In this document: piece by piece, positions 1 through 64,000 of the stretch
Layout: every line of letters begins with the position of its first letter
Position numbering within the stretch: the first letter of the stretch is position 1
NCBI GenBank assembly: GCA_018262705.1
Contig: JADFDQ010000009.1
Span: 62,001 to 126,000 of the forward strand
Length of the DNA: 64,000 nt
DNA from: Xanthomonas sp.
GTDB lineage: Bacteria; Pseudomonadota; Gammaproteobacteria; Xanthomonadales; Xanthomonadaceae
Direction: 5' to 3'
Made by a program: the position numbers and the translations under genes
Notes under the pieces: model-generated
The model's database searches: none
Told to the model about the DNA's origin: nothing
Seen by the model: the letters and a program-made list of their open reading frames with translations, nothing else

Positions 1-200
1 GCTATTACGGCGGCGTGGTCGCCGCGCCGGTGTTCCACAACGTGATGGAAAACGCGCTGCGGCTGATGGACGTCTCGCCGGACGACCTCGAGGCGTGGCA
101 GGCCGCGCAGGCGACGGCCGAAGCCAAGCGCCAGCGCGCGCAAGGGGTGCGTGCTTCAGTCGTGCCAGCGCCGACAGCGGCAGCGGGGAGGGCGCCATGA
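1..200 (+). CDS. ftsI: Peptidoglycan D,D-transpeptidase FtsI (PBP3), C-terminal end only
   Basis: Partial gene cut by the window edge; the frame reads [20 protein letters not shown] followed by a short Ala/Pro-rich tail. The YYGGxVxAPVF block is the conserved end of the class B transpeptidase domain that cross-links septal peptidoglycan in the divisome. The catalytic serine and the other motifs lie outside the window. The stop codon overlaps the murE start as ATGA, which fits the usual ftsI-murE order of the dcw cluster. Confidence 0.9.
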
Positions 201-1684
201 CCCGCTCGATGTTGCTGCACGAACTGCTGCCCGAACTGGAAGGGCTGTCGGCGGATCTGGCCATCACCGGGCTGGTGCAGGACAGCCGCGAGGTCAAATT
301 CGGCGACGCGTTCGTCGCAATGCTGCCGGCGCGGCAGGAAGTCCCGTCCAGCCATGGTCTGCATTTCGTGAAGCAGGCTCGGGAGGCCGGTGCGGTGGCG
401 GTTCTGTATGAACCGCCGGCGCCGGACGACTTGCCTGCGCCTGATGACGCTATTGCCGTTCCCGGTTTGCGCGCGCGCCTGGGCACGATGGCCGATGCCT
501 TCCACGGCCATCCCAGCGCCGGGATGACGATGGTCGGCGTCACCGGCACCAACGGCAAGACCTCGACCGTGCAGCTGCTGGCGCAAGCGTGGACGCTGCG
601 CGGGCAGCAGGTCGGCACGATTGGCACGCTCGGCGCCGGGATCTGGCCGAAGACAGTGCCGACCGGATTCACCACGCCGCTGGTGCTGCGCCTGCACGCG
701 CTGCTGGCGGAGCTGCGCGACGAGGGCGCGGCGGCGGTGGCGATGGAGGTGTCCTCGCATGCGCTCGATCAGGGGCGCGTCGATGGCGTGCACTTCGACG
801 TGGCGGTGTTCACCAATCTCACCCGCGACCACCTCGACTACCACGGCGACATGGCCCACTACGGTGCCGCCAAGGCCAAGCTGTTCCACATGCCGGGTTT
901 GCGCGCGGCGGCGGTCAATCTCGACGACGCCTTCGGCCGCGAACTGCACGCGGCGGTGGCCGGCAAGGTGCGTGCGCTCGGGTTCTCCTCGCGCGGAGCG
1001 CATGGCGCGGCGGTGCGCGCCGAGGAATTGGTGCTCGACGGCGCCGGCATCGGCTTCATGCTACACGCCGGCGGCCAGGCGCATCCGGTGCGCTCGCTGC
1101 TGCTCGGGCGCTTCAACGTCGACAACCTGCTCGGCGTGGCGACCACGCTGTTCGCATTGGGCATGGCGCCGGCGCTGATCGCGCAGACCCTGTCCGAACT
1201 GTCGCCGGTGGATGGACGCATGAACCGCCTCGGCGGCGAGGGCGGTCTGCCGTTGGTGGTGGTGGACTACGCGCATACGCCCGACGCGCTCGAACAAGCG
1301 CTGGCATCGCTGCGCGCACACGCGGTCGGCACGCTGACCTGCGTGTTCGGTTGCGGCGGCGAGCGCGACACCGGCAAGCGCCCGCAGATGGCGGCGATCG
1401 CCCAGCGGCTGGCCGAGCGCGTGATCGTCACCGACGACAACCCGCGCCACGAAGACGGCGATGCGATCGTGGCCGAAATTGTTGCCGGCTTCAGCGAGCG
1501 CAGCCACGTTGTCGTGCAGCGCGACCGCGCGCAGGCCATCGCGCAGGCCATTGCCGCCGCCGGCGCGAATGACGTGGTGCTGATCGCCGGCAAGGGCCAT
1601 GAGCCCTATCAGGACGTCAACGGCGTCAAGCATCCCTTTGCGGACGCGGCGGTGGCGCGCGAGTGCCTGCGGAGGCACCCGTGA
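197..1684 (+). CDS. murE: UDP-MurNAc-L-Ala-D-Glu:meso-diaminopimelate ligase
   Basis: 495 residues, the normal length for MurE. It adds the third stem-peptide residue to UDP-MurNAc-L-Ala-D-Glu in the cytoplasm. Visible features are the N-terminal Mur ligase domain, the ATP loop [12 protein letters not shown], the central domain motif [13 protein letters not shown] and the C-terminal DNPRHED block. The DNPR motif is the known determinant for meso-diaminopimelate rather than lysine, so the wall should be of the Gram-negative DAP type. The start at 197 is chosen because it forms an ATGA overlap with ftsI; an in-frame reading upstream is only open frame. The 3' end overlaps murF as GTGA. Confidence 0.97.
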
Positions 1685-3069
1685 AGCCGCGCCTGCTCTC
1701 GTGGATCGCGCAGGCCACCGGCGGCAAGCTGCTGGGTGAGGATCGGCCCGTCGATGCGGTTGCCACCGATACGCGTGCGCTGCCGGAAAGCGGCATGGCG
1801 CTGTTCGTCGCGCTCAAGGGCGAGCGCTTCGATGGCCACGCCCACGTGCAGGCGGCGGCGGAGGGTGGCTGCGTTGCCGCGCTGGTGTCGCGCGCCGTGG
1901 ATGCGACGATTCCGCAAGTCCTCGTGGACGACACCGAACGCGCGCTGGGCCATTTTGCCGGCGCGGTTCAGCGCCAGCGCCAGACCAAAGTGCTGGCCAT
2001 CACCGGCAGCAACGGCAAGACCACGGTCAAGACCCTGCTGCATTCGATTCTCGGCCAGATGGGCGATGCCTACGCCAACCCCGGCAATTACAACAATGAA
2101 ATCGGCCTGCCGCTGGCGGTGCTGGGTGCGCCCGATGACGCACGTTTTGCGGTCTACGAAATGGGCGCCGGCAAGCCCGGCGATATCGCCTGGCTGACCG
2201 CAATCGCGCGCCCGGACGTGGCGCTGGTCAACAACGTCGCTTCCGCGCATCTGGAGCGGATGGGCAGCCTGCGGGGCGTGGCCGAGACCAAGGGCGCGAT
2301 CTACGATGCGCTGCCGCGCGACGGCGCGGCCGTGATCAATGCCGACGACGCTTTCGCACTGTATTTCGCCGAGCGTGCCCACGGGCGACGTTTGCTGCGC
2401 TTCGGGCTGGATGCGCAGGCCGACGTGCATGCGCGCAATGTGTACGCGGGCATCGCCGGATCGCATTTCGAACTGGTCGCGCCCGGCGGCGCCATCGAAA
2501 TCACCCTGCCGTTGCCGGGCCTGCACAACGTCCGCAACGCGCTGGCGGCGGCAGCGATGGCGCTGGCCGCAGGCGCCGACCTGGGCCGGATTCGCGCCGG
2601 GCTTGGGCAATCCGCTCCGGTCTCCGGTCGCCTCGCCACCCATCGCCTCGACGACGGCACGCTGCTGATCGACGACAGCTACAACGCCAATCCGGGGTCG
2701 TTGGCGGCAGCGATTGAAGTATTGGCGAGTGCCGAGGGCGAGCGCTGGCTGGTGCTCGGCGACATGCGCGAACTGGGCGAAACGGCGGCAGCGCTGCACG
2801 CGCGCGCCGGCGAACAGGCGCGTGCGGCAGGAATCGCAAGGCTGTACGGATTGGGTTCGCTGAGCACACATGCAGTCAGCGCCTTCGGCGCGGGCGGACG
2901 CCACTTCGAAAACCACGAGGCGCTCACCGCCGCGCTGGTTGCCGGCCTGCGCGAATTCGATGCCGAAGCCAAGCGCACGGCGCCGGTGGCAATCCTGGTC
3001 AAAGGCTCGCGCGGCAGCGCGATGGATCGGATCGTGCGCAATTTGCTGGAGCAGGGGGGCGGCCGATGA
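1681..3069 (+). CDS. murF: UDP-MurNAc-tripeptide:D-alanyl-D-alanine ligase
   Basis: 462 residues. It joins D-Ala-D-Ala to the UDP-MurNAc-tripeptide, the last cytoplasmic stem-peptide step. The Mur ligase ATP loop reads [15 protein letters not shown], followed by [10 protein letters not shown] and the C-terminal [11 protein letters not shown] block typical of MurF. The start is the GTG at 1681, which overlaps the murE stop (GTGA) and has a GGAGG-type ribosome site at 1671-1675; the upstream in-frame GTG at 1663 lies before that site and would place it inside the gene. The stop overlaps the start of a 21-codon ORF (ATGA). Confidence 0.96.
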
Positions 3070-3131
3070 ACGCTTGTCACCTGCATCCGTCGTTCAACCT
3101 TCGCGCCGCGGGCGGGCCCCATGCTGCTTGA
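3066..3131 (+). CDS. 21-codon ORF bridging murF and mraY (possible coupling ORF)
   Basis: Reads [20 protein letters not shown] plus one alanine. It begins with an ATGA overlap on the murF stop and ends at a TGA at 3129-3131, eleven bases inside mraY. The product itself looks unremarkable. It may serve to carry ribosomes from murF to the mraY start, which has only a weak ribosome site of its own (GGGCGGGCCCC then ATG). It could equally be chance, since an ORF this short is expected often in GC-rich DNA. Confidence 0.35.
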
Positions 3132-4206
3132 ACTTACCCGTTGGCTGGAACAGTTGCAGCGCCATTTCGGCCTGTTCAACTACCTCACCTTCCGCGCCAT
3201 TCTTGCGGCGCTGACCGCGCTCGTGCTGTCGCTGTGGTGGGGGCCGGCGATGATCCGCCAGCTCTCCCAGCTCAAGGGTGGACAGCCGATCCGCGGCGAC
3301 GGCCCGCAGTCGCATTTCTCCAAGGCCGGCACGCCCACCATGGGCGGCGCGCTGATCCTCGCCTCGATCGCGGTCACGGTTCTGCTGTGGGGCGATCTGC
3401 GCAACAAATATGTGTGGGTGGTGCTGGTGGTGATGCTGGGCTTCGGCGCCATCGGTTGGGCCGATGACTGGATGAAAATCGTCAAGCGCGACCCCAACGG
3501 CATGCGTTCGCGCACCAAATACGCGCTGCAGTCGGTGCTGGGTTTGGCGGCCGGGATCTATTTGTTCGCGTTCGCCGACGTGCCGGCGGCGACCACCTTC
3601 TACGTGCCGCTGTTCAAGTCGATCGCGCTGCCGATGGCCGGGTTCGGGTTCGTCGCCGTCGCGTATTTCTGGATTGTCGGGTTTTCCAACGCGGTCAATT
3701 TGACCGACGGCCTCGATGGCCTGGCGATCATGCCCACCGTGCTGGTGGCCTGCGCGCTGGGCGTGTTCGCGTACGCCTCGGGCAATGCCACCTTCGCCCA
3801 ATACCTGCAAATCCCGCGGGTGCCGGGCGCCGGTGAATTGATCATCGTCTGCACCGCGATTGCCGGTGCCGGTTTGGGATTCCTGTGGTTCAACACCTAT
3901 CCGGCGATGGTGTTCATGGGCGATATCGGCGCGTTGGCGCTGGGCGCGGTGCTGGGCACGATTGCGGTGATCGTGCGTCAGGAATTGGTCCTGGTGCTGA
4001 TGGGCGGGATCTTCGTGATCGAAACCCTGTCGGTGATGATCCAGGTCGCCAGCTTCAAGCTCACCGGCAAGCGCGTGTTCCGGATGGCACCGATCCACCA
4101 CCACTTCGAACTCAAGGGCTGGCCGGAGCCGCGCGTGATCGTGCGCTTCTGGATCATCAGCGTGGTGCTGGTGCTGGTCGGGCTTGCCACGTTGAAGGTG
4201 CGCTGA
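3121..4206 (+). CDS. mraY: Phospho-MurNAc-pentapeptide translocase
   Basis: 361 residues, polytopic inner membrane enzyme that transfers phospho-MurNAc-pentapeptide to undecaprenyl phosphate to give lipid I. Diagnostic blocks are [20 protein letters not shown] near the start, [22 protein letters not shown] with the catalytic aspartates, [11 protein letters not shown], and the histidine block [13 protein letters not shown]. The length matches the family. The stop shares one base with the ftsW start (TGATG). Confidence 0.97.
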
Positions 4207-5549
4207 TGAATGCCGTTGCCTTCGACAGCCCGCAGCAAGCGACCCGCGTCGGCGAGATCGGCGGGCGCTTTGATCCGTGGATTCTCGGCTGTGCCGTGCT
4301 GCTGGCCAGTCTTGGCGTGGTGATGGTCGGCTCGGCCGCGATCGCCGGCGGCGGCCAGAACGCGACGCCGTGGCATTTCCTGTCGCGCCATTTGGTGTTC
4401 CTCGGCGGCGGGCTGGTGATCGCCGCGCTGGCCATGCGGCTGGAACTGAAGATCATCGAACGGCGCGGGCTATGGCTGCTGCTTGCCTGCTTTGTCGTGC
4501 TGGCCATGGTCTGGCTGCCGGTGGTCGGCAAGACGGTCAACGGCGCGCGGCGCTGGATCAATCTCGGACCGGCCAGCTTCCAGGCGGTGGAGTTGGTCAA
4601 GGTGTTCTATCTGGTTTGGCTGGCCAGCTATTTGAAGCGCTACAGCGAGGAAGTCGCCGAAAATTGGTATGCGATGTTGAAACCGGCTGGCGTGGTGGTG
4701 CTGCTGGTCATCCTGCTTCTGCTGCAACCGGACTTCGGTTCTTCCGTCCTGCTGTTCGGAATCACCGCCTGCATGCTGGTGCTGGGCGGCGCACCGATCA
4801 AGCGTTTGATTCTGCCGGTGCTGGTGCTGGTGCCGGGCCTGGTGGCGCTGGTCATTTTCGAACCTTACCGCATGCGCCGGGTCACCTCGTTCATGGATCC
4901 GTGGCAGGACCAACTGGGCGCCGGCTATCAGCTCAGCAATGCACTGATGGCGATCGGTCGCGGTGAATGGTTCGGCGTTGGGCTGGGCGCCTCGGTGCAG
5001 AAATTGTCCTACCTGCCGGAAGCGCACACCGATTTCATCTTCTCGGTGATCGCCGAAGAACTCGGCCTGGTCGGCGTCCTTGCGGTGATCGGACTGTATG
5101 CGCTGCTGGCCGGGCGTGCCTTCTGGCTGGGCTTCAAGTGCGTGGAAATGAAGCGGCATTTCGCCGGCTATCTCGCATTCGGCATTGCGCTGTGGATGAG
5201 TCTGCAAAGCTTCGTTTCGATGGGCGTCAACCTCGGCGTGTTGCCCACCAAGGGACTGACGTTGCCGCTGGTGTCCTACGGCGGCTCCAGCGTGTTGATG
5301 ACCTGTGCGGCGATCGGATTGCTGCTGCGGGTGTCGTGGGAATACGAGCGCGCCTCCAGGCAGGTGGCGATACGGCGCGCGGTGGCGATGGTCCCGTCGG
5401 TGGGCGCGCCGGCGATCGGCCAGCCGCCCGTGTCCACGGCCGAGGCGACCGGACGCGGCGGCGGCCGCGGACGTGGCCGCATCGAGCCGATCCTCGGCCG
5501 CCAGTCGGCGGAATCCAGTGCCGTTTCGGCACTGCGGAGGGCGCGTTGA
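4206..5549 (+). CDS. ftsW: Septal peptidoglycan polymerase FtsW (SEDS family)
   Basis: 447 residues, a SEDS-family glycosyltransferase working with FtsI at the septum. SEDS hallmarks are [13 protein letters not shown], the stretch ending [17 protein letters not shown], and [16 protein letters not shown] near the last membrane helix. The start at 4206 is set by the TGATG overlap with mraY and is followed by a short cytoplasmic segment before the first helix. An odd point is the C-terminal tail of about 60 residues after the last helix, with an Arg/Gly-rich run (RGGGRGRGR), longer than in E. coli FtsW. Confidence 0.96.
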
Positions 5550-6631
5550 ACGCGGCCTCGCCCCTGGTGATGGTGATGGCCGGCGGCACCGGCGGCCATA
5601 TCTTTCCCGGTCTTGCGGTCGCGCAGGCGTTGCAGGACGTTGGCGCGCGCGTGCGCTGGCTGGGTGCGGACGGCGGCATGGAAACGCGGCTGGTGCCGGT
5701 GCAGAACATCGAGATCGACACCATCGCGGTCAAGGGCGTGCGCGGCAAGGGCATTGCGACCCTGCTCGGCGCGCCGCTGCGGGTGTTGCGCGCGGTGCGT
5801 GCGGCGTCGCGCGTGCTGCGCCGCGAGCGCCCGGCGGCGGTGATCAGTTTCGGCGGCTATGCGGCCGGGCCGGGCGGAATCGCGGCCAGGCTGGCCGGCA
5901 TCCCGCTGCTGGTGCATGAACAGAATCGCGCCGCCGGCATGACCAACAAGGTGTTGGCCAGACTCGCCGCTCAGGTGCTGGTCGGTTTTCCGCAGACCTT
6001 TGCGAAGGAAACGCTGGTCGGCAATCCGGTGCGGCTGGAAATCGCGCAAGTGCCGCCGCCGGAAAATCGCGGGATTGATCACGCCGGCGCGCTGCGGCTG
6101 CTGGTGCTGGGCGGCAGCCAGGGCGCGCGCGCGCTCAACGCCGCCGTGCCGCAGGCGGTCGCCGCGCTCGGGCATCCGGTCGAAGTGCGCCATCAGGCCG
6201 GCGAGAAGCTGCTCGATGAAGCGCGCAAAGCCTATGCGGACGCCGGCGTGACAGCCAGCGTCGAGCCGTTCATCGCCGACATGGCCGCCGCCTACGCTTG
6301 GGCGGATCTGGTCGTCTGCCGCGCCGGCGCACTGACCTTGGCCGAGCTGTGCGCGGTCGGCGTCGGCAGCGTGCTGGTGCCGTTTCCGCAGGCGGTGGAT
6401 GACCACCAGACCCGCAATGCGCAATATCTGGTCGAGCGCGACGCGGCGCTGCTGCTGCCGCAATCGGACGATCTCGCCAAGCGCCTGCGCAGCGTGCTGG
6501 AAACGCTGGCGGTCGATCCGTCGCAGCGCCTGGCCATGGCAAAAGCGGCGCGTGCGCTCGCCCGCCCCGATGCCGCACGCGAGGTGGCCGCGGCGGTTCT
6601 TGCCACCGTCAACGCAAAGGCTGCCCGATGA
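5546..6631 (+). CDS. murG: UDP-GlcNAc:lipid I N-acetylglucosaminyltransferase
   Basis: 361 residues; converts lipid I to lipid II on the inner face of the membrane. The GT-B signatures are [19 protein letters not shown] at the N-terminus, [36 protein letters not shown] and [15 protein letters not shown]. The start is taken as TTG at 5546 because it forms a TTGA overlap with ftsW, has an AGGAGGG-like site eight bases upstream within ftsW, and gives a normal N-terminus; a GTG at 5567 is the alternative. The stop overlaps murC as ATGA. Confidence 0.96.
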
Positions 6632-8085
6632 ACGCGCACGTTCCCTACCTGCGCCAGATCGGCGATGCCACGCGGACGCTGCCGCGGGTGCATTTTGTCG
6701 GCATCGGCGGTGCCGGCATGAGCGGTGTCGCCGAGGTGATGCGCACCCAGGGGTATCGGGTCACCGGATCCGATGCCGCCGACACGCCGGTGACCCGACG
6801 GCTGGCCGAACTGGGAATCGAAATCTACAAAGGCCACACGTCTGCCCATGTGCTCGGTGCCGACTGCGTGGTGATCTCCAGCGCGATCAAGCCGGACAAC
6901 CCTGAATTGCTGGAAGCGCGCGCGCAGCGCATTCCGGTGGTGCCGCGCGCGGAGATGCTGGCCGAGCTGATGCGCTTCAAGCGCGGCGTCGCGGTGGCCG
7001 GCACCCACGGCAAGACCACCACCACCTCGCTGACCGCAAGCGTGCTGGCCGAAGGCGGGCTGGATCCGACCTTCGTGATCGGCGGCAAGCTGCTTGCCGC
7101 CGGTGCCAACGCGCGGCTGGGCAAGGGCGACTGGCTGGTGGCCGAGGCCGACGAGAGCGACGGCAGCTTCCTGCGCCTGAATCCGGCGGTGGCGGTCATC
7201 ACCAACATCGATGCCGACCATCTGGAAAACTACGGCGGCGATTTCGAGCGGGTCAAGCAGGCCTTTGCCGAATTCCTGCACCGGCTGCCGTTCTACGGGC
7301 TGGCCGTGCTGTGCATCGACAACGACGAAGTGGCGGCGCTGGCGCACGGCGTCACCCGCCATCTCATCACCTACGGGTTTGATTCCGAAGCCGACGTGCG
7401 CGCCGCCGACGTGCGCCAGGACGGCGGCAGGATGCTGTTCACCTTGTGTCTGCCGGATGCCACCCGCACACCCTGCACGCTGGCGCTGCCGGGACGGCAC
7501 AACGTGCAAAATGCGCTGGCCGCCGCGGCCATCGGCTGGCAGCTTGGGGTGCCGAATGCGGCCATCGCGCGCGCCTTCGAGAGCTTCCAGGGCATCGGCC
7601 GCCGCTTCAACCAGCTTGCCCAGCTCAAACTGCCAAGCGGCGGCCAGGCCACGCTGGTCGACGATTACGGCCACCATCCGAAGGAACTGGCGGCGGTGTT
7701 TGCCGCGGCCCGCGGCGGCTGGCCGCAGCGGCGGCTGGTGGTGGCGTTTCAGCCGCACCGCTACACCCGCACCCGCGACCTGTTCGACGAATTCGCGGCG
7801 GTGCTTTCCGGCGTCGATGCGCTGCTGCTGACCGAGGTCTATCCGGCCGGTGAAGCGCCGATCGTCGGCGCCGACGCCAAATCGCTGGCGCGTTCGATCC
7901 GCACCCGCGGCCGGGTCGATCCGGTGGTGGTCGGCAGCGCCGCCGAACTGGGCGAAGCGCTGGCCGGAATCCTGTGCGACGGCGACCTGCTTTTGTTGAT
8001 GGGCGCGGGCGATATCGGCGCGGCGGCGCAGCAGCTCGCCCGCGACGGCCTGCCGGGAGAACGTGTCCAGGGAGCGCAGGCATGA
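6628..8085 (+). CDS. murC: UDP-MurNAc:L-alanine ligase
   Basis: 485 residues; adds the first stem-peptide residue (L-Ala) to UDP-MurNAc. The N-terminal Rossmann block [19 protein letters not shown] loop [24 protein letters not shown] and the C-terminal [10 protein letters not shown] motif identify MurC and separate it from the recycling ligase Mpl, which is also present in this window. Both ends are coupled by ATGA overlaps, to murG before it and ddlB after it. Confidence 0.97.
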
Positions 8086-9032
8086 ACACGAACGCATTGC
8101 CGCCGCTGCGGGTGACCGATCCCGCCGCGTTCGGCCGGGTGGCCGTCTTGATGGGCGGCACCAGCAGCGAGCGCGAGGTCTCCCTCGATTCCGGGCGCAA
8201 CGTGCTCGACGCGTTGCGTTCGCGCGGCGTGGACGCACACGCGGTGGACGGCATTCCGGCGCTGGTCGATGCGCTGGTGCACGGCATGTTCGACCGCGTG
8301 TTCAACATCCTGCACGGCAACAAGGGCGGCGGCGAAGACGGCGTGCTTCAGGGCTTCCTTGCCGCATTGGAAACTCCCTGCACCGGCTCCGGCGTGCTCG
8401 GCAGCGCGCTGACCATGGACAAGATCCGCACCAAGCAAGTGTGGATGGGCGAAGGCCTGCCGACGCCGCGATTCCTGCGCCTGTCGCCCGATGCCGATCT
8501 GCGCGCTGCGGCGCGGAAGCTGGGCCTGCCGGTGTTCGTCAAGCCGTCCTGCGAAGGTTCCAGCGTCGGCGCGGTGCGGGTCGAGACCGAAGCTGCGCTC
8601 GACGAAGCGCAGCGCGTCGCCAGCGAATACGGCGGCGAAATGCTGATGGAAACGCTGGTCGTCGGCGACGAACTGACGGTCGGCATCCTCGGCGATCTGG
8701 CGTTGCCCTCGATCCGGATCGTGCCCAGGGGCGGCTGGTACGACTACCAGGCCAAGTACGTCGCCGAAGACACCCAGTACCTGTGCCCGGGCCTGGAGGG
8801 CGAGGAAGAAGTCGCGATCCGCACGCTGGCGCTGGCCGCGTTCCGCACCTCCGGCGCCGGCGGCTGGGGCCGGGTCGACGTGATGCGCGATGCGGGCAGC
8901 GGCGCGCTGTACCTGCTGGAGGTCAATACCGCGCCGGGCATGACCAGCCACTCGCTGGTGCCCAAGGCGGCGCGTCAGCTCGGCGTGTCGTTCGAAGAGC
9001 TGTGCTGGCGAATCCTGGAGCAGACGGCATGA
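8082..9032 (+). CDS. ddlB: D-alanine:D-alanine ligase B
   Basis: 316 residues; ATP-grasp enzyme forming the D-Ala-D-Ala dipeptide used by MurF. Seen are [19 protein letters not shown] at the N-terminus, [14 protein letters not shown], the ATP-grasp lysine in [14 protein letters not shown], and [20 protein letters not shown] near the end with the metal-binding Glu and Asn. The start at 8082 comes from the ATGA overlap with murC. Position between murC and ftsQ is the standard one for ddlB. Confidence 0.97.
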
Positions 9033-9772
9033 ACCCCGCCCTGCGACTGTTGGTCTGGCTGCTGGCGGTGGCGCTGATCGCGCTGCCTGTTGCCGGCGTG
9101 GTCGAAGGCTGGTGGGGCGGCGCGCACTGGCCGCTGCGCACCCTGCGCGTGCAGGGGCCGCTGCAGCGGGTCGATCGCGCCCAGCTGCAGACGGCGGTGC
9201 GGCCGCTGGCGCAGCGCGGCTTCTTTGCGGTCGATCTGGCCGCCGTGCAGCGCGCGGTCGGCAAGGTGGCCTGGGTGGAGCATGCCGAAGTCCGCAAGCA
9301 GTGGCCGGACGTGCTGGAAGTGCGCGTGGTCGAATATCGGCCGGTGGCGCGCTGGGGCAAGGCGCAGGTGCTGTCCGAACGCGGCCATCTGTTCCCGTTG
9401 GGGACGCTGCGGCTTCCGGATGGGTTGCCGCTGCTGGACGGTCCCGAGGCGCGGGTGCCTGAGGTCGCCAGGCTCTTCAACGCGGCGCGCGGGCAGTTGG
9501 CCAACGTCGGCGGCGTGCGCGGGGTGGCGATCGATCTTCGCGGCAGCTGGACCGTGACCCTGCGCGACGGCACCGACATTGTGCTGGGTCGCAACGATCC
9601 GCAGGCGCGACTTGACCGCTTCGCGCCGTTTCTTGCCCAACTGCAGGCGCAGGACCCGCGGCGCCATCTTGCCCGCGCCGATCTTCGCTACACCAACGGC
9701 TTCACCTTGACCTGGGTGAAGGCCGAAGCGCCCGCCCTCCCGTCCCCCATGACAGATTCCGGCAGCACATGA
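9029..9772 (+). CDS. ftsQ: Cell division protein FtsQ
   Basis: 247 residues, single-pass inner membrane divisome protein with a periplasmic POTRA domain. One hydrophobic helix lies at about residues 6-26, followed by [15 protein letters not shown] (start of POTRA) and the FtsQ block [28 protein letters not shown]. The family is poorly conserved, so the call leans also on the place between ddlB and ftsA. Both junctions are ATGA overlaps. Confidence 0.94.
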
Positions 9773-11004
9773 ACCCCAAAAGCGGCAAATCCCTCATCGT
9801 CGGCCTCGATATCGGCACCTCCAAGGTGACCGCACTGGTCGGCGAATACGTGCCGGGCGAGCCGATCGAGGTGATCGGTATCGGCACCCATGAATCGCGC
9901 GGCATGCGTCGTGGCGTCGTGGTCGACATCGATTCCACGGTGCAGTCGATCCAGCGTGCGGTGGAGGAAGCCGAGCTGATGGCCGGCTGCGAAGTGCGCA
10001 GCGTGTACGCCTCGATTTCCGGCAATCACGTCCAGTGCCAGAACTCCAGCGGCGTGGTGCCGATTCGCGACGGCGAGGTCAGCTACGACGATCTCAACCG
10101 GGTGCTGGAAGCGGCCAAGGCGGTGGCGATCCCGGCCGACCAGCGGATCTTGCACGCGGTTCCGCGCGAATACGTGCTCGACAATTCGCAGGAAGACATC
10201 AAGAACCCGGTCGGCATGACCGGCGTACGCCTTGAAGTCCACGCCCACATCGTCACCTGCGCGCAGTCGGCGGCGCAGAACATCAGCAAATGCGTGCAGC
10301 GCTGCGGGCTGCAGGTCGATGAACTGATCGTGTCCTCGCTGGCGTCCAGCACGGCGGTGCTCACCGACGACGAGCGCGAGCTGGGCGTGGTGCTGGTGGA
10401 CATGGGCGCCGGCACCACCGACATCGCGGTGTTCGTGCAGGGCGCGATTTGCCACACCGCGAATTTGCCGGTCGCCGGCGACAAGGTGACCGAAGACATC
10501 GCCCACATGCTGCGCACGCCGACGCCGCACGCCGAGGACATCAAGGTCAAGTACGCCTGTGCGCTGGCGCAGCTGGCGCGCGCCGAAGAAAGCATCCAGG
10601 TCGAAAGCGTCGGCGACCGCCCACCGCGGCGGATGCCGCGGCACGCGCTGGCGCAGGCGGTGCAGGCGCGCTACGAGGAAATCTTCGAACTGGTGCAGGC
10701 CGAACTGCGGCGCTCCGGTTTCGAACAGCGCGTGCGCGCCGGCATGGTGCTCACCGGCGGCGCTTCGAAGATGGAAGGCGTGGTCGAACTGGCCGAAGAA
10801 ATGCTGCAGATGCCGGTGCGGATCGGCGTGCCGCAGCACGTCACCGGGCTGGGCGAAGTGGTGGGCAACCCGGTCCACGCCACCGGCGTGGGCCTGCTGC
10901 TGATGGGCAGTCAGATCGAGGCGCCGAAGCGACCGAAGCTTGCGACCGGCAAGGCCGGAGGAACGGTCAAGAAATGGTTCAAGTGGTTCAGCGGGGAATT
11001 TTAA
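9769..11004 (+). CDS. ftsA: Cell division protein FtsA
   Basis: 411 residues, actin-like ATPase that tethers FtsZ to the membrane. The phosphate loop VGLDIGTSKVTALVGE, the 1C domain after it, DMGAGTTDIAVF (second phosphate loop), and VLTGGASKMEGVVELAEE are visible. The C-terminal amphipathic membrane-targeting helix is probably VKKWFKWFSGEF. Start overlaps ftsQ (ATGA). It is followed by a 119-base gap to ftsZ that contains G-rich repeat DNA. Confidence 0.97.
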   Translation: MNPKSGKSLIVGLDIGTSKVTALVGEYVPGEPIEVIGIGTHESRGMRRGVVVDIDSTVQSIQRAVEEAELMAGCEVRSVYASISGNHVQCQNSSGVVPIRDGEVSYDDLNRVLEAAKAVAIPADQRILHAVPREYVLDNSQEDIKNPVGMTGVRLEVHAHIVTCAQSAAQNISKCVQRCGLQVDELIVSSLASSTAVLTDDERELGVVLVDMGAGTTDIAVFVQGAICHTANLPVAGDKVTEDIAHMLRTPTPHAEDIKVKYACALAQLARAEESIQVESVGDRPPRRMPRHALAQAVQARYEEIFELVQAELRRSGFEQRVRAGMVLTGGASKMEGVVELAEEMLQMPVRIGVPQHVTGLGEVVGNPVHATGVGLLLMGSQIEAPKRPKLATGKAGGTVKKWFKWFSGEF

Positions 11005-11010
11005 GAACAG

Positions 11011-11045
11011 GGGTCAGGGGTTAGGGGCCGGGGACCGGAGGGGGC
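11011..11045 (+). repeat. Degenerate GGGGnC/GGGACCGG repeat between ftsA and ftsZ
   Basis: G-rich stretch made of loosely repeated GGGGTCA, GGGGTTA, GGGGCC and GGGGACCGG units. It resembles the GGGACC/CCCGGTT repeats after secA, in mutT and next to the DedA fusion, so it is probably a worn copy of the same family. Its place inside the fts cluster may affect ftsZ expression, but no promoter can be assigned here by eye. Confidence 0.4.
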
Positions 11046-11123
11046 GGCAGGGCGCGAAGCACGAAGCACCGGGCACGAACAACGCATAACGCATCACAAC
11101 CAACAACGACAAAGGACACGGAC

Positions 11124-12371
11124 ATGGCACATTTCGAATTGATCGAGCAGCTTGCACCCAATGCGGTGATCAAGGTGATTGGCGTGGGCGGCGGCGGCGG
11201 CAATGCCGTTGCGCACATGGTCAGCAGCAGCGTCGATGGCGTGGAGTTCATCACCGCCAACACCGATTCGCAGGCGATCAAGAACTGCGGCGCGAGCCGG
11301 CAGCTCACGCTGGGCGCGAACGTCACCAAGGGTCTCGGCGCCGGCGCCAACCCCGAGGTCGGCCGGCAGGCGGCGCTGGAAGACCGCGACGCGATCATGG
11401 ATGTGCTGCAGGGCGCGGACATGGTGTTCATCACCGCCGGCATGGGCGGCGGCACCGGCACCGGCGCCGCGCCGGTGGTGGCGCAGCTGGCCAAGGAAAT
11501 GGGCATCCTGACCGTGGCCGTGGTCACCAAGCCGTTCCCGTTCGAAGGGCGTCGCCGCATGCAGGTGGCGGCCAAGGGCATCGAGGAACTCTCGCAGCAC
11601 TGCGATTCGCTGATCACCATTCCCAATGAAAAACTGATCACGGTGCTCGGCCGCAACGCCACCATGATCCAGGCCTTCCGCGCCGCCAACGACGTGCTGC
11701 AGGGCGCGGTGCAGGGCATCGCCGACCTGATCGTGCGCCCGGGCCTGATCAACGTCGACTTTGCCGACGTGCGCACGGTGATGTCGGAAATGGGTCTGGC
11801 GATGATGGGCACCGGCAGCGCCCGCGGCGACGACCGCGCGCAGGCGGCGGCCGAAGCGGCGATCCAGAATCCGCTGCTCGACGACGTCAACCTGACCGGC
11901 GCCAACGGCATCCTGGTCAACATCACCGCCGGCCCGGACTTCACCATGGCCGAATTCGACGAAGTCGGCCGCACCGTGGAGCAGTTCGCTTCCGAAGACG
12001 CGACCGTGGTCATCGGTACCGTGCTGGATCAGCAAATGCAGGACGAAGTGCGGGTCACGGTGGTGGCGACCGGCCTGAGCCGGGCCACGACCAGCGTGCG
12101 GCTGACGCAGCCCGAGCCGCGCAGCGTGCGCTTCGAGCCGATCGGCGAGGCGCCGCGCCGCCAGCCGGTGCAGTTGATCAACAACACCCTGCGCCGCGAC
12201 GGCACCACTGGGCTGGCGATCGATGCCGTGGCCGATCCGTACGAGATGCCGCGCCCCGCTTCGCTGGCCAGCGCGCTGCGGCGTGGACCGGAATCGGCGC
12301 CGGTCACGGCGGAGTTGCCCAAGGACGACTATCTGGACATTCCCGCCTTTCTGCGTCGTCAGGCGGACTGA
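11124..12371 (+). CDS. ftsZ: Cell division GTPase FtsZ
   Basis: 415 residues, tubulin-like GTPase forming the Z ring. The GTP loop [14 protein letters not shown], the N-terminal [12 protein letters not shown] and NTDSQA, and the T7 loop region [14 protein letters not shown] are all present. The conserved C-terminal peptide that binds FtsA and ZipA reads [15 protein letters not shown] good ribosome site (AAAGGA) lies at 11111-11116. A strong hairpin terminator stands about 140 bases downstream. Confidence 0.98.
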
Positions 12372-12507
12372 ACAGCGTGCGATGCGCCGGCCTGGACGGT
12401 CGGTGTCAGGGACGCGGGTCGTTGCTGCTTCGGCTCGCGTTGCGATGTTCCCGCACGGAAGCGGTGTTCCGGTCCCCGTGCGTCGATCTGAAAATCGATG
12501 CACTTTT

Positions 12508-12539
12508 CGGCCGGTCGGTGCGCCGACCGGCCGCTTTTA
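12508..12539 (+). terminator. Rho-independent terminator between ftsZ and lpxC
   Basis: Perfect 11-base stem (CGGCCGGTCGG at 12508-12518 and CCGACCGGCCG at 12523-12533) with a four-base loop, followed by CTTTTAT. It would end transcription of the dcw operon after ftsZ, so lpxC probably has its own promoter in the following 70 bases. Confidence 0.8.
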
Positions 12540-12612
12540 TGCGATTCCTGAAACGCTGCATTGCACGCTGCTTCTGGCTGGGTTCAGCCATCCCTGCGCT
12601 ACACTTTTGCGC

Positions 12613-13527
12613 ATGTTGCGACAGCGCACACTGAAGAACGTCACCCGTGCCACCGGCGTGGGCCTGCACGGCGGCGAAAAGGTCTTCCTGACCCTGCGGC
12701 CGGCGCCTGCCGATGCCGGAATTGCCTTTCGCCGCGTCGATCTCGATCCGGTCGTGGAATTGCCGGCCAGCGCGCTGCTGGTGACCGAAACTACGCTGTG
12801 CACCGGCCTGAGCCGCGACGGCGCCAAGGTGCTGACCGTCGAGCACCTGATGTCGGCGCTGGCGGGGCTGGGCATCGACAACGCCTGCATCGACCTGACC
12901 GCGGCCGAGGTGCCGATCATGGACGGCTCGGCCGGTCCGTTCGTGTTCCTGCTGCAGTCGGCGGGGATCGTCGAACAGAACGCACCCAAGCGCTTTGTGC
13001 GCATCCGCAAGCCGGTCGAGGTGCGCGACGGCGACAAGCTCGCCCGCTTCGAGCCTTATGAAGGCTTCCGGGTCGGCTTTACGGTCAAGTTCAACCATCC
13101 GGCCATCCCGGAGGCGCTTTCGAGGGTTGAACTGGAATTTTCGACCGAGGCCTATATCCGCGAAATCAGCCGCGCCCGAACCTTCGGTTTCATGCGCGAT
13201 CTGGAATCCATGCGCGAGCACAACCTCGGTCTGGGCGGTTCGATGGACAACGCCATCGTGCTCGACGAGTTCCGGGTGTTGAACGAGGACGGACTGCGCT
13301 ACGCCGACGAGTTCGTCCGCCACAAGGCGCTGGATGCGATCGGCGACCTGTATCTGACCGGCCATCCCATTCTGGGCGCCTACGAGGGCTACAAATCGGG
13401 CCACGCGCTGAACAATGCGCTGGTGCGCGCGCTGCTGGCCGACGCCGAAGCGTGGGAGCTGATTGCCGCGGACGCCCCGGAATCGGCCAGCGTGCCGGTC
13501 TACGGGGCGGCGTTGCCGGCGGTCTGA
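12613..13527 (+). CDS. lpxC: UDP-3-O-acyl-N-acetylglucosamine deacetylase
   Basis: 304 residues, normal for LpxC. It performs the committed step of lipid A synthesis as a zinc deacetylase in the cytoplasm. The N-terminus [20 protein letters not shown] sets the start at 12613, although the frame stays open further upstream. The zinc ligand block [15 protein letters not shown], the SRARTFGF block and [19 protein letters not shown] are present. It follows ftsZ and precedes dciA and secA, as in Pseudomonas and Xanthomonas. Confidence 0.97.
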
Positions 13528-13631
13528 AACGGGTGGTCGGGTGCACAATCCGTGCTGCAGGGCACGGTCTGTTTCCGATTTCTTAACAAATTCCGGCGGT
13601 TACGCAGGTAGGATGCGCCGTGGCCGGTCGA

Positions 13632-13660
13632 GGGGATGCTTTACGTTCCCCTTTTCTTTT
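13632..13660 (+). terminator. Probable terminator after lpxC, overlapping the end of dciA
   Basis: GGGGA at 13632-13636 pairs with TCCCC at 13647-13651 and is followed by TTTTCTTTT. The stem is short, so this is only a probable terminator. It lies between the convergent lpxC and dciA, and its loop contains the dciA stop codon. Confidence 0.45.
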
Positions 13661-14123
13661 CGGCCCGGTTCACCCCGCTGGGGGTGGCTTCCGGGTTCGG
13701 TCTCAGCAAGGCCAAGGCGGCCGCCAGCTCCGAGCGGGCGGTTGCCGACATCGGGGTGCGGGGTTCGGCGTTTGCTGGGAGCGGGCGCAACGGGCCAGCG
13801 GTCGTCTTGACGCTCAAACCGGTCACTTCGAGCCCGATGGAGCGGGCGGCGTCGATCAGCGCGGGCGCGGCAAGCCGGATTCTGGCATGCCACACCGGCG
13901 AGTCGGCGACGAAAACCAGCCTGTTGTCCCGGATGTTGGCCAGGCGCGCATGCGACGCCAGCCCGGGAGGTAGACAGGGACGCAACAACTGATCCACCGC
14001 ATCGAGCCACTGGGCCCGGCGCAAGGTGCCACCGGCGGAGCCGGCGAGCAGCGCTTCCAGCGCCGCGCGCGGACCGGGATTCGGGGCATTGCCCCGCGGG
14101 GGTGTGGATCGCGAACCAGGCAT
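13641..14123 (-). CDS. dciA: DciA-family protein (DUF721), replicative helicase loader
   Basis: 160 residues from the ATG at 14123. The family core is seen as LRRAQWLDAVDQLLRPCLP, then LVFVADSPVWHARIRLAAPALID. DciA recruits the replicative helicase DnaB in bacteria that lack DnaC/DnaI; in Pseudomonas aeruginosa the dciA gene likewise lies between lpxC and secA, which supports the call. The rest of the protein is low complexity and Ala/Pro-rich. A longer open frame upstream is rejected because it would run antisense through the M23 gene. Its start codon is only five bases from that of the divergent M23 gene. Confidence 0.8.
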   Translation of the reverse strand: MPGSRSTPPRGNAPNPGPRAALEALLAGSAGGTLRRAQWLDAVDQLLRPCLPPGLASHARLANIRDNRLVFVADSPVWHARIRLAAPALIDAARSIGLEVTGLSVKTTAGPLRPLPANAEPRTPMSATARSELAAALALLRPNPEATPSGVNRAEKKRGT

Positions 14124-14128
14124 AAGCA

Positions 14129-15073
14129 ATGACCGAAACAAGCCAGTCCCAAGATACCCGCACTCGCCTGCATCTGCAGGTGGAGCGTTTTCGGCATTGG
14201 GCGGGCGCACGGCCGCTGGCGGCGCTGGCCCTGCTGCTGGGTGCCGGCATGCTGTGCGGCGCACTGGGGCGCAGCGCGGTGGGCATGGCCCAGGTCGAGA
14301 CGCTGCAGGCGGCGAATGCGGAAAAACAGGCGGAACTGAATCGGGCGCGGCGTGATGCCCAGCGCGAAGTCAACGCGCTGGCGGCACGTCTGGCCGAGCT
14401 GCAGGCGCAGGCCAACCGGCTCAATGCGCTGGGCAGCCGGCTGACCCAGGCCGGGCAGCTGGAAGACGGCGAATTCGATTTCAATCGTCCGGTCGGGCAG
14501 GGCGGCAGCGGACGCGGCGCGTCCGACATGTCGGCGCAGGAGCTGAAGCAGCGGCTGTCGTTGCTGGAAGCCGACTACCGCCAGGCCGACACCCAGCTGT
14601 CGGTGATCGAATCGCTGCTGTTCAACCAGCGACTCGACCTGCGCGCCTTGCCGTCGCGCTTCCCGGTGGCCGGCAGCTTCATCACCTCCGGCTTCGGGCG
14701 CCGCGCCGATCCGTTCGGTGGCGGTGGCGAATACCACAAGGGCATCGATTTCGAAGCCAATCCCGGCGATCCGGTGCTGGCCGTGGCCGACGGCGTGGTC
14801 AGCTTCGCCGGCGCGCGCAACGGGTACGGAAACACCATCGAGATCGACCACGGCAACGGCTATGTCACCCGCTATGCGCACAATTCGCGCCTGACCCATC
14901 AGGTCGGCGATCTGGTTCGCGTCGGGCAGGAAATCGCCAAGGCCGGATCCACCGGGCGTTCCACCGGCACCCACGTCCATTTCGAAGTCTGGCAAGATGG
15001 CGTGGTGGTCGATCCGCGCCGCTTCCTTGGCCACAACAACGCCTTGGCTCGCCACGGGCCGCCCCGCGGCTGA
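14129..15073 (+). CDS. M23-family metallopeptidase with N-terminal membrane anchor and coiled coil
   Basis: 314 residues. One membrane helix at about 26-46 is followed by an Ala/Gln/Glu-rich coiled coil (about 55-105) and a C-terminal LytM/M23 domain. The metal site is HKGIDF (His and Asp) and HVHFEV (HxH); both are intact, so the enzyme should be active on peptidoglycan cross-links or stem peptides in the periplasm. The same gene stands between lpxC/dciA and secA in related bacteria. Only a weak AGG-type ribosome site precedes the ATG, inside the dciA start region. Confidence 0.88.
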   Translation: MTETSQSQDTRTRLHLQVERFRHWAGARPLAALALLLGAGMLCGALGRSAVGMAQVETLQAANAEKQAELNRARRDAQREVNALAARLAELQAQANRLNALGSRLTQAGQLEDGEFDFNRPVGQGGSGRGASDMSAQELKQRLSLLEADYRQADTQLSVIESLLFNQRLDLRALPSRFPVAGSFITSGFGRRADPFGGGGEYHKGIDFEANPGDPVLAVADGVVSFAGARNGYGNTIEIDHGNGYVTRYAHNSRLTHQVGDLVRVGQEIAKAGSTGRSTGTHVHFEVWQDGVVVDPRRFLGHNNALARHGPPRG

Positions 15074-15226
15074 CAACGCAGGACGGCTCCGCGCAGGCGC
15101 GATCGGCCGCATCCCGTTAAACTGTCCGGCTTCGCTCGAACGTCCTGCGTTCGTGCGGGGCCCGACGTTGTCGCCGAAATTCGATGCCGCGCCGCAGCGC
15201 GCATCCCGCCAAGGATTGTTTCCCCC

Positions 15227-17932
<2,706 letters not shown>

Positions 17933-17937
17933 TTTGA

Positions 17938-17976
17938 GACGGGGACCAGGGACCGGAGGCCAGGGGCCAGGGGCTA
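17938..17976 (+). repeat. GGGACC-type repeat after secA
   Basis: GGGGACC, AGGGACCGGAGG, CCAGGGGCCAGGGGC in a row just after the secA stop. It is in inverse orientation to the CCCGGTT repeat inside mutT (18134-18176), so the two could pair as a long imperfect hairpin in a secA-mutT transcript. Confidence 0.5.
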
Positions 17977-18061
17977 ATGCGCGGCATCTCTGCACGGCAT
18001 GCACTGTTGCGGGAACAATGGGTCGTCCTGAAGTTGAATCGGATGACTATCGGAAACACGG

Positions 18062-18592
18062 ATGAAGCCGTACATCGGTGACGCAAAATCCGCTGAGGAC
18101 AGTCGGGCTGCATCCGGTTCCCAAACTGAATCGAGCCCCGCACCCGGCCCCCGGTTCCCGGTTCCCGGCCCCCAAGCAAAAACCATCCACGTCGTCGCGG
18201 CCGTTCTGCGCGATCCACGCGGACGCATCCTGCTGGCGCGCCGCACCGAAGGCCGCGATCTTGCCGGGCTGTGGGAATTTCCGGGCGGCAAGGTTGAGTC
18301 GGGTGAAACACCGGAAGCCGCGCTGGTTCGTGAGTTGCGCGAGGAGCTGGGCATCCTCGCCACGGTCGGCGCCGAAGTGTTGCGTGTTTCCCACGAAGAT
18401 GCCGCCAAGCAGCTACTGCTGGACGTGCGCGACGCGAGTTTCAGCGGCCGACCGCGCGGGCTCGAAGGGCAGGCGCTGGCCTGGGTGCCGCTGCGCAAAT
18501 TGGTCGACTACCCGATGCCTCCGGCAGATCGCCCCGTGGTTGATGAGCTGCTGAAAAGATACGCAACCCGATCGTCCCATCAAGAGCGATAA
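18062..18592 (+). CDS. mutT: 8-oxo-dGTP diphosphatase MutT with a repeat-encoded N-terminal extension
   Basis: 176 residues, about 45 longer than E. coli MutT. It hydrolyses 8-oxo-dGTP to prevent A:T to C:G mutations. The Nudix box is complete at residues 76-98 (GKVESGETPEAA then REELGI). The catalytic domain begins at about residue 41 (TIHVVAAVLRDPRGR). The ATG at 18062 is the only usable start: a stop lies at 18044-18046 and no ATG, GTG or TTG occurs in frame between 18062 and the domain. Residues 24-40 (SSPAPGPRFPVPGPQAK) are translated from a CCCGGTT repeat. Confidence 0.9.
   Translation: MKPYIGDAKSAEDSRAASGSQTESSPAPGPRFPVPGPQAKTIHVVAAVLRDPRGRILLARRTEGRDLAGLWEFPGGKVESGETPEAALVRELREELGILATVGAEVLRVSHEDAAKQLLLDVRDASFSGRPRGLEGQALAWVPLRKLVDYPMPPADRPVVDELLKRYATRSSHQER
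18134..18178 (+). repeat. CCCGGTT repeat inside the mutT coding region
   Basis: Contains CCCGGCCCCCGG, TTCCCGGTTCCCGG and CCCCC, the same units as the clean tandem array at 59680-59716. It is in frame and encodes the Pro/Gly-rich segment of the MutT extension. Confidence 0.6.
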
Positions 18593-18600
18593 AGGGCGTG

Positions 18601-19221
18601 TCAGCGCCCTGCGCCGCTGGCCAGCTTACGAAACAATCGATCCAGAGCCGCCACCTGCGGCACCAGCGATTCCACCGTGGAGGTGTTGACCAGCACGTCA
18701 TCGGCGATGGCCAGCATCTCCTCGCGCGGCGCCTGCGCCGCGATCATGGAGTGCGCCAAATCTTCCGAGATGCCGTCGCGCTGCGTCAGCCTTTCCAGTC
18801 GCGTCGCCTCGGGTGCATCCACGACCAGAACCCGAGCGATCCAGGGATAGGCTGCGCGCCCGCCGGCCCGTGCCAGCAGCGGAATGGAGGCGATGGCATA
18901 GGGGCCGGGCGCGCTGCGGCAGGCCTGCGCAAGACGGATCCGCACCCGTGGATGGATGATGGCCTCAAGGCGCGCGCGCGCGGCGCTGTCGCCGAACACG
19001 CGCTTGCGCATGGCAGTGCGATCAAGGCTGCCGTCCGCGGCAAGCATGTCGTCGCCAAAGATCGCCACGACATCCGCCAAGCCTGCGCTGCCGGGCGCGA
19101 CAGCTTCGCGTGCCGCTTGATCGGCATCGGCCACGACCACGCCCAGCCCTCGGAAACAGGCCTCGACCGCGCTTTTCCCGGAAGCCACGCCGCCGGTGAG
19201 CCCAATGACATAATCGCTCAT
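18601..19221 (-). CDS. coaE: Dephospho-CoA kinase
   Basis: 206 residues from the ATG at 19221. It phosphorylates dephospho-CoA in the last step of coenzyme A synthesis. The P-loop IGLTGGVASGKSAV opens the protein, followed by VVDADQAAREAVAPGS and HPRVRIRLAQ, as in the family. The open frame continues 44 codons upstream through REP repeat DNA, but these codons are not family-like, so the shorter start is chosen. It converges on mutT with eight bases between and follows pilD on the same strand, the usual coaE-pilD neighbourhood. Confidence 0.95.
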   Translation of the reverse strand: MSDYVIGLTGGVASGKSAVEACFRGLGVVVADADQAAREAVAPGSAGLADVVAIFGDDMLAADGSLDRTAMRKRVFGDSAARARLEAIIHPRVRIRLAQACRSAPGPYAIASIPLLARAGGRAAYPWIARVLVVDAPEATRLERLTQRDGISEDLAHSMIAAQAPREEMLAIADDVLVNTSTVESLVPQVAALDRLFRKLASGAGR

Positions 19222-19249
19222 GGCCGCATTATGCCGGTGGATCGCCCCC

Positions 19250-19386
19250 GTAGGCGCGCGCCGCAGGGGCGCGATGTTGTCTGCAGGAAGCTCACATAAC
19301 CGCTCGCACCCCTTCGGTGTGCTCCTACAACCGCGGCCTCGTGCGTTGGCCAAACACCCCGTAGGAGCGCACCGCAGGGGCGCGAT
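19250..19386. repeat. REP elements between coaE and pilD
   Basis: A short-type forward copy at 19250-19275 (GTAGGCGCGCG...GCGAT, slightly diverged), a decayed reverse copy ending CTCCTAC at 19327, and a clean forward short copy at 19361-19386 (GTAGGAGCGCACCGCAGGGG onward). The last copy ends at the base before the pilD stop codon. Confidence 0.8.
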
Positions 19387-20250
19387 TTACGCCAACCCTG
19401 CGATACGCATGTACCAGCCAACCAGATTCGGCCCCCACATGAAGCTGACCCAGCCGGCGACCGCAAGATATGGCCCGAACGGGATCGGGGTGGCCTTGTC
19501 GCGGCCTTTGGCCAAGAGCCAGATCGAGCCGATCACGGCGCCGAGGAATGAGGACATCAGGATGGTGGGCAGGATTCCCGCCAGCCCCATCCACGCACCC
19601 AGCGCGGCCAGCAGCTTGAAATCGCCGTGGCCCATGCCCTCCTTGCCAGTGAGCTGCTTGAACACCCAGTACACCGACCACAGGCTCATGTAGCCGGCCA
19701 TCGCGCCCAGCAGCGCGGGCTTGGCCGGCATGTACAGATTGTCGCTGGCGGCGATCAGCCCCAGCCACATCAACGGCAAGGTGAGCTGATCCGGAAGCAG
19801 CTTGGTGCGCAGATCGATCCCGGACAGTGCGATCAGGAAGCTGGTCAGGATCAGCGCGCCAAAGCACTTCCAACCGAAACCGAAGCGCCAGGCGCAGGCC
19901 ACGAACAGCAGTCCGGTCAGCAGTTCGACCAGCGGATATTGAATCGAAATGGGATTGGCACAAGTGCGGCACTTGCCGCGCAGCGCCAGCCAGCTCAGCA
20001 GCGGGATGTTTTCGAACCAGGCGAGTTGGCGGTTGCACCGCGGACAGTGCGAGCGCTCGACCACGATCCCGGGCGGCGGCGGCTCGTAGAGATCGGTCTG
20101 TTCAAGAATCTCGCGCGCATCGCGGCGCCAGCCCCATTCCAGCCGTGGCGGCAGACGTAGGATAACGACGTTGAGAAAACTGCCGATCAGCAGGCCCAGC
20201 CCGGCCACGGCGGTAAAGCCGAGACCGGGGTGCGCGTCGAGGTAGGCCAT
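19387..20250 (-). CDS. pilD: Type IV prepilin leader peptidase / N-methyltransferase
   Basis: 287 residues, polytopic inner membrane aspartyl protease (family A24) that cuts prepilins after Gly and methylates the new N-terminal Phe. The N-terminal domain holds the zinc-type cysteine pairs HCPRCNRQLAWFENIPLLSW and CRTC. The two catalytic aspartates are in SGIDLRTKLLPD and GHGDFKLL. Substrates are the two pilins of this window. It lies 24 bases after pilC in a pilB-pilC-pilD operon. Confidence 0.97.
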   Translation of the reverse strand: MAYLDAHPGLGFTAVAGLGLLIGSFLNVVILRLPPRLEWGWRRDAREILEQTDLYEPPPPGIVVERSHCPRCNRQLAWFENIPLLSWLALRGKCRTCANPISIQYPLVELLTGLLFVACAWRFGFGWKCFGALILTSFLIALSGIDLRTKLLPDQLTLPLMWLGLIAASDNLYMPAKPALLGAMAGYMSLWSVYWVFKQLTGKEGMGHGDFKLLAALGAWMGLAGILPTILMSSFLGAVIGSIWLLAKGRDKATPIPFGPYLAVAGWVSFMWGPNLVGWYMRIAGLA

Positions 20251-20274
20251 CGAATCGGGTTTCCGGCTTCCGCC

Positions 20275-21546
20275 TTACATCACCGTTGCGGCAAGCTTGA
20301 AGATCGGCAGATACATCGCCACGATGATCGAACCCACCAATCCGCCGATGACCACCATCACCATCGGCTCGATCAGGCTGGACAGCGAATCCACGGTGTT
20401 GTTGACCTCTTCCTCGTAGAACTCGGCGATCTTGAACAGCATGGTGTCGAGCGCGCCGGCCTCCTCGCCGATCGCTGTCATCTGAACCACCATGTGCGGG
20501 AACAGGCCGACCTGCTTCATTGCCACGTTGACGGGATAACCCACCGCGACGTCTTCCTGGATTTTGCGCACGGCTTGTTCGTAAATGCGGCTTCCGGTGG
20601 CACCGGCAACGCTGTCGAGGGCCTCAACCAGGGGGACGCCTGCCTTGAAGGTCACTGCCAGAGTACGGGCAAAGCGGGAGATGGCGGATTTATGGAGAAG
20701 GTCGCCGATGACGGGAATTTTCAGCATCGTCCTGTCGACAGCCGTTCTTAACGGGGCAGAGCGTTTGTAGGTGTAGATGAAGCCGCCGATGATGGCAGCA
20801 ACGATCATACCGATCAGCCAGAAGTACTTGACGAAATAATCGGAAATTCCAAACACCAGATTGGTGAAGGCCGGCAGATCCGCGCCGAAGCTGGAGAATG
20901 CTTCCTTGAACATCGGCACCACGAAGATCATCAATATCGCACTGATGATGATGGCCACGGCAATCACCGCCGCCGGGTAAAACAGCGCCTTCTTGACCTT
21001 GCCCTTGATGCTTTCGATGTTTTCCTTGTAGTTGGCGATCGTCTCCAGCACGGTTTCCAGCACGCCCGAGGCTTCACCGGCGCGCACGAGGTTGCGGTAG
21101 AGATCGTCGAACTGGATCGGGTACAGGCTCATCGCCTCATAGATGGATGAGCCGCCGCCAATGTCGTTGCGCAGATTGTTCACCATCTTCTTCATCGCCG
21201 GGTTTTTATTTCCTTGGGCAATGATTTCCAGCGACTGCACGATCGGCACGCCGGACTTCATCATGGTCGCGATCTGGCGGCTGAAAATGGCGATGTCGCG
21301 TGCGCTGATCTTCTTCGAGCCACCGCCGAAAAACGGCTTGGGTTTGGGCTTGACGGTGGTGGGGGTGATGCCCTGTTTGCGCAACTCGGCCCGCAGCAGG
21401 TTGACGCTGCGCGCCAGCTGCTCTCCCTTCATTTCCTTGCCGCGCTTGTCGCGACCGACCCAGACGAATTCCTCAAGCGGATTTGCCTGTCGGGCCTGAG
21501 CCTTGTCCTTGGACTTGGCGACGGCGGCTCTGCGTGCTGCGGACAT
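20275..21546 (-). CDS. pilC: Type IV pilus inner membrane platform protein PilC
   Basis: 423 residues, GspF/PilC family with two repeated GspF domains (about residues 75-195 and 275-400) and membrane helices after each. Typical blocks are FSRQIATMMKSGVPIVQSLEI and FARTLAVTFKAGVPLVEALD. PilC links the PilB and PilT motors to pilus assembly. It is eleven bases from pilB, so it is certainly co-transcribed. Confidence 0.97.
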   Translation of the reverse strand: MSAARRAAVAKSKDKAQARQANPLEEFVWVGRDKRGKEMKGEQLARSVNLLRAELRKQGITPTTVKPKPKPFFGGGSKKISARDIAIFSRQIATMMKSGVPIVQSLEIIAQGNKNPAMKKMVNNLRNDIGGGSSIYEAMSLYPIQFDDLYRNLVRAGEASGVLETVLETIANYKENIESIKGKVKKALFYPAAVIAVAIIISAILMIFVVPMFKEAFSSFGADLPAFTNLVFGISDYFVKYFWLIGMIVAAIIGGFIYTYKRSAPLRTAVDRTMLKIPVIGDLLHKSAISRFARTLAVTFKAGVPLVEALDSVAGATGSRIYEQAVRKIQEDVAVGYPVNVAMKQVGLFPHMVVQMTAIGEEAGALDTMLFKIAEFYEEEVNNTVDSLSSLIEPMVMVVIGGLVGSIIVAMYLPIFKLAATVM

Positions 21547-21557
21547 GGTATTCCCCT

Positions 21558-23285
21558 TCAGTCCTTGGTAACGCGGTTGATCTCGATGAGGCTGGTGACC
21601 CCCTGTTTCACCTTGTCGAGCGCAGAGCGCCGCAAATCGCGGACGCCGCTGCGCAGCGATGCCTCGGACAATTGTTGGACATTACCACCAGCGAGGATGA
21701 TTTGCTGGATTTCGTCGTTCATCGGCATCACCTGATAGATGCCGGCGCGGCCCTTGTAGCCGCCGGTGCACTCCGGGCAACCCACCGCCTCGTAGACCGT
21801 GAACCCCTCGTGGATTTCATCGGCGGTGAAGCCTTCGGCCAGCAGGGCATGCTCGGGCAGCGCCACCGCATGCTTGCAATCATGCAGTCTGCGCACTAGA
21901 CGCTGGGCGATGACCAGATTTACCGAGCTGGTGATGTTGTAGGGCGCGATGCCCATGTTCATCAAGCGCGCGATGGTTTGCGGGGCGTCGTTGGTGTGCA
22001 GGGTCGAGAGCACCATGTGGCCGGTCTGGGCCGCCTTGACCGCGATTTCCGCGGTTTCCAGATCGCGGATTTCGCCGACCATGATCACGTCCGGATCCTG
22101 GCGCAGGAAGCTGCGCAGGGCGGCGGCGAAGGTCATGCCGCGCTTGGCGTTCTGCTGCACCTGGTTGACGCCGGGCAGGCGGATTTCCACCGGGTCTTCG
22201 ACGGTGCTGATGTTGCGGGTTTCGTCGTTGAGGATGCCGAGCGCGGTATACAGGCTCACGGTCTTGCCGGAGCCGGTTGGGCCGGTGACGAGCACCATGC
22301 CGTAGGGTTTGTGGATGGAGTCCATGAACAGCTTCTGCTGGTCGGGCTCGTAGCCGAGCTTGTCGATACCCATCTTGGCGGCGCTGCCGTCAAGGATGCG
22401 CAGCACGATCTTTTCGCCGAACAGGGTGGGTAGGGTGCTGACGCGGAAGTCGATTTGCTTGGATTTGCTGAGGTTGAGCTTGATGCGCCCGTCCTGCGGA
22501 ACGCGCTTTTCGGCGATGTCGAGCTGGGACATCACCTTCAGGCGGGCGGCGATGCGGGCGTTCAGCTTGACCGGGGCTTTTTTGGCGATCCGCAGGATGC
22601 CGTCGATGCGGTAGCGGACGCGGTAATCGGTCTCGTACGGCTCGAAGTGGATGTCGGAGGCGCCGCGACGGATCGCGTCGATCAGCGCTTTGTTGACGAA
22701 TTTGACGATCGGGGTGTCGTCGCTGCCGCTGTCTGCCGCCGATTCGCTATTGAGATCGTCGTCCCCGCTTCCAACGTCAAGGTTTTCGAGGCCCTCCGAA
22801 TCATCGAGGTCGTCGGCCATGGCTTCGGCCGCTTCCAGCCACTTGTCGAGGCAGCGCTTGATCTGGTCGGAATCGACCAGCAGCGCTTCGACGGTCAGGT
22901 TGGTGTGGAATTTGAGTTCTTCCAGCGCATGGTTGTTGGTGGGGTCGGAGGTGCCGACGAACAGCCGGTTGCCGCGTTTGTACAGGGGCAGCACGTTGTG
23001 CTTGCGCAGCAGATCTTCCTTGACCAGAGACATGGCCGATTGCGCCGGGTCGATCGCCAGCGCTTCCACCAGCGGCATGCCGAACTCCATCGAGTTGGCC
23101 GCCGCAATCGCCGCCGCGGTGGTCAGGCGGTGTTCGAGCAGGTAGGTCGGCAGCGGCCGCTTTTCCGCGGTCGCCGCGTCCATTGCCTTGCGCGCAGTGG
23201 CCTCGTCCAGCGCGCCATCCAGCACCAGACGGCGGGCGATGCCGGTAATCCCCATCAGATTGGCGGCGGGTGCGGCGGTGGCCAT
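21558..23285 (-). CDS. pilB: Type IV pilus assembly ATPase PilB
   Basis: 575 residues, the extension motor. It has an N-terminal MshEN-like region, Walker A GPTGSGKTVSLYTAL, the Asp box and Walker B region DPDVIMVGEIRDLETAEIAVKAAQTGH (split: GEIRDLETAE), and a His box. The second zinc pair is intact (CPECTGGYKGRAG), but the first, usually CxxC, reads HDCK here. A good ribosome site (AAAGGAG) precedes the ATG. It heads the pilBCD operon. Confidence 0.96.
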   Translation of the reverse strand: MATAAPAANLMGITGIARRLVLDGALDEATARKAMDAATAEKRPLPTYLLEHRLTTAAAIAAANSMEFGMPLVEALAIDPAQSAMSLVKEDLLRKHNVLPLYKRGNRLFVGTSDPTNNHALEELKFHTNLTVEALLVDSDQIKRCLDKWLEAAEAMADDLDDSEGLENLDVGSGDDDLNSESAADSGSDDTPIVKFVNKALIDAIRRGASDIHFEPYETDYRVRYRIDGILRIAKKAPVKLNARIAARLKVMSQLDIAEKRVPQDGRIKLNLSKSKQIDFRVSTLPTLFGEKIVLRILDGSAAKMGIDKLGYEPDQQKLFMDSIHKPYGMVLVTGPTGSGKTVSLYTALGILNDETRNISTVEDPVEIRLPGVNQVQQNAKRGMTFAAALRSFLRQDPDVIMVGEIRDLETAEIAVKAAQTGHMVLSTLHTNDAPQTIARLMNMGIAPYNITSSVNLVIAQRLVRRLHDCKHAVALPEHALLAEGFTADEIHEGFTVYEAVGCPECTGGYKGRAGIYQVMPMNDEIQQIILAGGNVQQLSEASLRSGVRDLRRSALDKVKQGVTSLIEINRVTKD

Positions 23286-23405
23286 ACGTTGGACGCTCCT
23301 TTGCTTGATGCCGACTTTAGCGCAATCCTGCTGCGCTGGGCAGTCGGAGTCGGTGTCCGGTGGGCTGAACGGTCGCGCGCGGCTGGCGTGATTATTTGGC
23401 GCGAA

Positions 23406-23427
23406 ACGTTTAGACTAGTTTAAACGC
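23406..23427. promoter_or_regulatory. Imperfect palindrome upstream of mazE, likely operator
   Basis: A 22-base near-palindrome centred on ACTAGT (ACGTTTAGACTAGTTTAAACGC, written here as ACGTTTAG / ACTAGT / TTAAACGC) with nine of eleven base pairs matching. It lies 20 bases before the mazE start and just ahead of a strong ribosome site (GGAGGG at 23434-23439). Toxin-antitoxin pairs of the MazEF type normally repress themselves through such sites. Confidence 0.5.
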
Positions 23428-23447
23428 TTGTTTGGAGGGTCAATGCC

Positions 23448-23699
23448 ATGACCGAAGCATTGCTGGATATTAAACACTGGGGCAATAGCCTCGGCGTACG
23501 GCTGCCCGCCAAGGTGGCCCGCGCCGCTAACCTTCAGGCGGATCAGCGCGTGAGGATGCGTGTGGAAGGCGGATGTGTTGTGATCGAGCCAGTGAAGGAC
23601 GTGCGTCCATCACTGGCCAAGCGGCTTGCGCGTTTCGATGCGTCACGGCATGGCGGCGAGGCCATGGCTTGCGGCCTTCAGGGTGCGGAACGGTGGTGA
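23448..23699 (+). CDS. MazE-like antitoxin (AbrB/MazE fold)
   Basis: 83 residues. The swapped-hairpin DNA-binding fold is seen in LLDIKHWGNSLGVRLPAKVA and RVRMRVEGGCVVIEPV. The C-terminal tail would wrap and neutralise the MazF-like toxin encoded next. Strong ribosome site GGAGGG eight bases upstream. Its stop overlaps the toxin start (GTGA), the usual antitoxin-first layout. Confidence 0.85.
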   Translation: MTEALLDIKHWGNSLGVRLPAKVARAANLQADQRVRMRVEGGCVVIEPVKDVRPSLAKRLARFDASRHGGEAMACGLQGAERW

Positions 23700-24073
23700 C
23701 GCGGAAAGTCGAGCATTGGGTGCCGGATCGCCGGGACGTGATCTGGATCGACTGCAACCCGCAGGCGGGACGCGAGATGCGGGACGTGCATCCGTTTCTC
23801 GTGTTGTCGCCGCGTGCATTCAACGACCGCACCTCGCTGACATTGGGTCTGCCGATGACTACGGCCGCCTACAACGCGGACAACCCGTTCGCCGTGTTGG
23901 CGGGTGTGGCCACGGACCGAAAGGGCGGTGTGCCGAGTTATGTGTTGTGTCATCAGCCGAAATCCTTCGACTGGCGAGTTCGCGGCGCGCGCGCGCACCC
24001 GATGCGAAGCATCGACAACGAGGCTTTCTCTGAAGTGCTGCTTGTTCTCAATCAGATCCTGCAACTGGCGTGA
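23696..24073 (+). CDS. MazF-like endoribonuclease toxin (PemK/MazF fold)
   Basis: 125 residues from the GTG at 23696, chosen because it overlaps the mazE stop; another GTG three bases earlier is equally in frame. Family motifs are DVIWIDCNPQAGREMRDVHPFLVLSPRAFN (split here: GDVIW-type start, GREMRDVHPFLVLS), the TSLTLGLPMTT strand and SYVLCHQPKSFDWR. MazF toxins cut single-stranded RNA at short sequence motifs. With mazE it forms a complete pair and stands at the edge of the accessory DNA in the pilus locus. Confidence 0.87.
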   Translation: MTRKVEHWVPDRRDVIWIDCNPQAGREMRDVHPFLVLSPRAFNDRTSLTLGLPMTTAAYNADNPFAVLAGVATDRKGGVPSYVLCHQPKSFDWRVRGARAHPMRSIDNEAFSEVLLVLNQILQLA

Positions 24074-24145
24074 AGTATCTGGTCCGCCGGTGCCGGCAGC
24101 TTCCCTGAACAACCCATTCAGGCTACCGTGCATGCAGGGACGCCC

Positions 24146-25000
24146 ATGACGATCAGTATTATTTTGCCTGCCAAGAACGAAGCCGAAGGCCTGCGGCAAA
24201 CGCTGCCGGCGCTGCGGGCGCGTTTCCCCGAAGCCGAACTCATTGTTGTCGATGACGGATCCAGCGACGCCACCGCCGCTGTCGCCATCGAGCACGGCGC
24301 GCAGGTGCTGTCGTCGCCGTATTCGATGGGCAACGGCGCGGCAATCAAGCGCGGTGCCCGCGCGGCCGGCGGCGAAACGCTGGTGTTCATGGACGCCGAC
24401 GGCCAGCATGGCGCAGAACATGTCGCCGCGCTGCTGGCCAAATTGGAGGATGGCTACGACATGGTGGTGGGCGCGCGCGACGCCAGCGGGCAAGCCAATT
24501 TTTCGCGTGGGCTTGCCAATGGCTTCTACAACCGTCTGGCCAGCTGGATGACCGGGCACCGAGTCGAAGACCTGACCTCCGGCTTTCGCGCCGTGCGCGC
24601 CGACAAGTTCAAGGAATTCCTGCACCTGTTGCCCAACGGCTTCAGCTACCCCACCACCAGCACCATGGCGTTTTTCCGCAGCGCCTACCCGGTGGCCTAT
24701 GTGCCGATCCCGGTGGCCAGGCGCGTGGGCAACAACAGCCATATCCGCCCGTTCAAGGACGGCGTGCGGTTTTTGCTCATCATCTTCAAGATCGCCAGCC
24801 TGTATTCGCCGCTGAAGCTGTTTGCGCCGACGGCGGCGGCATTTTTTCTCGCCGGATTGGGTTGGTATGGCTGGACGTTTCACGAGTCCAGCCGTTTCAC
24901 CAACATGAGCATGCTGCTGTTCAGTGCAGCGGTTATCGTTTTTTTGATTGGGTTGGTTTCCGAACAGATTACAAACTTGACTTACCGACGCGACAGGTGA
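24146..25000 (+). CDS. Family 2 glycosyltransferase, DPM1/polyprenyl-phosphate sugar transferase-like
   Basis: 284 residues. GT-A fold opening with ISIILPAKNEAEGL, VVDDGSSDAT and the metal-binding DxD in FMDADGQHG. After the catalytic domain (to about 215) come two membrane helices, the layout of polyprenyl-phosphate glycosyltransferases. It would load a sugar on undecaprenyl phosphate at the cytoplasmic face. The ATG at 24146 has an AGGGA site six bases ahead; the upstream ATG at 24128 adds six residues. It faces the glycan operon tail to tail. Confidence 0.85.
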   Translation: MTISIILPAKNEAEGLRQTLPALRARFPEAELIVVDDGSSDATAAVAIEHGAQVLSSPYSMGNGAAIKRGARAAGGETLVFMDADGQHGAEHVAALLAKLEDGYDMVVGARDASGQANFSRGLANGFYNRLASWMTGHRVEDLTSGFRAVRADKFKEFLHLLPNGFSYPTTSTMAFFRSAYPVAYVPIPVARRVGNNSHIRPFKDGVRFLLIIFKIASLYSPLKLFAPTAAAFFLAGLGWYGWTFHESSRFTNMSMLLFSAAVIVFLIGLVSEQITNLTYRRDR

Positions 25001-25018
25001 AACGAGAACACTCGTTTC
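24999..25018. other. Perfect hairpin between convergent genes
   Basis: GAAACGAG and CTCGTTTC with loop AACA, overlapping the stop codon of the glycosyltransferase. It lacks a clear T-run, so it may be a weak terminator or a 3'-end stabiliser. Confidence 0.4.
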
Positions 25019-25086
25019 CATCTTTGGATCGACCCCAAACGGGCAATACAGGAATCAGCTGATTCAGCTTTGCAGGGGCGAGTTCA

Positions 25087-25626
25087 TCAGCGCATTCGAA
25101 TCACGGTGGCTGGGATGCCGGCAACAACCGTGTAGTCCGGAACATCCCTGGTCACCACCGCTCCGGCAGCCACGATAGCTCCGCGGCCGACGCGAACGCC
25201 TCCCAGTATGATGGCGCCTGCACCAATCCAGGCATCTTCGGCGATCTTGATGGGTGCCTGCTCCGTGCCCGACCAACGCATGGGCTCATCGCGGTCGCTC
25301 GGGATGCGGTGACCCGAGCTGATCAGTTTGCTGCCGTGCCCCACCATCGTGCGTGAGCCAATCTGAATCCCGCCACCGCACAGCAGGATTACCGCGTGAC
25401 CGATGGTCACGTCATCATCAATGGCAAGGCTGCGGTAGTTGTCCACCCATACCCCGCGCCATATCTTGGTGCGCACGCCGACCTCCGCTCCACGGGAACG
25501 CAGAAGCCAGCCCTTGATCCGCATGCTGATGCGGTTCTGGGGCAAGACGGCCATGAGAAGTTCGACGGCATAGTCGAGCAGTGCCGTGCCAAGAGTGAAT
25601 TGAGTCGGCTTGTGCGGCATGGTCAT
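25087..25626 (-). CDS. Left-handed beta-helix O-acetyltransferase (WcaF/Maa-like)
   Basis: 179 residues from the ATG at 25626. Hexapeptide repeats are seen as [43 protein letters not shown] and [31 protein letters not shown]. Trimeric enzymes of this type use acetyl-CoA to acetylate sugar hydroxyls; the catalytic histidine is probably in [12 protein letters not shown]. It overlaps the TylF-like gene by ATGA and is the last gene of the nine-gene operon. Confidence 0.83.
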
Positions 25627-26414
25627 GGCTTGATGATCAGGCCTTGACCGGTGGGCAATGCCAGCAGCGGAACGTGGTGCCGACGGACAAACTGATCGAA
25701 GGCCAAACGCTGCTCGGCATGCTTGCGCCAGCCGTAGTCGTCCAGCAGCATGGCGGCTCCCGGAGTCAACCGGCTCCAGAAGTGTTCGGCAGCAGCAATC
25801 TCGGGCGCGCAAGCATTCATGTCGATCGAAAGGAAGGCGATCTTCTCTGCGTCGACTTGTTCCAGCGTATCGGGCACGATGCCCCGCACGACGCGCACTT
25901 GATCAGCGTAGGGGGCGAATGTCTTCAGTACCTCGTCGTAGCATGGTGCGTAACCTCCCCCCCGCAGGCCCGAGTTCCGCTCGGCCGCGGACAACTGTGT
26001 GGCCACCAGCCCTTCGAAGGTGTCCAACAGGAAGAAGCGCTTCGCGAGGGATGGGAAGTTGGTGTAGCGGATCACCGCCATGGCGTACCCACCGCGATTC
26101 ACCCCGCATTCGACGAAATCCCCCGGCAAGGATGCGCCACGTGCCGCTGCCCAGCACACCACATGTGCGCGCCAGCGCAGGTCGCCATGGGGCCATGATC
26201 CGGTGGTCTGGCCGGCTGCATAGGCGGCGAGGAAGTCGGGGTCATCCTGGAAGCTGGGGTAATGTGCCGAAACTAGGCCATCTTCGTTGTAGCGGGCTCC
26301 ACCGTACAAAGGGCGGTTCAGCCAGTTGCCGCTGAAGCGGTTGATGCTCCGCACCAGACGCGCCAGAGTCGCATCGGAGATGTGGTCCTTCAGCCAGTTA
26401 CGCAGGCGTTGCAT
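25623..26414 (-). CDS. TylF/MycF-type O-methyltransferase
   Basis: 263 residues. Matches the macrocin O-methyltransferase family: [14 protein letters not shown] is the SAM-binding loop, [10 protein letters not shown] follows, and [11 protein letters not shown] plus [19 protein letters not shown] hold the metal-binding aspartates. The family methylates sugar hydroxyls in antibiotics and polysaccharides, so a glycan target fits the context. Four bases separate it from the preceding methyltransferase. Confidence 0.82.
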
Positions 26415-26418
26415 CCGG

Positions 26419-27207
26419 TCATCCTTGGCGTGTGGCGCGGATCATGAGGTGCCAGCCGGCGATTCGCGAAAGCAGTCGATACAGCGGCCGCGGCATGAAT
26501 CGGAAAACCGGGCCGTAGCCTTCGCCAAATACGAAATCGCTGTGCACTTCGACCTTGCCATATCGACTGAACATGTTTTGTATCTCGGATTTGGTAAAGC
26601 GGCGAACAACCGGGCATATTTCGTCGCGATCCTCGAACGGCACAAGCAGCAACCGATGCACCAATTCGTTCAATGAGCGCCGGTGGTAAAGCATGACCAG
26701 CGCCTCACCGCCAGGTTTCAGTACTCGATAGGCCTCGTCGATACATCGCTGCGTATCCGGAGCGTGGTGCAGGACACCAAAGGAGTAGACGTAGTCGAAG
26801 CTCTGGTCGGGAAAGGGGAGGGCATCACCGCTGGCACAAAGATAGTGCGCGTCCCAACCGTGTTGCACGGCACGCCGGTGCGCGGTCGCAGCGCCCAGGA
26901 GTGTGAGATCAAGGGCGGTCACCTGCATGCCATGGGTGGCCATTCGTGCGCTGTCCAGCCCGATGCCGCAACCGATCTCAAGGACGTGTCCCCCGGGCCG
27001 CATGGAGGCGATCCAGGATGGCAAGTGGCGGTGTGAGCGAAAGCGCTGGGTTTCCAAGTCATGGAAGTATTGCTCTGAACCCCGCTGCCCCGAACTCACC
27101 GTGCGGCCCATGATCCGCTCGGCATTGACGTTGCGAGTCCAGAAGTCGGCGACCTCGCGGCCCAGTTCCGGTGTGGGTTCGCGTGTGGCAGGCTCAATCT
27201 GCTTCAT
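26419..27207 (-). CDS. Class I SAM-dependent methyltransferase
   Basis: 262 residues with a methyltransferase-11 core: VLEIGCGIGLDSARMA (SAM loop), VTALDLT, and FDYVYSFGVLHHAPDTQRCIDEAYRVLKPGG (split: SFGVLHHAPD, RVLKPGGEALV). The substrate is not shown by the sequence; by context a sugar or lipid-linked glycan. Its start lies 14 bases inside the upstream flippase-like gene. Confidence 0.82.
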   Translation of the reverse strand: MKQIEPATREPTPELGREVADFWTRNVNAERIMGRTVSSGQRGSEQYFHDLETQRFRSHRHLPSWIASMRPGGHVLEIGCGIGLDSARMATHGMQVTALDLTLLGAATAHRRAVQHGWDAHYLCASGDALPFPDQSFDYVYSFGVLHHAPDTQRCIDEAYRVLKPGGEALVMLYHRRSLNELVHRLLLVPFEDRDEICPVVRRFTKSEIQNMFSRYGKVEVHSDFVFGEGYGPVFRFMPRPLYRLLSRIAGWHLMIRATRQG

Positions 27208-28192
27208 GGGGCGGCTGTGTGGATCGTGGGCATGTCATGTTAGTGGTGTCCTGGACAGGGAGGGACGGCGTGGGGTCGAGTACGGCTGCAGCGAACGGTG
27301 CCGGGGCAACCTTCCATACGAGAACCGGTAGCCATGCCAAGGCCAAGGTCAGGACGCGCAAAACCAAGTAAATACCCAGCACTGTACCGCCGGGAACACC
27401 CAGCAAGCCGAACATGCCCATAGCCGAAACTTCGACTGTACCCAAGCCGTTGAAACTGATCGGGACATAGGCGACCAGACCAGCGCCCATGGCAATGGCG
27501 GTGGTCGTCACGTAGCCTGGTGGATCGGTCAAACTGCCGCACAGTACCAGCCAGTAAGCCAAGCCCGTCAGACCCAGTTTGCACAGCGAGAACAGTAGAT
27601 TCTGCAGCAACAACGGCATGGGAACGCTGGCGGCTTTGAGGACTTGCCGCAGATTCCGTATACGCGCTCGCGCATGTCCCGGGCGATTTCCAAGCAAGCG
27701 TGCGCCCAGCCAGCAAGTGACGCTTGCAACCGTGATGCCGATGATCAACAGGCCTGTCATGCTCCGGCTGCCAAGCCCCAAAAGGACGGGAAGGGTCGCG
27801 GCGGCGACCAGCGTGCAAACGATCGTGATGGCTTTATCGGCGAGCAGGCGGCCGCTGATGAAACTCAGGTGGTTGGCGCTGTGTTGTCGAAGTTGCCATG
27901 CCGTGCTGAACATGTCCGCCACTTGGCCCGGCAGTGAAATGCCGATGGCCCAGGAGCGCCAGAAGATCCTGAGGAACGTCATGAATCCAAGGAAACCTTT
28001 GAGCTCGGCAATGATGTAGAGCTTGAAGGCGCCCAGGAGCGTGCCCACGACGATGGCGATCGCAGCGCCGAGGATTGCCAGCGGGTGAATGGACTGCACG
28101 GCTTCCAGCACTGCGCCGGCGCCGACCAGCCAGAGGGCGGTTGCCAGGATGGCCAGACCCACTGCCGCCAACAGGTAGCGCCGCCAGGCCAT
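27194..28192 (-). CDS. Flippase-like integral membrane protein (UPF0104/LPG synthase TM family)
   Basis: 332 residues, mostly hydrophobic with about eight membrane helices. The family blocks are seen in the middle: FLRIFWRSWAIGISLPGQVADMF and FNGLGTVEVSAMGMFGLLGVPGG. Members occur in polysaccharide clusters and are annotated as putative flippases, but no transport activity is established for most. Start overlaps the stop of the oxidoreductase (TGATG). Confidence 0.78.
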   Translation of the reverse strand: MAWRRYLLAAVGLAILATALWLVGAGAVLEAVQSIHPLAILGAAIAIVVGTLLGAFKLYIIAELKGFLGFMTFLRIFWRSWAIGISLPGQVADMFSTAWQLRQHSANHLSFISGRLLADKAITIVCTLVAAATLPVLLGLGSRSMTGLLIIGITVASVTCWLGARLLGNRPGHARARIRNLRQVLKAASVPMPLLLQNLLFSLCKLGLTGLAYWLVLCGSLTDPPGYVTTTAIAMGAGLVAYVPISFNGLGTVEVSAMGMFGLLGVPGGTVLGIYLVLRVLTLALAWLPVLVWKVAPAPFAAAVLDPTPSLPVQDTTNMTCPRSTQPPHEAD

Positions 28193-30339
28193 CAGCCATC
28201 CGATTCCGCGTTGGCCAGACGGGACACGCCCAGGGCCAGGCGCGTGCTGGCAAAGTAGCCGTCTACGTCAAATGTCGGTTGCCCAGTGGCGACTGCGGCC
28301 AGGAAGGCTGCCAATTGGTCGCGGTGACCCTTGTCCACCGCCAGGCGCGAGTGCACGCGCCGGCGCCAGAATCGGCCCGGGGTCTCCAGCATGCGGAAAT
28401 CCACGAGGCGAGCCTGATAGCCCCCACAACAGGCCTCAATGGTCTCGGTTGGAAAGCGTCGATTACCGTTGGACAGATAGGACACCGTTGCCACCGAGCC
28501 ATCGGCAAAGCTCAACGTCACCACGACCGAGTCCACGGGTGTATTGGGTCGGGCTCTACCCAATGGGCGGACTTGGAAGTCGGTCAGCGGACTGCCTATG
28601 AGCCAACAGCAGAAGTCCAGATGGTGACAGCCCTCGCCGACGATGACGCCACCGCCTTCGAGAGGGTGATGGAGCCAATGTTCCGGCGGGCGGGAACCTA
28701 CGTTGGCGAGGTAGGAGACAAACATGGGTTGCGTCCGGACGGCAAATCCCTGCTTGAGCCGAATCGACAAAGGCGCGTATCGGCGGTTGAACCCGACCAT
28801 CACCCACTTGCCGCTGCGCTGCTGGGCCTTGATGACCGACTCCAACTCGGCCTCGGTGAGGGCCAAGGGCTTCTCGACGAAAACGTGCTTGCCCGCATCC
28901 AGTGCCTGCCGGGTGAAGTCGGCGTGGGTGTTGTGACGGGTCAGCACCAGGACGGCATCGGTCGCGTCGTCTTTCAGCACGGCGTCAAGGTCGGAACTGC
29001 AGTAGGCAAACCCGTGCCTTTGCGCCAGTGCTTGCGCACGCATCCCGGTCAGCGAAACCACGCCACGACGATCGGCATCCAGGCCCTTCAACAGCGGCAG
29101 GAATTCGTGGGTGGCAAAACTGCCGGCGCCGATCACGCTCAGACCGGGTCGTTTGATCGAGCGGGTGGACGGTGCGACCGGCAGCTCGATGCGGCGGTGC
29201 GTGTCGACCGCGCCGGCATCGGCATAGCCAAGCAGTACTCCGATTCCGCGCGTGTCGGCTGCTCCACCCAGCGCAGCGAACGCCTGAGGCGCCTGATCCA
29301 CTCCGTAACGATGCGTGGTCAAGGGCCTGACATCTACATTGCCCAGTGCCAGCTGATCCAGAAAGGCCGCCAGATTGCGCTCCTGCGTGAAGCGAACGTA
29401 GGGTAGCGGATAGTCGAGGCCGTCGACCTCGTAACGGGGATCGCCCGTGCCAGGGCCAAAAGCCATGGAAGTGTGCAGAGAAAGTTCCTTGAACAGATAG
29501 GTCTCTCGGGGTGCCTGCATGACGGTGCGGCCGACCACCACCACCCGACCCTTGCGGCGGCAGAGATCCCCGGCCTGGGCGACTGGCCCCGCGTCTTCGG
29601 TGGCGGCCGTGATGATGACCGCGTCGGCACCATGGCCACCGGTCAGGCCGGACACCACGCCGCCGACCCCTGCGCTTGCTTCGACCGCCTCGCCCCAGCC
29701 CTGGGCGCGCAGCAAGGCCACGCGCCGTGGATCCACATCCACGCCTACGACCCGGCAACCATTGGCGCGCGCCAGTTGGCACACCAGCAGTCCGACCAGG
29801 CCCAATCCGATGATCACGACCGTTTCGCCAAGTTTTGGATCGGCGATACGCAAACTCTGGAGCGCGATGGCGCCCACGGTCGCATAAGCGGCATCCTCGC
29901 TTGCCACGGACTCGGGAATCGGCACGCACAGGCGGCGCGGTACGCTGACGAACTCGGCGTGGCTGGCCCAGCCTTGCCCGGCACAGGCCACGCGCTGGCC
30001 CGGGGCCAAGCCGATACATCCGACGCCCATGACTTCGATGACCCCCGAGCAGCTGTAGCCCAGCGCCACCGGCATGTCCAGCGCACGCTGGGCGACCTGA
30101 TAGGCCGTCCAGGGCCCTTGTGCGCGCGCCAGTTCGACCAGCTTCATTGCCTGCTCCGGGCGCGCGCGCGCCTTGCCCAGGGGATTCATGCGGCCAAGCT
30201 GAAGCGTGGCACCTTCGGTCCCCGCGCTGATCAGCGAGTATGCGTTGCGCACCAGCACGAACCCCGCCCTGGGCGCCGGGACGGGTACGCGACGAACTTC
30301 AATGGAACCGTCTCGAAGGTCAGCGACAACCTGCTTCAA
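28192..30339 (-). CDS. Two-domain oxidoreductase: zinc-type MDR dehydrogenase fused to Gfo/Idh/MocA domain
   Basis: 715 residues. Residues 1 to about 370 are a medium-chain dehydrogenase with a Rossmann loop VVIIGLGLVGLLVCQLARANG; the rest is a Gfo/Idh/MocA-type domain opening LSVIGAGSFATHEFLPLL with the catalytic-type EKPLALTEAE motif. Such fusions are regular members of polysaccharide and exopolysaccharide clusters, where they are thought to oxidise or reduce sugar precursors. The start is TTG at 30339, set by a strong ribosome site (GGAGGTGG, six bases away) and a TTGA overlap with the preceding gene. Confidence 0.87.
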   Translation of the reverse strand: MKQVVADLRDGSIEVRRVPVPAPRAGFVLVRNAYSLISAGTEGATLQLGRMNPLGKARARPEQAMKLVELARAQGPWTAYQVAQRALDMPVALGYSCSGVIEVMGVGCIGLAPGQRVACAGQGWASHAEFVSVPRRLCVPIPESVASEDAAYATVGAIALQSLRIADPKLGETVVIIGLGLVGLLVCQLARANGCRVVGVDVDPRRVALLRAQGWGEAVEASAGVGGVVSGLTGGHGADAVIITAATEDAGPVAQAGDLCRRKGRVVVVGRTVMQAPRETYLFKELSLHTSMAFGPGTGDPRYEVDGLDYPLPYVRFTQERNLAAFLDQLALGNVDVRPLTTHRYGVDQAPQAFAALGGAADTRGIGVLLGYADAGAVDTHRRIELPVAPSTRSIKRPGLSVIGAGSFATHEFLPLLKGLDADRRGVVSLTGMRAQALAQRHGFAYCSSDLDAVLKDDATDAVLVLTRHNTHADFTRQALDAGKHVFVEKPLALTEAELESVIKAQQRSGKWVMVGFNRRYAPLSIRLKQGFAVRTQPMFVSYLANVGSRPPEHWLHHPLEGGGVIVGEGCHHLDFCCWLIGSPLTDFQVRPLGRARPNTPVDSVVVTLSFADGSVATVSYLSNGNRRFPTETIEACCGGYQARLVDFRMLETPGRFWRRRVHSRLAVDKGHRDQLAAFLAAVATGQPTFDVDGYFASTRLALGVSRLANAESDG

Positions 30340-31217
30340 TGTCCACCTCCTGCCAATGGACGGGCGATCGCGATGAAGCCCTTGTGCAACAACTCCTGCT
30401 CACTGTAAACGGATAACTCGGCGCGAATCTCCGGAGTGAGCAGCGATCTGCCTTCCTTCGGCAGCCAGCGCCATTCGAGGATCTCGAACTCGGCTTCCAG
30501 CAGGCGGCGGTAGTCGGCGGCCCGCACCTGATTCAGCCATGACGGAATGTGCACATGGCGGCGGGCGCGCAGATGATCCCACGGAGCGACCTTGCGTGAG
30601 GGGGCCGAGTCGGGATGTTTCCATGCAATATGGTGCCCGCCGGACAGGCTGGTGAAGTGATGTACATAGAGGTAGGCCAACCCTTGGGGCTTGAGCGCGC
30701 GGCGCAGGCTGGCAAAAGCGCCAGGGAGATCCTCTACGTGTTCCAGAACCTCATGGGAGACCACCGCGTCCAGGGATCCATCCGCAACAGGAAGTCCTTT
30801 GGCGCCGATGTGGGCCAGCTGTACCCGATCGAAGCGAAGCGGCTTGCCAAAAGCCTCCTCCAGGTCGCGGTAGTAGCGCGATGCGAATCCGAAATCCCAC
30901 GCCGCTGTCCGCAGCGTTCGCTCCAGACCGTTGTGACGCAGCAGGTGCCGGTACTTGGCCCAGCGTCGGTCGGGTTCGGTGACCTCGGTGTCGGCGCCGA
31001 TCGCCTCGGCGCCATCGGAGGCCAACAACAGGGTGAACCAGAAGACCTTGCCGCAACCGAAGTCGAGGATGCGGTGCCCCTTGACCTCGCCGTAATCAGC
31101 TCGGAAGCGACGGTAGAACTCGGCGTGCTCGCGCGCGAAATCGGGCGTATGGCGCAGCGCATAGACCAGCATCGATGCATACAGGCCAGCGCGGCCGGGA
31201 AGGATCGGATCAGGCAT
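30336..31217 (-). CDS. Class I SAM-dependent methyltransferase
   Basis: 293 residues from the ATG at 31217. The SAM loop is ILDFGCGKVFWFTLLLASDG, followed by GADTEVTEPDRRW, and the late motif LDAVVSHEVLEHVEDLPGAFASLRRALKPQG (split: SHEVLEHVED, RRALKPQG). The tail KEGRSLLTPEI is not recognised. Longer in-frame upstream sequence is rejected because it runs back into the preceding gene; the TGATG overlap fixes the start. Confidence 0.8.
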   Translation of the reverse strand: MPDPILPGRAGLYASMLVYALRHTPDFAREHAEFYRRFRADYGEVKGHRILDFGCGKVFWFTLLLASDGAEAIGADTEVTEPDRRWAKYRHLLRHNGLERTLRTAAWDFGFASRYYRDLEEAFGKPLRFDRVQLAHIGAKGLPVADGSLDAVVSHEVLEHVEDLPGAFASLRRALKPQGLAYLYVHHFTSLSGGHHIAWKHPDSAPSRKVAPWDHLRARRHVHIPSWLNQVRAADYRRLLEAEFEILEWRWLPKEGRSLLTPEIRAELSVYSEQELLHKGFIAIARPLAGGGH

Positions 31218-32452
31218 CAATGGGTACCGTGGAACAAAGAGGGACGAGAGTCCCGTGGCTGCGCAGTGTCGCTGAGGTGCAGCTGCAGGTCGGCCAGTGC
31301 CCGGGCCATCCAGCCATTGTTCCAGCGCAGGAACAGGGTGCGCTGGGTACGCCAGCGGGTTTGCCGATACCAGAACGCGCCTGCGCCATTGTAGAGGGTG
31401 TCGATGGCCCAAGCAGCGATACGGCTGGCGAAATCGGGAAAACGATCGTTGTGGCGACAGAACGTCAGGATGCCCTGGGCGCTGCCGTGGATGTCATGCG
31501 GCCAGCGCTGGTCACTCATCCAGCGTGGGGCGCCATCGGCCTCGAACAGGTTTTTGGCGTAGAACTCCAGGCCCAGATCGTACGCTGCCATCGGCTCGAA
31601 ATTGCCGGTGGCGTGCATGTATCGCCATAGGGCGTCAAGGATGAAGCCGGTGTGGTAATTGTCGATGCGCACCGGGGAGGCGCTGGGCGGGTCGGTATAC
31701 CACCACGCGCCTTCGGCGGTTTGTTGGCCCAGGACGTATCGCAGCAGACGATCGGCCATCTCGGTGTGGGCTGGAACGGCGCTGAGGGCGTCGAATCGGG
31801 CAAGCAGCGCGCCGATCAGGATGCTGACGTCCATGACCCGCATCTTCATCGGGATCGGCATGTAGCCAAGGCACAACTCGGTCGGGCCTTGATGCAGCAC
31901 CGGCAAGTCACTGCACAGGAACGGCAGCGCCTGTTCCACCAGTTGGTATGGAAGCGCCTGACCGGTGGCTTCGTGGAGGTCGAGCAGCGCTTCGCAGACG
32001 AAACAGGTCACCACGGCATTGGGCATCGCGCGGGGCGCGAAGAAGCCAAGATCCTGCCAAGGATACTGGTAGCCCCAGGCTTGTCCGGACCATTGCCCAG
32101 GTGGGCAGCGCAGATCCTGCAGAAGCACACACAGCGCTTGGGCATGCTCCAGATCATCGGCGTTCCCGACAAGGCGCCAGCGCTGGATGAAGGCCTGCAT
32201 GAACAGAGCCAGACCCTTGGGGTTGTGGACCTTGGGCACGGCCAGCAGCGGGCGCAGGTCGATCGGCGAACGCATCATGGCTTGCAGCGCCAACAGTCGC
32301 AGCGTTCGATTCCAGCCGCACGTGGCCCACAGCATGCGGCTGTTCAAGCCGTCGTGCTTGTCGTGACCGCGCCAATCGGTTCGGGCGCTGAATTTCAGCA
32401 CTTGGTCGAGAACCGTGGCCAGCGATGCGGGCGGGAGGCTGCGTGGATTCAA
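31217..32452 (-). CDS. Unknown protein with alpha-helical toroid look, in glycan operon
   Basis: 411 residues from a TTG at 32452 that overlaps the asparagine synthase stop (TTGA). I do not recognise a named family. The sequence is rich in aromatic residues and helices with repeated patterns such as GFILDALWRYMHATGN, GILTFCRHND and IDTLYNGAGAFWYRQTRWRTQR, like the (alpha/alpha)6 barrels of unsaturated glucuronyl hydrolases, heparinases and epimerase C-terminal domains. There is no signal peptide, so it would act in the cytoplasm. Its operon suggests a glycan-related role; a catalytic residue cannot be assigned by eye. Confidence 0.7.
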   Translation of the reverse strand: MNPRSLPPASLATVLDQVLKFSARTDWRGHDKHDGLNSRMLWATCGWNRTLRLLALQAMMRSPIDLRPLLAVPKVHNPKGLALFMQAFIQRWRLVGNADDLEHAQALCVLLQDLRCPPGQWSGQAWGYQYPWQDLGFFAPRAMPNAVVTCFVCEALLDLHEATGQALPYQLVEQALPFLCSDLPVLHQGPTELCLGYMPIPMKMRVMDVSILIGALLARFDALSAVPAHTEMADRLLRYVLGQQTAEGAWWYTDPPSASPVRIDNYHTGFILDALWRYMHATGNFEPMAAYDLGLEFYAKNLFEADGAPRWMSDQRWPHDIHGSAQGILTFCRHNDRFPDFASRIAAWAIDTLYNGAGAFWYRQTRWRTQRTLFLRWNNGWMARALADLQLHLSDTAQPRDSRPSLFHGTH

Positions 32453-34347
32453 TGCATTGCCCCGACGATGGCAGGCGGAGTCGTGGGCGGGGGCTGTCCC
32501 TGTTCGAACAGCTCGATCCAGCGATGCGACAGGGCCATCAGCAAAAGCATGAACAAGTGCCAGCGATGTCCTCGTTGGCGTGGCAAGGAGCGAAGTCGGG
32601 CGACAAACCCGGGTGCAAACAAGCCGTGATGTCGAACCCGCTCGGCGGAGAGCCACTCCGACAACACGGGGCCGAACAATGCGTCGAAGTGGGTTGGGAT
32701 GTCGATCTGGAAGCCGCTTTTCGGGCGTCGCAGCAGGAACCCCGGAAGCTCACCGGCAAATGCCCGGCGCAACTCATCCTTGTGTCCCGGCCGGCCGCGG
32801 TGCTGGATGGGCGTCGGACCGAGGGCCCGCGCCAGGAGCGCGTCGACAAAGGGTACGCGCACCTCGAGGCCGAATGCCATGCTCACCCGATCCTCCTGCC
32901 AGAGCAGGTCGTCTACCATTTTGTTGCGCCATTCGAACTCTGCCATTGCATCCACCGGGCTCAGCCCGACGGGCCAGCGTTGTTCGATCCAATCCAGGGC
33001 CTGCGGCAGTGGCTGATCGAGCATGCGCGGGCCGTAAATGGTTTCGCGCGACACGCTGCCATCCCAGACGTTGCGCAGCAGCCCGTAGGCGCGCGCGGCA
33101 TGGCCAGCTTGCGCCAGCATCAATGCTGCGCGGCGTCGTTCTCCGAATCCTGCCCTGCCGTTGGCCAGGATGGCGGCCGTGCAGCGCCCGAGCGGGGCCG
33201 CCAGAGGGCCCAGCCATGTACTGGCGCGGTGCCAGCTGGCCAAGTGAGAGTGGGCTCGGTAGCCAAGAAACAACTCGTCGCTGCCCAAACCGGAGAGGCA
33301 CACTTTGGCATGGCGGGCGGCCAATTGGGCCACGGCCGCCGATTGCAGGGCGTTGATCTTCGGAACTTCCAGATGCCAGAGCAGCCAGTCCAGAATGGCT
33401 GGCGTGGTCGGGTTCAATACACCTGCCGTATTGGGAATGCCCAACCAGCGGCTCGTTTGTCTGGCATTGTCCATCTCCAACGGGTCGTCGCCGGCATCAA
33501 TCGTGAAGCTCTCGATCGGATCATTTGCGAGCCGCGTGGCCGCGTAGGCGACTATTCCGGAGTCCAGGCCGCCGGACAGGTAACACGCCACCGGCACGTC
33601 TGCGACCAGGTGGGCGCGAACGGAATCCATGACCATCGTGCGCAGGCCCTGTGGTGGATCCTGGGCATCGGGTTGGTCGGCAAAAGTCGAAGTCGAAACA
33701 CCATCGCGCGACCAGGTCAGACACTGGCCGGGCCCCAGTTGGGTGACGCCACGCATCAGGCCCTCACCGCCGGCGGGGTAGCGCAGGTTCAGGAGCAGAT
33801 GCAGCCGCTGGCAATCGAGCACAGGTTGCCATATCGGTGATGCCGTAAAGGCCTTGGCCTCGGAGGCAAACCACAGGCGGTCGCGATCTTGCCTCAGGAA
33901 CAGCGGCTTGATGCCGAAGCGGTCCCTGGCCAATAGGCCCTTGCCACGATCTGCGTCCCAAAATGCCAGCGCAAACATGCCACGCAGCCGCGCCAGCGCC
34001 TTGGGTCCATCCCGTCGCAGCAACTCCATCACCACTTCCGTATCCGATTGGGTGCGCAGGACGATCCCGTCCGCGGCCAATTCGGCGCGCAACTGACGAT
34101 AGTTGTAGATCTCGCCGTTGAACGCAATCACGCAGCGTCGATCGGCGGTCCATAGAGGCTGGAGGCCACCGTTGGGGTCGATGATGGCCAGGCGAACATG
34201 ACCGAAGACCCCGGCCCGCCCAGGCAATTCAGCCATTCCGTGCCCGTCCGGCCCGCGATGGGCCAGACGCTCCATCATGCCCGTCACCTCTGAGTAATCG
34301 TCTTCCGGAGCGTGCGGGGAGCCAAACCAGCCAGTCAGGCCACACAT
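32449..34347 (-). CDS. asnB: Glutamine-hydrolysing asparagine synthase-like amidotransferase
   Basis: 632 residues from the ATG at 34347, which puts the catalytic cysteine at position 2 (MCGLTGWFG), as required for the Ntn glutaminase. The glutaminase domain shows HRGPDGHG and FNGEIYNYRQLR; the synthetase domain has the PP-loop YLSGGLDSGIVAYAA at about 255-265 and SGLGSDELFLGY. In polysaccharide clusters such proteins probably amidate sugar carboxylates rather than make asparagine. The end (WIELFEQGQPPPTTPP) is not typical. It starts two bases after the DUF354 gene stop. Confidence 0.85.
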   Translation of the reverse strand: MCGLTGWFGSPHAPEDDYSEVTGMMERLAHRGPDGHGMAELPGRAGVFGHVRLAIIDPNGGLQPLWTADRRCVIAFNGEIYNYRQLRAELAADGIVLRTQSDTEVVMELLRRDGPKALARLRGMFALAFWDADRGKGLLARDRFGIKPLFLRQDRDRLWFASEAKAFTASPIWQPVLDCQRLHLLLNLRYPAGGEGLMRGVTQLGPGQCLTWSRDGVSTSTFADQPDAQDPPQGLRTMVMDSVRAHLVADVPVACYLSGGLDSGIVAYAATRLANDPIESFTIDAGDDPLEMDNARQTSRWLGIPNTAGVLNPTTPAILDWLLWHLEVPKINALQSAAVAQLAARHAKVCLSGLGSDELFLGYRAHSHLASWHRASTWLGPLAAPLGRCTAAILANGRAGFGERRRAALMLAQAGHAARAYGLLRNVWDGSVSRETIYGPRMLDQPLPQALDWIEQRWPVGLSPVDAMAEFEWRNKMVDDLLWQEDRVSMAFGLEVRVPFVDALLARALGPTPIQHRGRPGHKDELRRAFAGELPGFLLRRPKSGFQIDIPTHFDALFGPVLSEWLSAERVRHHGLFAPGFVARLRSLPRQRGHRWHLFMLLLMALSHRWIELFEQGQPPPTTPPAIVGAMH

Positions 34348-34349
34348 GC

Positions 34350-35402
34350 TCAGCGCCCCGCAGCGGCCACAGCCACCACCGTATCCGCTGCGAAGGCCGC
34401 CACATCCACCGATTCGGCCAACAGGCGGGATCGGGCATGGTCGCTGGCCGCCGGAGATTGCGCCAGCAGCCAAGTGCATGCAGCCTGGATCGATGATTCG
34501 TCCAGGTTCCGGACATTGCGAACCAGACCGTAGCGCGCCTCCTGCTCGTTGCTATAACCGCGCGGCGAGTGGGCGGCATAGACCGCAGGCACCCCGAGGA
34601 TGGCCGCTTCCGAGGCCATGGTGGCACTTTCGCCAAAGTAGCCGGCGCAATAGGCCATCAGGTGATGCAAGTCGCTGACGCGGCCGCGATACTGGTGCGC
34701 CTGCAGTGCGCCAGCCAACGGGGTCTCCGACGAAATGATGACTTTGCCGTGGCTGGCGAGGCGTTCGACGAGTTGCTGCGCCAGTCGCATCGACAGACCG
34801 CAATCGCCCAGGTCGTGGTTGGCAGTCCACGCCACCAGCCGCAGCAGGTAGGTTGGCGCGTGCGGATCCAGGCCTGCCCGGACCGCAACGTCCCTATCCG
34901 GCTGAAAACGCCCGGGACGCAAGTAGGAAAGCTCGTGGTAGCCGTCGTAGCGAACCTCTCGAGCTTTGGGGACCCAACTCTCGTAGCAACGCGGCACCAC
35001 GACCTTCGTCGATACCGGATAGGTCAGGGCATTTTGCAGCTTGGCGATCTCGGTGTCATAGAACACCACCGATGGAATCCGGGCCAGCCATGCGGCATGG
35101 GCGGCAAATATGCCGCCGATGGCAGTGATGACATCGGCCTTCACCTGTCGCGCGAAACGATAGAGAGCAAAGTCCCGCTGCACCAGTTCCCCGGCAAGCC
35201 CGGCCATGCCCGGGCGGGGCCGGCCGATCGGGCGGCACTCCAGGTTGAACTCACGCATCAGCGGCAGTGCGACATCCTTGTCGCGTGCAGCGATATGAAC
35301 GCGATGTCCTGCTGCCTGCCACAGTTGGATCGGATGCCGGAAAAAGTGGACATGGGCCGGATGGCAGAGGTCGACAAGAATGCGACGCGGAAGGCATGAC
35401 AT
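34350..35402 (-). CDS. DUF354-family protein (GT-B / UDP-GlcNAc epimerase-like fold)
   Basis: 350 residues. Opens with ILVDLCHPAHVHFFRHPIQLW, has AIGGIFAAHAAWLARIPSVVFYDTE and KVVVPRCYESW, and ends the second domain with GESATMASEAAILGVPAVYA. This is the DUF354 pattern, related to UDP-GlcNAc 2-epimerases and GT-B glycosyltransferases; whether it transfers or epimerises a sugar is not known. It is the first gene of the nine-gene operon. The 139 bases upstream show no promoter I trust. Confidence 0.8.
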   Translation of the reverse strand: MSCLPRRILVDLCHPAHVHFFRHPIQLWQAAGHRVHIAARDKDVALPLMREFNLECRPIGRPRPGMAGLAGELVQRDFALYRFARQVKADVITAIGGIFAAHAAWLARIPSVVFYDTEIAKLQNALTYPVSTKVVVPRCYESWVPKAREVRYDGYHELSYLRPGRFQPDRDVAVRAGLDPHAPTYLLRLVAWTANHDLGDCGLSMRLAQQLVERLASHGKVIISSETPLAGALQAHQYRGRVSDLHHLMAYCAGYFGESATMASEAAILGVPAVYAAHSPRGYSNEQEARYGLVRNVRNLDESSIQAACTWLLAQSPAASDHARSRLLAESVDVAAFAADTVVAVAAAGR

Positions 35403-35541
35403 GAGTGCCAGTGTACTTACAACGGGCGTCGGTCAGCGAACCGCCCGCGGGCTCAGGCTCGACCATGGCACCGGCGCCTGACTCATCCTGCCGCCCGGCG
35501 CAGATCGTCCGCGGAAGCGTGTCCTTGATGCAGGCCTTGAG

Positions 35542-38541
35542 TCAGCGTCCTTGACACCCGTTGCCGGCGAGCGAGCGCAACAGGATGCGCAAGTCGGGTA
35601 GCAACTGCGGCGCGGGCAAGTCTCCGCCAAAGCGGGAATCGTCGGAACACAGCGTCGCCCAATCCTTTTGCGCAGCTTCGGCGCTCATGAGCGTCAGCAG
35701 CGCGGTGCGATCCAGTGCAGCCGCATCCGGATGCGAGCCGTTGGCGCGCAGCGCGAACCACGCTACGCCGGCGCTGCGCATGGCGGATGGGTTTCGAGCG
35801 GAGCTGCTTGTCAGCAGGTTGAGTGCGCTTCGAACCACGTCGTTTCCTGCAGCGCAGGCGGGCAGCGCCAACGCGTTCCAGACTTGCGCAAGCCTTGCTG
35901 GAGGAAGATACGGGATCAGGTCGCTGGCGGTTTCATCCATGTGCGTGATGAGGCCTCTCAGTTCCTGACCGGTTTCGGGGCAGCGTGTCGCCAAATCCCG
36001 AAGCTGGGAGAGCCGTGCACGATCATCCGTGCCCAGGTCGCTCGTTTCCCCATCTTCGACAAGGAAGGATGCCATTTGCCGCGCTTTCACCGTTCGCGCG
36101 TCTGCGGTGTAGAGGTCGGCCAAAGGCAGCTCGATCTCCGTCGGAAGTGGTGCCGTGATGCCCAATAGATTCAGCGTCGGGTATGACAGCACGGGCAATC
36201 CGGTAAAACTTCCTGCGGCACGGTTCATGAATCTTGCGCGCGGCGCGTCGAGGCTCAGCAGCGGGTAGTAGTCGGAATTTGCCTTTGCGCTGTAAAGCTT
36301 CCCCATGGCCCGCAGCAGGCGCGCGTCGGCGACTTTGTGGAAGGCCAACTGCTCGGGACGGCGAATCCCGAGTCGTGCCAACTCGGAGCCGAGCACGCCG
36401 GAAAGGACGCGGTTGTAGTCCGCAGAGGGAAGCTGCGATTTCGGAGTGGCGATGATGATGAGATCAACGTCGTTGCTCAGCCAGGCCGCGTAGTCGCCGA
36501 ATTCCGGCGTCAGCGCGTTCAGGATCGAGCCGACCAGTCGGTCGTCGATCTCGTAGAGTTGCACCCACTGCACGAACAACCCGTCGGGTTTGAGCTGGTG
36601 CGGGATGAAGTGGTAGAACTCCTTGGAAAACAGGGACCCGACGCCGCTGACCCAGGGATTGGATGGCTCGGAGATGATGATGTCGTATTTGTTCCTGCGA
36701 CCTGCAAACCACGATTTGGCATCGTCGATCACGATATGCGAGCGCGGATCCGTGTAGGCGCGGCCGACGCGCGGCATGAAATTCATTGCACCCTGCACCA
36801 TGGCCGGCTCGATTTCCACGGTTTCAACCCGACGAACGCGCGGATCGCCCAGCGCCGTGTGGGTGGTGATGCCGGAACCGAAGCCGATGATGCCGATGTC
36901 GTGAGGGGCTGGATGCATCGCCAGCGGCAAGACCGAAGCGAGCGTCATCGTCAGTTCGTCGTCGACAGGCTCGGTTCCTGATCCCAGTGCCAAGCCTGCA
37001 TCCACCTTGCCATTGGTCGCAATTGCACCACGGCCATCGGGTGTGACGATGACCGAAACGCTTGCTGTCTTGCCATCGCGATAGAAAACAACCCGATTGG
37101 ACGGGTCCAACTGCGCGTGACCGTTGCGAAACACGCCCGAGGCCAGCCGCATGGGATCGAACGGAACCTGCGTGATGGCCAATCCCAGCGCGGCGGCGGC
37201 CACCAGTCCGGCGGCGGCGAAGCGCAGCATCGCAGGGCGCGAATCGGCGCAGCTTCGCAGCAGGGCAAGGCCCACCGCCATATCGACGAGGGCGCCGGTG
37301 GCCAGCGCCAGCTTCAAGCCCAGCGTAGGGATGAGGAAATGGATCGCGACGAACACGCCGACGATCGAACCTAGCGTGTTCCACGCGTACACGCGACCGA
37401 TGGAGCGTTCGCCATGGCCGGAACGCAACAGTGCAACCGTGAATACGGGCAGGGTCGTGCCTGCAAAAAACGCGGCCGGCAGCATGATCGCAATGGCGAC
37501 CGCGGCGGTGCCGAGGTTGAACAGCGCGTAGCCGCCTTCGCTGCGCGCCAGCGCCTTGAGCAGCCAGCCGACCCATTCGAAGGCGTGGGCATACAGCCCC
37601 AGCGAGGCCAGTGCCGCCAGACCCATGGCCACCTGCATCCAGCCCGCAAGCCGCAGCGGGAGCGGCGCGCGGTCGGCGCGCTTGCGAACCCAGAGTCCCC
37701 CCAGCGCAATGCCGGCGATGAAGGACGCCAGCATCAATTCGAAAGCGTGCTGGGTGCTGCCGACCGCGAGCGCCAGCATCCGGATCCAGACGATTTCGTA
37801 CACGAACGAGGCGGCGCCCGAGATGGCGGTGGCCCACAGCACGAAATGCAAGGTGTGGATGTGTGCGCCGTTTCCATTCGACTGGATGGCAGCCGGCTCA
37901 GGCCGCGCCTCCGGCTCCCGTGCCAGACCCCAGGCCAGGGCTGCGACCGCAAAATTGAGCAACCCGGCCGTCGCGGTGGTGCCAGGCAACCCCACCGTCG
38001 GGATCAGGAGAAACACGCTCACCAGCGCACCGGCAGCGGCGCCGATGCTGTTGGTGAAGTACAACCCGCCCAGCGCATCGCCGTCCCGGCCCGGGAAGCG
38101 GCGGATCACGCCGCCGCTCATCAGCGGGAAGGTCATGCCCAACAGGATCGTCTGCGGCAGGATCAGCAGCGCGGCCAGTCCCCATTTCAGCAGGTCGATG
38201 GCAAACGGCGAACCCAGCGCCGGGATCAGCGTGTTGTAGCTCAGATCGGTCGCTGTCGTGAACAAGGCATGGAACGCAATGCCGAAGATGCCGATGAACA
38301 GTTCCACCAGCGCGTAGCCGCGAAGGAGATTGCGCCAGCGCGTGCCGACGCGCGCGATCCACGCCGCGCCAATCGCCATGCCGCCCATGAACAGCGCCAG
38401 CACCAGCGCCTGGGCGTAAGCCGCGTGGCCGAGGAACAGGCCCAGATAGTGCGACCACACCGATTGGTAGATCAGCCCCGCGAAGCCGGACAGCACGAAA
38501 ATTGCGAGCAGCCAGTGGCGCTTCGAAGAGGGGTTCGCCAT
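35542..38541 (-). CDS. Fused MFS-like / spermidine-synthase-like membrane protein with C-terminal extension
   Basis: 999 residues from the ATG at 38541 (a TTG two codons earlier is possible). Residues 1 to about 460 are membrane helices in two MFS-like bundles (FVLSGFAGLIYQSVWSHYLG, then ISGAASFVYEIVWIRMLALA). A spermidine-synthase-like SAM domain follows with IIGFGSGITTHTAL at about 550, VETVEIEPAMV and IISEPSNPWVSGVGSLFSKEF. The last 200 residues have no match I recognise and make it longer than the usual 750-800. The substrate of this family is unknown. It lies between the glycan operon and a pilin glycosyltransferase-like gene on the same strand. Confidence 0.82.
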   Translation of the reverse strand: MANPSSKRHWLLAIFVLSGFAGLIYQSVWSHYLGLFLGHAAYAQALVLALFMGGMAIGAAWIARVGTRWRNLLRGYALVELFIGIFGIAFHALFTTATDLSYNTLIPALGSPFAIDLLKWGLAALLILPQTILLGMTFPLMSGGVIRRFPGRDGDALGGLYFTNSIGAAAGALVSVFLLIPTVGLPGTTATAGLLNFAVAALAWGLAREPEARPEPAAIQSNGNGAHIHTLHFVLWATAISGAASFVYEIVWIRMLALAVGSTQHAFELMLASFIAGIALGGLWVRKRADRAPLPLRLAGWMQVAMGLAALASLGLYAHAFEWVGWLLKALARSEGGYALFNLGTAAVAIAIMLPAAFFAGTTLPVFTVALLRSGHGERSIGRVYAWNTLGSIVGVFVAIHFLIPTLGLKLALATGALVDMAVGLALLRSCADSRPAMLRFAAAGLVAAAALGLAITQVPFDPMRLASGVFRNGHAQLDPSNRVVFYRDGKTASVSVIVTPDGRGAIATNGKVDAGLALGSGTEPVDDELTMTLASVLPLAMHPAPHDIGIIGFGSGITTHTALGDPRVRRVETVEIEPAMVQGAMNFMPRVGRAYTDPRSHIVIDDAKSWFAGRRNKYDIIISEPSNPWVSGVGSLFSKEFYHFIPHQLKPDGLFVQWVQLYEIDDRLVGSILNALTPEFGDYAAWLSNDVDLIIIATPKSQLPSADYNRVLSGVLGSELARLGIRRPEQLAFHKVADARLLRAMGKLYSAKANSDYYPLLSLDAPRARFMNRAAGSFTGLPVLSYPTLNLLGITAPLPTEIELPLADLYTADARTVKARQMASFLVEDGETSDLGTDDRARLSQLRDLATRCPETGQELRGLITHMDETASDLIPYLPPARLAQVWNALALPACAAGNDVVRSALNLLTSSSARNPSAMRSAGVAWFALRANGSHPDAAALDRTALLTLMSAEAAQKDWATLCSDDSRFGGDLPAPQLLPDLRILLRSLAGNGCQGR

Positions 38542-38617
38542 GCGCAAGGTTCAGGAGTGGGCAGCCGCCATCATGGGTTTCGTGGCGGGGCTGTGCAAGC
38601 GTGCGGTTGCTCTGCTT

Positions 38618-40477
38618 TCAGTTGGCGTGCCGGGCGTGGGCGACGCCTTCCCTCGGCGCTTCCAGTCTGTCGGCCCAGTCGGAGCGGCCGCGTTTGCGCA
38701 ATTCCTGCAGAAGCCCGGCGACGCTCGGATCGTCGGCGGGAAGGTTCCGCACCGCCTGCTCGAAGTATTGGTAGGCGTCATCGGCGTAGTCCGGGCTTCC
38801 GAGGACGAAATAGCCGATCGTGATGAATTCGTGGGCTGAATATCCGAAACGACTGCTGACGATGTTCAGCGCCTTGATCACGTTGCCGGTGTCCAGTCGA
38901 TCCCCGGCGATCGTCCTGCCCATCAACGTCCAGGCGGACCGGCGGTTCTCGGGGCTCATTGGCACCTGCATCATCCGGTTCAGGTAGTTGGTCCAGTCGG
39001 CTTGCGTGACCGTGCCGTTGCGCGTCTTGTACTGGATGACCAGAGCCAGCGGAGCCGCCGAGCTCTGGATCGCGCCTCCGCGTTCGCAAGCGTCGGTCGC
39101 CTTGGTGAAGTACGGGCTGGAAGTGTCGCCCCTGCTCAGATCGTGATACTGCAGGCAGAGCATCATCCATGCGCGTGGCGATTGCGGCGCAAGCAGCGGC
39201 GCGCTTTCCGCAAAAAGCGTCGGATTCCCCCAGGCCGAAGCGCGCACCCAGGTGCCTGCGCCGAGGCCGGCAAGGGTCAACGCGCATAGCACTCCGATCA
39301 GGCGTTCGGATAGCTTCAAGCGTTGGACCAGAAGCGCGATCAGGTCTGCCGCGGCCAGTACGATCCCGATCAGCGGCAGTTGGTTGCGGTGTTCGAACAC
39401 CAGTTCCAGCCCGATGACGTTGCTGGTCATGAAGTGCCCGGCAAAATACAGCAGCAGGCCGAAGGCAAGCAGCGGGCGACGTTGCCGCAATCGCCACGCC
39501 AAGGCCAGCAGCGCGGCAATGAGAACCAAGGATGGCAGCGTGGTCCACGGCTGCAGCAGGCTGTGGGAAACTTCGAAGTTGTCGTAGAAGAACGGCATCC
39601 GACCCGGAAGCGGCCACAGAATCTGCCCGAGGTGCATGACCAGCACCCGGCCCTCGGTCAACAGCCGTTCCAGACTGGAAAAATTCCGGCCCGGATAGGC
39701 GTCCCAACGCCAGTAGTGCGGAACAACCCAAAACAGGTAAACCAGCAACCCGACGGCGGCGAACCCGGCGAAGCCAATGCGCAGTGCTCGGTGTGTGGCC
39801 GGAGTCGCTGCTCGAAAGCCGAGCACCGTCAGTTCCAGCAAAAGCGCGTAAAGAGGAAACAGCGCGGCATCTTCCTTGGATGCCAGTGCCAGCAACCAGC
39901 AAAGGAGCGCAGCAAGTCCGTATCGCCTGCTCGTCTTGCCGTCAATCTGCGCCAGCCGCATTCGCAGCCAGGCCCACAGCGCCAGTACGAGAAACAACGT
40001 ACAGAGCGTCTGCATGCGCTGCACCACATACAGGACGGTCGACACCTGCAGCGGGTGCAGCGCCCAGGCCAACGCCATGCCCGCCGCAGCAAAAGTCGCC
40101 TTTCGAGGCGGCCAACCCGTTCCGTCCAGCAGGCAGCGGAACAAACCCAGCAGCGCCAGCGCGGTAAGCGCGTGGATGAAGAGATTGGTGGCCTTGAACG
40201 CGAAGGGATCCAGTCCCCAGAACCGGTAATCAACGGCGAAGGTCAGTTCGGGAACGACGCGCAGACCGCCACCGCGCACAGCGAAGCTGAATGCGGCCTT
40301 TTCCAGCGAGGCCAGATCGAACTGCTCGATCCGGATGGCCTCATTGCTTTGGATGTTGTCGCCGTCGTCGAGGATGAAGCCGCCGCTCAGGCCGGGCCGG
40401 AAGCACAGCGCGATCAGCAGGGCGCAGGCGCAGCCGATCAGCAGGGTGGGAAAAAGTCTTCGGGGCGAGGCGTTCAC
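38618..40477 (-). CDS. TMTC-like GT-C membrane glycosyltransferase, paired with pilin gene at 40641
   Basis: 619 residues with about ten membrane helices and a C-terminal soluble part of some 200. After the first helix stands FILDDGDNIQSN (DD at 37-38), the acidic motif of GT-C enzymes, and at about 365 SNVIGLELVFEHRNQLPLIG, which resembles the SN...ERxLYLPSxG block of TMTC O-mannosyltransferases. GT-C enzymes use lipid-linked sugars on the outer face of the inner membrane. The start is GTG at 40477. A paralogue lies at 41201-43075. Pilin glycosylation is an inference from position. Confidence 0.72.
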   Translation of the reverse strand: MNASPRRLFPTLLIGCACALLIALCFRPGLSGGFILDDGDNIQSNEAIRIEQFDLASLEKAAFSFAVRGGGLRVVPELTFAVDYRFWGLDPFAFKATNLFIHALTALALLGLFRCLLDGTGWPPRKATFAAAGMALAWALHPLQVSTVLYVVQRMQTLCTLFLVLALWAWLRMRLAQIDGKTSRRYGLAALLCWLLALASKEDAALFPLYALLLELTVLGFRAATPATHRALRIGFAGFAAVGLLVYLFWVVPHYWRWDAYPGRNFSSLERLLTEGRVLVMHLGQILWPLPGRMPFFYDNFEVSHSLLQPWTTLPSLVLIAALLALAWRLRQRRPLLAFGLLLYFAGHFMTSNVIGLELVFEHRNQLPLIGIVLAAADLIALLVQRLKLSERLIGVLCALTLAGLGAGTWVRASAWGNPTLFAESAPLLAPQSPRAWMMLCLQYHDLSRGDTSSPYFTKATDACERGGAIQSSAAPLALVIQYKTRNGTVTQADWTNYLNRMMQVPMSPENRRSAWTLMGRTIAGDRLDTGNVIKALNIVSSRFGYSAHEFITIGYFVLGSPDYADDAYQYFEQAVRNLPADDPSVAGLLQELRKRGRSDWADRLEAPREGVAHARHAN

Positions 40478-40640
40478 GCAGGGAGTGGGATGCTGCGCTG
40501 GGCAGCCTGGTGCCGGCCCGCAATCATGCCACCTGGATCGGCCGGTGTCTGAACTGCGCCGGCGGATTCAAAGCCAAACGGTGCAGCGTACAGGGAAGCG
40601 ATGCCAGCTGGCCGCAGCGGAGCAGGTTCAGGCGATGGCT

Positions 40641-41003
40641 TTACGGCGCCAGTGAACAAGTGGCATTGCCCGCGTTGCAGCTGGCGTTCTTCAGGATGGC
40701 CGGATTGCCGCGGGTTTCGGGGACGAACACCACCACGGTGCCGGCGGACCAGTCGGCCGGGGTCAGCTGCGCTGGCGTGCCGCTGGAGCAGGCGCTGGGA
40801 CCGAAGGTGCTGCTGTTGCGATTGTCCGAAATGTCGGCCGAGGCCGTGTGCATGAAAGCGCTGGCCTCCTGCAGGCAGGCCGCGTTGGCGGAGCGCTGCA
40901 TGTAGTCGCGATAGGCCGGCAGCGCGATCGCCGCCAGAATGCCGATGATCGCGACGACGATCATCAGTTCGATCAGGGTGAAGCCAGAATTCCTGTGATC
41001 CAC
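40641..41003 (-). CDS. pilA: Type IV major-type pilin 1
   Basis: 120-residue prepilin with a short basic leader MDHRNSG and the class III cleavage site [25 protein letters not shown] (split: G7/F8, then [15 protein letters not shown]). Glu5 of the mature protein is present at residue 12. Cysteines at 43, 72, 109 and 116; the last two (CNAGNATC) should form the C-terminal disulfide loop. The protein is rich in Ser, Thr and Asn and ends CSLAP. It has a consensus sigma-54 promoter and would be cut by the PilD of this window. Confidence 0.95.
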
Positions 41004-41017
41004 GTCACGCCCCTTGA

Positions 41018-41034
41018 GTGATGCAAGCCATCAC
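41018..41034. other. Small hairpin in the pilA1 5' untranslated region
   Basis: GTGATG and CATCAC separated by CAAGC, between the predicted sigma-54 start site and the pilA1 start codon. It could protect or regulate the pilin mRNA 5' end; this is only a structural observation. Confidence 0.4.
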
Positions 41035-41043
41035 ATATAGGAA

Positions 41044-41059
41044 GCAAAATACGTGCCAG
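41044..41059 (-). promoter_or_regulatory. Sigma-54 promoter of pilin gene 1
   Basis: Minus strand reads CTGGCACGTATTTTGC: GG and GC are separated by exactly ten bases and both elements match the TGGCAC-N5-TTGC consensus perfectly. The start site would be near 41033, about 30 bases before the pilA1 start codon. Activation by PilR is expected. Confidence 0.85.
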
Positions 41060-41200
41060 CCGGGAAGCTCAAGATCGATGCTTGCAGTACGGTGGCGTCC
41101 GTGTGTTCACTCGTGGCGTGGCTGACACACCTATCTGAATGGAACTTGCATGCGTTGGGGTTTGGGGCGTCCGGAACTCGAATCCCGCCATTGCCAGGAT

Positions 41201-43075
41201 TCACGGAGCCTGTTGCCGCAGGCGGTCTGCACGCCGGGCTCTTTCCATCGCGAAGGCCTCGATCCTGGCCGCAAGATCCGGCCAGCCTGCCGAGCGCAGG
41301 TCGGAGGCCAGTTCCCAGGCGGCGGGATCGTCTGCCGGGATGCCGTCGATGGCCTTTGTAAAGTACGGGAATGCCTGATCCGGTTCGTGGAAGGTCTTCA
41401 CCACGGCGTCGCCGATCTCCGCGAGCGTTGAGGGCGCAAGATCGACGCGGCGGTTCAACGTGGCGAAGGCGTCCAGCGCCTGCTGCTTGTCGATCGCAAC
41501 CCCCAGGCCCGCGTAGTAGGCAAGCACCAGCGGGGCGCGGATGTTGTCCCAGGTCATCGGCGCACTGCGAAGCCGCTGCTGGAAACGGTTCCAGTCGTTC
41601 GCGTCGACGTCGCCGCGCGCGGTTTTCAGCGCCAGCAGCACCGCCAGGTTGTTGAGCGAGCGTGGGTCGGCATCGGCGCCGTGGGCGCAGGCATCGATGG
41701 CGTTGTTGAGCAAGGGATTGTGCGGGGCTTCAATACCGCCGCCCGCTTTCAGGGTGCCCACGCACAGGTCGATCCACGCCCGCGGCGAGTTGGGGGCGGC
41801 CACGGTCGCGGCGCGAGCCAAGGGCACCGCACCGCGCCAATCGTGGGCGCGCGACAGGGTGGCGCCGCCCAGCCCGATGAGCAGTGCCACGCCCAGTGCG
41901 GCCTGGGCCCGGGGCGGAACTTTCAGGCGTTGCCCCGCCCATGCCAGCGCGCTGCCGGCCGCCAGTACCGCACCGATCAACGCGAAGTGGTTGCGGTGCT
42001 CGTAGGCCAGTTCCAGCCCGATGACGTTGCTGGTGATGAAATGCGCGCCGAAAAACACGAAGACGCCAAGCGCGAACAGCGGTTGGCGCTGGCGCAGCCG
42101 CCAGCCCAGCGCCAGCAGACCGGCAATCAGGGTGATCGCGGGCAGCGTGGTCCACGGCTGCAACAGGCCGCGCGACGGTTGGATCCAGTCGTAGTAGAAC
42201 GGCATGTGCCGTGGCAGCGGCAGCAGGATTTCCCACAGGTACCGGCACAAGACCCGCGCCTGCGTCAGCAGCCGTTCGGCGGAGTTGTAGTCGCGCCCCG
42301 GATAGGGCGCCGCGCTCCAGTAATGGGGAACGACCCACAGTGCATACAGCGCCAATCCGGCGAGGGTGGCCGCGCGGTAGCCGCGTCGCAGCCAGCGCGC
42401 CATGCGGGCTTCGGCGGCGGCAAAACGCAGCACGGTCAGTTCCAGCGCCAGCGTGTAGACGGGCAGGAGCACGGAATCTTCCTTGCAGTCCAGCGCCAGC
42501 GCCCATGGCAACAATGTCAACAGGAACCCCGCGCGCCCAGGTCGCCCCTGCATCTGCGCCTGCCTGGCGTGCAAATATGCCAGCAGCGCAAGTACGAGAA
42601 ACAGCGTGCCCATGGTTTGCAGTCGCTGCACCGCGTACAGCACGGACGAGGCCTGCAGCGGGTGTGCGGCCCAGGCCAGCGCCAGCGCCGGGGCGATCCA
42701 CGCGGCGCGGCGTGGTGGCACCCTTGCCGCCAGCAGCAGGCTTCGGTAGAGCCAGGCCAGCGCGAAGGTCGTCAGCGCGTGGATGAGGAGATTGGTGGTC
42801 TTGAAGGTGGCCGGATCGGCCAACCCGCCGGCGCGCCAGTAGTCCAGCGCGAAGCTCAGCGTGGGCAGGCCGCGCAGGGTCCCGGACGGCTGCGGCGCGG
42901 TAAGCACCGCATACAAGCTGCCCAGGCTCGGGTGTGTCAGCCGGATGCTGGCGTTGTTGACGAGATTGGGAATGTCGTCGAACAGGAACGCGCCCGGCAG
43001 GCCGGGCAGGAACAGCAAGCCGGCCAGCAGGGCGATGCACAGGCTGGCCAGCGGGAATGGGCGCGTGATGGTCAT
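41201..43075 (-). CDS. TMTC-like GT-C membrane glycosyltransferase, paired with pilin gene at 43287
   Basis: 624 residues, paralogue of the gene at 38618-40477 over its full length: FLFDDIPNLVNN after the first helix (DD at 33-34), HPLQASSVLYAVQRLQTMGTLF, PHYWSAAPYPGRDYNSAERLL and SNVIGLELAYEHRNHFALIG (about residue 358). The C-terminal part has helical repeats that may be TPR- or Sel1-like (DKQQALDAFATLNRRVDLAP). It should face lipid-linked sugar and act in the periplasm. It follows pilin gene 2 on the same strand, behind a terminator. Confidence 0.72.
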   Translation of the reverse strand: MTITRPFPLASLCIALLAGLLFLPGLPGAFLFDDIPNLVNNASIRLTHPSLGSLYAVLTAPQPSGTLRGLPTLSFALDYWRAGGLADPATFKTTNLLIHALTTFALAWLYRSLLLAARVPPRRAAWIAPALALAWAAHPLQASSVLYAVQRLQTMGTLFLVLALLAYLHARQAQMQGRPGRAGFLLTLLPWALALDCKEDSVLLPVYTLALELTVLRFAAAEARMARWLRRGYRAATLAGLALYALWVVPHYWSAAPYPGRDYNSAERLLTQARVLCRYLWEILLPLPRHMPFYYDWIQPSRGLLQPWTTLPAITLIAGLLALGWRLRQRQPLFALGVFVFFGAHFITSNVIGLELAYEHRNHFALIGAVLAAGSALAWAGQRLKVPPRAQAALGVALLIGLGGATLSRAHDWRGAVPLARAATVAAPNSPRAWIDLCVGTLKAGGGIEAPHNPLLNNAIDACAHGADADPRSLNNLAVLLALKTARGDVDANDWNRFQQRLRSAPMTWDNIRAPLVLAYYAGLGVAIDKQQALDAFATLNRRVDLAPSTLAEIGDAVVKTFHEPDQAFPYFTKAIDGIPADDPAAWELASDLRSAGWPDLAARIEAFAMERARRADRLRQQAP

Positions 43076-43212
43076 GCGGGCTCTGGCAGAACGATGGATT
43101 TCGAGTCTAGCGGCCTTGTGTACGGATCAGGCCTTGCCGCCCTGGCGACGAGGAGCGCAGGCGTGCGCAAATCTGGCGGGGATAACGCAGGGAAAGCCAT
43201 GCTGCGAGACCT

Positions 43213-43243
43213 GAAAAGCAAAAAGCGCCTTGCGGCGCTTTTC
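43213..43243 (-). terminator. Rho-independent terminator after pilin gene 2
   Basis: On the minus strand AAAAGCGCC-GCAA-GGCGCTTTTTGCTTTT. It ends the pilA2 message just after its stop, so the GT-C gene downstream is expected to depend on read-through or its own promoter. Confidence 0.85.
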
Positions 43244-43286
43244 GCTTGAAGCATCGGCAAGACGAGCTTGCCGGAGAGAGCATGCC

Positions 43287-43640
43287 TTACGGAGCGAGGC
43301 TGCAGGTGCCCGAGCCACCGGCGCAGTTCGTGTCCTTCTTCAGACCCGGCGTACCGCGAGTCTCGGCCACATAGGTCATCGTGACGTTGCCGGTGAAATC
43401 GGACGTCACCATGTCATGACCCGAAGCGCAAGCGGCTGGCGCAAATGCGGTCGGCACACGGTTGTCGGCGGCGTCGGCCACGGCGGTGTTGACGTAGGCC
43501 TTGGCTTCCGCTTCGCAGGCCGCGTTGGCCGAACGCTGCATGTAGTCGCGGTAGGCCGGCAGCGCAATCGCGGCCAAGATGCCGATGATCGCGACCACGA
43601 TCATCAGTTCGATCAGGGTAAAGCCTTGCTGCTTGTTCAT
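43287..43640 (-). CDS. pilA: Type IV major-type pilin 2
   Basis: 117-residue prepilin with leader MNKQQG cut before [16 protein letters not shown]; Glu5 present. The first 41 residues after cleavage are nearly identical to pilin 1 (through [14 protein letters not shown]), while the globular part differs. Cysteines at 42, 71, 106 and 113 have the same spacing as in pilin 1, and the C-terminus is again CSLAP. A local duplication is clear. It has its own terminator and a sigma-54 type promoter, so it may be the main pilin. Confidence 0.95.
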
Positions 43641-43738
43641 GGGTGTATCCCCTAGGGTTGGTTGGGTGGTTCACGCGCCGGCGCTGCTTCTGGTACCGGT
43701 CCCAGCACGGGCAGTGTGGCGCGTGCATGAACTATAAC

Positions 43739-43754
43739 GCAGGAAGCGTGCCAA
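43739..43754 (-). promoter_or_regulatory. Sigma-54 type promoter of pilin gene 2
   Basis: Minus strand TTGGCACGCTTCCTGC: GG and GC are ten bases apart as required; the -24 element is perfect, the -12 element has CTGC for TTGC. Start site would be near 43728, giving an untranslated leader of about 88 bases. Confidence 0.75.
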
Positions 43755-43888
43755 TGGCGGACACGCATGTTTGGATGCTGTTTTTGCATGGTGCGTCACG
43801 GTTTGACGGGGTGCGAGGCCGTGATGGCTTGGCGTTGAACGTCACATTGTGACGCTCGATGTCACTCGCATGGGAATTCACGAAGGCA

Positions 43889-44467
43889 TCAAAGGGCTTC
43901 GAGATCCCTGCAGGCGATTTCGATGTTGCCGCGCAGGCGGTCGAGGTTGCCGATGTAGCCGCCAAGTGCGGCTTCGGCGCGCTGTCGCAGTTGCCCGGCG
44001 TCGATCAGGCCGCGGCGGGCCAATGCAAGGATGTCCTGGCGATCCTGACTGGCGAATCGCCCAAGCTTGCTGACGGCCAGATCCAGCGGCGTCAGCAGGC
44101 GCACGTCCAGGATATGGGCGTCAACGCCGGGCAGGGCGATGGGTAGTGAGTCGTCGTAGGCCTCTTCGTGGAGGAGGCCAAGGGTGTCGTTGTAGTTGCG
44201 GTCGAAATAGAGCAGCGCGGCGTTGCCGTCCGTGTCCGGGTAGGCGACTTCCAGATTGTCCGGTAGTGCGATGCGGTGGGAAAACGCGGCATCCACGTCG
44301 CGCGAAACTCGAACGCCGGTGTGCAGGTGCAGGGCGGTGCCGCCTGCGATGTACATGCGGATGGGCAGTGCCTGGTGCGAGACGCCGCGCAGCGAATCGC
44401 AGATGCGCTTGGCGATTTCGGCAAGCGCCAGCAGGTAGGCGGAGTTTGCAGGGTGCTTAGGCAGCAC
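43889..44467 (-). CDS. AbiEii-like nucleotidyltransferase (toxin-type)
   Basis: 192 residues from a GTG at 44467. The nucleotidyltransferase motif is MYIAGGTALHLHTGVRVSRDVD, with GG-T-A, the R-S and the D-x-D of the active site. The helical C-terminal half contains LTPLDLAVSKLGRFASQDRQDI, typical of the AbiEii / DUF6036 group. Such enzymes serve as toxins in type IV systems by adding nucleotides to tRNA. It overlaps the XRE gene before it by eleven bases. Confidence 0.72.
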   Translation of the reverse strand: MLPKHPANSAYLLALAEIAKRICDSLRGVSHQALPIRMYIAGGTALHLHTGVRVSRDVDAAFSHRIALPDNLEVAYPDTDGNAALLYFDRNYNDTLGLLHEEAYDDSLPIALPGVDAHILDVRLLTPLDLAVSKLGRFASQDRQDILALARRGLIDAGQLRQRAEAALGGYIGNLDRLRGNIEIACRDLEAL

Positions 44468-44975
44468 GACGGCGTTCCATTTCCAGCATCGGCAAGAACC
44501 GCGAGGGGCGCAGCGGGCTGCTTTGCAGCCAGCGCTCGAAGGCGGCGGGTGTGGATGCGCCGGGGTGCAGGGCTTCCGCCAGTTTCAGTAGTTTGCGTCG
44601 ATTCTCGCCGGGTTGAGTTGCCAGCATCACCGCCAATCCGGCCATGAAAAAGCGCGGGCCGGCATCGGCCCATGCCCGTGCTGACGCGTTCGCTGTGGCC
44701 AGTGCCAGCAAGCGGGCTTCGTCAGCGCGATCCAGGCTGGCCGGAAACAGGCCGTCGGGCGTGGTGGCGTCCGTCACCGTGAGTAGGGCGTCCACTTGTG
44801 TTGCTAAAGCGCGCAGGGTTGCCAGATCGCAGTCGTCGCGACGACGCAGGCGCGACAGGGTTTCCTGGCGCACGCCGGCGCGTCGCGCCCAGTCGGCATC
44901 GGTCAGGCCGCGCGAACGTGCTCTGGCGGTCAGCGCATCAAGCAGGGTTGCAAGGCTGGAGGCCGTGGATTCCAT
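44457..44975 (-). CDS. XRE-type helix-turn-helix protein, probable antitoxin/regulator
   Basis: 172 residues. HTH in LTDADWARRAGVRQETLSRLRRRDDCD at about 24-50 (split: LTDADWARRAGVRQETLSRL). The rest is helical with LFPASLDRADEARLLALATAN. It is the first gene of a two-gene unit with the nucleotidyltransferase and sits 18 bases behind a perfect palindrome that is probably its operator. The pairing resembles AbiE-like toxin-antitoxin systems, where the XRE-type partner is the antitoxin. Confidence 0.72.
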   Translation of the reverse strand: MESTASSLATLLDALTARARSRGLTDADWARRAGVRQETLSRLRRRDDCDLATLRALATQVDALLTVTDATTPDGLFPASLDRADEARLLALATANASARAWADAGPRFFMAGLAVMLATQPGENRRKLLKLAEALHPGASTPAAFERWLQSSPLRPSRFLPMLEMERRRAA

Positions 44976-44992
44976 ATGCGCAGCGTCCGTCG

Positions 44993-45012
44993 AATTGACT
45001 TAAAAGTCAATT
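44993..45012. promoter_or_regulatory. Perfect palindrome upstream of the XRE gene, likely operator
   Basis: AATTGACTT-AA-AAGTCAATT, a 9-base perfect inverted repeat with a two-base spacer, 18 bases upstream of the start codon on the minus strand. Its AT-rich composition stands out in this DNA. It is well placed for autorepression by the XRE protein. Confidence 0.65.
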
Positions 45013-45119
45013 ACGGCGGACGGTGGACGTTTTGTCGTGCGATCAAGTACGGGAATCGCCGAGTGCGTGTCTTGGCGGTGGCTGCGCCATCTGATCTACA
45101 GGACATCGCGGAGGTGGTT

Positions 45120-45305
45120 GTAGGAACTCATTGAGGCCGTAGGCCGAGAGGTGCGAATTTGGCATCGCGCCCCGGTGGTGCGCTCCTACGGGTTATCGCA
45201 GACGCTGGCGGTAGGAGCACGCCGAGGTCGCAGGCCGAGGGGTGCGATGGCGATCGATCGAATGTTCGCGTCTGGACAAATCGTGCCCCTACGGTGCGCT
45301 CCTAC
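45120..45305. repeat. Cluster of four REP elements between the XRE gene and pilR
   Basis: Forward long-type copies at 45120-45158 and 45211-45248, each followed by a reverse short-type copy (45164-45189 and 45280-45305). The 372-base space between the XRE gene and pilR holds these, the palindrome, and nothing else that I see. The copies are somewhat diverged from the clean copies elsewhere. Confidence 0.8.
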
Positions 45306-45347
45306 GGTGTTGCATCGGGGCATCGGTACATCGAAGCCGAAGCGGCC

Positions 45348-46763
45348 TCAATCAATCCCCAGCTTTCTGAGTTTGTAGCGCAGGGCGCGGAAGGTGATGC
45401 CGAGGGCAGCCGCGGCTTTGGTCTTGTTGTAGCGGTTGTCCTGCAGCGCCTGTTCGATCGCCTTGCGTTCGATTTCCTCGATGAACTCGGGCAGGGCGCT
45501 GGAGGCGGATTCGCGCGGGTCGAGGGTGCGCGGATCGCGGCCGACCGCGGTGGGCAACGGCGTGGCGATCGCGGGGCGCGCTTCGGGCAGCCGCAGGTCG
45601 CTGGCGTGGATGCCGTCGTCGTCGGCCAGCGCGAAGGCGCGTTCGAGGATGTTTTCCAGTTCGCGCACGTTGCCGGGGAAGGTGTAGTGCGCCAGCGCGT
45701 CCAGCGCATCGACGTGCAGCAGCGGTTTGTCGCGGCCCTGCGCGGCGGCCAGCCGGGTGAGGATGGCGTCGATCAGCAGCGGCAGGTCTTCGCGGCGTTC
45801 GCGCAGCGGCGGCACCCGCAGTTCGATCACGTTGATGCGGTAGTAGAGGTCGTGGCGGAACCTGCCTTCGTCGGTCAGCGCGGAAAGGTCCTTGTGGGTG
45901 GCCGACAGGATGCGCACGTCGACCGCCACTTCCGCGTTGGCGCCGACCGGGCGCACCGATTTTTCCTGGATGGCGCGCAGCAGTTTGACTTGCATGTGCA
46001 TCGGCAGTTCGGCGATTTCGTCGAGGAACAGCGTGCCGCCCTCGGCGGCCTGGAACAGGCCGTTCTTGTCGGCATGGGCGCCGGTGAAACTGCCTTTCTT
46101 GTGGCCGAAGAATTCGCTCTCCATCAACTCGGCCGGGATCGCGCCGCAGTTGACCGGAATGAACGGGCCGCCCGTGCGCGAGCTTTCGCCGTGGATGGTG
46201 CGGGCGACCAGTTCCTTGCCGACGCCGGATTCGCCGGCGATGTAGACCGGCGCCTGGCTGCGTGCGACTTTGGCCAGGGTGGCGCGCAGCTGGGCCATCG
46301 CCGCCGACTGCCCAAGCAGCTTGGCGCTGACCGCATCGCCTGCCGCGTCCTTGCCGCGTTCACCGACGCGCAGCTTGAGCGCATGCTGCACGAGGCCGCG
46401 CAGGATCGCCAGATCGACCGGCTTGCTGACGAAGTCGAAGGCGCCGGCCTTGAGCGCCTCCACCGCCGCTTCCTGATTGCCGAACGCGGTGATCATCGCC
46501 ACCGGCGTGTGGGCGTAAAGCTGGGTGATTTCACTCACCAGTTCGATGCCGGAGCCGTCGGTCAGGCGCATGTCGGTCAGGCACAGGGCGAACGGGTGAT
46601 GGCGCAGCAGGGCGCGGGCGTCGTGCAGCGACGAGGCGGTTTCGCATTTCACGCCCATCCGGCCGAGGGTGAGCACCAGCAGTTCGCGGATGTCGCGCTC
46701 GTCGTCGACGATCAGCACGGTAGGCACGGGGCTGGGGGCGGCGCTGGCGGTGGGGGGAATCAT
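45348..46763 (-). CDS. pilR: Sigma-54 response regulator PilR
   Basis: 471 residues from the ATG at 46763; a GTG at 46817 would add 18 residues. Receiver domain with the phosphorylation site LTDMRLTDGSG, a central AAA+ domain with Walker A AGESGVGKELVAR, the sigma-54 contact loop GSFTGA and Walker B GGTLFLDEIAELP, and a C-terminal Fis-type HTH (NKTKAAAALGITFRALRYKL). PilR activates pilin genes; both pilins here have sigma-54 type promoters. It lies 73 bases after pilS. Confidence 0.94.
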   Translation of the reverse strand: MIPPTASAAPSPVPTVLIVDDERDIRELLVLTLGRMGVKCETASSLHDARALLRHHPFALCLTDMRLTDGSGIELVSEITQLYAHTPVAMITAFGNQEAAVEALKAGAFDFVSKPVDLAILRGLVQHALKLRVGERGKDAAGDAVSAKLLGQSAAMAQLRATLAKVARSQAPVYIAGESGVGKELVARTIHGESSRTGGPFIPVNCGAIPAELMESEFFGHKKGSFTGAHADKNGLFQAAEGGTLFLDEIAELPMHMQVKLLRAIQEKSVRPVGANAEVAVDVRILSATHKDLSALTDEGRFRHDLYYRINVIELRVPPLRERREDLPLLIDAILTRLAAAQGRDKPLLHVDALDALAHYTFPGNVRELENILERAFALADDDGIHASDLRLPEARPAIATPLPTAVGRDPRTLDPRESASSALPEFIEEIERKAIEQALQDNRYNKTKAAAALGITFRALRYKLRKLGID

Positions 46764-46836
46764 GATTGGAAGATAACCGCTTGACGCGCTGTGTCCAAGT
46801 GCGACGCGTTGCGGCACCCTGCGGACGGGTATGGTT

Positions 46837-48441
46837 TCAGGAGGTCGTGATCGCGCGGGCGCTGGCCAACCGAATTCTGAAACAGCAGCCGCCGCCGGGC
46901 AGGGCGACGTGGCCGAGGTGGGCGCCGCTGGCCAGACACAGCTCGCGGGCGATGTACAAGCCTAGGCCGGTGCCGTGGCTGGAGGTGGTGAAAAATGGCC
47001 GGAATAACTGCGCGGCGACGGCTTCGGGGATGCCCGGGCCGTGGTCGATGATGTCCAGCAGCGGAGCGCCCTTGGGGTCGATGCGAACGTGCAGTTCGAT
47101 CCGCGCCGGCTCGCCGGGCATGCGTCCGTAGATGCGCGCGTTGTGCACCAGCGCGGACACCGCTTGCTGCAACTGGCGACGATCGACCAGGCACGACACT
47201 TCGCCCTCGGGCGTGCGGGCAGCCAGCGTGTCCTGGTCCAGCGGCTGGGTTTGCCGGTAGTCCTCGACGAACAGGCGCGCGAATTCGGCCAGATCGACGT
47301 GCTCGGGCTGGGAACGCTCGCGCCGCGCCAGGCTCAGCACGTCCTCGATGATGCCGTTCATGCGCCGGGTCTGCTGGTAGATGATTTCCAGCAGGCGGCG
47401 GTCGGATTCGGGAATGTCGCGCGATTCTTCCAGCAGCTGGGTGGCGTAGCTGATCGCCGCCAGCGGGTTGCGGATTTCGTGGGCGAGGCTGGCGGAAAAG
47501 CGCCCGAGCGCGGCCAGCGTCAGGGTTTCCGCGCGCCGCGAGGCCAGTTCGGCGTCATCGAGAAACACCAGCACTTGATCGCCCTCGGCCAGCAGGCGGG
47601 CGAAGCGCGGCAGCACCTCGGGCATGTCCGGGGCCAGCTGCAGGGGGGTGGAGTCCATCTTGCCGTCTTTCTTCCAGCGGCGCAGGCGCAAATCGAGCTC
47701 CGGCGCGGCGGTGGCCAGCAGGCGCCGGCCTTCCCCGGCGCTGCCGACCTGCAGGATGGCGGCTTCATTGGCCAGCCGGATTTCGTCCTCGCCATCCACC
47801 AGCAGCACGCCGGTGCGCATGCGGCGGATGATCAGTTCGTTGACCTCGGCCAGGCTTTCGGCCTGACTGCCGCGCCGCGCTGCCAGCGCCTGACTGACCC
47901 GCATCTGCCGTCCCAGCACGGCGATCAGGCTGGTGATGGCCAGATAGCTGATGCCGAACATCAGGATTTCGGCGATCGGACGCTCCGGATTGATTCCGAT
48001 CAGCAGCAGCCACAGATGCTGGGCGAGCAGCGCCACGGCGGCGCTGCTCGCAGCCGCCATGCCGACCCGCAGCGGCAGCAGCAGGGCGGCCGCGCCGATG
48101 TTGAACAGCAGCATCATCGCCACGCCCGAGGCGACCCCGGGCAGCGCGCCGGCCGCGAGCGCCGCAATCACGATGTCGATGGCGATGCCGATCCCTGCCT
48201 GCCAAACGATGCGTCCGCGCCTGCCGCTTGCAAACAGCGCGCTGGCGGCAAGCAGGTAGCCGATGGCGATGGCTTTGGCCAATGACGAGGGTGGGCTGTC
48301 GTCCAGCAGCAGCCCGGTCGGGCTGAACGCGACCAGGCACAGCAGCGCGGCTTCCAACAGCCGGTACAGGGTGAAGTAGTGCAGCTCGCGGCGGCTGTCG
48401 GCGCTGGCGAGCGTTGTTTGCGGCGGCGTGGCCTCGGTCAT
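46837..48441 (-). CDS. pilS: Sensor histidine kinase PilS
   Basis: 534 residues from the ATG at 48441; an ATG at 48465 is also possible. Six membrane helices in the first 190 residues, then a PAS-like region (LLVDGEDEIRLANEAAILQVG), the H-box LAHEIRNPLAAISYATQLLEES and the ATP-binding part with DIIDHGPGIPEA and GTGLGLYIARELC. PilS phosphorylates PilR; in Pseudomonas it senses pilin in the membrane. The pilS-pilR-pilA layout is preserved here with the XRE unit inserted. Confidence 0.93.
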   Translation of the reverse strand: MTEATPPQTTLASADSRRELHYFTLYRLLEAALLCLVAFSPTGLLLDDSPPSSLAKAIAIGYLLAASALFASGRRGRIVWQAGIGIAIDIVIAALAAGALPGVASGVAMMLLFNIGAAALLLPLRVGMAAASSAAVALLAQHLWLLLIGINPERPIAEILMFGISYLAITSLIAVLGRQMRVSQALAARRGSQAESLAEVNELIIRRMRTGVLLVDGEDEIRLANEAAILQVGSAGEGRRLLATAAPELDLRLRRWKKDGKMDSTPLQLAPDMPEVLPRFARLLAEGDQVLVFLDDAELASRRAETLTLAALGRFSASLAHEIRNPLAAISYATQLLEESRDIPESDRRLLEIIYQQTRRMNGIIEDVLSLARRERSQPEHVDLAEFARLFVEDYRQTQPLDQDTLAARTPEGEVSCLVDRRQLQQAVSALVHNARIYGRMPGEPARIELHVRIDPKGAPLLDIIDHGPGIPEAVAAQLFRPFFTTSSHGTGLGLYIARELCLASGAHLGHVALPGGGCCFRIRLASARAITTS

Positions 48442-48568
48442 CGGTTGCGAGTATGCGCGATGCATGCGGACAAACAACGCATGACGCGCCGCAACACGTT
48501 AAAATGGGCGTTCTTTGACGCGTTTTGCTGCTTGCACGCGCCCGTCTTCACGCTCTCCGGGGTGATTC

Positions 48569-49729
<1,161 letters not shown>

Positions 49730-49738
49730 CCTCATTTC

Positions 49739-49809
49739 GTAGGAGCGCACCGCAGGGGCGCGATCGGGGCTTCGTTAAATGCGTTCGCGCCCCTGCGGTG
49801 CGCTCCTAC
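49739..49809. repeat. Pair of REP elements as a near-perfect hairpin between sucC and sucD
   Basis: Forward short copy at 49739-49764 (GTAGGAGCGCACCGCAGGGG onward) and exact inverse at 49784-49809, with a 19-base loop. The whole 71 bases could fold into one long stem inside the sucCD message. The sucD ribosome site (AAGGA) follows 13 bases later. Confidence 0.9.
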
Positions 49810-49831
49810 AGGGCAATCTAAGGAATCTTCC

Positions 49832-50710
49832 ATGTCTGTTTTGATTGATAAAAATACCAAGGTGCTGGTGCAGGGCTTCACCGGCTCGCAGGGCAGCTTC
49901 CACGCCCAGCAGATGCTGGATTACGGCACGAAAGTTGTCGGTGGCGTGACCCCCGGCAAGGGCGGCAGCGCGCATCTTGGCCTGCCGGTGTTCGACACCG
50001 TGGCTCAAGCGGTGCAGGCCACCGGCGCCAATGCATCGGTGATCTACGTGCCGCCGCCGTTCGCGGCCGACGCGATCATGGAAGCCGCCGATGCGGGCAT
50101 CAAGGTGATCGTGTGCATCACCGAAGGCATCCCGGTGCTGGACATGCTGCGCGTCAAGAACGTGCTCAAGGGCCATCCGGAGACGGTGCTGGTCGGGCCG
50201 AACTGCCCCGGCGTCATCACCCCCGGGGCATGCAAGATCGGCATCATGCCCGGCCACATCCACATGCCGGGCAAGATCGCGATCGTCTCGCGTTCGGGCA
50301 CGCTGACCTATGAAGCGGTCAAGCAGACCACCGACGTCGGCCTCGGCCAGTCCACGGTGATCGGGATCGGCGGCGACCCGATCAACGGGCTGAACTTCAT
50401 CGACTGCCTGAAGCTGTTCCAGAACGATCCGCAGACCGAAGGCATCATCATGGTCGGCGAGATCGGCGGGCGCGCCGAGGAAGATGCGGCCGAGTTCATC
50501 GCCCGGCACGTCAGCAAGCCGGTGGTCGGATTCATCGCCGGCGCCACCGCGCCCAAGGGCAAGCGCATGGGTCACGCCGGCGCGATCGCCTCGGGCGGTT
50601 CGGGTACGGCCGAGGGCAAGTTCGCGGCGATGGAAAAGGCCGGCATCACCACCGTGCGCACCCCGGGCGAACTGGGCAAGGCGATTGCGGCGCGGCTGGC
50701 CGCGAAATAA
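49832..50710 (+). CDS. sucD: Succinyl-CoA synthetase alpha subunit
   Basis: 292 residues. CoA-binding domain ([22 protein letters not shown]) and the phosphohistidine loop [17 protein letters not shown] near the end. Partner of SucC. Its strong ribosome site AAGGA lies just behind a REP hairpin; a REP pair and a bidirectional terminator follow it. Confidence 0.97.
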
Positions 50711-50711
50711 C

Positions 50712-50804
50712 ATCGCGCCCCTGCGGTGCGCTCCTACGAGGCATTGCGCCGATTTGGAGCACTTTTGTAGGAGCGCATCGAGGCCGCAGGCCGAGAGGCG
50801 CGAT
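50712..50804. repeat. REP pair (reverse short, forward long) after sucD
   Basis: Reverse short copy at 50712-50737 starting one base after the sucD stop TAA, and forward long copy at 50767-50804 (GTAGGAGCGCATCGAGGCC onward, loop GCA). The terminator follows within 40 bases. Confidence 0.85.
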
Positions 50805-50840
50805 GGGCTTGGCATGAACGTGTGCGCGCCACTGGGGGCG

Positions 50841-50874
50841 CAAAAAAACGGCGGCCGGATGGCCGCCGTTTTTC
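50841..50874. terminator. Bidirectional terminator between sucD and hppA
   Basis: AAAAAAACGGCGGCC-GGAT-GGCCGCCGTTTTT: a nine-base stem with A-run and T-run on the two sides, so it can end both sucCD (plus) and hppA (minus). Confidence 0.9.
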
Positions 50875-50893
50875 GTTCGACTCCCGAGAGCAA

Positions 50894-53170
50894 TTAATTG
50901 CTGTTGGGGCTCTCGTGTGTGGGCTGTGCTGAGGCATCCGCAGCAGTCGGCGAAGTCGCGTTCGGAGCGGTCTCGATCGTGGCGGCATCGGTCATGGCAG
51001 CATCGGTCGCCGCATCCGCAGAGGCCGCATCAGCCGTCGCGTCCTGATCGGCCGGTGCGGCGGTGTCGACCACGGTCTCGGTCGTGCCGACTTCGATCGC
51101 TACTGGCGCTGCGGCCGGCGTCGTGTTGGCGGTGTTCACCGGCAGCAGCGGTACGATCAGCAGCGCCACGATGTTGATGATCTTGATCAGCGGGTTCACG
51201 GCCGGGCCGGCGGTGTCCTTGTAGGGATCGCCCACGGTATCGCCGGTGACGGCGGCCTTGTGCGCCTCGGAACCCTTGCCGCCGAAATTGCCGTCTTCGA
51301 TGTACTTCTTGGCGTTATCCCACGCGCCGCCGCCGGTGGTCATCGAGATCGCCACGAAGATGCCGGTCACAATGGTGCCGATCAGCAGCCCACCCAGTGC
51401 CTGCGGGCCCAGTGCCATGCCCACCACCACCGGCACTGCGACGGGCAGCAAGGACGGCACGATCATTTCCTTGATCGCCGACTTGGTCAGCATGTCCACT
51501 GCCTTGTCGTACTGCGGCTTGCCGCTGCCGTCCATGATGCCTTTGATCTCACGGAACTGGCGGCGCACTTCTTCCACCACCGCGCCCGCCGCACGGCCCA
51601 CGGCTTCCATCGCCATCGCGCCGAACAGATAGGGGATCAGGCCGCCGATCAGCAGGCCGACGATCACCATGTGGTTGCTCAGGTCGAAGGTGAAGCTGAC
51701 ATCCGGGTGTGCGGTTTGCAGGTTGTGGGTGTAGTCGGCGAACAGCACCAGCGCAGCCAGCGCGGCCGAACCGATGGCATAGCCCTTGGTGACGGCCTTG
51801 GTGGTATTGCCCACCGCGTCCAGCGGGTCGGTGACGCTGCGCACCTCGGCCGGCAACTCCGCCATTTCGGCGATACCGCCGGCGTTGTCGGTGATCGGGC
51901 CGTAGGCATCCAGCGCCACGATCATCCCCGCCATCGACAGCATCGAGGTGGCCGCAATCGCAATGCCATACAGGCCACCCAGCTGGTGGGCGCCGAGGAT
52001 CGAAGCACACACCGCCAGCACCGGCAGTGCGGTGGACTTCATCGACACACCCAGACCGGCAATGATGTTGGTGCCGTGGCCGGTGGTGGAGGCCTGCGCA
52101 ACGTGCTTGACCGGCGCGTACTGGGTACCGGTGTAGTACTCGGTGATCCACACGATCACGCCGGTCAGCAGCAGCCCGATCAGTGCGCAACCGTACAGGT
52201 TCATCGCACCGAACGACGAGTCGCCCATCAGCTGGGTGGTGATCGGATAGAACGCCACCGCCGCCAGCACGGCCGACACAATCACGCCGCGATACAGCGC
52301 GCCCATGATGTTGGGGTTGCTGCCCGACACCTTGACGAAGAAGGTGCCGATGATCGAGGCGATGATCGAAGCGCCGCCCAGCACCAGCGGATACAGCACC
52401 GCGTGCTGGCCGACGGTGGCGACCATCAGGCTGCCCAGCAGCATGGTGGCAATCACCGTGACGGCATAGGTTTCGAACAGATCGGCCGCCATCCCCGCAC
52501 AGTCGCCGACGTTATCGCCGACGTTGTCGGCGATCACCGCCGGGTTGCGCGGGTCGTCTTCCGGAATGCCGGCTTCGACCTTGCCCACCAAGTCCGCGCC
52601 CACGTCGGCGCCCTTGGTGAAGATGCCGCCACCCAATCGCGCGAAGATCGAGATCAGCGAGGAACCGAAGGCCAGCCCGACCAGCGCGTGCAGCGCCTTG
52701 TCTTCCGCCACGCCCATCTTGCCCAACGTGAACCAGTAGCCGGCCACGCCCAGCAGGCCCAGACCAACCACCAGCATGCCGGTGATCGCGCCGCCCTTGA
52801 ACGCCACGTCCATCGCCGGGCCCATGCCGCTGCGGGCGGCTTCGGCGGTGCGCACGTTGGCGCGCACGGAGACGTTCATACCGATGTAACCGGCGGCGCC
52901 GGAGAGGATGGCGCCGATCGCGAAACCAATCGCGGTGTGCCAACCTAGGAAGAAACCGATCAGCACCAGCAGCACGACGCCGGCAATCGCAATCGTGGCG
53001 TACTGGCGGTTGAGGTAGGCGCGAGCGCCTTCCTGGATCGCGCCGGCGATTTCCTGCATCCGCTCGTTGCCGGCGGGCTGCTTGTTAATCCACGCGGCCG
53101 TCCACAGGCCGTAGAGGATCGCGATACCGGCGCAGACCAGCGCCAGCACTAAACCGTATTGCTCCAGCAT
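50894..53170 (-). CDS. hppA: K+-independent proton-pumping pyrophosphatase with acidic C-terminal tail
   Basis: 758 residues, polytopic membrane pump that couples PPi hydrolysis to H+ export. Active-site blocks are [21 protein letters not shown] and [19 protein letters not shown]. The cation-type site reads [15 protein letters not shown] at about 455, with the Lys that marks the K+-independent class. The last 80 residues (about 679-758) after the final membrane helix form an extra tail rich in Ala, Thr and Asp, not found in usual members of about 680-700. Ribosome site GGGGAG before the ATG. Confidence 0.95.
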
Positions 53171-53366
53171 GGAACTCTCCCCGGAGTAGCGTGAAAATTG
53201 CGGTGAATGGCGTGCCCGCGTTCAGGGCAACCCTGCAATTATCGCGCAGAACCGGGGCCTACGGAACGGGTTCAGGCGCAAAAGCCGGCCATTTCCCCGG
53301 ATTCAGGTGGGTCGTGGCAGGCTTGTTCTGGACAAAACGTCGCAAATTCTGCCGCCTGACTCAGCC

Positions 53367-53900
53367 ATGCCTCCCGTACTGCGCCCGTTGCTCGGCTTCC
53401 CCCTTTTGTTCCTCGCCGCACTGCCGGGCACGACGCAAGCCGGTCCCGCGGACGCCGCGCCCGAAATCCAGCGGCCGACGCTGGAACCGCAGCGCGACGG
53501 CGCCCCGTTTATCCTGCGCGTCATTCCCGAGGCTTGCGCGCGCCTTGAGGGAACGTTTACAGGCGATCCGGCGCGCCCATTTTCCATGCGCGCGCAGCCC
53601 ACGCGCTCCGGCTGCCAGCCTCGCGCGCAGCTTGTCGATGCCGCCTCGGCCCGGCCTTCCGCGAAAACCGGCTGGATATTGAATGACCGGATTCGAGTGC
53701 CCAGCGCGCGCTGTCCGACGCAGATGGCCGTGGTCGAAATCTGGCGCGACGGCAAATCGAACACCGTCCCTTCCCGCGACGCCCAAGGGCGCGTGCGCAT
53801 CTACCTGCACGACGCCCTGTCTGCGGGTTCGCGCGGTCAAACGCCTGCGCTGCCGCGCTTTGCAACACGACTCACGATGCAGGGAGCGGCCTGCCGCTGA
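53367..53900 (+). CDS. Small secreted protein of unknown function
   Basis: 177 residues from the ATG at 53367 (a longer frame opens at 53307). The signal peptide MPPVLRPLLGFPLLFLAALPGTTQAG ends near residue 25 (AQAG site). Four cysteines (ACARL, SGCQ, ARCPT and GAACR) suggest two disulfides in the periplasm. No catalytic motif is seen. It stands alone on the plus strand, divergent from hppA. Confidence 0.7.
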   Translation: MPPVLRPLLGFPLLFLAALPGTTQAGPADAAPEIQRPTLEPQRDGAPFILRVIPEACARLEGTFTGDPARPFSMRAQPTRSGCQPRAQLVDAASARPSAKTGWILNDRIRVPSARCPTQMAVVEIWRDGKSNTVPSRDAQGRVRIYLHDALSAGSRGQTPALPRFATRLTMQGAACR

Positions 53901-53934
53901 GGAACGGCCTTCGCACATGCCTCAATGCCGCGTT

Positions 53935-54139
53935 GCAGGAGCGCATCGAGGCCGCATTTGTAGGAGCGCATCGAGGCCGCATTTGTAGGAGCGCATCAAG
54001 GCCGCAGGCCGAGAGGCGCGATGGAATGGAATGTGGGCGTCACGCCAATCGCGCCCCTGCGGTGCGCTCCTACGGGGTATTTCGACGATTTGGAGCGCAT
54101 TTTCGTAGCAGCGCATCGAGGCCGCAATCGCGCGCCTAC
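53935..54139. repeat. REP cluster with truncated long copies in tandem
   Basis: Two truncated forward long copies in a 25-base tandem (53935-53956, 53960-53981), then a complete long copy (53985-54022), a reverse short copy (54048-54073) and a degenerate hairpin (54105-54139). The 235-base space between the two genes consists almost wholly of this. Confidence 0.85.
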
Positions 54140-54372
54140 GGCTGGATATCATCAGGAATCGTCACCCGTTTAAGCCGCCCGCCGGCGCCGGATTTGATCG
54201 TCACGGATGACTTTGCGCAGCCGAAAGTGTGTGCCACCAGTTCGATCAGTTCGGCGTTGGCCTTGCCGTCCACCGGCGGGGATTTGAGCAGGGCCAGCCA
54301 TGTCCCGTCGTCTTGTCGAACCAAGCCGCTGGTTCGGGAATTGGGCTTGGCTTTGATGTGCAGGATCGGCAT
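54136..54372 (-). CDS. DUF167 family protein (YggU-like)
   Basis: 78 residues. MPILHIKAKPNSRTSGLV, then SPPVDGKANAELIELVA and KSSVTIKSGAGGRLKRVTI are the DUF167 pattern of E. coli YggU. Function unknown in bacteria. Its stop lies inside a degenerate REP hairpin. Confidence 0.85.
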   Translation of the reverse strand: MPILHIKAKPNSRTSGLVRQDDGTWLALLKSPPVDGKANAELIELVAHTFGCAKSSVTIKSGAGGRLKRVTIPDDIQP

Positions 54373-54464
54373 GGCTACAGCATCGCATGCATCGAGCGCC
54401 CAAGAAAAAGCGCGGATCCTTACGCACGCAAGCCGACTCGATCAATCAGGACGCAGCATTCAAG

Positions 54465-54938
54465 TCAATTGCTGGCGTAAAGCGGATCGCGTTTGCCGGT
54501 GACTATGCGAAGAAACGTCAGCGCGTTGCTGTCGGCAAGACGAGAACCGACGGCAGTGCGCGTGATCCGGACAAAGCTGCGATTACCCGAGAGCAAGACG
54601 ACTGAAACGCTCTGGCCATTGACCATGAAAGTGTGGGTTCCGGGAGCCAGTCGAAATGCGACGCTGGTGCTGCGTGGCAACCGGATCACACGGTCTGAAC
54701 TGTCGCCCAGCGCAACTTCTTGGGCGAAGCCGTCTTCACCACGGTAAAAGACGACTTGCGCGCCAGCGGCTGGGACGGTGCCTACAACTTCGTCGATGAG
54801 CCGATCGGCGATCCATTGGTCTTCTGCCGTGATGTAGGCCGTTCCGTATTGTTCGTAGCGGACGTTCTGGGCCGCAGCGGACAGCGCGATGGAAAAAAGG
54901 ACGGCAGCGGCAAGTCCTTTCAACAAGATGGCGTTCAC
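54465..54938 (-). CDS. Secreted protein of unknown function
   Basis: 157 residues. The start is GTG at 54938, fixed by an exceptionally good ribosome site (GGAGGTGAT, six bases away). The signal peptide MNAILLKGLAAAVLFSIALS ends at about residue 24 (SAAAQ/N). The mature part is beta-rich, with FYRGEDGF and APGTHTFMVNGQSVSVVLLSG, like small carbohydrate-binding or pili/amyloid-associated domains, but I cannot name a family. It follows a CsgG-like gene on the same strand. Confidence 0.7.
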   Translation of the reverse strand: MNAILLKGLAAAVLFSIALSAAAQNVRYEQYGTAYITAEDQWIADRLIDEVVGTVPAAGAQVVFYRGEDGFAQEVALGDSSDRVIRLPRSTSVAFRLAPGTHTFMVNGQSVSVVLLSGNRSFVRITRTAVGSRLADSNALTFLRIVTGKRDPLYASN

Positions 54939-55014
54939 TAATCACCTCCAAAGCGAGGAAGTGATATCAACCATACGCCAACGCCGGCCGATTGTGCGAC
55001 CGTTCGTCGGAACC

Positions 55015-55041
55015 GCGGCGGGTGCAAAACGCACCCGCCGC
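55015..55041. other. Strong GC hairpin between the CsgG-like and secreted-protein genes
   Basis: GCGGCGGGTGC and GCACCCGCCGC with loop AAAAC, a perfect 11-base stem. There is no T-run, so it is not a standard terminator. It could stabilise the upstream message. Confidence 0.5.
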
Positions 55042-55117
55042 CGCGATCAGCAAACCTGCCGAGGCGGCATCAGTCGTCGGTGAATCGCGCAATTCCCGCT
55101 TCCATCGCGGTGGCGCC

Positions 55118-55912
55118 TTACTGGCCGACCGGCAAGTTGCCGCCGCGACCGAGGCCGCCGTCGACTTCCTGCGCCTGGTACTCGCGCAGGGACACGACCA
55201 GGTTGTTGTAGGCGTTGACGAAGGCGGCCGCAATCGCCTTGCCTTCCGGCGTGCTGGTGTAGCCGCCGAGGCCGCCGAAACCCGAGCCGCCGCCGCCGCC
55301 GAAGCCGAGTGCGAAGTCGGTCTTGGTGGCGTTGCCTTGGGCGATGCCGAGCTGCACGCCGGAACGGTTGTCGATCAGGGTCAGCATGGTCTCGGCTTTC
55401 TTGAATTTCAGTCCGCCGATCAATGCCCCCGCCGCACCCCATTTGCCGCCGAACGAGCCGATCACGCCGCCGATCCCGCCGGCGTCGCTTTGCGAGAAGG
55501 TGATGCTGGGGTTGATGGTGTAGTCGGCGGCGACCATCTGGCCGCGTCCGAAATTGCTGCCCTGGCGTAGCTCGCCGCTGTTCATCAGCTCGCGCTCCTG
55601 CATCATGTTGCGCATGGCGCGGCCGCGCTCGACCACCACGAAGCAGTTGGACTGCTGGATCAGCATGCGGATGACCGGGATGGTCGAGGGCAGGCGCAAA
55701 TCGGATGTGAGGTAGCGGTACCAATCACCCTCCTGCTCTTCCACCACGCCGACCGTGCCCAGCGGCCGATCGCAATGTTCCAGTGTCGGATTGGAGCCGC
55801 GGGAGTTGCTGCCGGCCGCAGAGCCGCGCGGATCGTTCTTGCCGGCCAGTGCCGGGCTGCTGGCAAGGGCGACAGTCAGGGCGAGCGCGAGAGCCGAAAG
55901 AGCAGTTTTCAT
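55118..55912 (-). CDS. CsgG/HfaB-like exported protein
   Basis: 264 residues from the ATG at 55912, with a GAGG site six bases ahead (an ATG two codons earlier overlaps that site). Signal peptide MKTALSALALALTVALASSP ends at ALA/G; there is no lipobox cysteine, unlike CsgG itself. The CsgG-type region is seen in VGVVEEQEGDWYRYLTS, QSNCFVVVERGRAMRNMMQERELMNSG and VAADYTINPSITFSQSD. A glycine-rich run (GGGGGSGFGGLGG) is unusual. CsgG proteins form curli secretion pores, but the missing lipid anchor makes that role uncertain. Confidence 0.75.
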   Translation of the reverse strand: MKTALSALALALTVALASSPALAGKNDPRGSAAGSNSRGSNPTLEHCDRPLGTVGVVEEQEGDWYRYLTSDLRLPSTIPVIRMLIQQSNCFVVVERGRAMRNMMQERELMNSGELRQGSNFGRGQMVAADYTINPSITFSQSDAGGIGGVIGSFGGKWGAAGALIGGLKFKKAETMLTLIDNRSGVQLGIAQGNATKTDFALGFGGGGGSGFGGLGGYTSTPEGKAIAAAFVNAYNNLVVSLREYQAQEVDGGLGRGGNLPVGQ

Positions 55913-56092
55913 GGACATCCTCAAAAGATCGTTCGATGGCGGGTGCCGGCGTGAGCGGCAGTGGAGTGCGGCTGCAAGTCGCGAAGGCCGCGATCTGGGG
56001 CTTCAATATGGCATTAACGCAAATCGGCCGTCCATCCCGGACATGCGGGACTGCCCGGGTCGGGGTGGCGTTCAGCTTCCGGGATGGGGATC

Positions 56093-57349
56093 TCAACCGT
56101 TCCATCGCACCAGCTTGCGCGCCACCGCGGACAGTTTCGGGGTGACGTAGATCGGCAGGCCGTCCTTGGCGAATGGCGGGAAGGCTTCGCCGGCGATCAG
56201 CGGAGCCAGATAGCGCCGGGCGGCCGCGGTGATGCCGTAGCCGTCGGTACGAATGAAGTGGTTGGGCAGCTTTTTTTCGCGGTTGGCGATGCGATCCAGC
56301 GGCGCGATGTCGATGTGCCAGCGGTACGGTGCGTCGCTGTCGCGCACGATCACCGGCATCACCGCGTTCTGCCCGTTCAAGGCGCAGTCGACCGCGGCGC
56401 GACCGACCGCCAGCGCCTGTTCGAGATCGGTTTGACTTGCGATGTGGCGCGCCGAGCGCTGCAGGTAGTCGGGCAGCGTCCAGTGCACCTTCAGCTTGAG
56501 CGCGTGCTGCACGCGCGCGGCCAGGAACGAGGCGGTGCCGCCCAGTTGGACGTGGCCGAAGGCATCGGCCAAACCGCCGGCGTCGGCCACGAAGCGCCCC
56601 TGGGCGTCGCGGATGCCTTCGCTGGCGACCACGACGCAGTGGCCCACGCGCCGCACAGTGGCTTCGACGCGGGCGAGGAAATCGGCTTCATCGAAAACGC
56701 GTTCCGGGAACAGGATCAGGTGCGGCGCGGCGTCGCGACCCTCGCCCGCCAGCCCGGCGGCCGCAGCCAGCCAGCCGGCGTGCCGGCCCATCGCCTCATA
56801 GATGAAGACCTTGGTTGAGGTTTCCGCCATCGCCGCCACGTCCAGCGCGCATTCGCGCACCGACACCGCGGTGTATTTGGCGGCCGAACCGAACCCCGGG
56901 CAGCAGTCGGTGACCACCAGATCGTTGTCGATGGTCTTGGGCACGCCCACGCAAGTCAGCGGGTAGTCGAATTCCTTCGCCAGCTGCGAGACTTTCAGCG
57001 CGGTGTCGGCCGAATCGTTGCCGCCGTTGTAGAGGAACCAGCGCACGTCGTGGGCGCGGAAGACCTCGATCAGGCGCTGGTACTTCGTCCGATCCTCGTC
57101 GAGGGATTTCAGCTTCATCCGGCAGCTGCCGAACACCCCGCCGGGCGTGTGGGCGAGCGCCTTGAGCTCGGCAGGCGTGAGCGCGGTGGCGTCGATCAGG
57201 TCCTCGCGCAGCGCGCCGAGGATGCCGTTGCGTGCGCCCAGCACCCGCACCCTGCGCGACCGCGCCGCCTGCACGACGGCGGCCGCGGTGGCGTTGATGA
57301 CGGCCGTCACGCCGCCGCTTTGTGCGTACAGCAGGCTGCCTTTGGGCAT
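56093..57349 (-). CDS. pfp: Pyrophosphate-dependent 6-phosphofructokinase
   Basis: 418 residues. Glycolytic/gluconeogenic interconversion of fructose 6-phosphate and fructose 1,6-bisphosphate using PPi. The key site is GGND at 109-112 (GGDG in ATP enzymes) and PKTIDND at 137-143. Other blocks are YEAMGRHAGWLAAAA and VASEGIRDAQG. Divergent from adk. Together with HppA it fits an organism that conserves PPi energy. Confidence 0.93.
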   Translation of the reverse strand: MPKGSLLYAQSGGVTAVINATAAAVVQAARSRRVRVLGARNGILGALREDLIDATALTPAELKALAHTPGGVFGSCRMKLKSLDEDRTKYQRLIEVFRAHDVRWFLYNGGNDSADTALKVSQLAKEFDYPLTCVGVPKTIDNDLVVTDCCPGFGSAAKYTAVSVRECALDVAAMAETSTKVFIYEAMGRHAGWLAAAAGLAGEGRDAAPHLILFPERVFDEADFLARVEATVRRVGHCVVVASEGIRDAQGRFVADAGGLADAFGHVQLGGTASFLAARVQHALKLKVHWTLPDYLQRSARHIASQTDLEQALAVGRAAVDCALNGQNAVMPVIVRDSDAPYRWHIDIAPLDRIANREKKLPNHFIRTDGYGITAAARRYLAPLIAGEAFPPFAKDGLPIYVTPKLSAVARKLVRWNG

Positions 57350-57486
57350 GGCGAAGACTCCGAAAACGTTCTGAAGCAGGGCGCGGCTGCGGTAAAGTGG
57401 GCAGGCCGCGGATCGGGTGCAGTCTAGGCGATGCCCATCAGGGCATGCCGGCGCAGCGTCCGTCTGTTCATTCTGGAGTGAAATTC

Positions 57487-58065
57487 ATGCGACTGGTTCT
57501 GTTGGGGGCACCGGGCACCGGCAAGGGCACGCAGGCGGCGCGCCTGAAGGAGCATCTGCAGGTGCCGCATATTTCGACCGGCGACCTGCTGCGCGCCGAA
57601 GTGGCGGCGGGCAGTCCGCTCGGGCTGCAGGCCAAGGCAGTGATGGCGCGCGGCGACCTGGTCAGCGATGCGATCCTGCTGGGCATGCTGAAAGACCGTT
57701 TCTCTCGCGACGACACCAGAACCGGTTTCATCCTCGACGGCTACCCGCGCAATTTGGCGCAGGCCGCCGCGCTGGATGCGCTGCTGTCCGAACTTGGCCA
57801 GAAGTTCGATGCCGCCGTGCAGCTGGTGGTCGATAACGAAAAGATCATCGAACGCCTCTCCGGCCGCGCCAAGGCCGAGGGTCGCGCCGACGACACCCCG
57901 GAGGCGGTGCGCCATCGCCTGAATGTCTATGAGGAAAAAACCGCGCCGGTGGTCGATTTCTACCGCCAACAGGGACAACTCGCCGTGGTCGATGGCGAAG
58001 GCACGCTGGATGAAGTGTTCGCACGGATCGTGGAAGCCATTCAGCACGGGCATGAGCTGGGCTGA
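57487..58065 (+). CDS. adk: Adenylate kinase, short form
   Basis: 192 residues, the short form without the extended LID domain of the E. coli enzyme. P-loop LVLLGAPGTGKGTQAA, then ISTGDLLRAEV, FILDGYPRN and RLSGRAKAEGRADDTPEAVRHRL. It converts AMP and ATP to two ADP. Ribosome site GGAG at 57475-57478. A REP hairpin follows the stop. Confidence 0.97.
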   Translation: MRLVLLGAPGTGKGTQAARLKEHLQVPHISTGDLLRAEVAAGSPLGLQAKAVMARGDLVSDAILLGMLKDRFSRDDTRTGFILDGYPRNLAQAAALDALLSELGQKFDAAVQLVVDNEKIIERLSGRAKAEGRADDTPEAVRHRLNVYEEKTAPVVDFYRQQGQLAVVDGEGTLDEVFARIVEAIQHGHELG

Positions 58066-58074
58066 TTATTTTTC

Positions 58075-58141
58075 GTAGGAGCGCACCGCAGGGGCGCGAT
58101 TGCTTTATCAAGGTGTTCGCGCCCCTGCGGTGCGCTCCTAC
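58075..58141. repeat. REP pair as near-perfect hairpin between adk and mpl
   Basis: Forward short copy 58075-58100 and inverse copy 58116-58141, with a 15-base loop. It lies ten bases after the adk stop and 17 before the mpl start, so mpl has only a weak ribosome site (GAG). Confidence 0.9.
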
Positions 58142-58158
58142 AGGTGTGTTTTATTGAG

Positions 58159-59526
58159 ATGAGCAAACTCCACATCCTCGGCATCGTCGGCACCTTCATG
58201 GGCGGTGTGGCCGCGCTGGCGCGCGAACTCGGCCACGCCGTCGAAGGCAGCGATCAGAACATCTATCCGCCGATGTCGACCCAGCTGGAAACGCTGGGTA
58301 TCGCTCTGCGGCAAGGGTATCTGCCGGAGAACATCAGTCCCGACTGCGGCGAGATCATCATCGGCAACGCGCTTTCGCGCGGCAACCCGGCCGTGGAAGC
58401 GGTGCTAGACGCCGGCCGGCGTTACACCTCGGGCGCACAGTGGCTGGCCGAATACGTGCTGCCCGGCCGCGACGTGCTGGCGGTGGCCGGGACCCACGGC
58501 AAAACCACCACAACCACGATTCTGGCATTTCTGCTTGAATCGGCCGGCTGCGATCCGGGCTTTCTGATCGGCGGCGTGCCGGAGGATTTCGGGGTGTCGG
58601 CGCGCAAGGGATCGGGGCGCGAATTCGTGGTCGAAGCCGACGAATACGATACCGCGTTTTTCGACAAACGCAGCAAGTTCGTTCACTACCGGCCACTGGT
58701 CGCCATCCTCAATAATCTCGAATACGACCACGCCGATATTTTCCCCGATGTGGCCGCGATCCAGCGCCAGTTCCACCATCTGGTGCGCACCGTACCCGGA
58801 CGCGGGCGGTTGATCGTCAATGGCCACGATGTGCGGCTGGCCGAGGTGCTGGCGATGGGCTGCTGGACGCCGGTCGAGCGCTTCGGCTTCGATGAACGCT
58901 TCGAATGGAGCGCGCGCAAGTTGCACGATGACGGATCGCGGTTCGCGGTCGTGCACGGGGGCGAGGAACTGGGCACCGTGGAATGGCCGCTGCTGGGCGA
59001 CCACAATGTGCTCAACGGGCTGGCTGCACTTGCGGCCTGCGCGGCGGTCGGCGTGGACGTGAGTGCCGTGATTCCGGCGCTGTCGCGTTTTCATAGCGTC
59101 AAGCGGCGGATGGAAGTGGTCGGTGCGCGCGGTGGCGTCAGCGTGTACGACGATTTCGCCCACCACCCGACCGCCATCCACACCACGCTGGCCGGACTGC
59201 GGGCAAAAGTGGGCAGTGCGCGAATTGTTGTTGCGATGGAGCCGCGCAGCAACTCGATGCGGCTGGGCGCGCACGCCGAGGCGCTGGCACCGTCGCTGGA
59301 CTTCGCCGACGAGGTCGTGTTTCTGGCGCGACCGGAATTGCCATGGGACGCCGGCAAGGTGATCGCCAACGTGCGCGGCGAAGCGATTGCGGTTGCGACG
59401 GTCGATGCGTTGATCGCAGCGCTGCGAGGCAACGTGCGTCCCGGCGACCACGTGGTGTTCATGTCCAACGGCGGCTTCGACGGCGCCCCGCGACGGTTTC
59501 TGGCCGCGCTGGCCGACAGCCCGTAG
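58159..59526 (+). CDS. mpl: UDP-MurNAc:L-Ala-gamma-D-Glu-meso-DAP ligase (murein recycling)
   Basis: 455 residues; rejoins the recovered tripeptide to UDP-MurNAc in peptidoglycan recycling. Mpl features are HILGIVGTFMGGVAALARELGH and the ATP loop [34 protein letters not shown], and DDFAHHPTAIHTTL. Distinct from MurC in the N-terminus and the EADEYDTAFFDK block. The stop codon TAG lies in the first four bases of a REP element. Confidence 0.95.
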   Translation: MSKLHILGIVGTFMGGVAALARELGHAVEGSDQNIYPPMSTQLETLGIALRQGYLPENISPDCGEIIIGNALSRGNPAVEAVLDAGRRYTSGAQWLAEYVLPGRDVLAVAGTHGKTTTTTILAFLLESAGCDPGFLIGGVPEDFGVSARKGSGREFVVEADEYDTAFFDKRSKFVHYRPLVAILNNLEYDHADIFPDVAAIQRQFHHLVRTVPGRGRLIVNGHDVRLAEVLAMGCWTPVERFGFDERFEWSARKLHDDGSRFAVVHGGEELGTVEWPLLGDHNVLNGLAALAACAAVGVDVSAVIPALSRFHSVKRRMEVVGARGGVSVYDDFAHHPTAIHTTLAGLRAKVGSARIVVAMEPRSNSMRLGAHAEALAPSLDFADEVVFLARPELPWDAGKVIANVRGEAIAVATVDALIAALRGNVRPGDHVVFMSNGGFDGAPRRFLAALADSP

Positions 59527-59648
59527 GAGCGCACCGTAGGGGCGCGATCGGTGCCGGCGCTTGTTCCATCGCGCCTCTCGGCCTGCGGCCTCGATGCGCT
59601 CCTACAGGGACGGCAAGCAATCCGTAGGAGCGCACCGCAGGGGCGCGA
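59523..59648. repeat. Three REP elements after mpl
   Basis: Forward short 59523-59548 (with GTAG containing the mpl stop), reverse long 59568-59605, forward short 59623-59648. The first differs from the clean copy by one base (CACCGTAGGGG). Confidence 0.9.
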
Positions 59649-59679
59649 TTCACAATTTCGATTTTCCGTCGATCATCCC

Positions 59680-59716
59680 CCCGGTTCCCGGTTCCCGGTT
59701 CCCGGTTCCCGGTTCA
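59680..59716. repeat. Tandem CCCGGTT array (about five units)
   Basis: Five units of a seven-base repeat ending GGTTCAAC. The TCA in the last unit is the stop codon of the DedA-PAP2-LssY gene on the minus strand. It matches the less regular repeats at ftsZ, secA and mutT. Confidence 0.9.
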
Positions 59717-61642
59717 ACGCGGATGCACGACCGTCTCCAGGCGCCCGTTTGACGCGTCGCTCAGATCCCCCAACTCCGCCGGCAGCGTGTGGGTCGGTGG
59801 CTGCGGCATCCACAACGTCAGCAGCCGCAGCGGGCGCTTGAGTTGCATGATTTCGTAGCGCGCCGCCCACAGCGGTTCGTCGTTCTCCAGCCGCGCCGGC
59901 GCCGGCCACACCCGCAGCACTTCGATGCGATCCGGACTTCCGGCCTGCGCGCGCCGCAGCAACAGGCGCTCGGGCCGCGCTTCCAGTGCCACCGGCAGCA
60001 CCGGGCGCTGCGCCGGCAGCGTGGATTCGTCCAGCAATTCCGGCGCGTCGCTCCAGTCCATCTGCGCCTGCACCTGCCAGCCGTGCGCCGTTAGCAGGCC
60101 TTGCAATATGGCCGGATCGCCGGCGATTTCAAGATCGAACGGACGTCGGCCCTGCTTGATGCCCTGCGCCTTCCAGTCGGCAATGGAAAGCACCGTTGCC
60201 GACGTCGGTGGTTCGAAGGTGGTCAAAATGCCCGGAGCAGTGCGCGGCGCGTACCAGAACGCGGCGAGCAGGAAGCAGCCGTAGAACACCCAGCCCAGCG
60301 GCGGCATCCAGAACGAGCGCTCGCTGTGGCGACGGTAGGCGATGCCAACCACCAGCACCCACATCGCGCCGAGCAGCACGCCACCGATGATGTCGCTGAG
60401 CCAGTGCGCACCGAGATACAACCGCGCGAAGCTGATCAGCGCCGTGGCCACGCCGGTGAGCAGGTAGGGCCAGACCCGCTGTCGTCCCGGCAGTTCGCGC
60501 GCGATCAGCACCGCGAAGAAGCCGAACACGATCGTGGTCATGGTGACCGCGATCGAGGGAAATCCGAAGCCAGCCGTCGCCGTTGGCGGTCGCGGCATGT
60601 GCACCACGGCGGCCAGCGCTTCGGTCAGGCCAAGTCCGACGGCGATGGCCAGCCCCCAGTGCAGCGCGGCCTTCCAGCGCCGTCGCCACAGCAGCCACAG
60701 CATCGCACCGGAGAACGCGCTGGCGAGCACGGGCCCGCTACCGAGCGCAGCCAGCGTGGCCATGGTGCGGTCGGCCAGCGGGTTGCGCAGGGAGAACATG
60801 AAGGCATAGACCTCGTGGTCGATGCGCAGCGGACCGCCGCTGGCCAGCAGCACGCCGCTGAGCCAAGCCCACGCCCAACCGAAGACGAACAGGCAGCCGG
60901 CGAGCAACAGCAAGGACACCGATTCGCGCCGGTTCGGATCGATGACCGAACGCACCACGCGGCCCAGCCGTGGGTGCGTCTGGCTCCAGCGCAGCGCGCG
61001 TACGAGCAAGCCGTCGGCATTCAGCGCGAACCAGCGCCATGTATAGAGGACGATGGCCCAGACCAGCGCGAGGACGGCCAGCAGACCCAGCAGCGCAAGC
61101 GCGAGCTTGTCGGCCACTGCGGCAACCGCTTCGTAGGCCTCGCCCAGCGCCCAACCCGGCAGCAGGAACAGCACCGCCCACATCAGGCTGGCAAAGGCGC
61201 TGGTGCGTGCGTAGCGCGTGATCGGCATGTTCGCCATGCCGGCGATGGCTGGCACGAAGGCGCGCACCGCGCCGACATGACGCGCGATCAGAATGCTCTT
61301 GGTCGCATTGCGGCGGAACAGGTTCTCGCCGCGTTCCAGCAAGCCCGGATAGCGCCGGAACGGCCAGACGTCGCGCAGGCCGTCGCCCCAGCGTCGTCCG
61401 ATCCAGTAGCTCATCCCATCGCCGCAGAACGCCCCCGCCGCAGCGCAGGCGACTGCATACGGACCGGACAGTTCGCCCATGCCGATCAGAACGCCGATGG
61501 CGATCATCAGCGGCAGCGCCGGTACCAGCGCGCCGAGGATGACGATGGCATCGGAGAAAGCGATCAGGAACACCAGCACGCCGGCCGCCACCGGGTGGGC
61601 GCCGATCCAGGCAAGCGTGTTGTCGAACCAGGCACCGTGCAT
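59714..61642 (-). CDS. DedA-PAP2-LssY fusion membrane phosphatase
   Basis: 642 residues. The N-terminal DedA domain (about 1-190) shows GDGMSYWIGRRWGDGLR and FFRR-type FRRNATKSILIARHVGAVRAFVPAIAG (split: GRRWGDG, RHVGAVRAFVPAIAGM). A PAP2 phosphatase domain follows (MPRPPTATAGFGFPSIAVTMT, then SFARLYLGAHWLSDIIGG) and a LssY-type C-terminal domain. It probably removes phosphate from undecaprenyl pyrophosphate or another lipid, with DedA helping carrier flipping. It is divergent from the SDR gene. Confidence 0.87.
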   Translation of the reverse strand: MHGAWFDNTLAWIGAHPVAAGVLVFLIAFSDAIVILGALVPALPLMIAIGVLIGMGELSGPYAVACAAAGAFCGDGMSYWIGRRWGDGLRDVWPFRRYPGLLERGENLFRRNATKSILIARHVGAVRAFVPAIAGMANMPITRYARTSAFASLMWAVLFLLPGWALGEAYEAVAAVADKLALALLGLLAVLALVWAIVLYTWRWFALNADGLLVRALRWSQTHPRLGRVVRSVIDPNRRESVSLLLLAGCLFVFGWAWAWLSGVLLASGGPLRIDHEVYAFMFSLRNPLADRTMATLAALGSGPVLASAFSGAMLWLLWRRRWKAALHWGLAIAVGLGLTEALAAVVHMPRPPTATAGFGFPSIAVTMTTIVFGFFAVLIARELPGRQRVWPYLLTGVATALISFARLYLGAHWLSDIIGGVLLGAMWVLVVGIAYRRHSERSFWMPPLGWVFYGCFLLAAFWYAPRTAPGILTTFEPPTSATVLSIADWKAQGIKQGRRPFDLEIAGDPAILQGLLTAHGWQVQAQMDWSDAPELLDESTLPAQRPVLPVALEARPERLLLRRAQAGSPDRIEVLRVWPAPARLENDEPLWAARYEIMQLKRPLRLLTLWMPQPPTHTLPAELGDLSDASNGRLETVVHPR

Positions 61643-61702
61643 TGGTGCTAAGGATACGGCCTGCGGGGTACACTCTCACTGAACCAATACGGATGCGTAC
61701 GC

Positions 61703-62524
61703 ATGGCAACGCTTGCTGGGAAAACCCTGTTCATCACCGGCGCCTCGCGCGGGATTGGCCTCGCCATTGCGCTGCGCGCCGCCCGCGACGGTGCCAACGT
61801 CGTCATCGCCGCCAAGTCGGATACGCCGAACCCCAAATTGCCGGGGACGATCCACACGGCGGCCCAAGCGGTCGAAGACGCCGGCGGCAAGGCGCTGGCG
61901 ATCAAATGCGACATCCGCGAAGAGGAGCAGGTGCAGGCCGCGGTCGCCGCTACCGTCGAAAAATTCGGCGGTATCGACATCCTGGTCAACAACGCCAGCG
62001 CGATCTGGCTGCGCGGCACCCTCGATACCCCGATGAAGCGCTTCGACCTGATGCAACAAGTCAACAGTCGCGGCAGTTTCCTGTGCGCGCAGGTCTGCCT
62101 GCCGCACCTGCTGAAAGCGTCGAACCCGCACGTCCTCACGCTGTGCCCGCCGCCGTCGCTGGATCCGAAGTGGTGGGGGCCGTTCACCGCCTACACGCTG
62201 GCGAAGATGGGGATGAGCTTCGTCACCCTGGGTCTTGCCGCCGAATTCGGGCCGAAGGGCGTGGCGGTCAACGCGCTGTGGCCGCGTACCCTGATCGCAA
62301 CCGAAGCGCTCAACATGATTCCCGGCGTGGACATGCGCAACGGCCGTCGTCCGGAAATCATGGCCGACGCCGCGCACGCGGTGCTGGTGCGCGAATCCGG
62401 GGGCTTCGCCGGAAACTTCCTGATCGACGACGAAGTGCTGCAGCAGGCCGGCATCACCGACCTGTCCGGCTACGCGGTTGATCCCACCGCGAAACTGCTG
62501 CCGGATCTATACCTCGAACATTGA
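61703..62524 (+). CDS. Short-chain dehydrogenase, HSDL2-like
   Basis: 273 residues. Rossmann loop ITGASRGIGLAIA, NNASAIW, and the active site YTLAKMGMSF (YxxxK). The GTIHTAAQAVEDAGGKALAI pattern and the C-terminal tail resemble hydroxysteroid dehydrogenase-like 2 proteins. The true substrate is unknown. Confidence 0.87.
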   Translation: MATLAGKTLFITGASRGIGLAIALRAARDGANVVIAAKSDTPNPKLPGTIHTAAQAVEDAGGKALAIKCDIREEEQVQAAVAATVEKFGGIDILVNNASAIWLRGTLDTPMKRFDLMQQVNSRGSFLCAQVCLPHLLKASNPHVLTLCPPPSLDPKWWGPFTAYTLAKMGMSFVTLGLAAEFGPKGVAVNALWPRTLIATEALNMIPGVDMRNGRRPEIMADAAHAVLVRESGGFAGNFLIDDEVLQQAGITDLSGYAVDPTAKLLPDLYLEH

Positions 62525-62533
62525 GGTGCCCGG

Positions 62534-62953
62534 ATGAAGTACCTGCACAGCATGGTGCGCGTGCGCGACCTCGCGGCGTCGCTGCGCTTTTATTGCGAAG
62601 GGCTGGGGCTGCGTGAAGTGCGGCGGATGGACAACCCGCAGGGCAAGTTCACGCTGGTGTTCCTGTCGGCAGCGGACAGCCCGGACGCCGAGATCGAGCT
62701 GACCTGGAACTGGGATTCCGGCGAAGACTACGGCAGCGCCCGCAATTTCGGCCATCTGGCCTTTTGCGTCGAGGACATCTACGCCACCTGTGCCCATCTG
62801 CAGGCGATGGGCTACGTCATCCACCGCCCGCCGCGCGACGGCCACATGGCCTTCGTGCGATCGCCCGACCTGATCTCGGTCGAACTGTTGCAGGACGGAC
62901 GGCTGCCACCGCAGGAGCCGTGGGCGTCGATGCCGAATTCGGGAACCTGGTAG
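62534..62953 (+). CDS. gloA: Lactoylglutathione lyase (glyoxalase I), VOC fold
   Basis: 139 residues. Converts the methylglyoxal-glutathione hemithioacetal to lactoylglutathione. The metal ligands are in LHSMVRVRDL (His5), AEIELTWNW (Glu), FGHLAFCVED (His) and ISVELLQDG (Glu), the glyoxalase I pattern, and the N-terminus MKYLHSMVRVRDL is close to E. coli GloA. A GAGG site overlaps the SDR stop, so the two genes are probably co-transcribed. Confidence 0.9.
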   Translation: MKYLHSMVRVRDLAASLRFYCEGLGLREVRRMDNPQGKFTLVFLSAADSPDAEIELTWNWDSGEDYGSARNFGHLAFCVEDIYATCAHLQAMGYVIHRPPRDGHMAFVRSPDLISVELLQDGRLPPQEPWASMPNSGTW

Positions 62954-62971
62954 GGCTTCGGCTTTGCGCAT

Positions 62972-62999
62972 GAAAAACGCCCGCGCAATGCGCGGGCGT
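62972..62999 (-). terminator. Rho-independent terminator of the histidine-rich protein gene
   Basis: Ten-base stem ACGCCCGCGC / GCGCGGGCGT with a three-base loop; on the minus strand a T-run (TTTTTCA) follows it. It may also act for gloA in the plus direction. Confidence 0.8.
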
Positions 63000-63022
63000 C
63001 GTGGGCTGAACACCAGAAAAGC

Positions 63023-63694
63023 TTACTTGACCTTGTTCGGGAACTGCGCCGCGATGCCGCCCGAGAGCGCATCGGCGATCGTGTTCATGTGATCTTGCAT
63101 CGCTTGCCGCGTCTTGGCTTCGGCCTTCATGTCACCGGCCATGATTTCGGTGACTTGCGCCTTGTGGTGCGCGGCGTGCGCCAGCAGCAAGCCATCGACG
63201 GTGTCTTCCGGCCAGTTGTTCGGGTTGGCGCCGTTCAGGAACTTGGCGATTTCGCCCGCGTTCGCGGTCAAATCCTTCATGGCCTTGTCGATGCCGGCCT
63301 GATTACCGGCGTGGGCGGCGTCGGTCAGCGCCTTGACGCCGGCCCAGTGGCCACCGAGCAGCTTCATCATGCCCTTGCCGGCGTCGGCGCCATAGAAGCC
63401 GGCAACGGCGTCGGCAATCTGTTGCGCGTTGGCGACGGTATCGTGCTCCGCTTTGGCCGCGGCCGTCGCGTTACCGGCATTGACCGCGATTGCGTAAGCG
63501 CGTGTGTTGACAAGATGGCCGTGCCAGAGCGCGCGCATGTCGGCGTGCAGCTTCGGCGCTTTTGGAACCGCGGCTGCAGCGGTTTGAGCGGCTGTGTGTG
63601 CGGCGTGCTGTGCGGCCGCAGGCGTTGCGGCAAAAGCGGCCATCGGCATGCCAAGGCCCAGCGCAATGGCGCAGGCTAGCGTGAGAGATTTCAT
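63023..63694 (-). CDS. Histidine-rich alpha-helical periplasmic protein of unknown function
   Basis: 223 residues with the signal peptide MKSLTLACAIALGLGMPMAA ending AFA/A. The mature protein is Ala-rich and helical, with many His (LHADMRALWHGHLVN, HDTVANAQQIADAV, AHAAHHKAQVTEIM). Regular helices with His pairs suggest a metal- or ligand-binding bundle (four-helix), but no family is recognised. It is monocistronic with a good terminator. Confidence 0.7.
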   Translation of the reverse strand: MKSLTLACAIALGLGMPMAAFAATPAAAQHAAHTAAQTAAAAVPKAPKLHADMRALWHGHLVNTRAYAIAVNAGNATAAAKAEHDTVANAQQIADAVAGFYGADAGKGMMKLLGGHWAGVKALTDAAHAGNQAGIDKAMKDLTANAGEIAKFLNGANPNNWPEDTVDGLLLAHAAHHKAQVTEIMAGDMKAEAKTRQAMQDHMNTIADALSGGIAAQFPNKVK

Positions 63695-63811
63695 GGTGTG
63701 TCCTCCAGAAGGGTCGCGGGGCGCCGGATTCGGTGCCTGCCGCGGCTGGAGAACAGGCTAAGAGTGCGCGTGTGAAGAACCCGCATGGTCGATGCGGGAT
63801 TGCAGATTTGA

Positions 63812-64000
63812 TCAGCCCGCGGCAGGGCCGGAGGATGCTTCCTGATCGGGCAACGCCGTGCCGCACTTTCGGCAGAACCAGGCGTCCAGATTGTGTTCGT
63901 TCAAGCTGCAGCCCGGGCAGCGCACCAGCTTGCGTCCCTGCGCGCGCACGGTGCGCATCAGCTCGGCGCTGAAGATGCCGGTGGGAACGACGATGATGCT
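63812..64000 (-). CDS. C-terminal end of a VIC-family ion channel with zinc ribbon (partial)
   Basis: 62 residues to the window edge: SIIVVPTGIFSAELMR is the end of the last pore helix in voltage-gated-type K+ channels (typical is GYxIIAVPTGIVxxEL), followed by a zinc ribbon with CPGC and CRKCG cysteine pairs. The rest lies outside the window. The stop is at 63812-63814. Confidence 0.75.
   Translation of the reverse strand, partial: SIIVVPTGIFSAELMRTVRAQGRKLVRCPGCSLNEHNLDAWFCRKCGTALPDQEASSGPAAG

Follow-up and report, generated by a model that had tools for sequence, protein, structure and literature searches.

What do the large membrane proteins do whose genes stand directly behind the pilin genes of this locus? 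In the window, meaning here the whole analyzed stretch of 64,000 nucleotides (assembly GCA_018262705.1, contig JADFDQ010000009.1), a first-pass annotation had described two pilin genes, each followed by a gene for a GT-C-type glycosyltransferase. The four genes were confirmed in this order and at the positions given below, all on the minus strand.

Organization of the Locus

The genes and signals discussed in the text are as follows.

46837..48477, minus strand: pilS, named by eye from the sequence, conserved neighbor in relatives
45348..46817, minus strand: pilR, named by eye from the sequence, conserved neighbor in relatives
43287-43640, minus strand: pilA2, type IVa major pilin of 117 aa, putative acceptor
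43216..43247, minus strand: 14-bp hairpin with a T run, about 40 nt 3' of pilA2, possible attenuator between pilin and GT-C
41201-43075, minus strand: GTC2, 624 aa, predicted GT-C_A membrane domain and C-terminal TPR domain
41043..41058, minus strand: sigma-54-type -24/-12 site, perfect match, 40 bp upstream of pilA1
40641-41003, minus strand: pilA1, type IVa major pilin of 120 aa, putative acceptor
38618-40477, minus strand: GTC1, 619 aa, paralogue of GTC2 with all 18 invariant residues kept
25087..35402, minus strand: sugar-modification-type island, possible glycan tailoring
24128-25000, plus strand: proposed donor synthase, a polyprenyl-phosphate-sugar-synthase-type GT2 whose C-terminal part has two hydrophobic stretches
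21558..23285, minus strand: pilB
20275..21546, minus strand: pilC
19387..20250, minus strand: pilD, prepilin peptidase

GTC1 and GTC2 are the two GT-C copies that a search at E up to 0.01 found in the genome (2.49 Mb, 24 contigs). The partner GT2 had been missed by the first-pass annotation. The island encodes a hexapeptide transferase, three methyltransferases, an LPG_synthase_TM protein, an ADH+GFO/IDH fusion, an asparagine synthase, a DUF354 protein and one unassigned gene; apart from weak methyltransferase matches in two of them, its genes are not conserved in the pil islands of six relatives.

PilA1 and PilA2 share 58% identity over 118 columns (E 2e-41), both carry the N-methylation motif, and the common cysteine spacing noted earlier was found again, with four cysteines in each mature pilin (36, 65, 100, 107 and 36, 65, 102, 109). 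Their description as rich in Ser and Thr could not be upheld: the two residues make up 14 and 18% of the window pilins, and their mean content does not differ between 88 pilins of GT-C loci (17.5%) and 17 pilins of GT-C-negative loci (17.6%). Comparison with relatives revealed no conserved acceptor Ser/Thr site, and the Ser behind the last Cys (CSLAP) is replaced by Ala, Arg, Asp or Gln in the pilins of some of them.

Sequence and Predicted Structure of the GT-C Proteins

GTC1 and GTC2 align over their full length, as had been reported, with 46% identity over 606 columns (E 5e-148). Eighteen residues are invariant among 74 homologues of the family and all of them are kept in both proteins. The two motifs singled out before are genuine: DD occupies residues 33-34 of GTC2, after the first helix of the model, and EHRN residues 359-362, with DD and HRN invariant in the 74 homologues and the E present in 73 of them; HP, QR and KE are further conserved motifs. 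No Pfam or NCBIfam family matched either protein at E up to 0.1. The structure model (pLDDT 95.6) was found by VIA-align to have a GT-C_A fold as in OST, PMT and ArnT, STT3 and AglB heading the list and PMT and ArnT scoring almost as high. Plain Foldseek with the same model returned only TPR matches at E up to 0.001, and the search of solved structures by sequence gave repeat proteins, mostly TPR (best 60 of 167 matches), so the statement on the fold rests on VIA-align. By our reading of the model, the membrane domain of GTC2 spans approximately residues 1-412 with 11 membrane helices, and the TPR domain approximately residues 415-615.

The earlier label "TMTC-like" is thus appropriate for fold and layout, namely a GT-C_A domain with a C-terminal TPR region, and wrong for family membership. 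In the published description of TMTC1-4 (PMC7801869), an 11-helix membrane domain belonging to the GT-C/PMT clan, with helices 7 and 8 joined by a large loop, is followed by TPRs; set against this description, our model shows the 11-helix domain, the helix 7-8 loop and the TPRs alike. However, TMTC1-4 are animal O-mannosyltransferases, whereas GTC1 and GTC2 are bacterial, linked to pilins and devoid of DUF1736. Membership was rejected since DUF1736 (PF08409) was detected neither in GTC1 or GTC2 (E up to 0.1) nor in the genome; it was also absent from the 25 of 60 families listed in a further family search. TMTC, WaaL and PglL chains were missing from the 50 VIA-align rows listed, which in itself proves nothing.

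These features bear on whether the GT-C is an enzyme at all. TfpY-like proteins are likewise encoded with pilA (PMC11841053), and by analogy the GT-C might be a non-enzymatic accessory protein of pilus assembly like TfpY/TfpX. Such a role is very improbable in view of the 18 invariant residues including DD, the conserved HP, QR, KE and EHRN motifs, the GT-C_A fold and the co-occurrence with a donor-type GT2 described below.

Linkage With Pilins Across Genomes

It had been proposed that a pilin partnership would be contradicted if close homologues of the GT-C occurred mainly away from pilins. Most homologues do adjoin pilins, and therefore the first-pass annotation's own test came out in its favor. 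A GT-C of this family is carried by 112 of 369 sampled gammaproteobacterial genomes; two belong to the family of the window, and 96 of the other 110, with a fetched locus above 150 bits, were counted. A same-strand pilin lies upstream of the GT-C cluster in 66 of these 96 genomes, or in 66 of 88 once negatives with short flanks are set aside ("upstream" and "behind" in counts per genome mean within approximately 3 kb on the same strand). The plain counts, here and for the GT2 below (58 of 96), are the cautious ones, because the counts with enough flank drop short-flank negatives and keep all positives. No upstream pilin was present in 30 of the 96 genomes, 22 of them with enough flank, which counts against the pilin as acceptor.

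Other samples gave comparable pictures. Among loci found with GTC2, which come from the window's family and elsewhere with some contigs in both sets, a pilin was present in 22 of 29 with 1.5-kb flanks (L003-L031; a second GT-C fills the flank in the other seven) and in 28 of 37 with flanks of up to 5 kb (L032-L068). Genes usually follow the order pilS-pilR-pilA(-pilA)-GT-C; the number of GT-Cs ranges from one to three, and two pilins are frequent. Outside the window's family, a pilin lies no more than 1.5 kb from the GT-C in 21 of the 28 best-scoring loci (30 fetched minus two of that family); in the control GT-C family PMT_2, examined with equal flanks and a slightly stricter pilin pattern, 0 of 30 loci had one. 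Counted by GT-C row (n = 199, the window's family included, after removal of identical domains and of those with low profile coverage), the pilin is direct in 121 cases, near upstream in 24, near downstream in five and absent in 41, with eight loci cut. One clade of eight rows has seven without pilin and one cut, again a point against a pilin acceptor, and a six-row clade of the window's family also lacks pilins, its 1.5-kb flanks being largely taken by a second GT-C. At the phylum level, GT-C matches occurred in 34 of 299 genomes and a pilin within 1.5 kb in 14 of 26 newly fetched loci, none of them in the seven weakest loci fetched (L324-L330); four phylum-level loci (L315, L319, L320, L322) come from genomes that the family or class sample already contained.

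Where the GT-C is missing, other genes may take its place. Among GT-C-negative relatives, of which 15 of the 20 tested entered a further sample, two loci, one of the same genus (L272) and L273, have GtrA-like (Pfam match in L273, by eye in L272), FAD amine-oxidase-like and polytopic proteins behind pilA, the last without significant Pfam match, and a third (L282) has a membrane sulfatase-family protein there. By analogy with TfpO/TfpW in Pseudomonas, the place behind pilA fits a site of exchangeable, putatively pilin-modifying enzymes.

Alternatively, the target of the GT-C could be a lipid or a surface polysaccharide, in the manner of ArnT or Gtr enzymes, and co-regulation the sole reason for its position in the pilin locus. 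We regard this as unlikely: pilins adjoin the GT-C in most sampled genomes, the gap between the two genes holds a hairpin of the kind described for known pilin accessory genes (PMC11841053), and the family is homologous to TfpW. The GT-C probably attaches a sugar to the major pilin.

The gap behind pilA2 also suggests how the two genes are expressed together. Its 108-nt stretch with the 14-bp hairpin folds at z -3.4, and a simple terminator scan does not list it. Our own scan detected such a hairpin/T-run element in 73 of 129 pilin/GT-C gaps, against a mean of 0.95 and a maximum of 2 in single-base shuffles. In other species a terminator behind pilA attenuates accessory genes (PMC11841053), and the GT-C is probably co-transcribed with pilA at a lower level, the hairpin acting as a putative attenuator. 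Upstream of pilA1, the sigma-54-type site has 0 mismatches; allowing one mismatch, 3.35 sites were expected by chance in the window and one was found. As a single match, the site gives a weak hint of the control by PilS/PilR for which it would be expected. A scan for sigma-70 promoters found none.

A Partner GT2 and the Proposed Pathway

Eleven GT2 matches were found in the genome, one of them in the window, where it adjoins pilB divergently. This protein contains a PF00535 domain (E 2.6e-28), and its best NCBIfam matches are AglJ, dolichyl-phosphate hexose transferase and PpgS models, with ArnC lower, all under their curated cut-offs (AglJ 113.8 of 325 bits, E 1e-32; PpgS 73.8 of 370). The same GT2 (77-87% identity) adjoins pilB in 6 of 6 relatives' pil islands. 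Within the window's family we tested 45 of the 74 other GT-C-positive genomes and 20 of the 74 GT-C-negative ones (those listed), and the GT2 was present in 42 of the former versus two of the latter (Fisher p 4.5e-11). GT2 and GT-C lie on the same contig in 41 of the 42, 3.2-17 kb apart (median 10 kb), and the two genes are jointly present or absent among tested members of genera g1, g7, g27 and g33, with g18 discordant. The two GT-C-negative genomes with the GT2 are 82-83% complete; approximately 4 and 5 kb, free of GT-C, separate the GT2 from the contig end, and the assemblies may therefore have missed a GT-C. Three of the 45 positive genomes lack the GT2 and have their GT-Cs behind pilins; therefore, either the donor comes from elsewhere there or the model fails.

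Outside the family, where the GT2 mostly shows 50-68% identity, it is often the next gene behind the GT-C. The cluster of this GT2 was found in 46 of 65 wide loci, 45 of its 47 members on the GT-C strand, and a median of 4 bases separates the stop-to-stop frames of GT-C and GT2. In the class sample, a GT2 stands behind the GT-C in 58 of 96 genomes (58 of 82 without the short-flank negatives); 45 of 75 genomes have pilin and GT2 together, and 65 of 75 at least one of the two.

We consider it quite likely that three components encoded in the locus, the GT2 as donor synthase, the GT-C and the major pilin, form a pilin glycosylation system. First, on the cytoplasmic face of the membrane, the GT2 would load a sugar onto polyprenyl phosphate, and the product would then be flipped. 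Second, in the periplasm, GTC2 and GTC1 would pass this sugar, or a glycan built on it, to a Ser/Thr of the major pilin; the candidate catalytic or metal site is the DD that follows the first membrane helix. Third, the periplasmic TPR domain may hold the pilin. From the observed anatomy, predicted fold, conservation, linkage, co-occurrence and homology to TfpW, we infer the catalysis, donor chemistry, pilin as acceptor and TPR docking. Against the system stand, besides the loci without a pilin and the three GT-C-positive genomes without the GT2, the GT2 scores under every NCBIfam cut-off, the TfpW locus with its lack of such a GT2, and pilins that have neither Ser/Thr enrichment nor a conserved Ser/Thr site. 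GtrA was considered as flippase and rejected: its single genome copy shows no link to the locus, being located next to a glmU-like gene (by eye) of a different contig.

AglJ with AglB, and Dol-P-Man synthase with PMT, resemble the GT2 and GT-C in having the same two roles, a polyprenyl-phosphate-sugar synthase and a GT-C_A transferase, but here both genes are in a pilin locus and the putative acceptor is the major pilin. In haloarchaea, AglJ and AglB handle dolichyl-phosphate glycans, and the whole oligosaccharide is moved en bloc. A similar route is conceivable here, in which the GT2 starts a glycan, cytoplasmic glycosyltransferases extend it, and the GT-C moves the whole oligosaccharide to the pilin. 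This variant, which overlaps with the three-part explanation and which we hold only tentatively, agrees with AglJ as the best NCBIfam match of the GT2 (E 1e-32, under the cut-off) and with STT3 and AglB at the top of the fold list. PMT and ArnT score almost as high there, so the fold does not decide between transfer of a monosaccharide and of an oligosaccharide. Behind the GT2 in other families stand GT4-like, epimerase-like, aminotransferase-like and asparagine synthase-like frames (by eye, from N-termini), which would suit this variant, but these genes vary and in some loci pilB takes their place. A preprint title cited in PMC11841053 calls TfpW an oligosaccharyltransferase as well.

The varied genes behind the GT2 elsewhere resemble the sugar-modification island of the window.

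Relation to TfpW and Other Pilin Glycosyltransferases

The GT-C profile matched in 31 of 398 Pseudomonadaceae genomes. One match (E 1e-17) has the order pilB, pilA, a 641-aa GT-C and a 245-aa protein; P. paraeruginosa PA7 is reported to have the order pilA-tfpW-tfpX (PSPA7_5161-5160-5159; PMC12369383), with a TfpX of 244 aa (PMC11841053). Because gene order and neighbor fit this published arrangement, the 641-aa GT-C was taken as TfpW. Its alignment to the family profile covers 539 columns (98.4%, E 4e-15, columns 28-611 versus 33-596), and it is thus a remote homologue over the whole length including the C-terminal region. Like GTC1 and GTC2, it stands directly behind pilA. In contrast, identity in the profile alignment is 19%, TfpW has GRFDL and GHERF where our family has QRM and EHRN (by eye), its locus contains no GT2 of this family, and its D-Araf is made by genes elsewhere (PMC12369383). 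On a FastTree tree with long branches flagged, TfpW (entered twice) and L119 fall outside a group of 192 rows with local support 100. Among 12 distinct weak Pseudomonadaceae matches, 11 stand behind a pilin and one (L210) does not; by eye, the 11 comprise seven of the TfpW type (GRFDL, GHERF; CRFDL in one) and a third type with four members (QR..., LYRSYLW).

The first-pass annotation had presented a pilin partner of the GT-C as new and had listed TfpW as another kind of enzyme, a view that the full-length homology and the same genomic place contradict. A GT-C behind pilA that glycosylates the pilin is already known in kind through TfpW, a published pilin arabinosyltransferase of P. paraeruginosa (PA7/Pa5196). 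New, as far as we searched, are a separate widespread family that Pfam and NCBIfam do not list, its linkage with a GT2 of the polyprenyl-phosphate-sugar-synthase type and the tie to TfpW. The open-licence literature searched yielded no description of the family, although other papers, including those on TfpW, could contain one; in a 2025 review on O-glycosylation in bacteria, neither the name TfpW nor the term GT-C occurs in the main text.

The genes of TfpO, TfpM and PglS are often close to their pilin or pilin-like targets (PMC12645811), a position that TfpO/PilO, TfpM and PglS share with GTC1 and GTC2. However, TfpO/PilO, TfpM, PglS and PglL have an O-antigen ligase-related domain in common with WaaL (PMC12645811), whereas GTC1 and GTC2 have no O-antigen ligase (Wzy_C) Pfam match.

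Evolutionary History of the Two Pairs

Duplication of one pilin plus GT-C cassette, as first suggested, is supported neither by the GT-C tree nor by the PilA1 orthologues and pilA1 loci without GT-C. The maximum-likelihood tree of 36 GT-C rows placed GTC2 in a group of 17 and GTC1 in another of 13, and forcing the five Thermomonas GT-C copies together cost 111 log units (AU p 2.7e-7), which places the split of the two groups before the genus. In the pilin tree, PilA1 joins sequences from other genera (L036, L045) with support of 100/99, and PilA2 is placed less firmly (88/76). Because the pilin AU test (p 1.2e-6) constrained just the two window rows, it dates the split only to before the divergence of the Thermomonas species; for an age beyond the genus we rely on the tree, in which PilA1 clusters with the L036 and L045 rows. 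No GT-C follows the pilA1 orthologue of L032, L036 and L045, which is the last gene of the array there. Given the two old GT-C groups, the PilA1 orthologues and the GT-C-less pilA1, the two pairs look like an old array with gains and losses instead of one pair copied.

Biological Implications

The linkage of GT-C and GT2 points to a widespread route of pilus sugar-coating outside the gene-family libraries searched. We lean toward the broader view that the pilA - GT-C - GT2 operon of many sampled gammaproteobacterial families is a general pilin glycosylation system, the bacterial counterpart of a dolichyl-phosphate-sugar synthase with PMT/TMTC (or of AglJ with AglB), followed by a glycan island that varies; in the Pseudomonadaceae the place of this GT-C would be open to exchangeable alternatives, TfpW and at least one more GT-C type, whose diversity pilus-specific phages perhaps maintain. 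Resistance to such phages has been published for TfpO and TfpW (PMC11841053). If this view is true, it would assign a function and a donor route to a GT-C family absent from the libraries and to a GT2 for which they have no specific entry, and the system would bear on resistance to pilus-specific phages and possibly provide new pilin-specific transferases for glycoengineering. Pilin glycosylation would then be usual in a large share of Gammaproteobacteria, as the 112 of 369 genomes with a GT-C indicate, and not a feature of a few pathogens.

Neighboring Genes and Variation of the Pilin/GT-C Array

The following genes in the window adjoin the pilin/GT-C array or lie between pilA2 and pilR:

35542-38547, MFS/spermidine-synthase-like fused gene (1001 aa), adjoining the array
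43889-44467, nucleotidyltransferase gene (DUF6036, AbiEii-like), between pilA2 and pilR
44457-44975, HTH gene (weak assignment), between pilA2 and pilR and overlapping the nucleotidyltransferase gene

The latter two possibly form a toxin-antitoxin-like pair, and the nucleotidyltransferase was also present in locus L040 (66%). The fusion gene was found again alongside the pil loci of L012, L020, L032, L033, and L036, and also near the GT-C-negative pil loci L280-L282.

Different membrane enzymes occupied the position 3' of pilA in GT-C-negative relatives, being either a GtrA-like protein together with an FAD oxidoreductase and polytopic proteins without family assignment (L272 and L273) or a membrane sulfatase-family protein (L282). 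In a Thermomonas relative, GTC2 and pilA1 were separated by a copy of the GT-C gene whose reading frame was broken (L033:6830-8427); other relatives had an intact gene there. An additional divergent pilin with 9-10% Ser/Thr was located ∼4 kb downstream of GT-C, past a DUF354 gene, in two loci (L037:10657-10968 and L039:10594-10905).

In Pseudomonadaceae (L117, L118, L204, and L207), a third kind of pilA-linked GT-C-TPR protein was identified, with frames of 543-561 aa and the motifs QR and LYRSYLW, which differs from both TfpW, the pilin arabinosyltransferase, and the window family.
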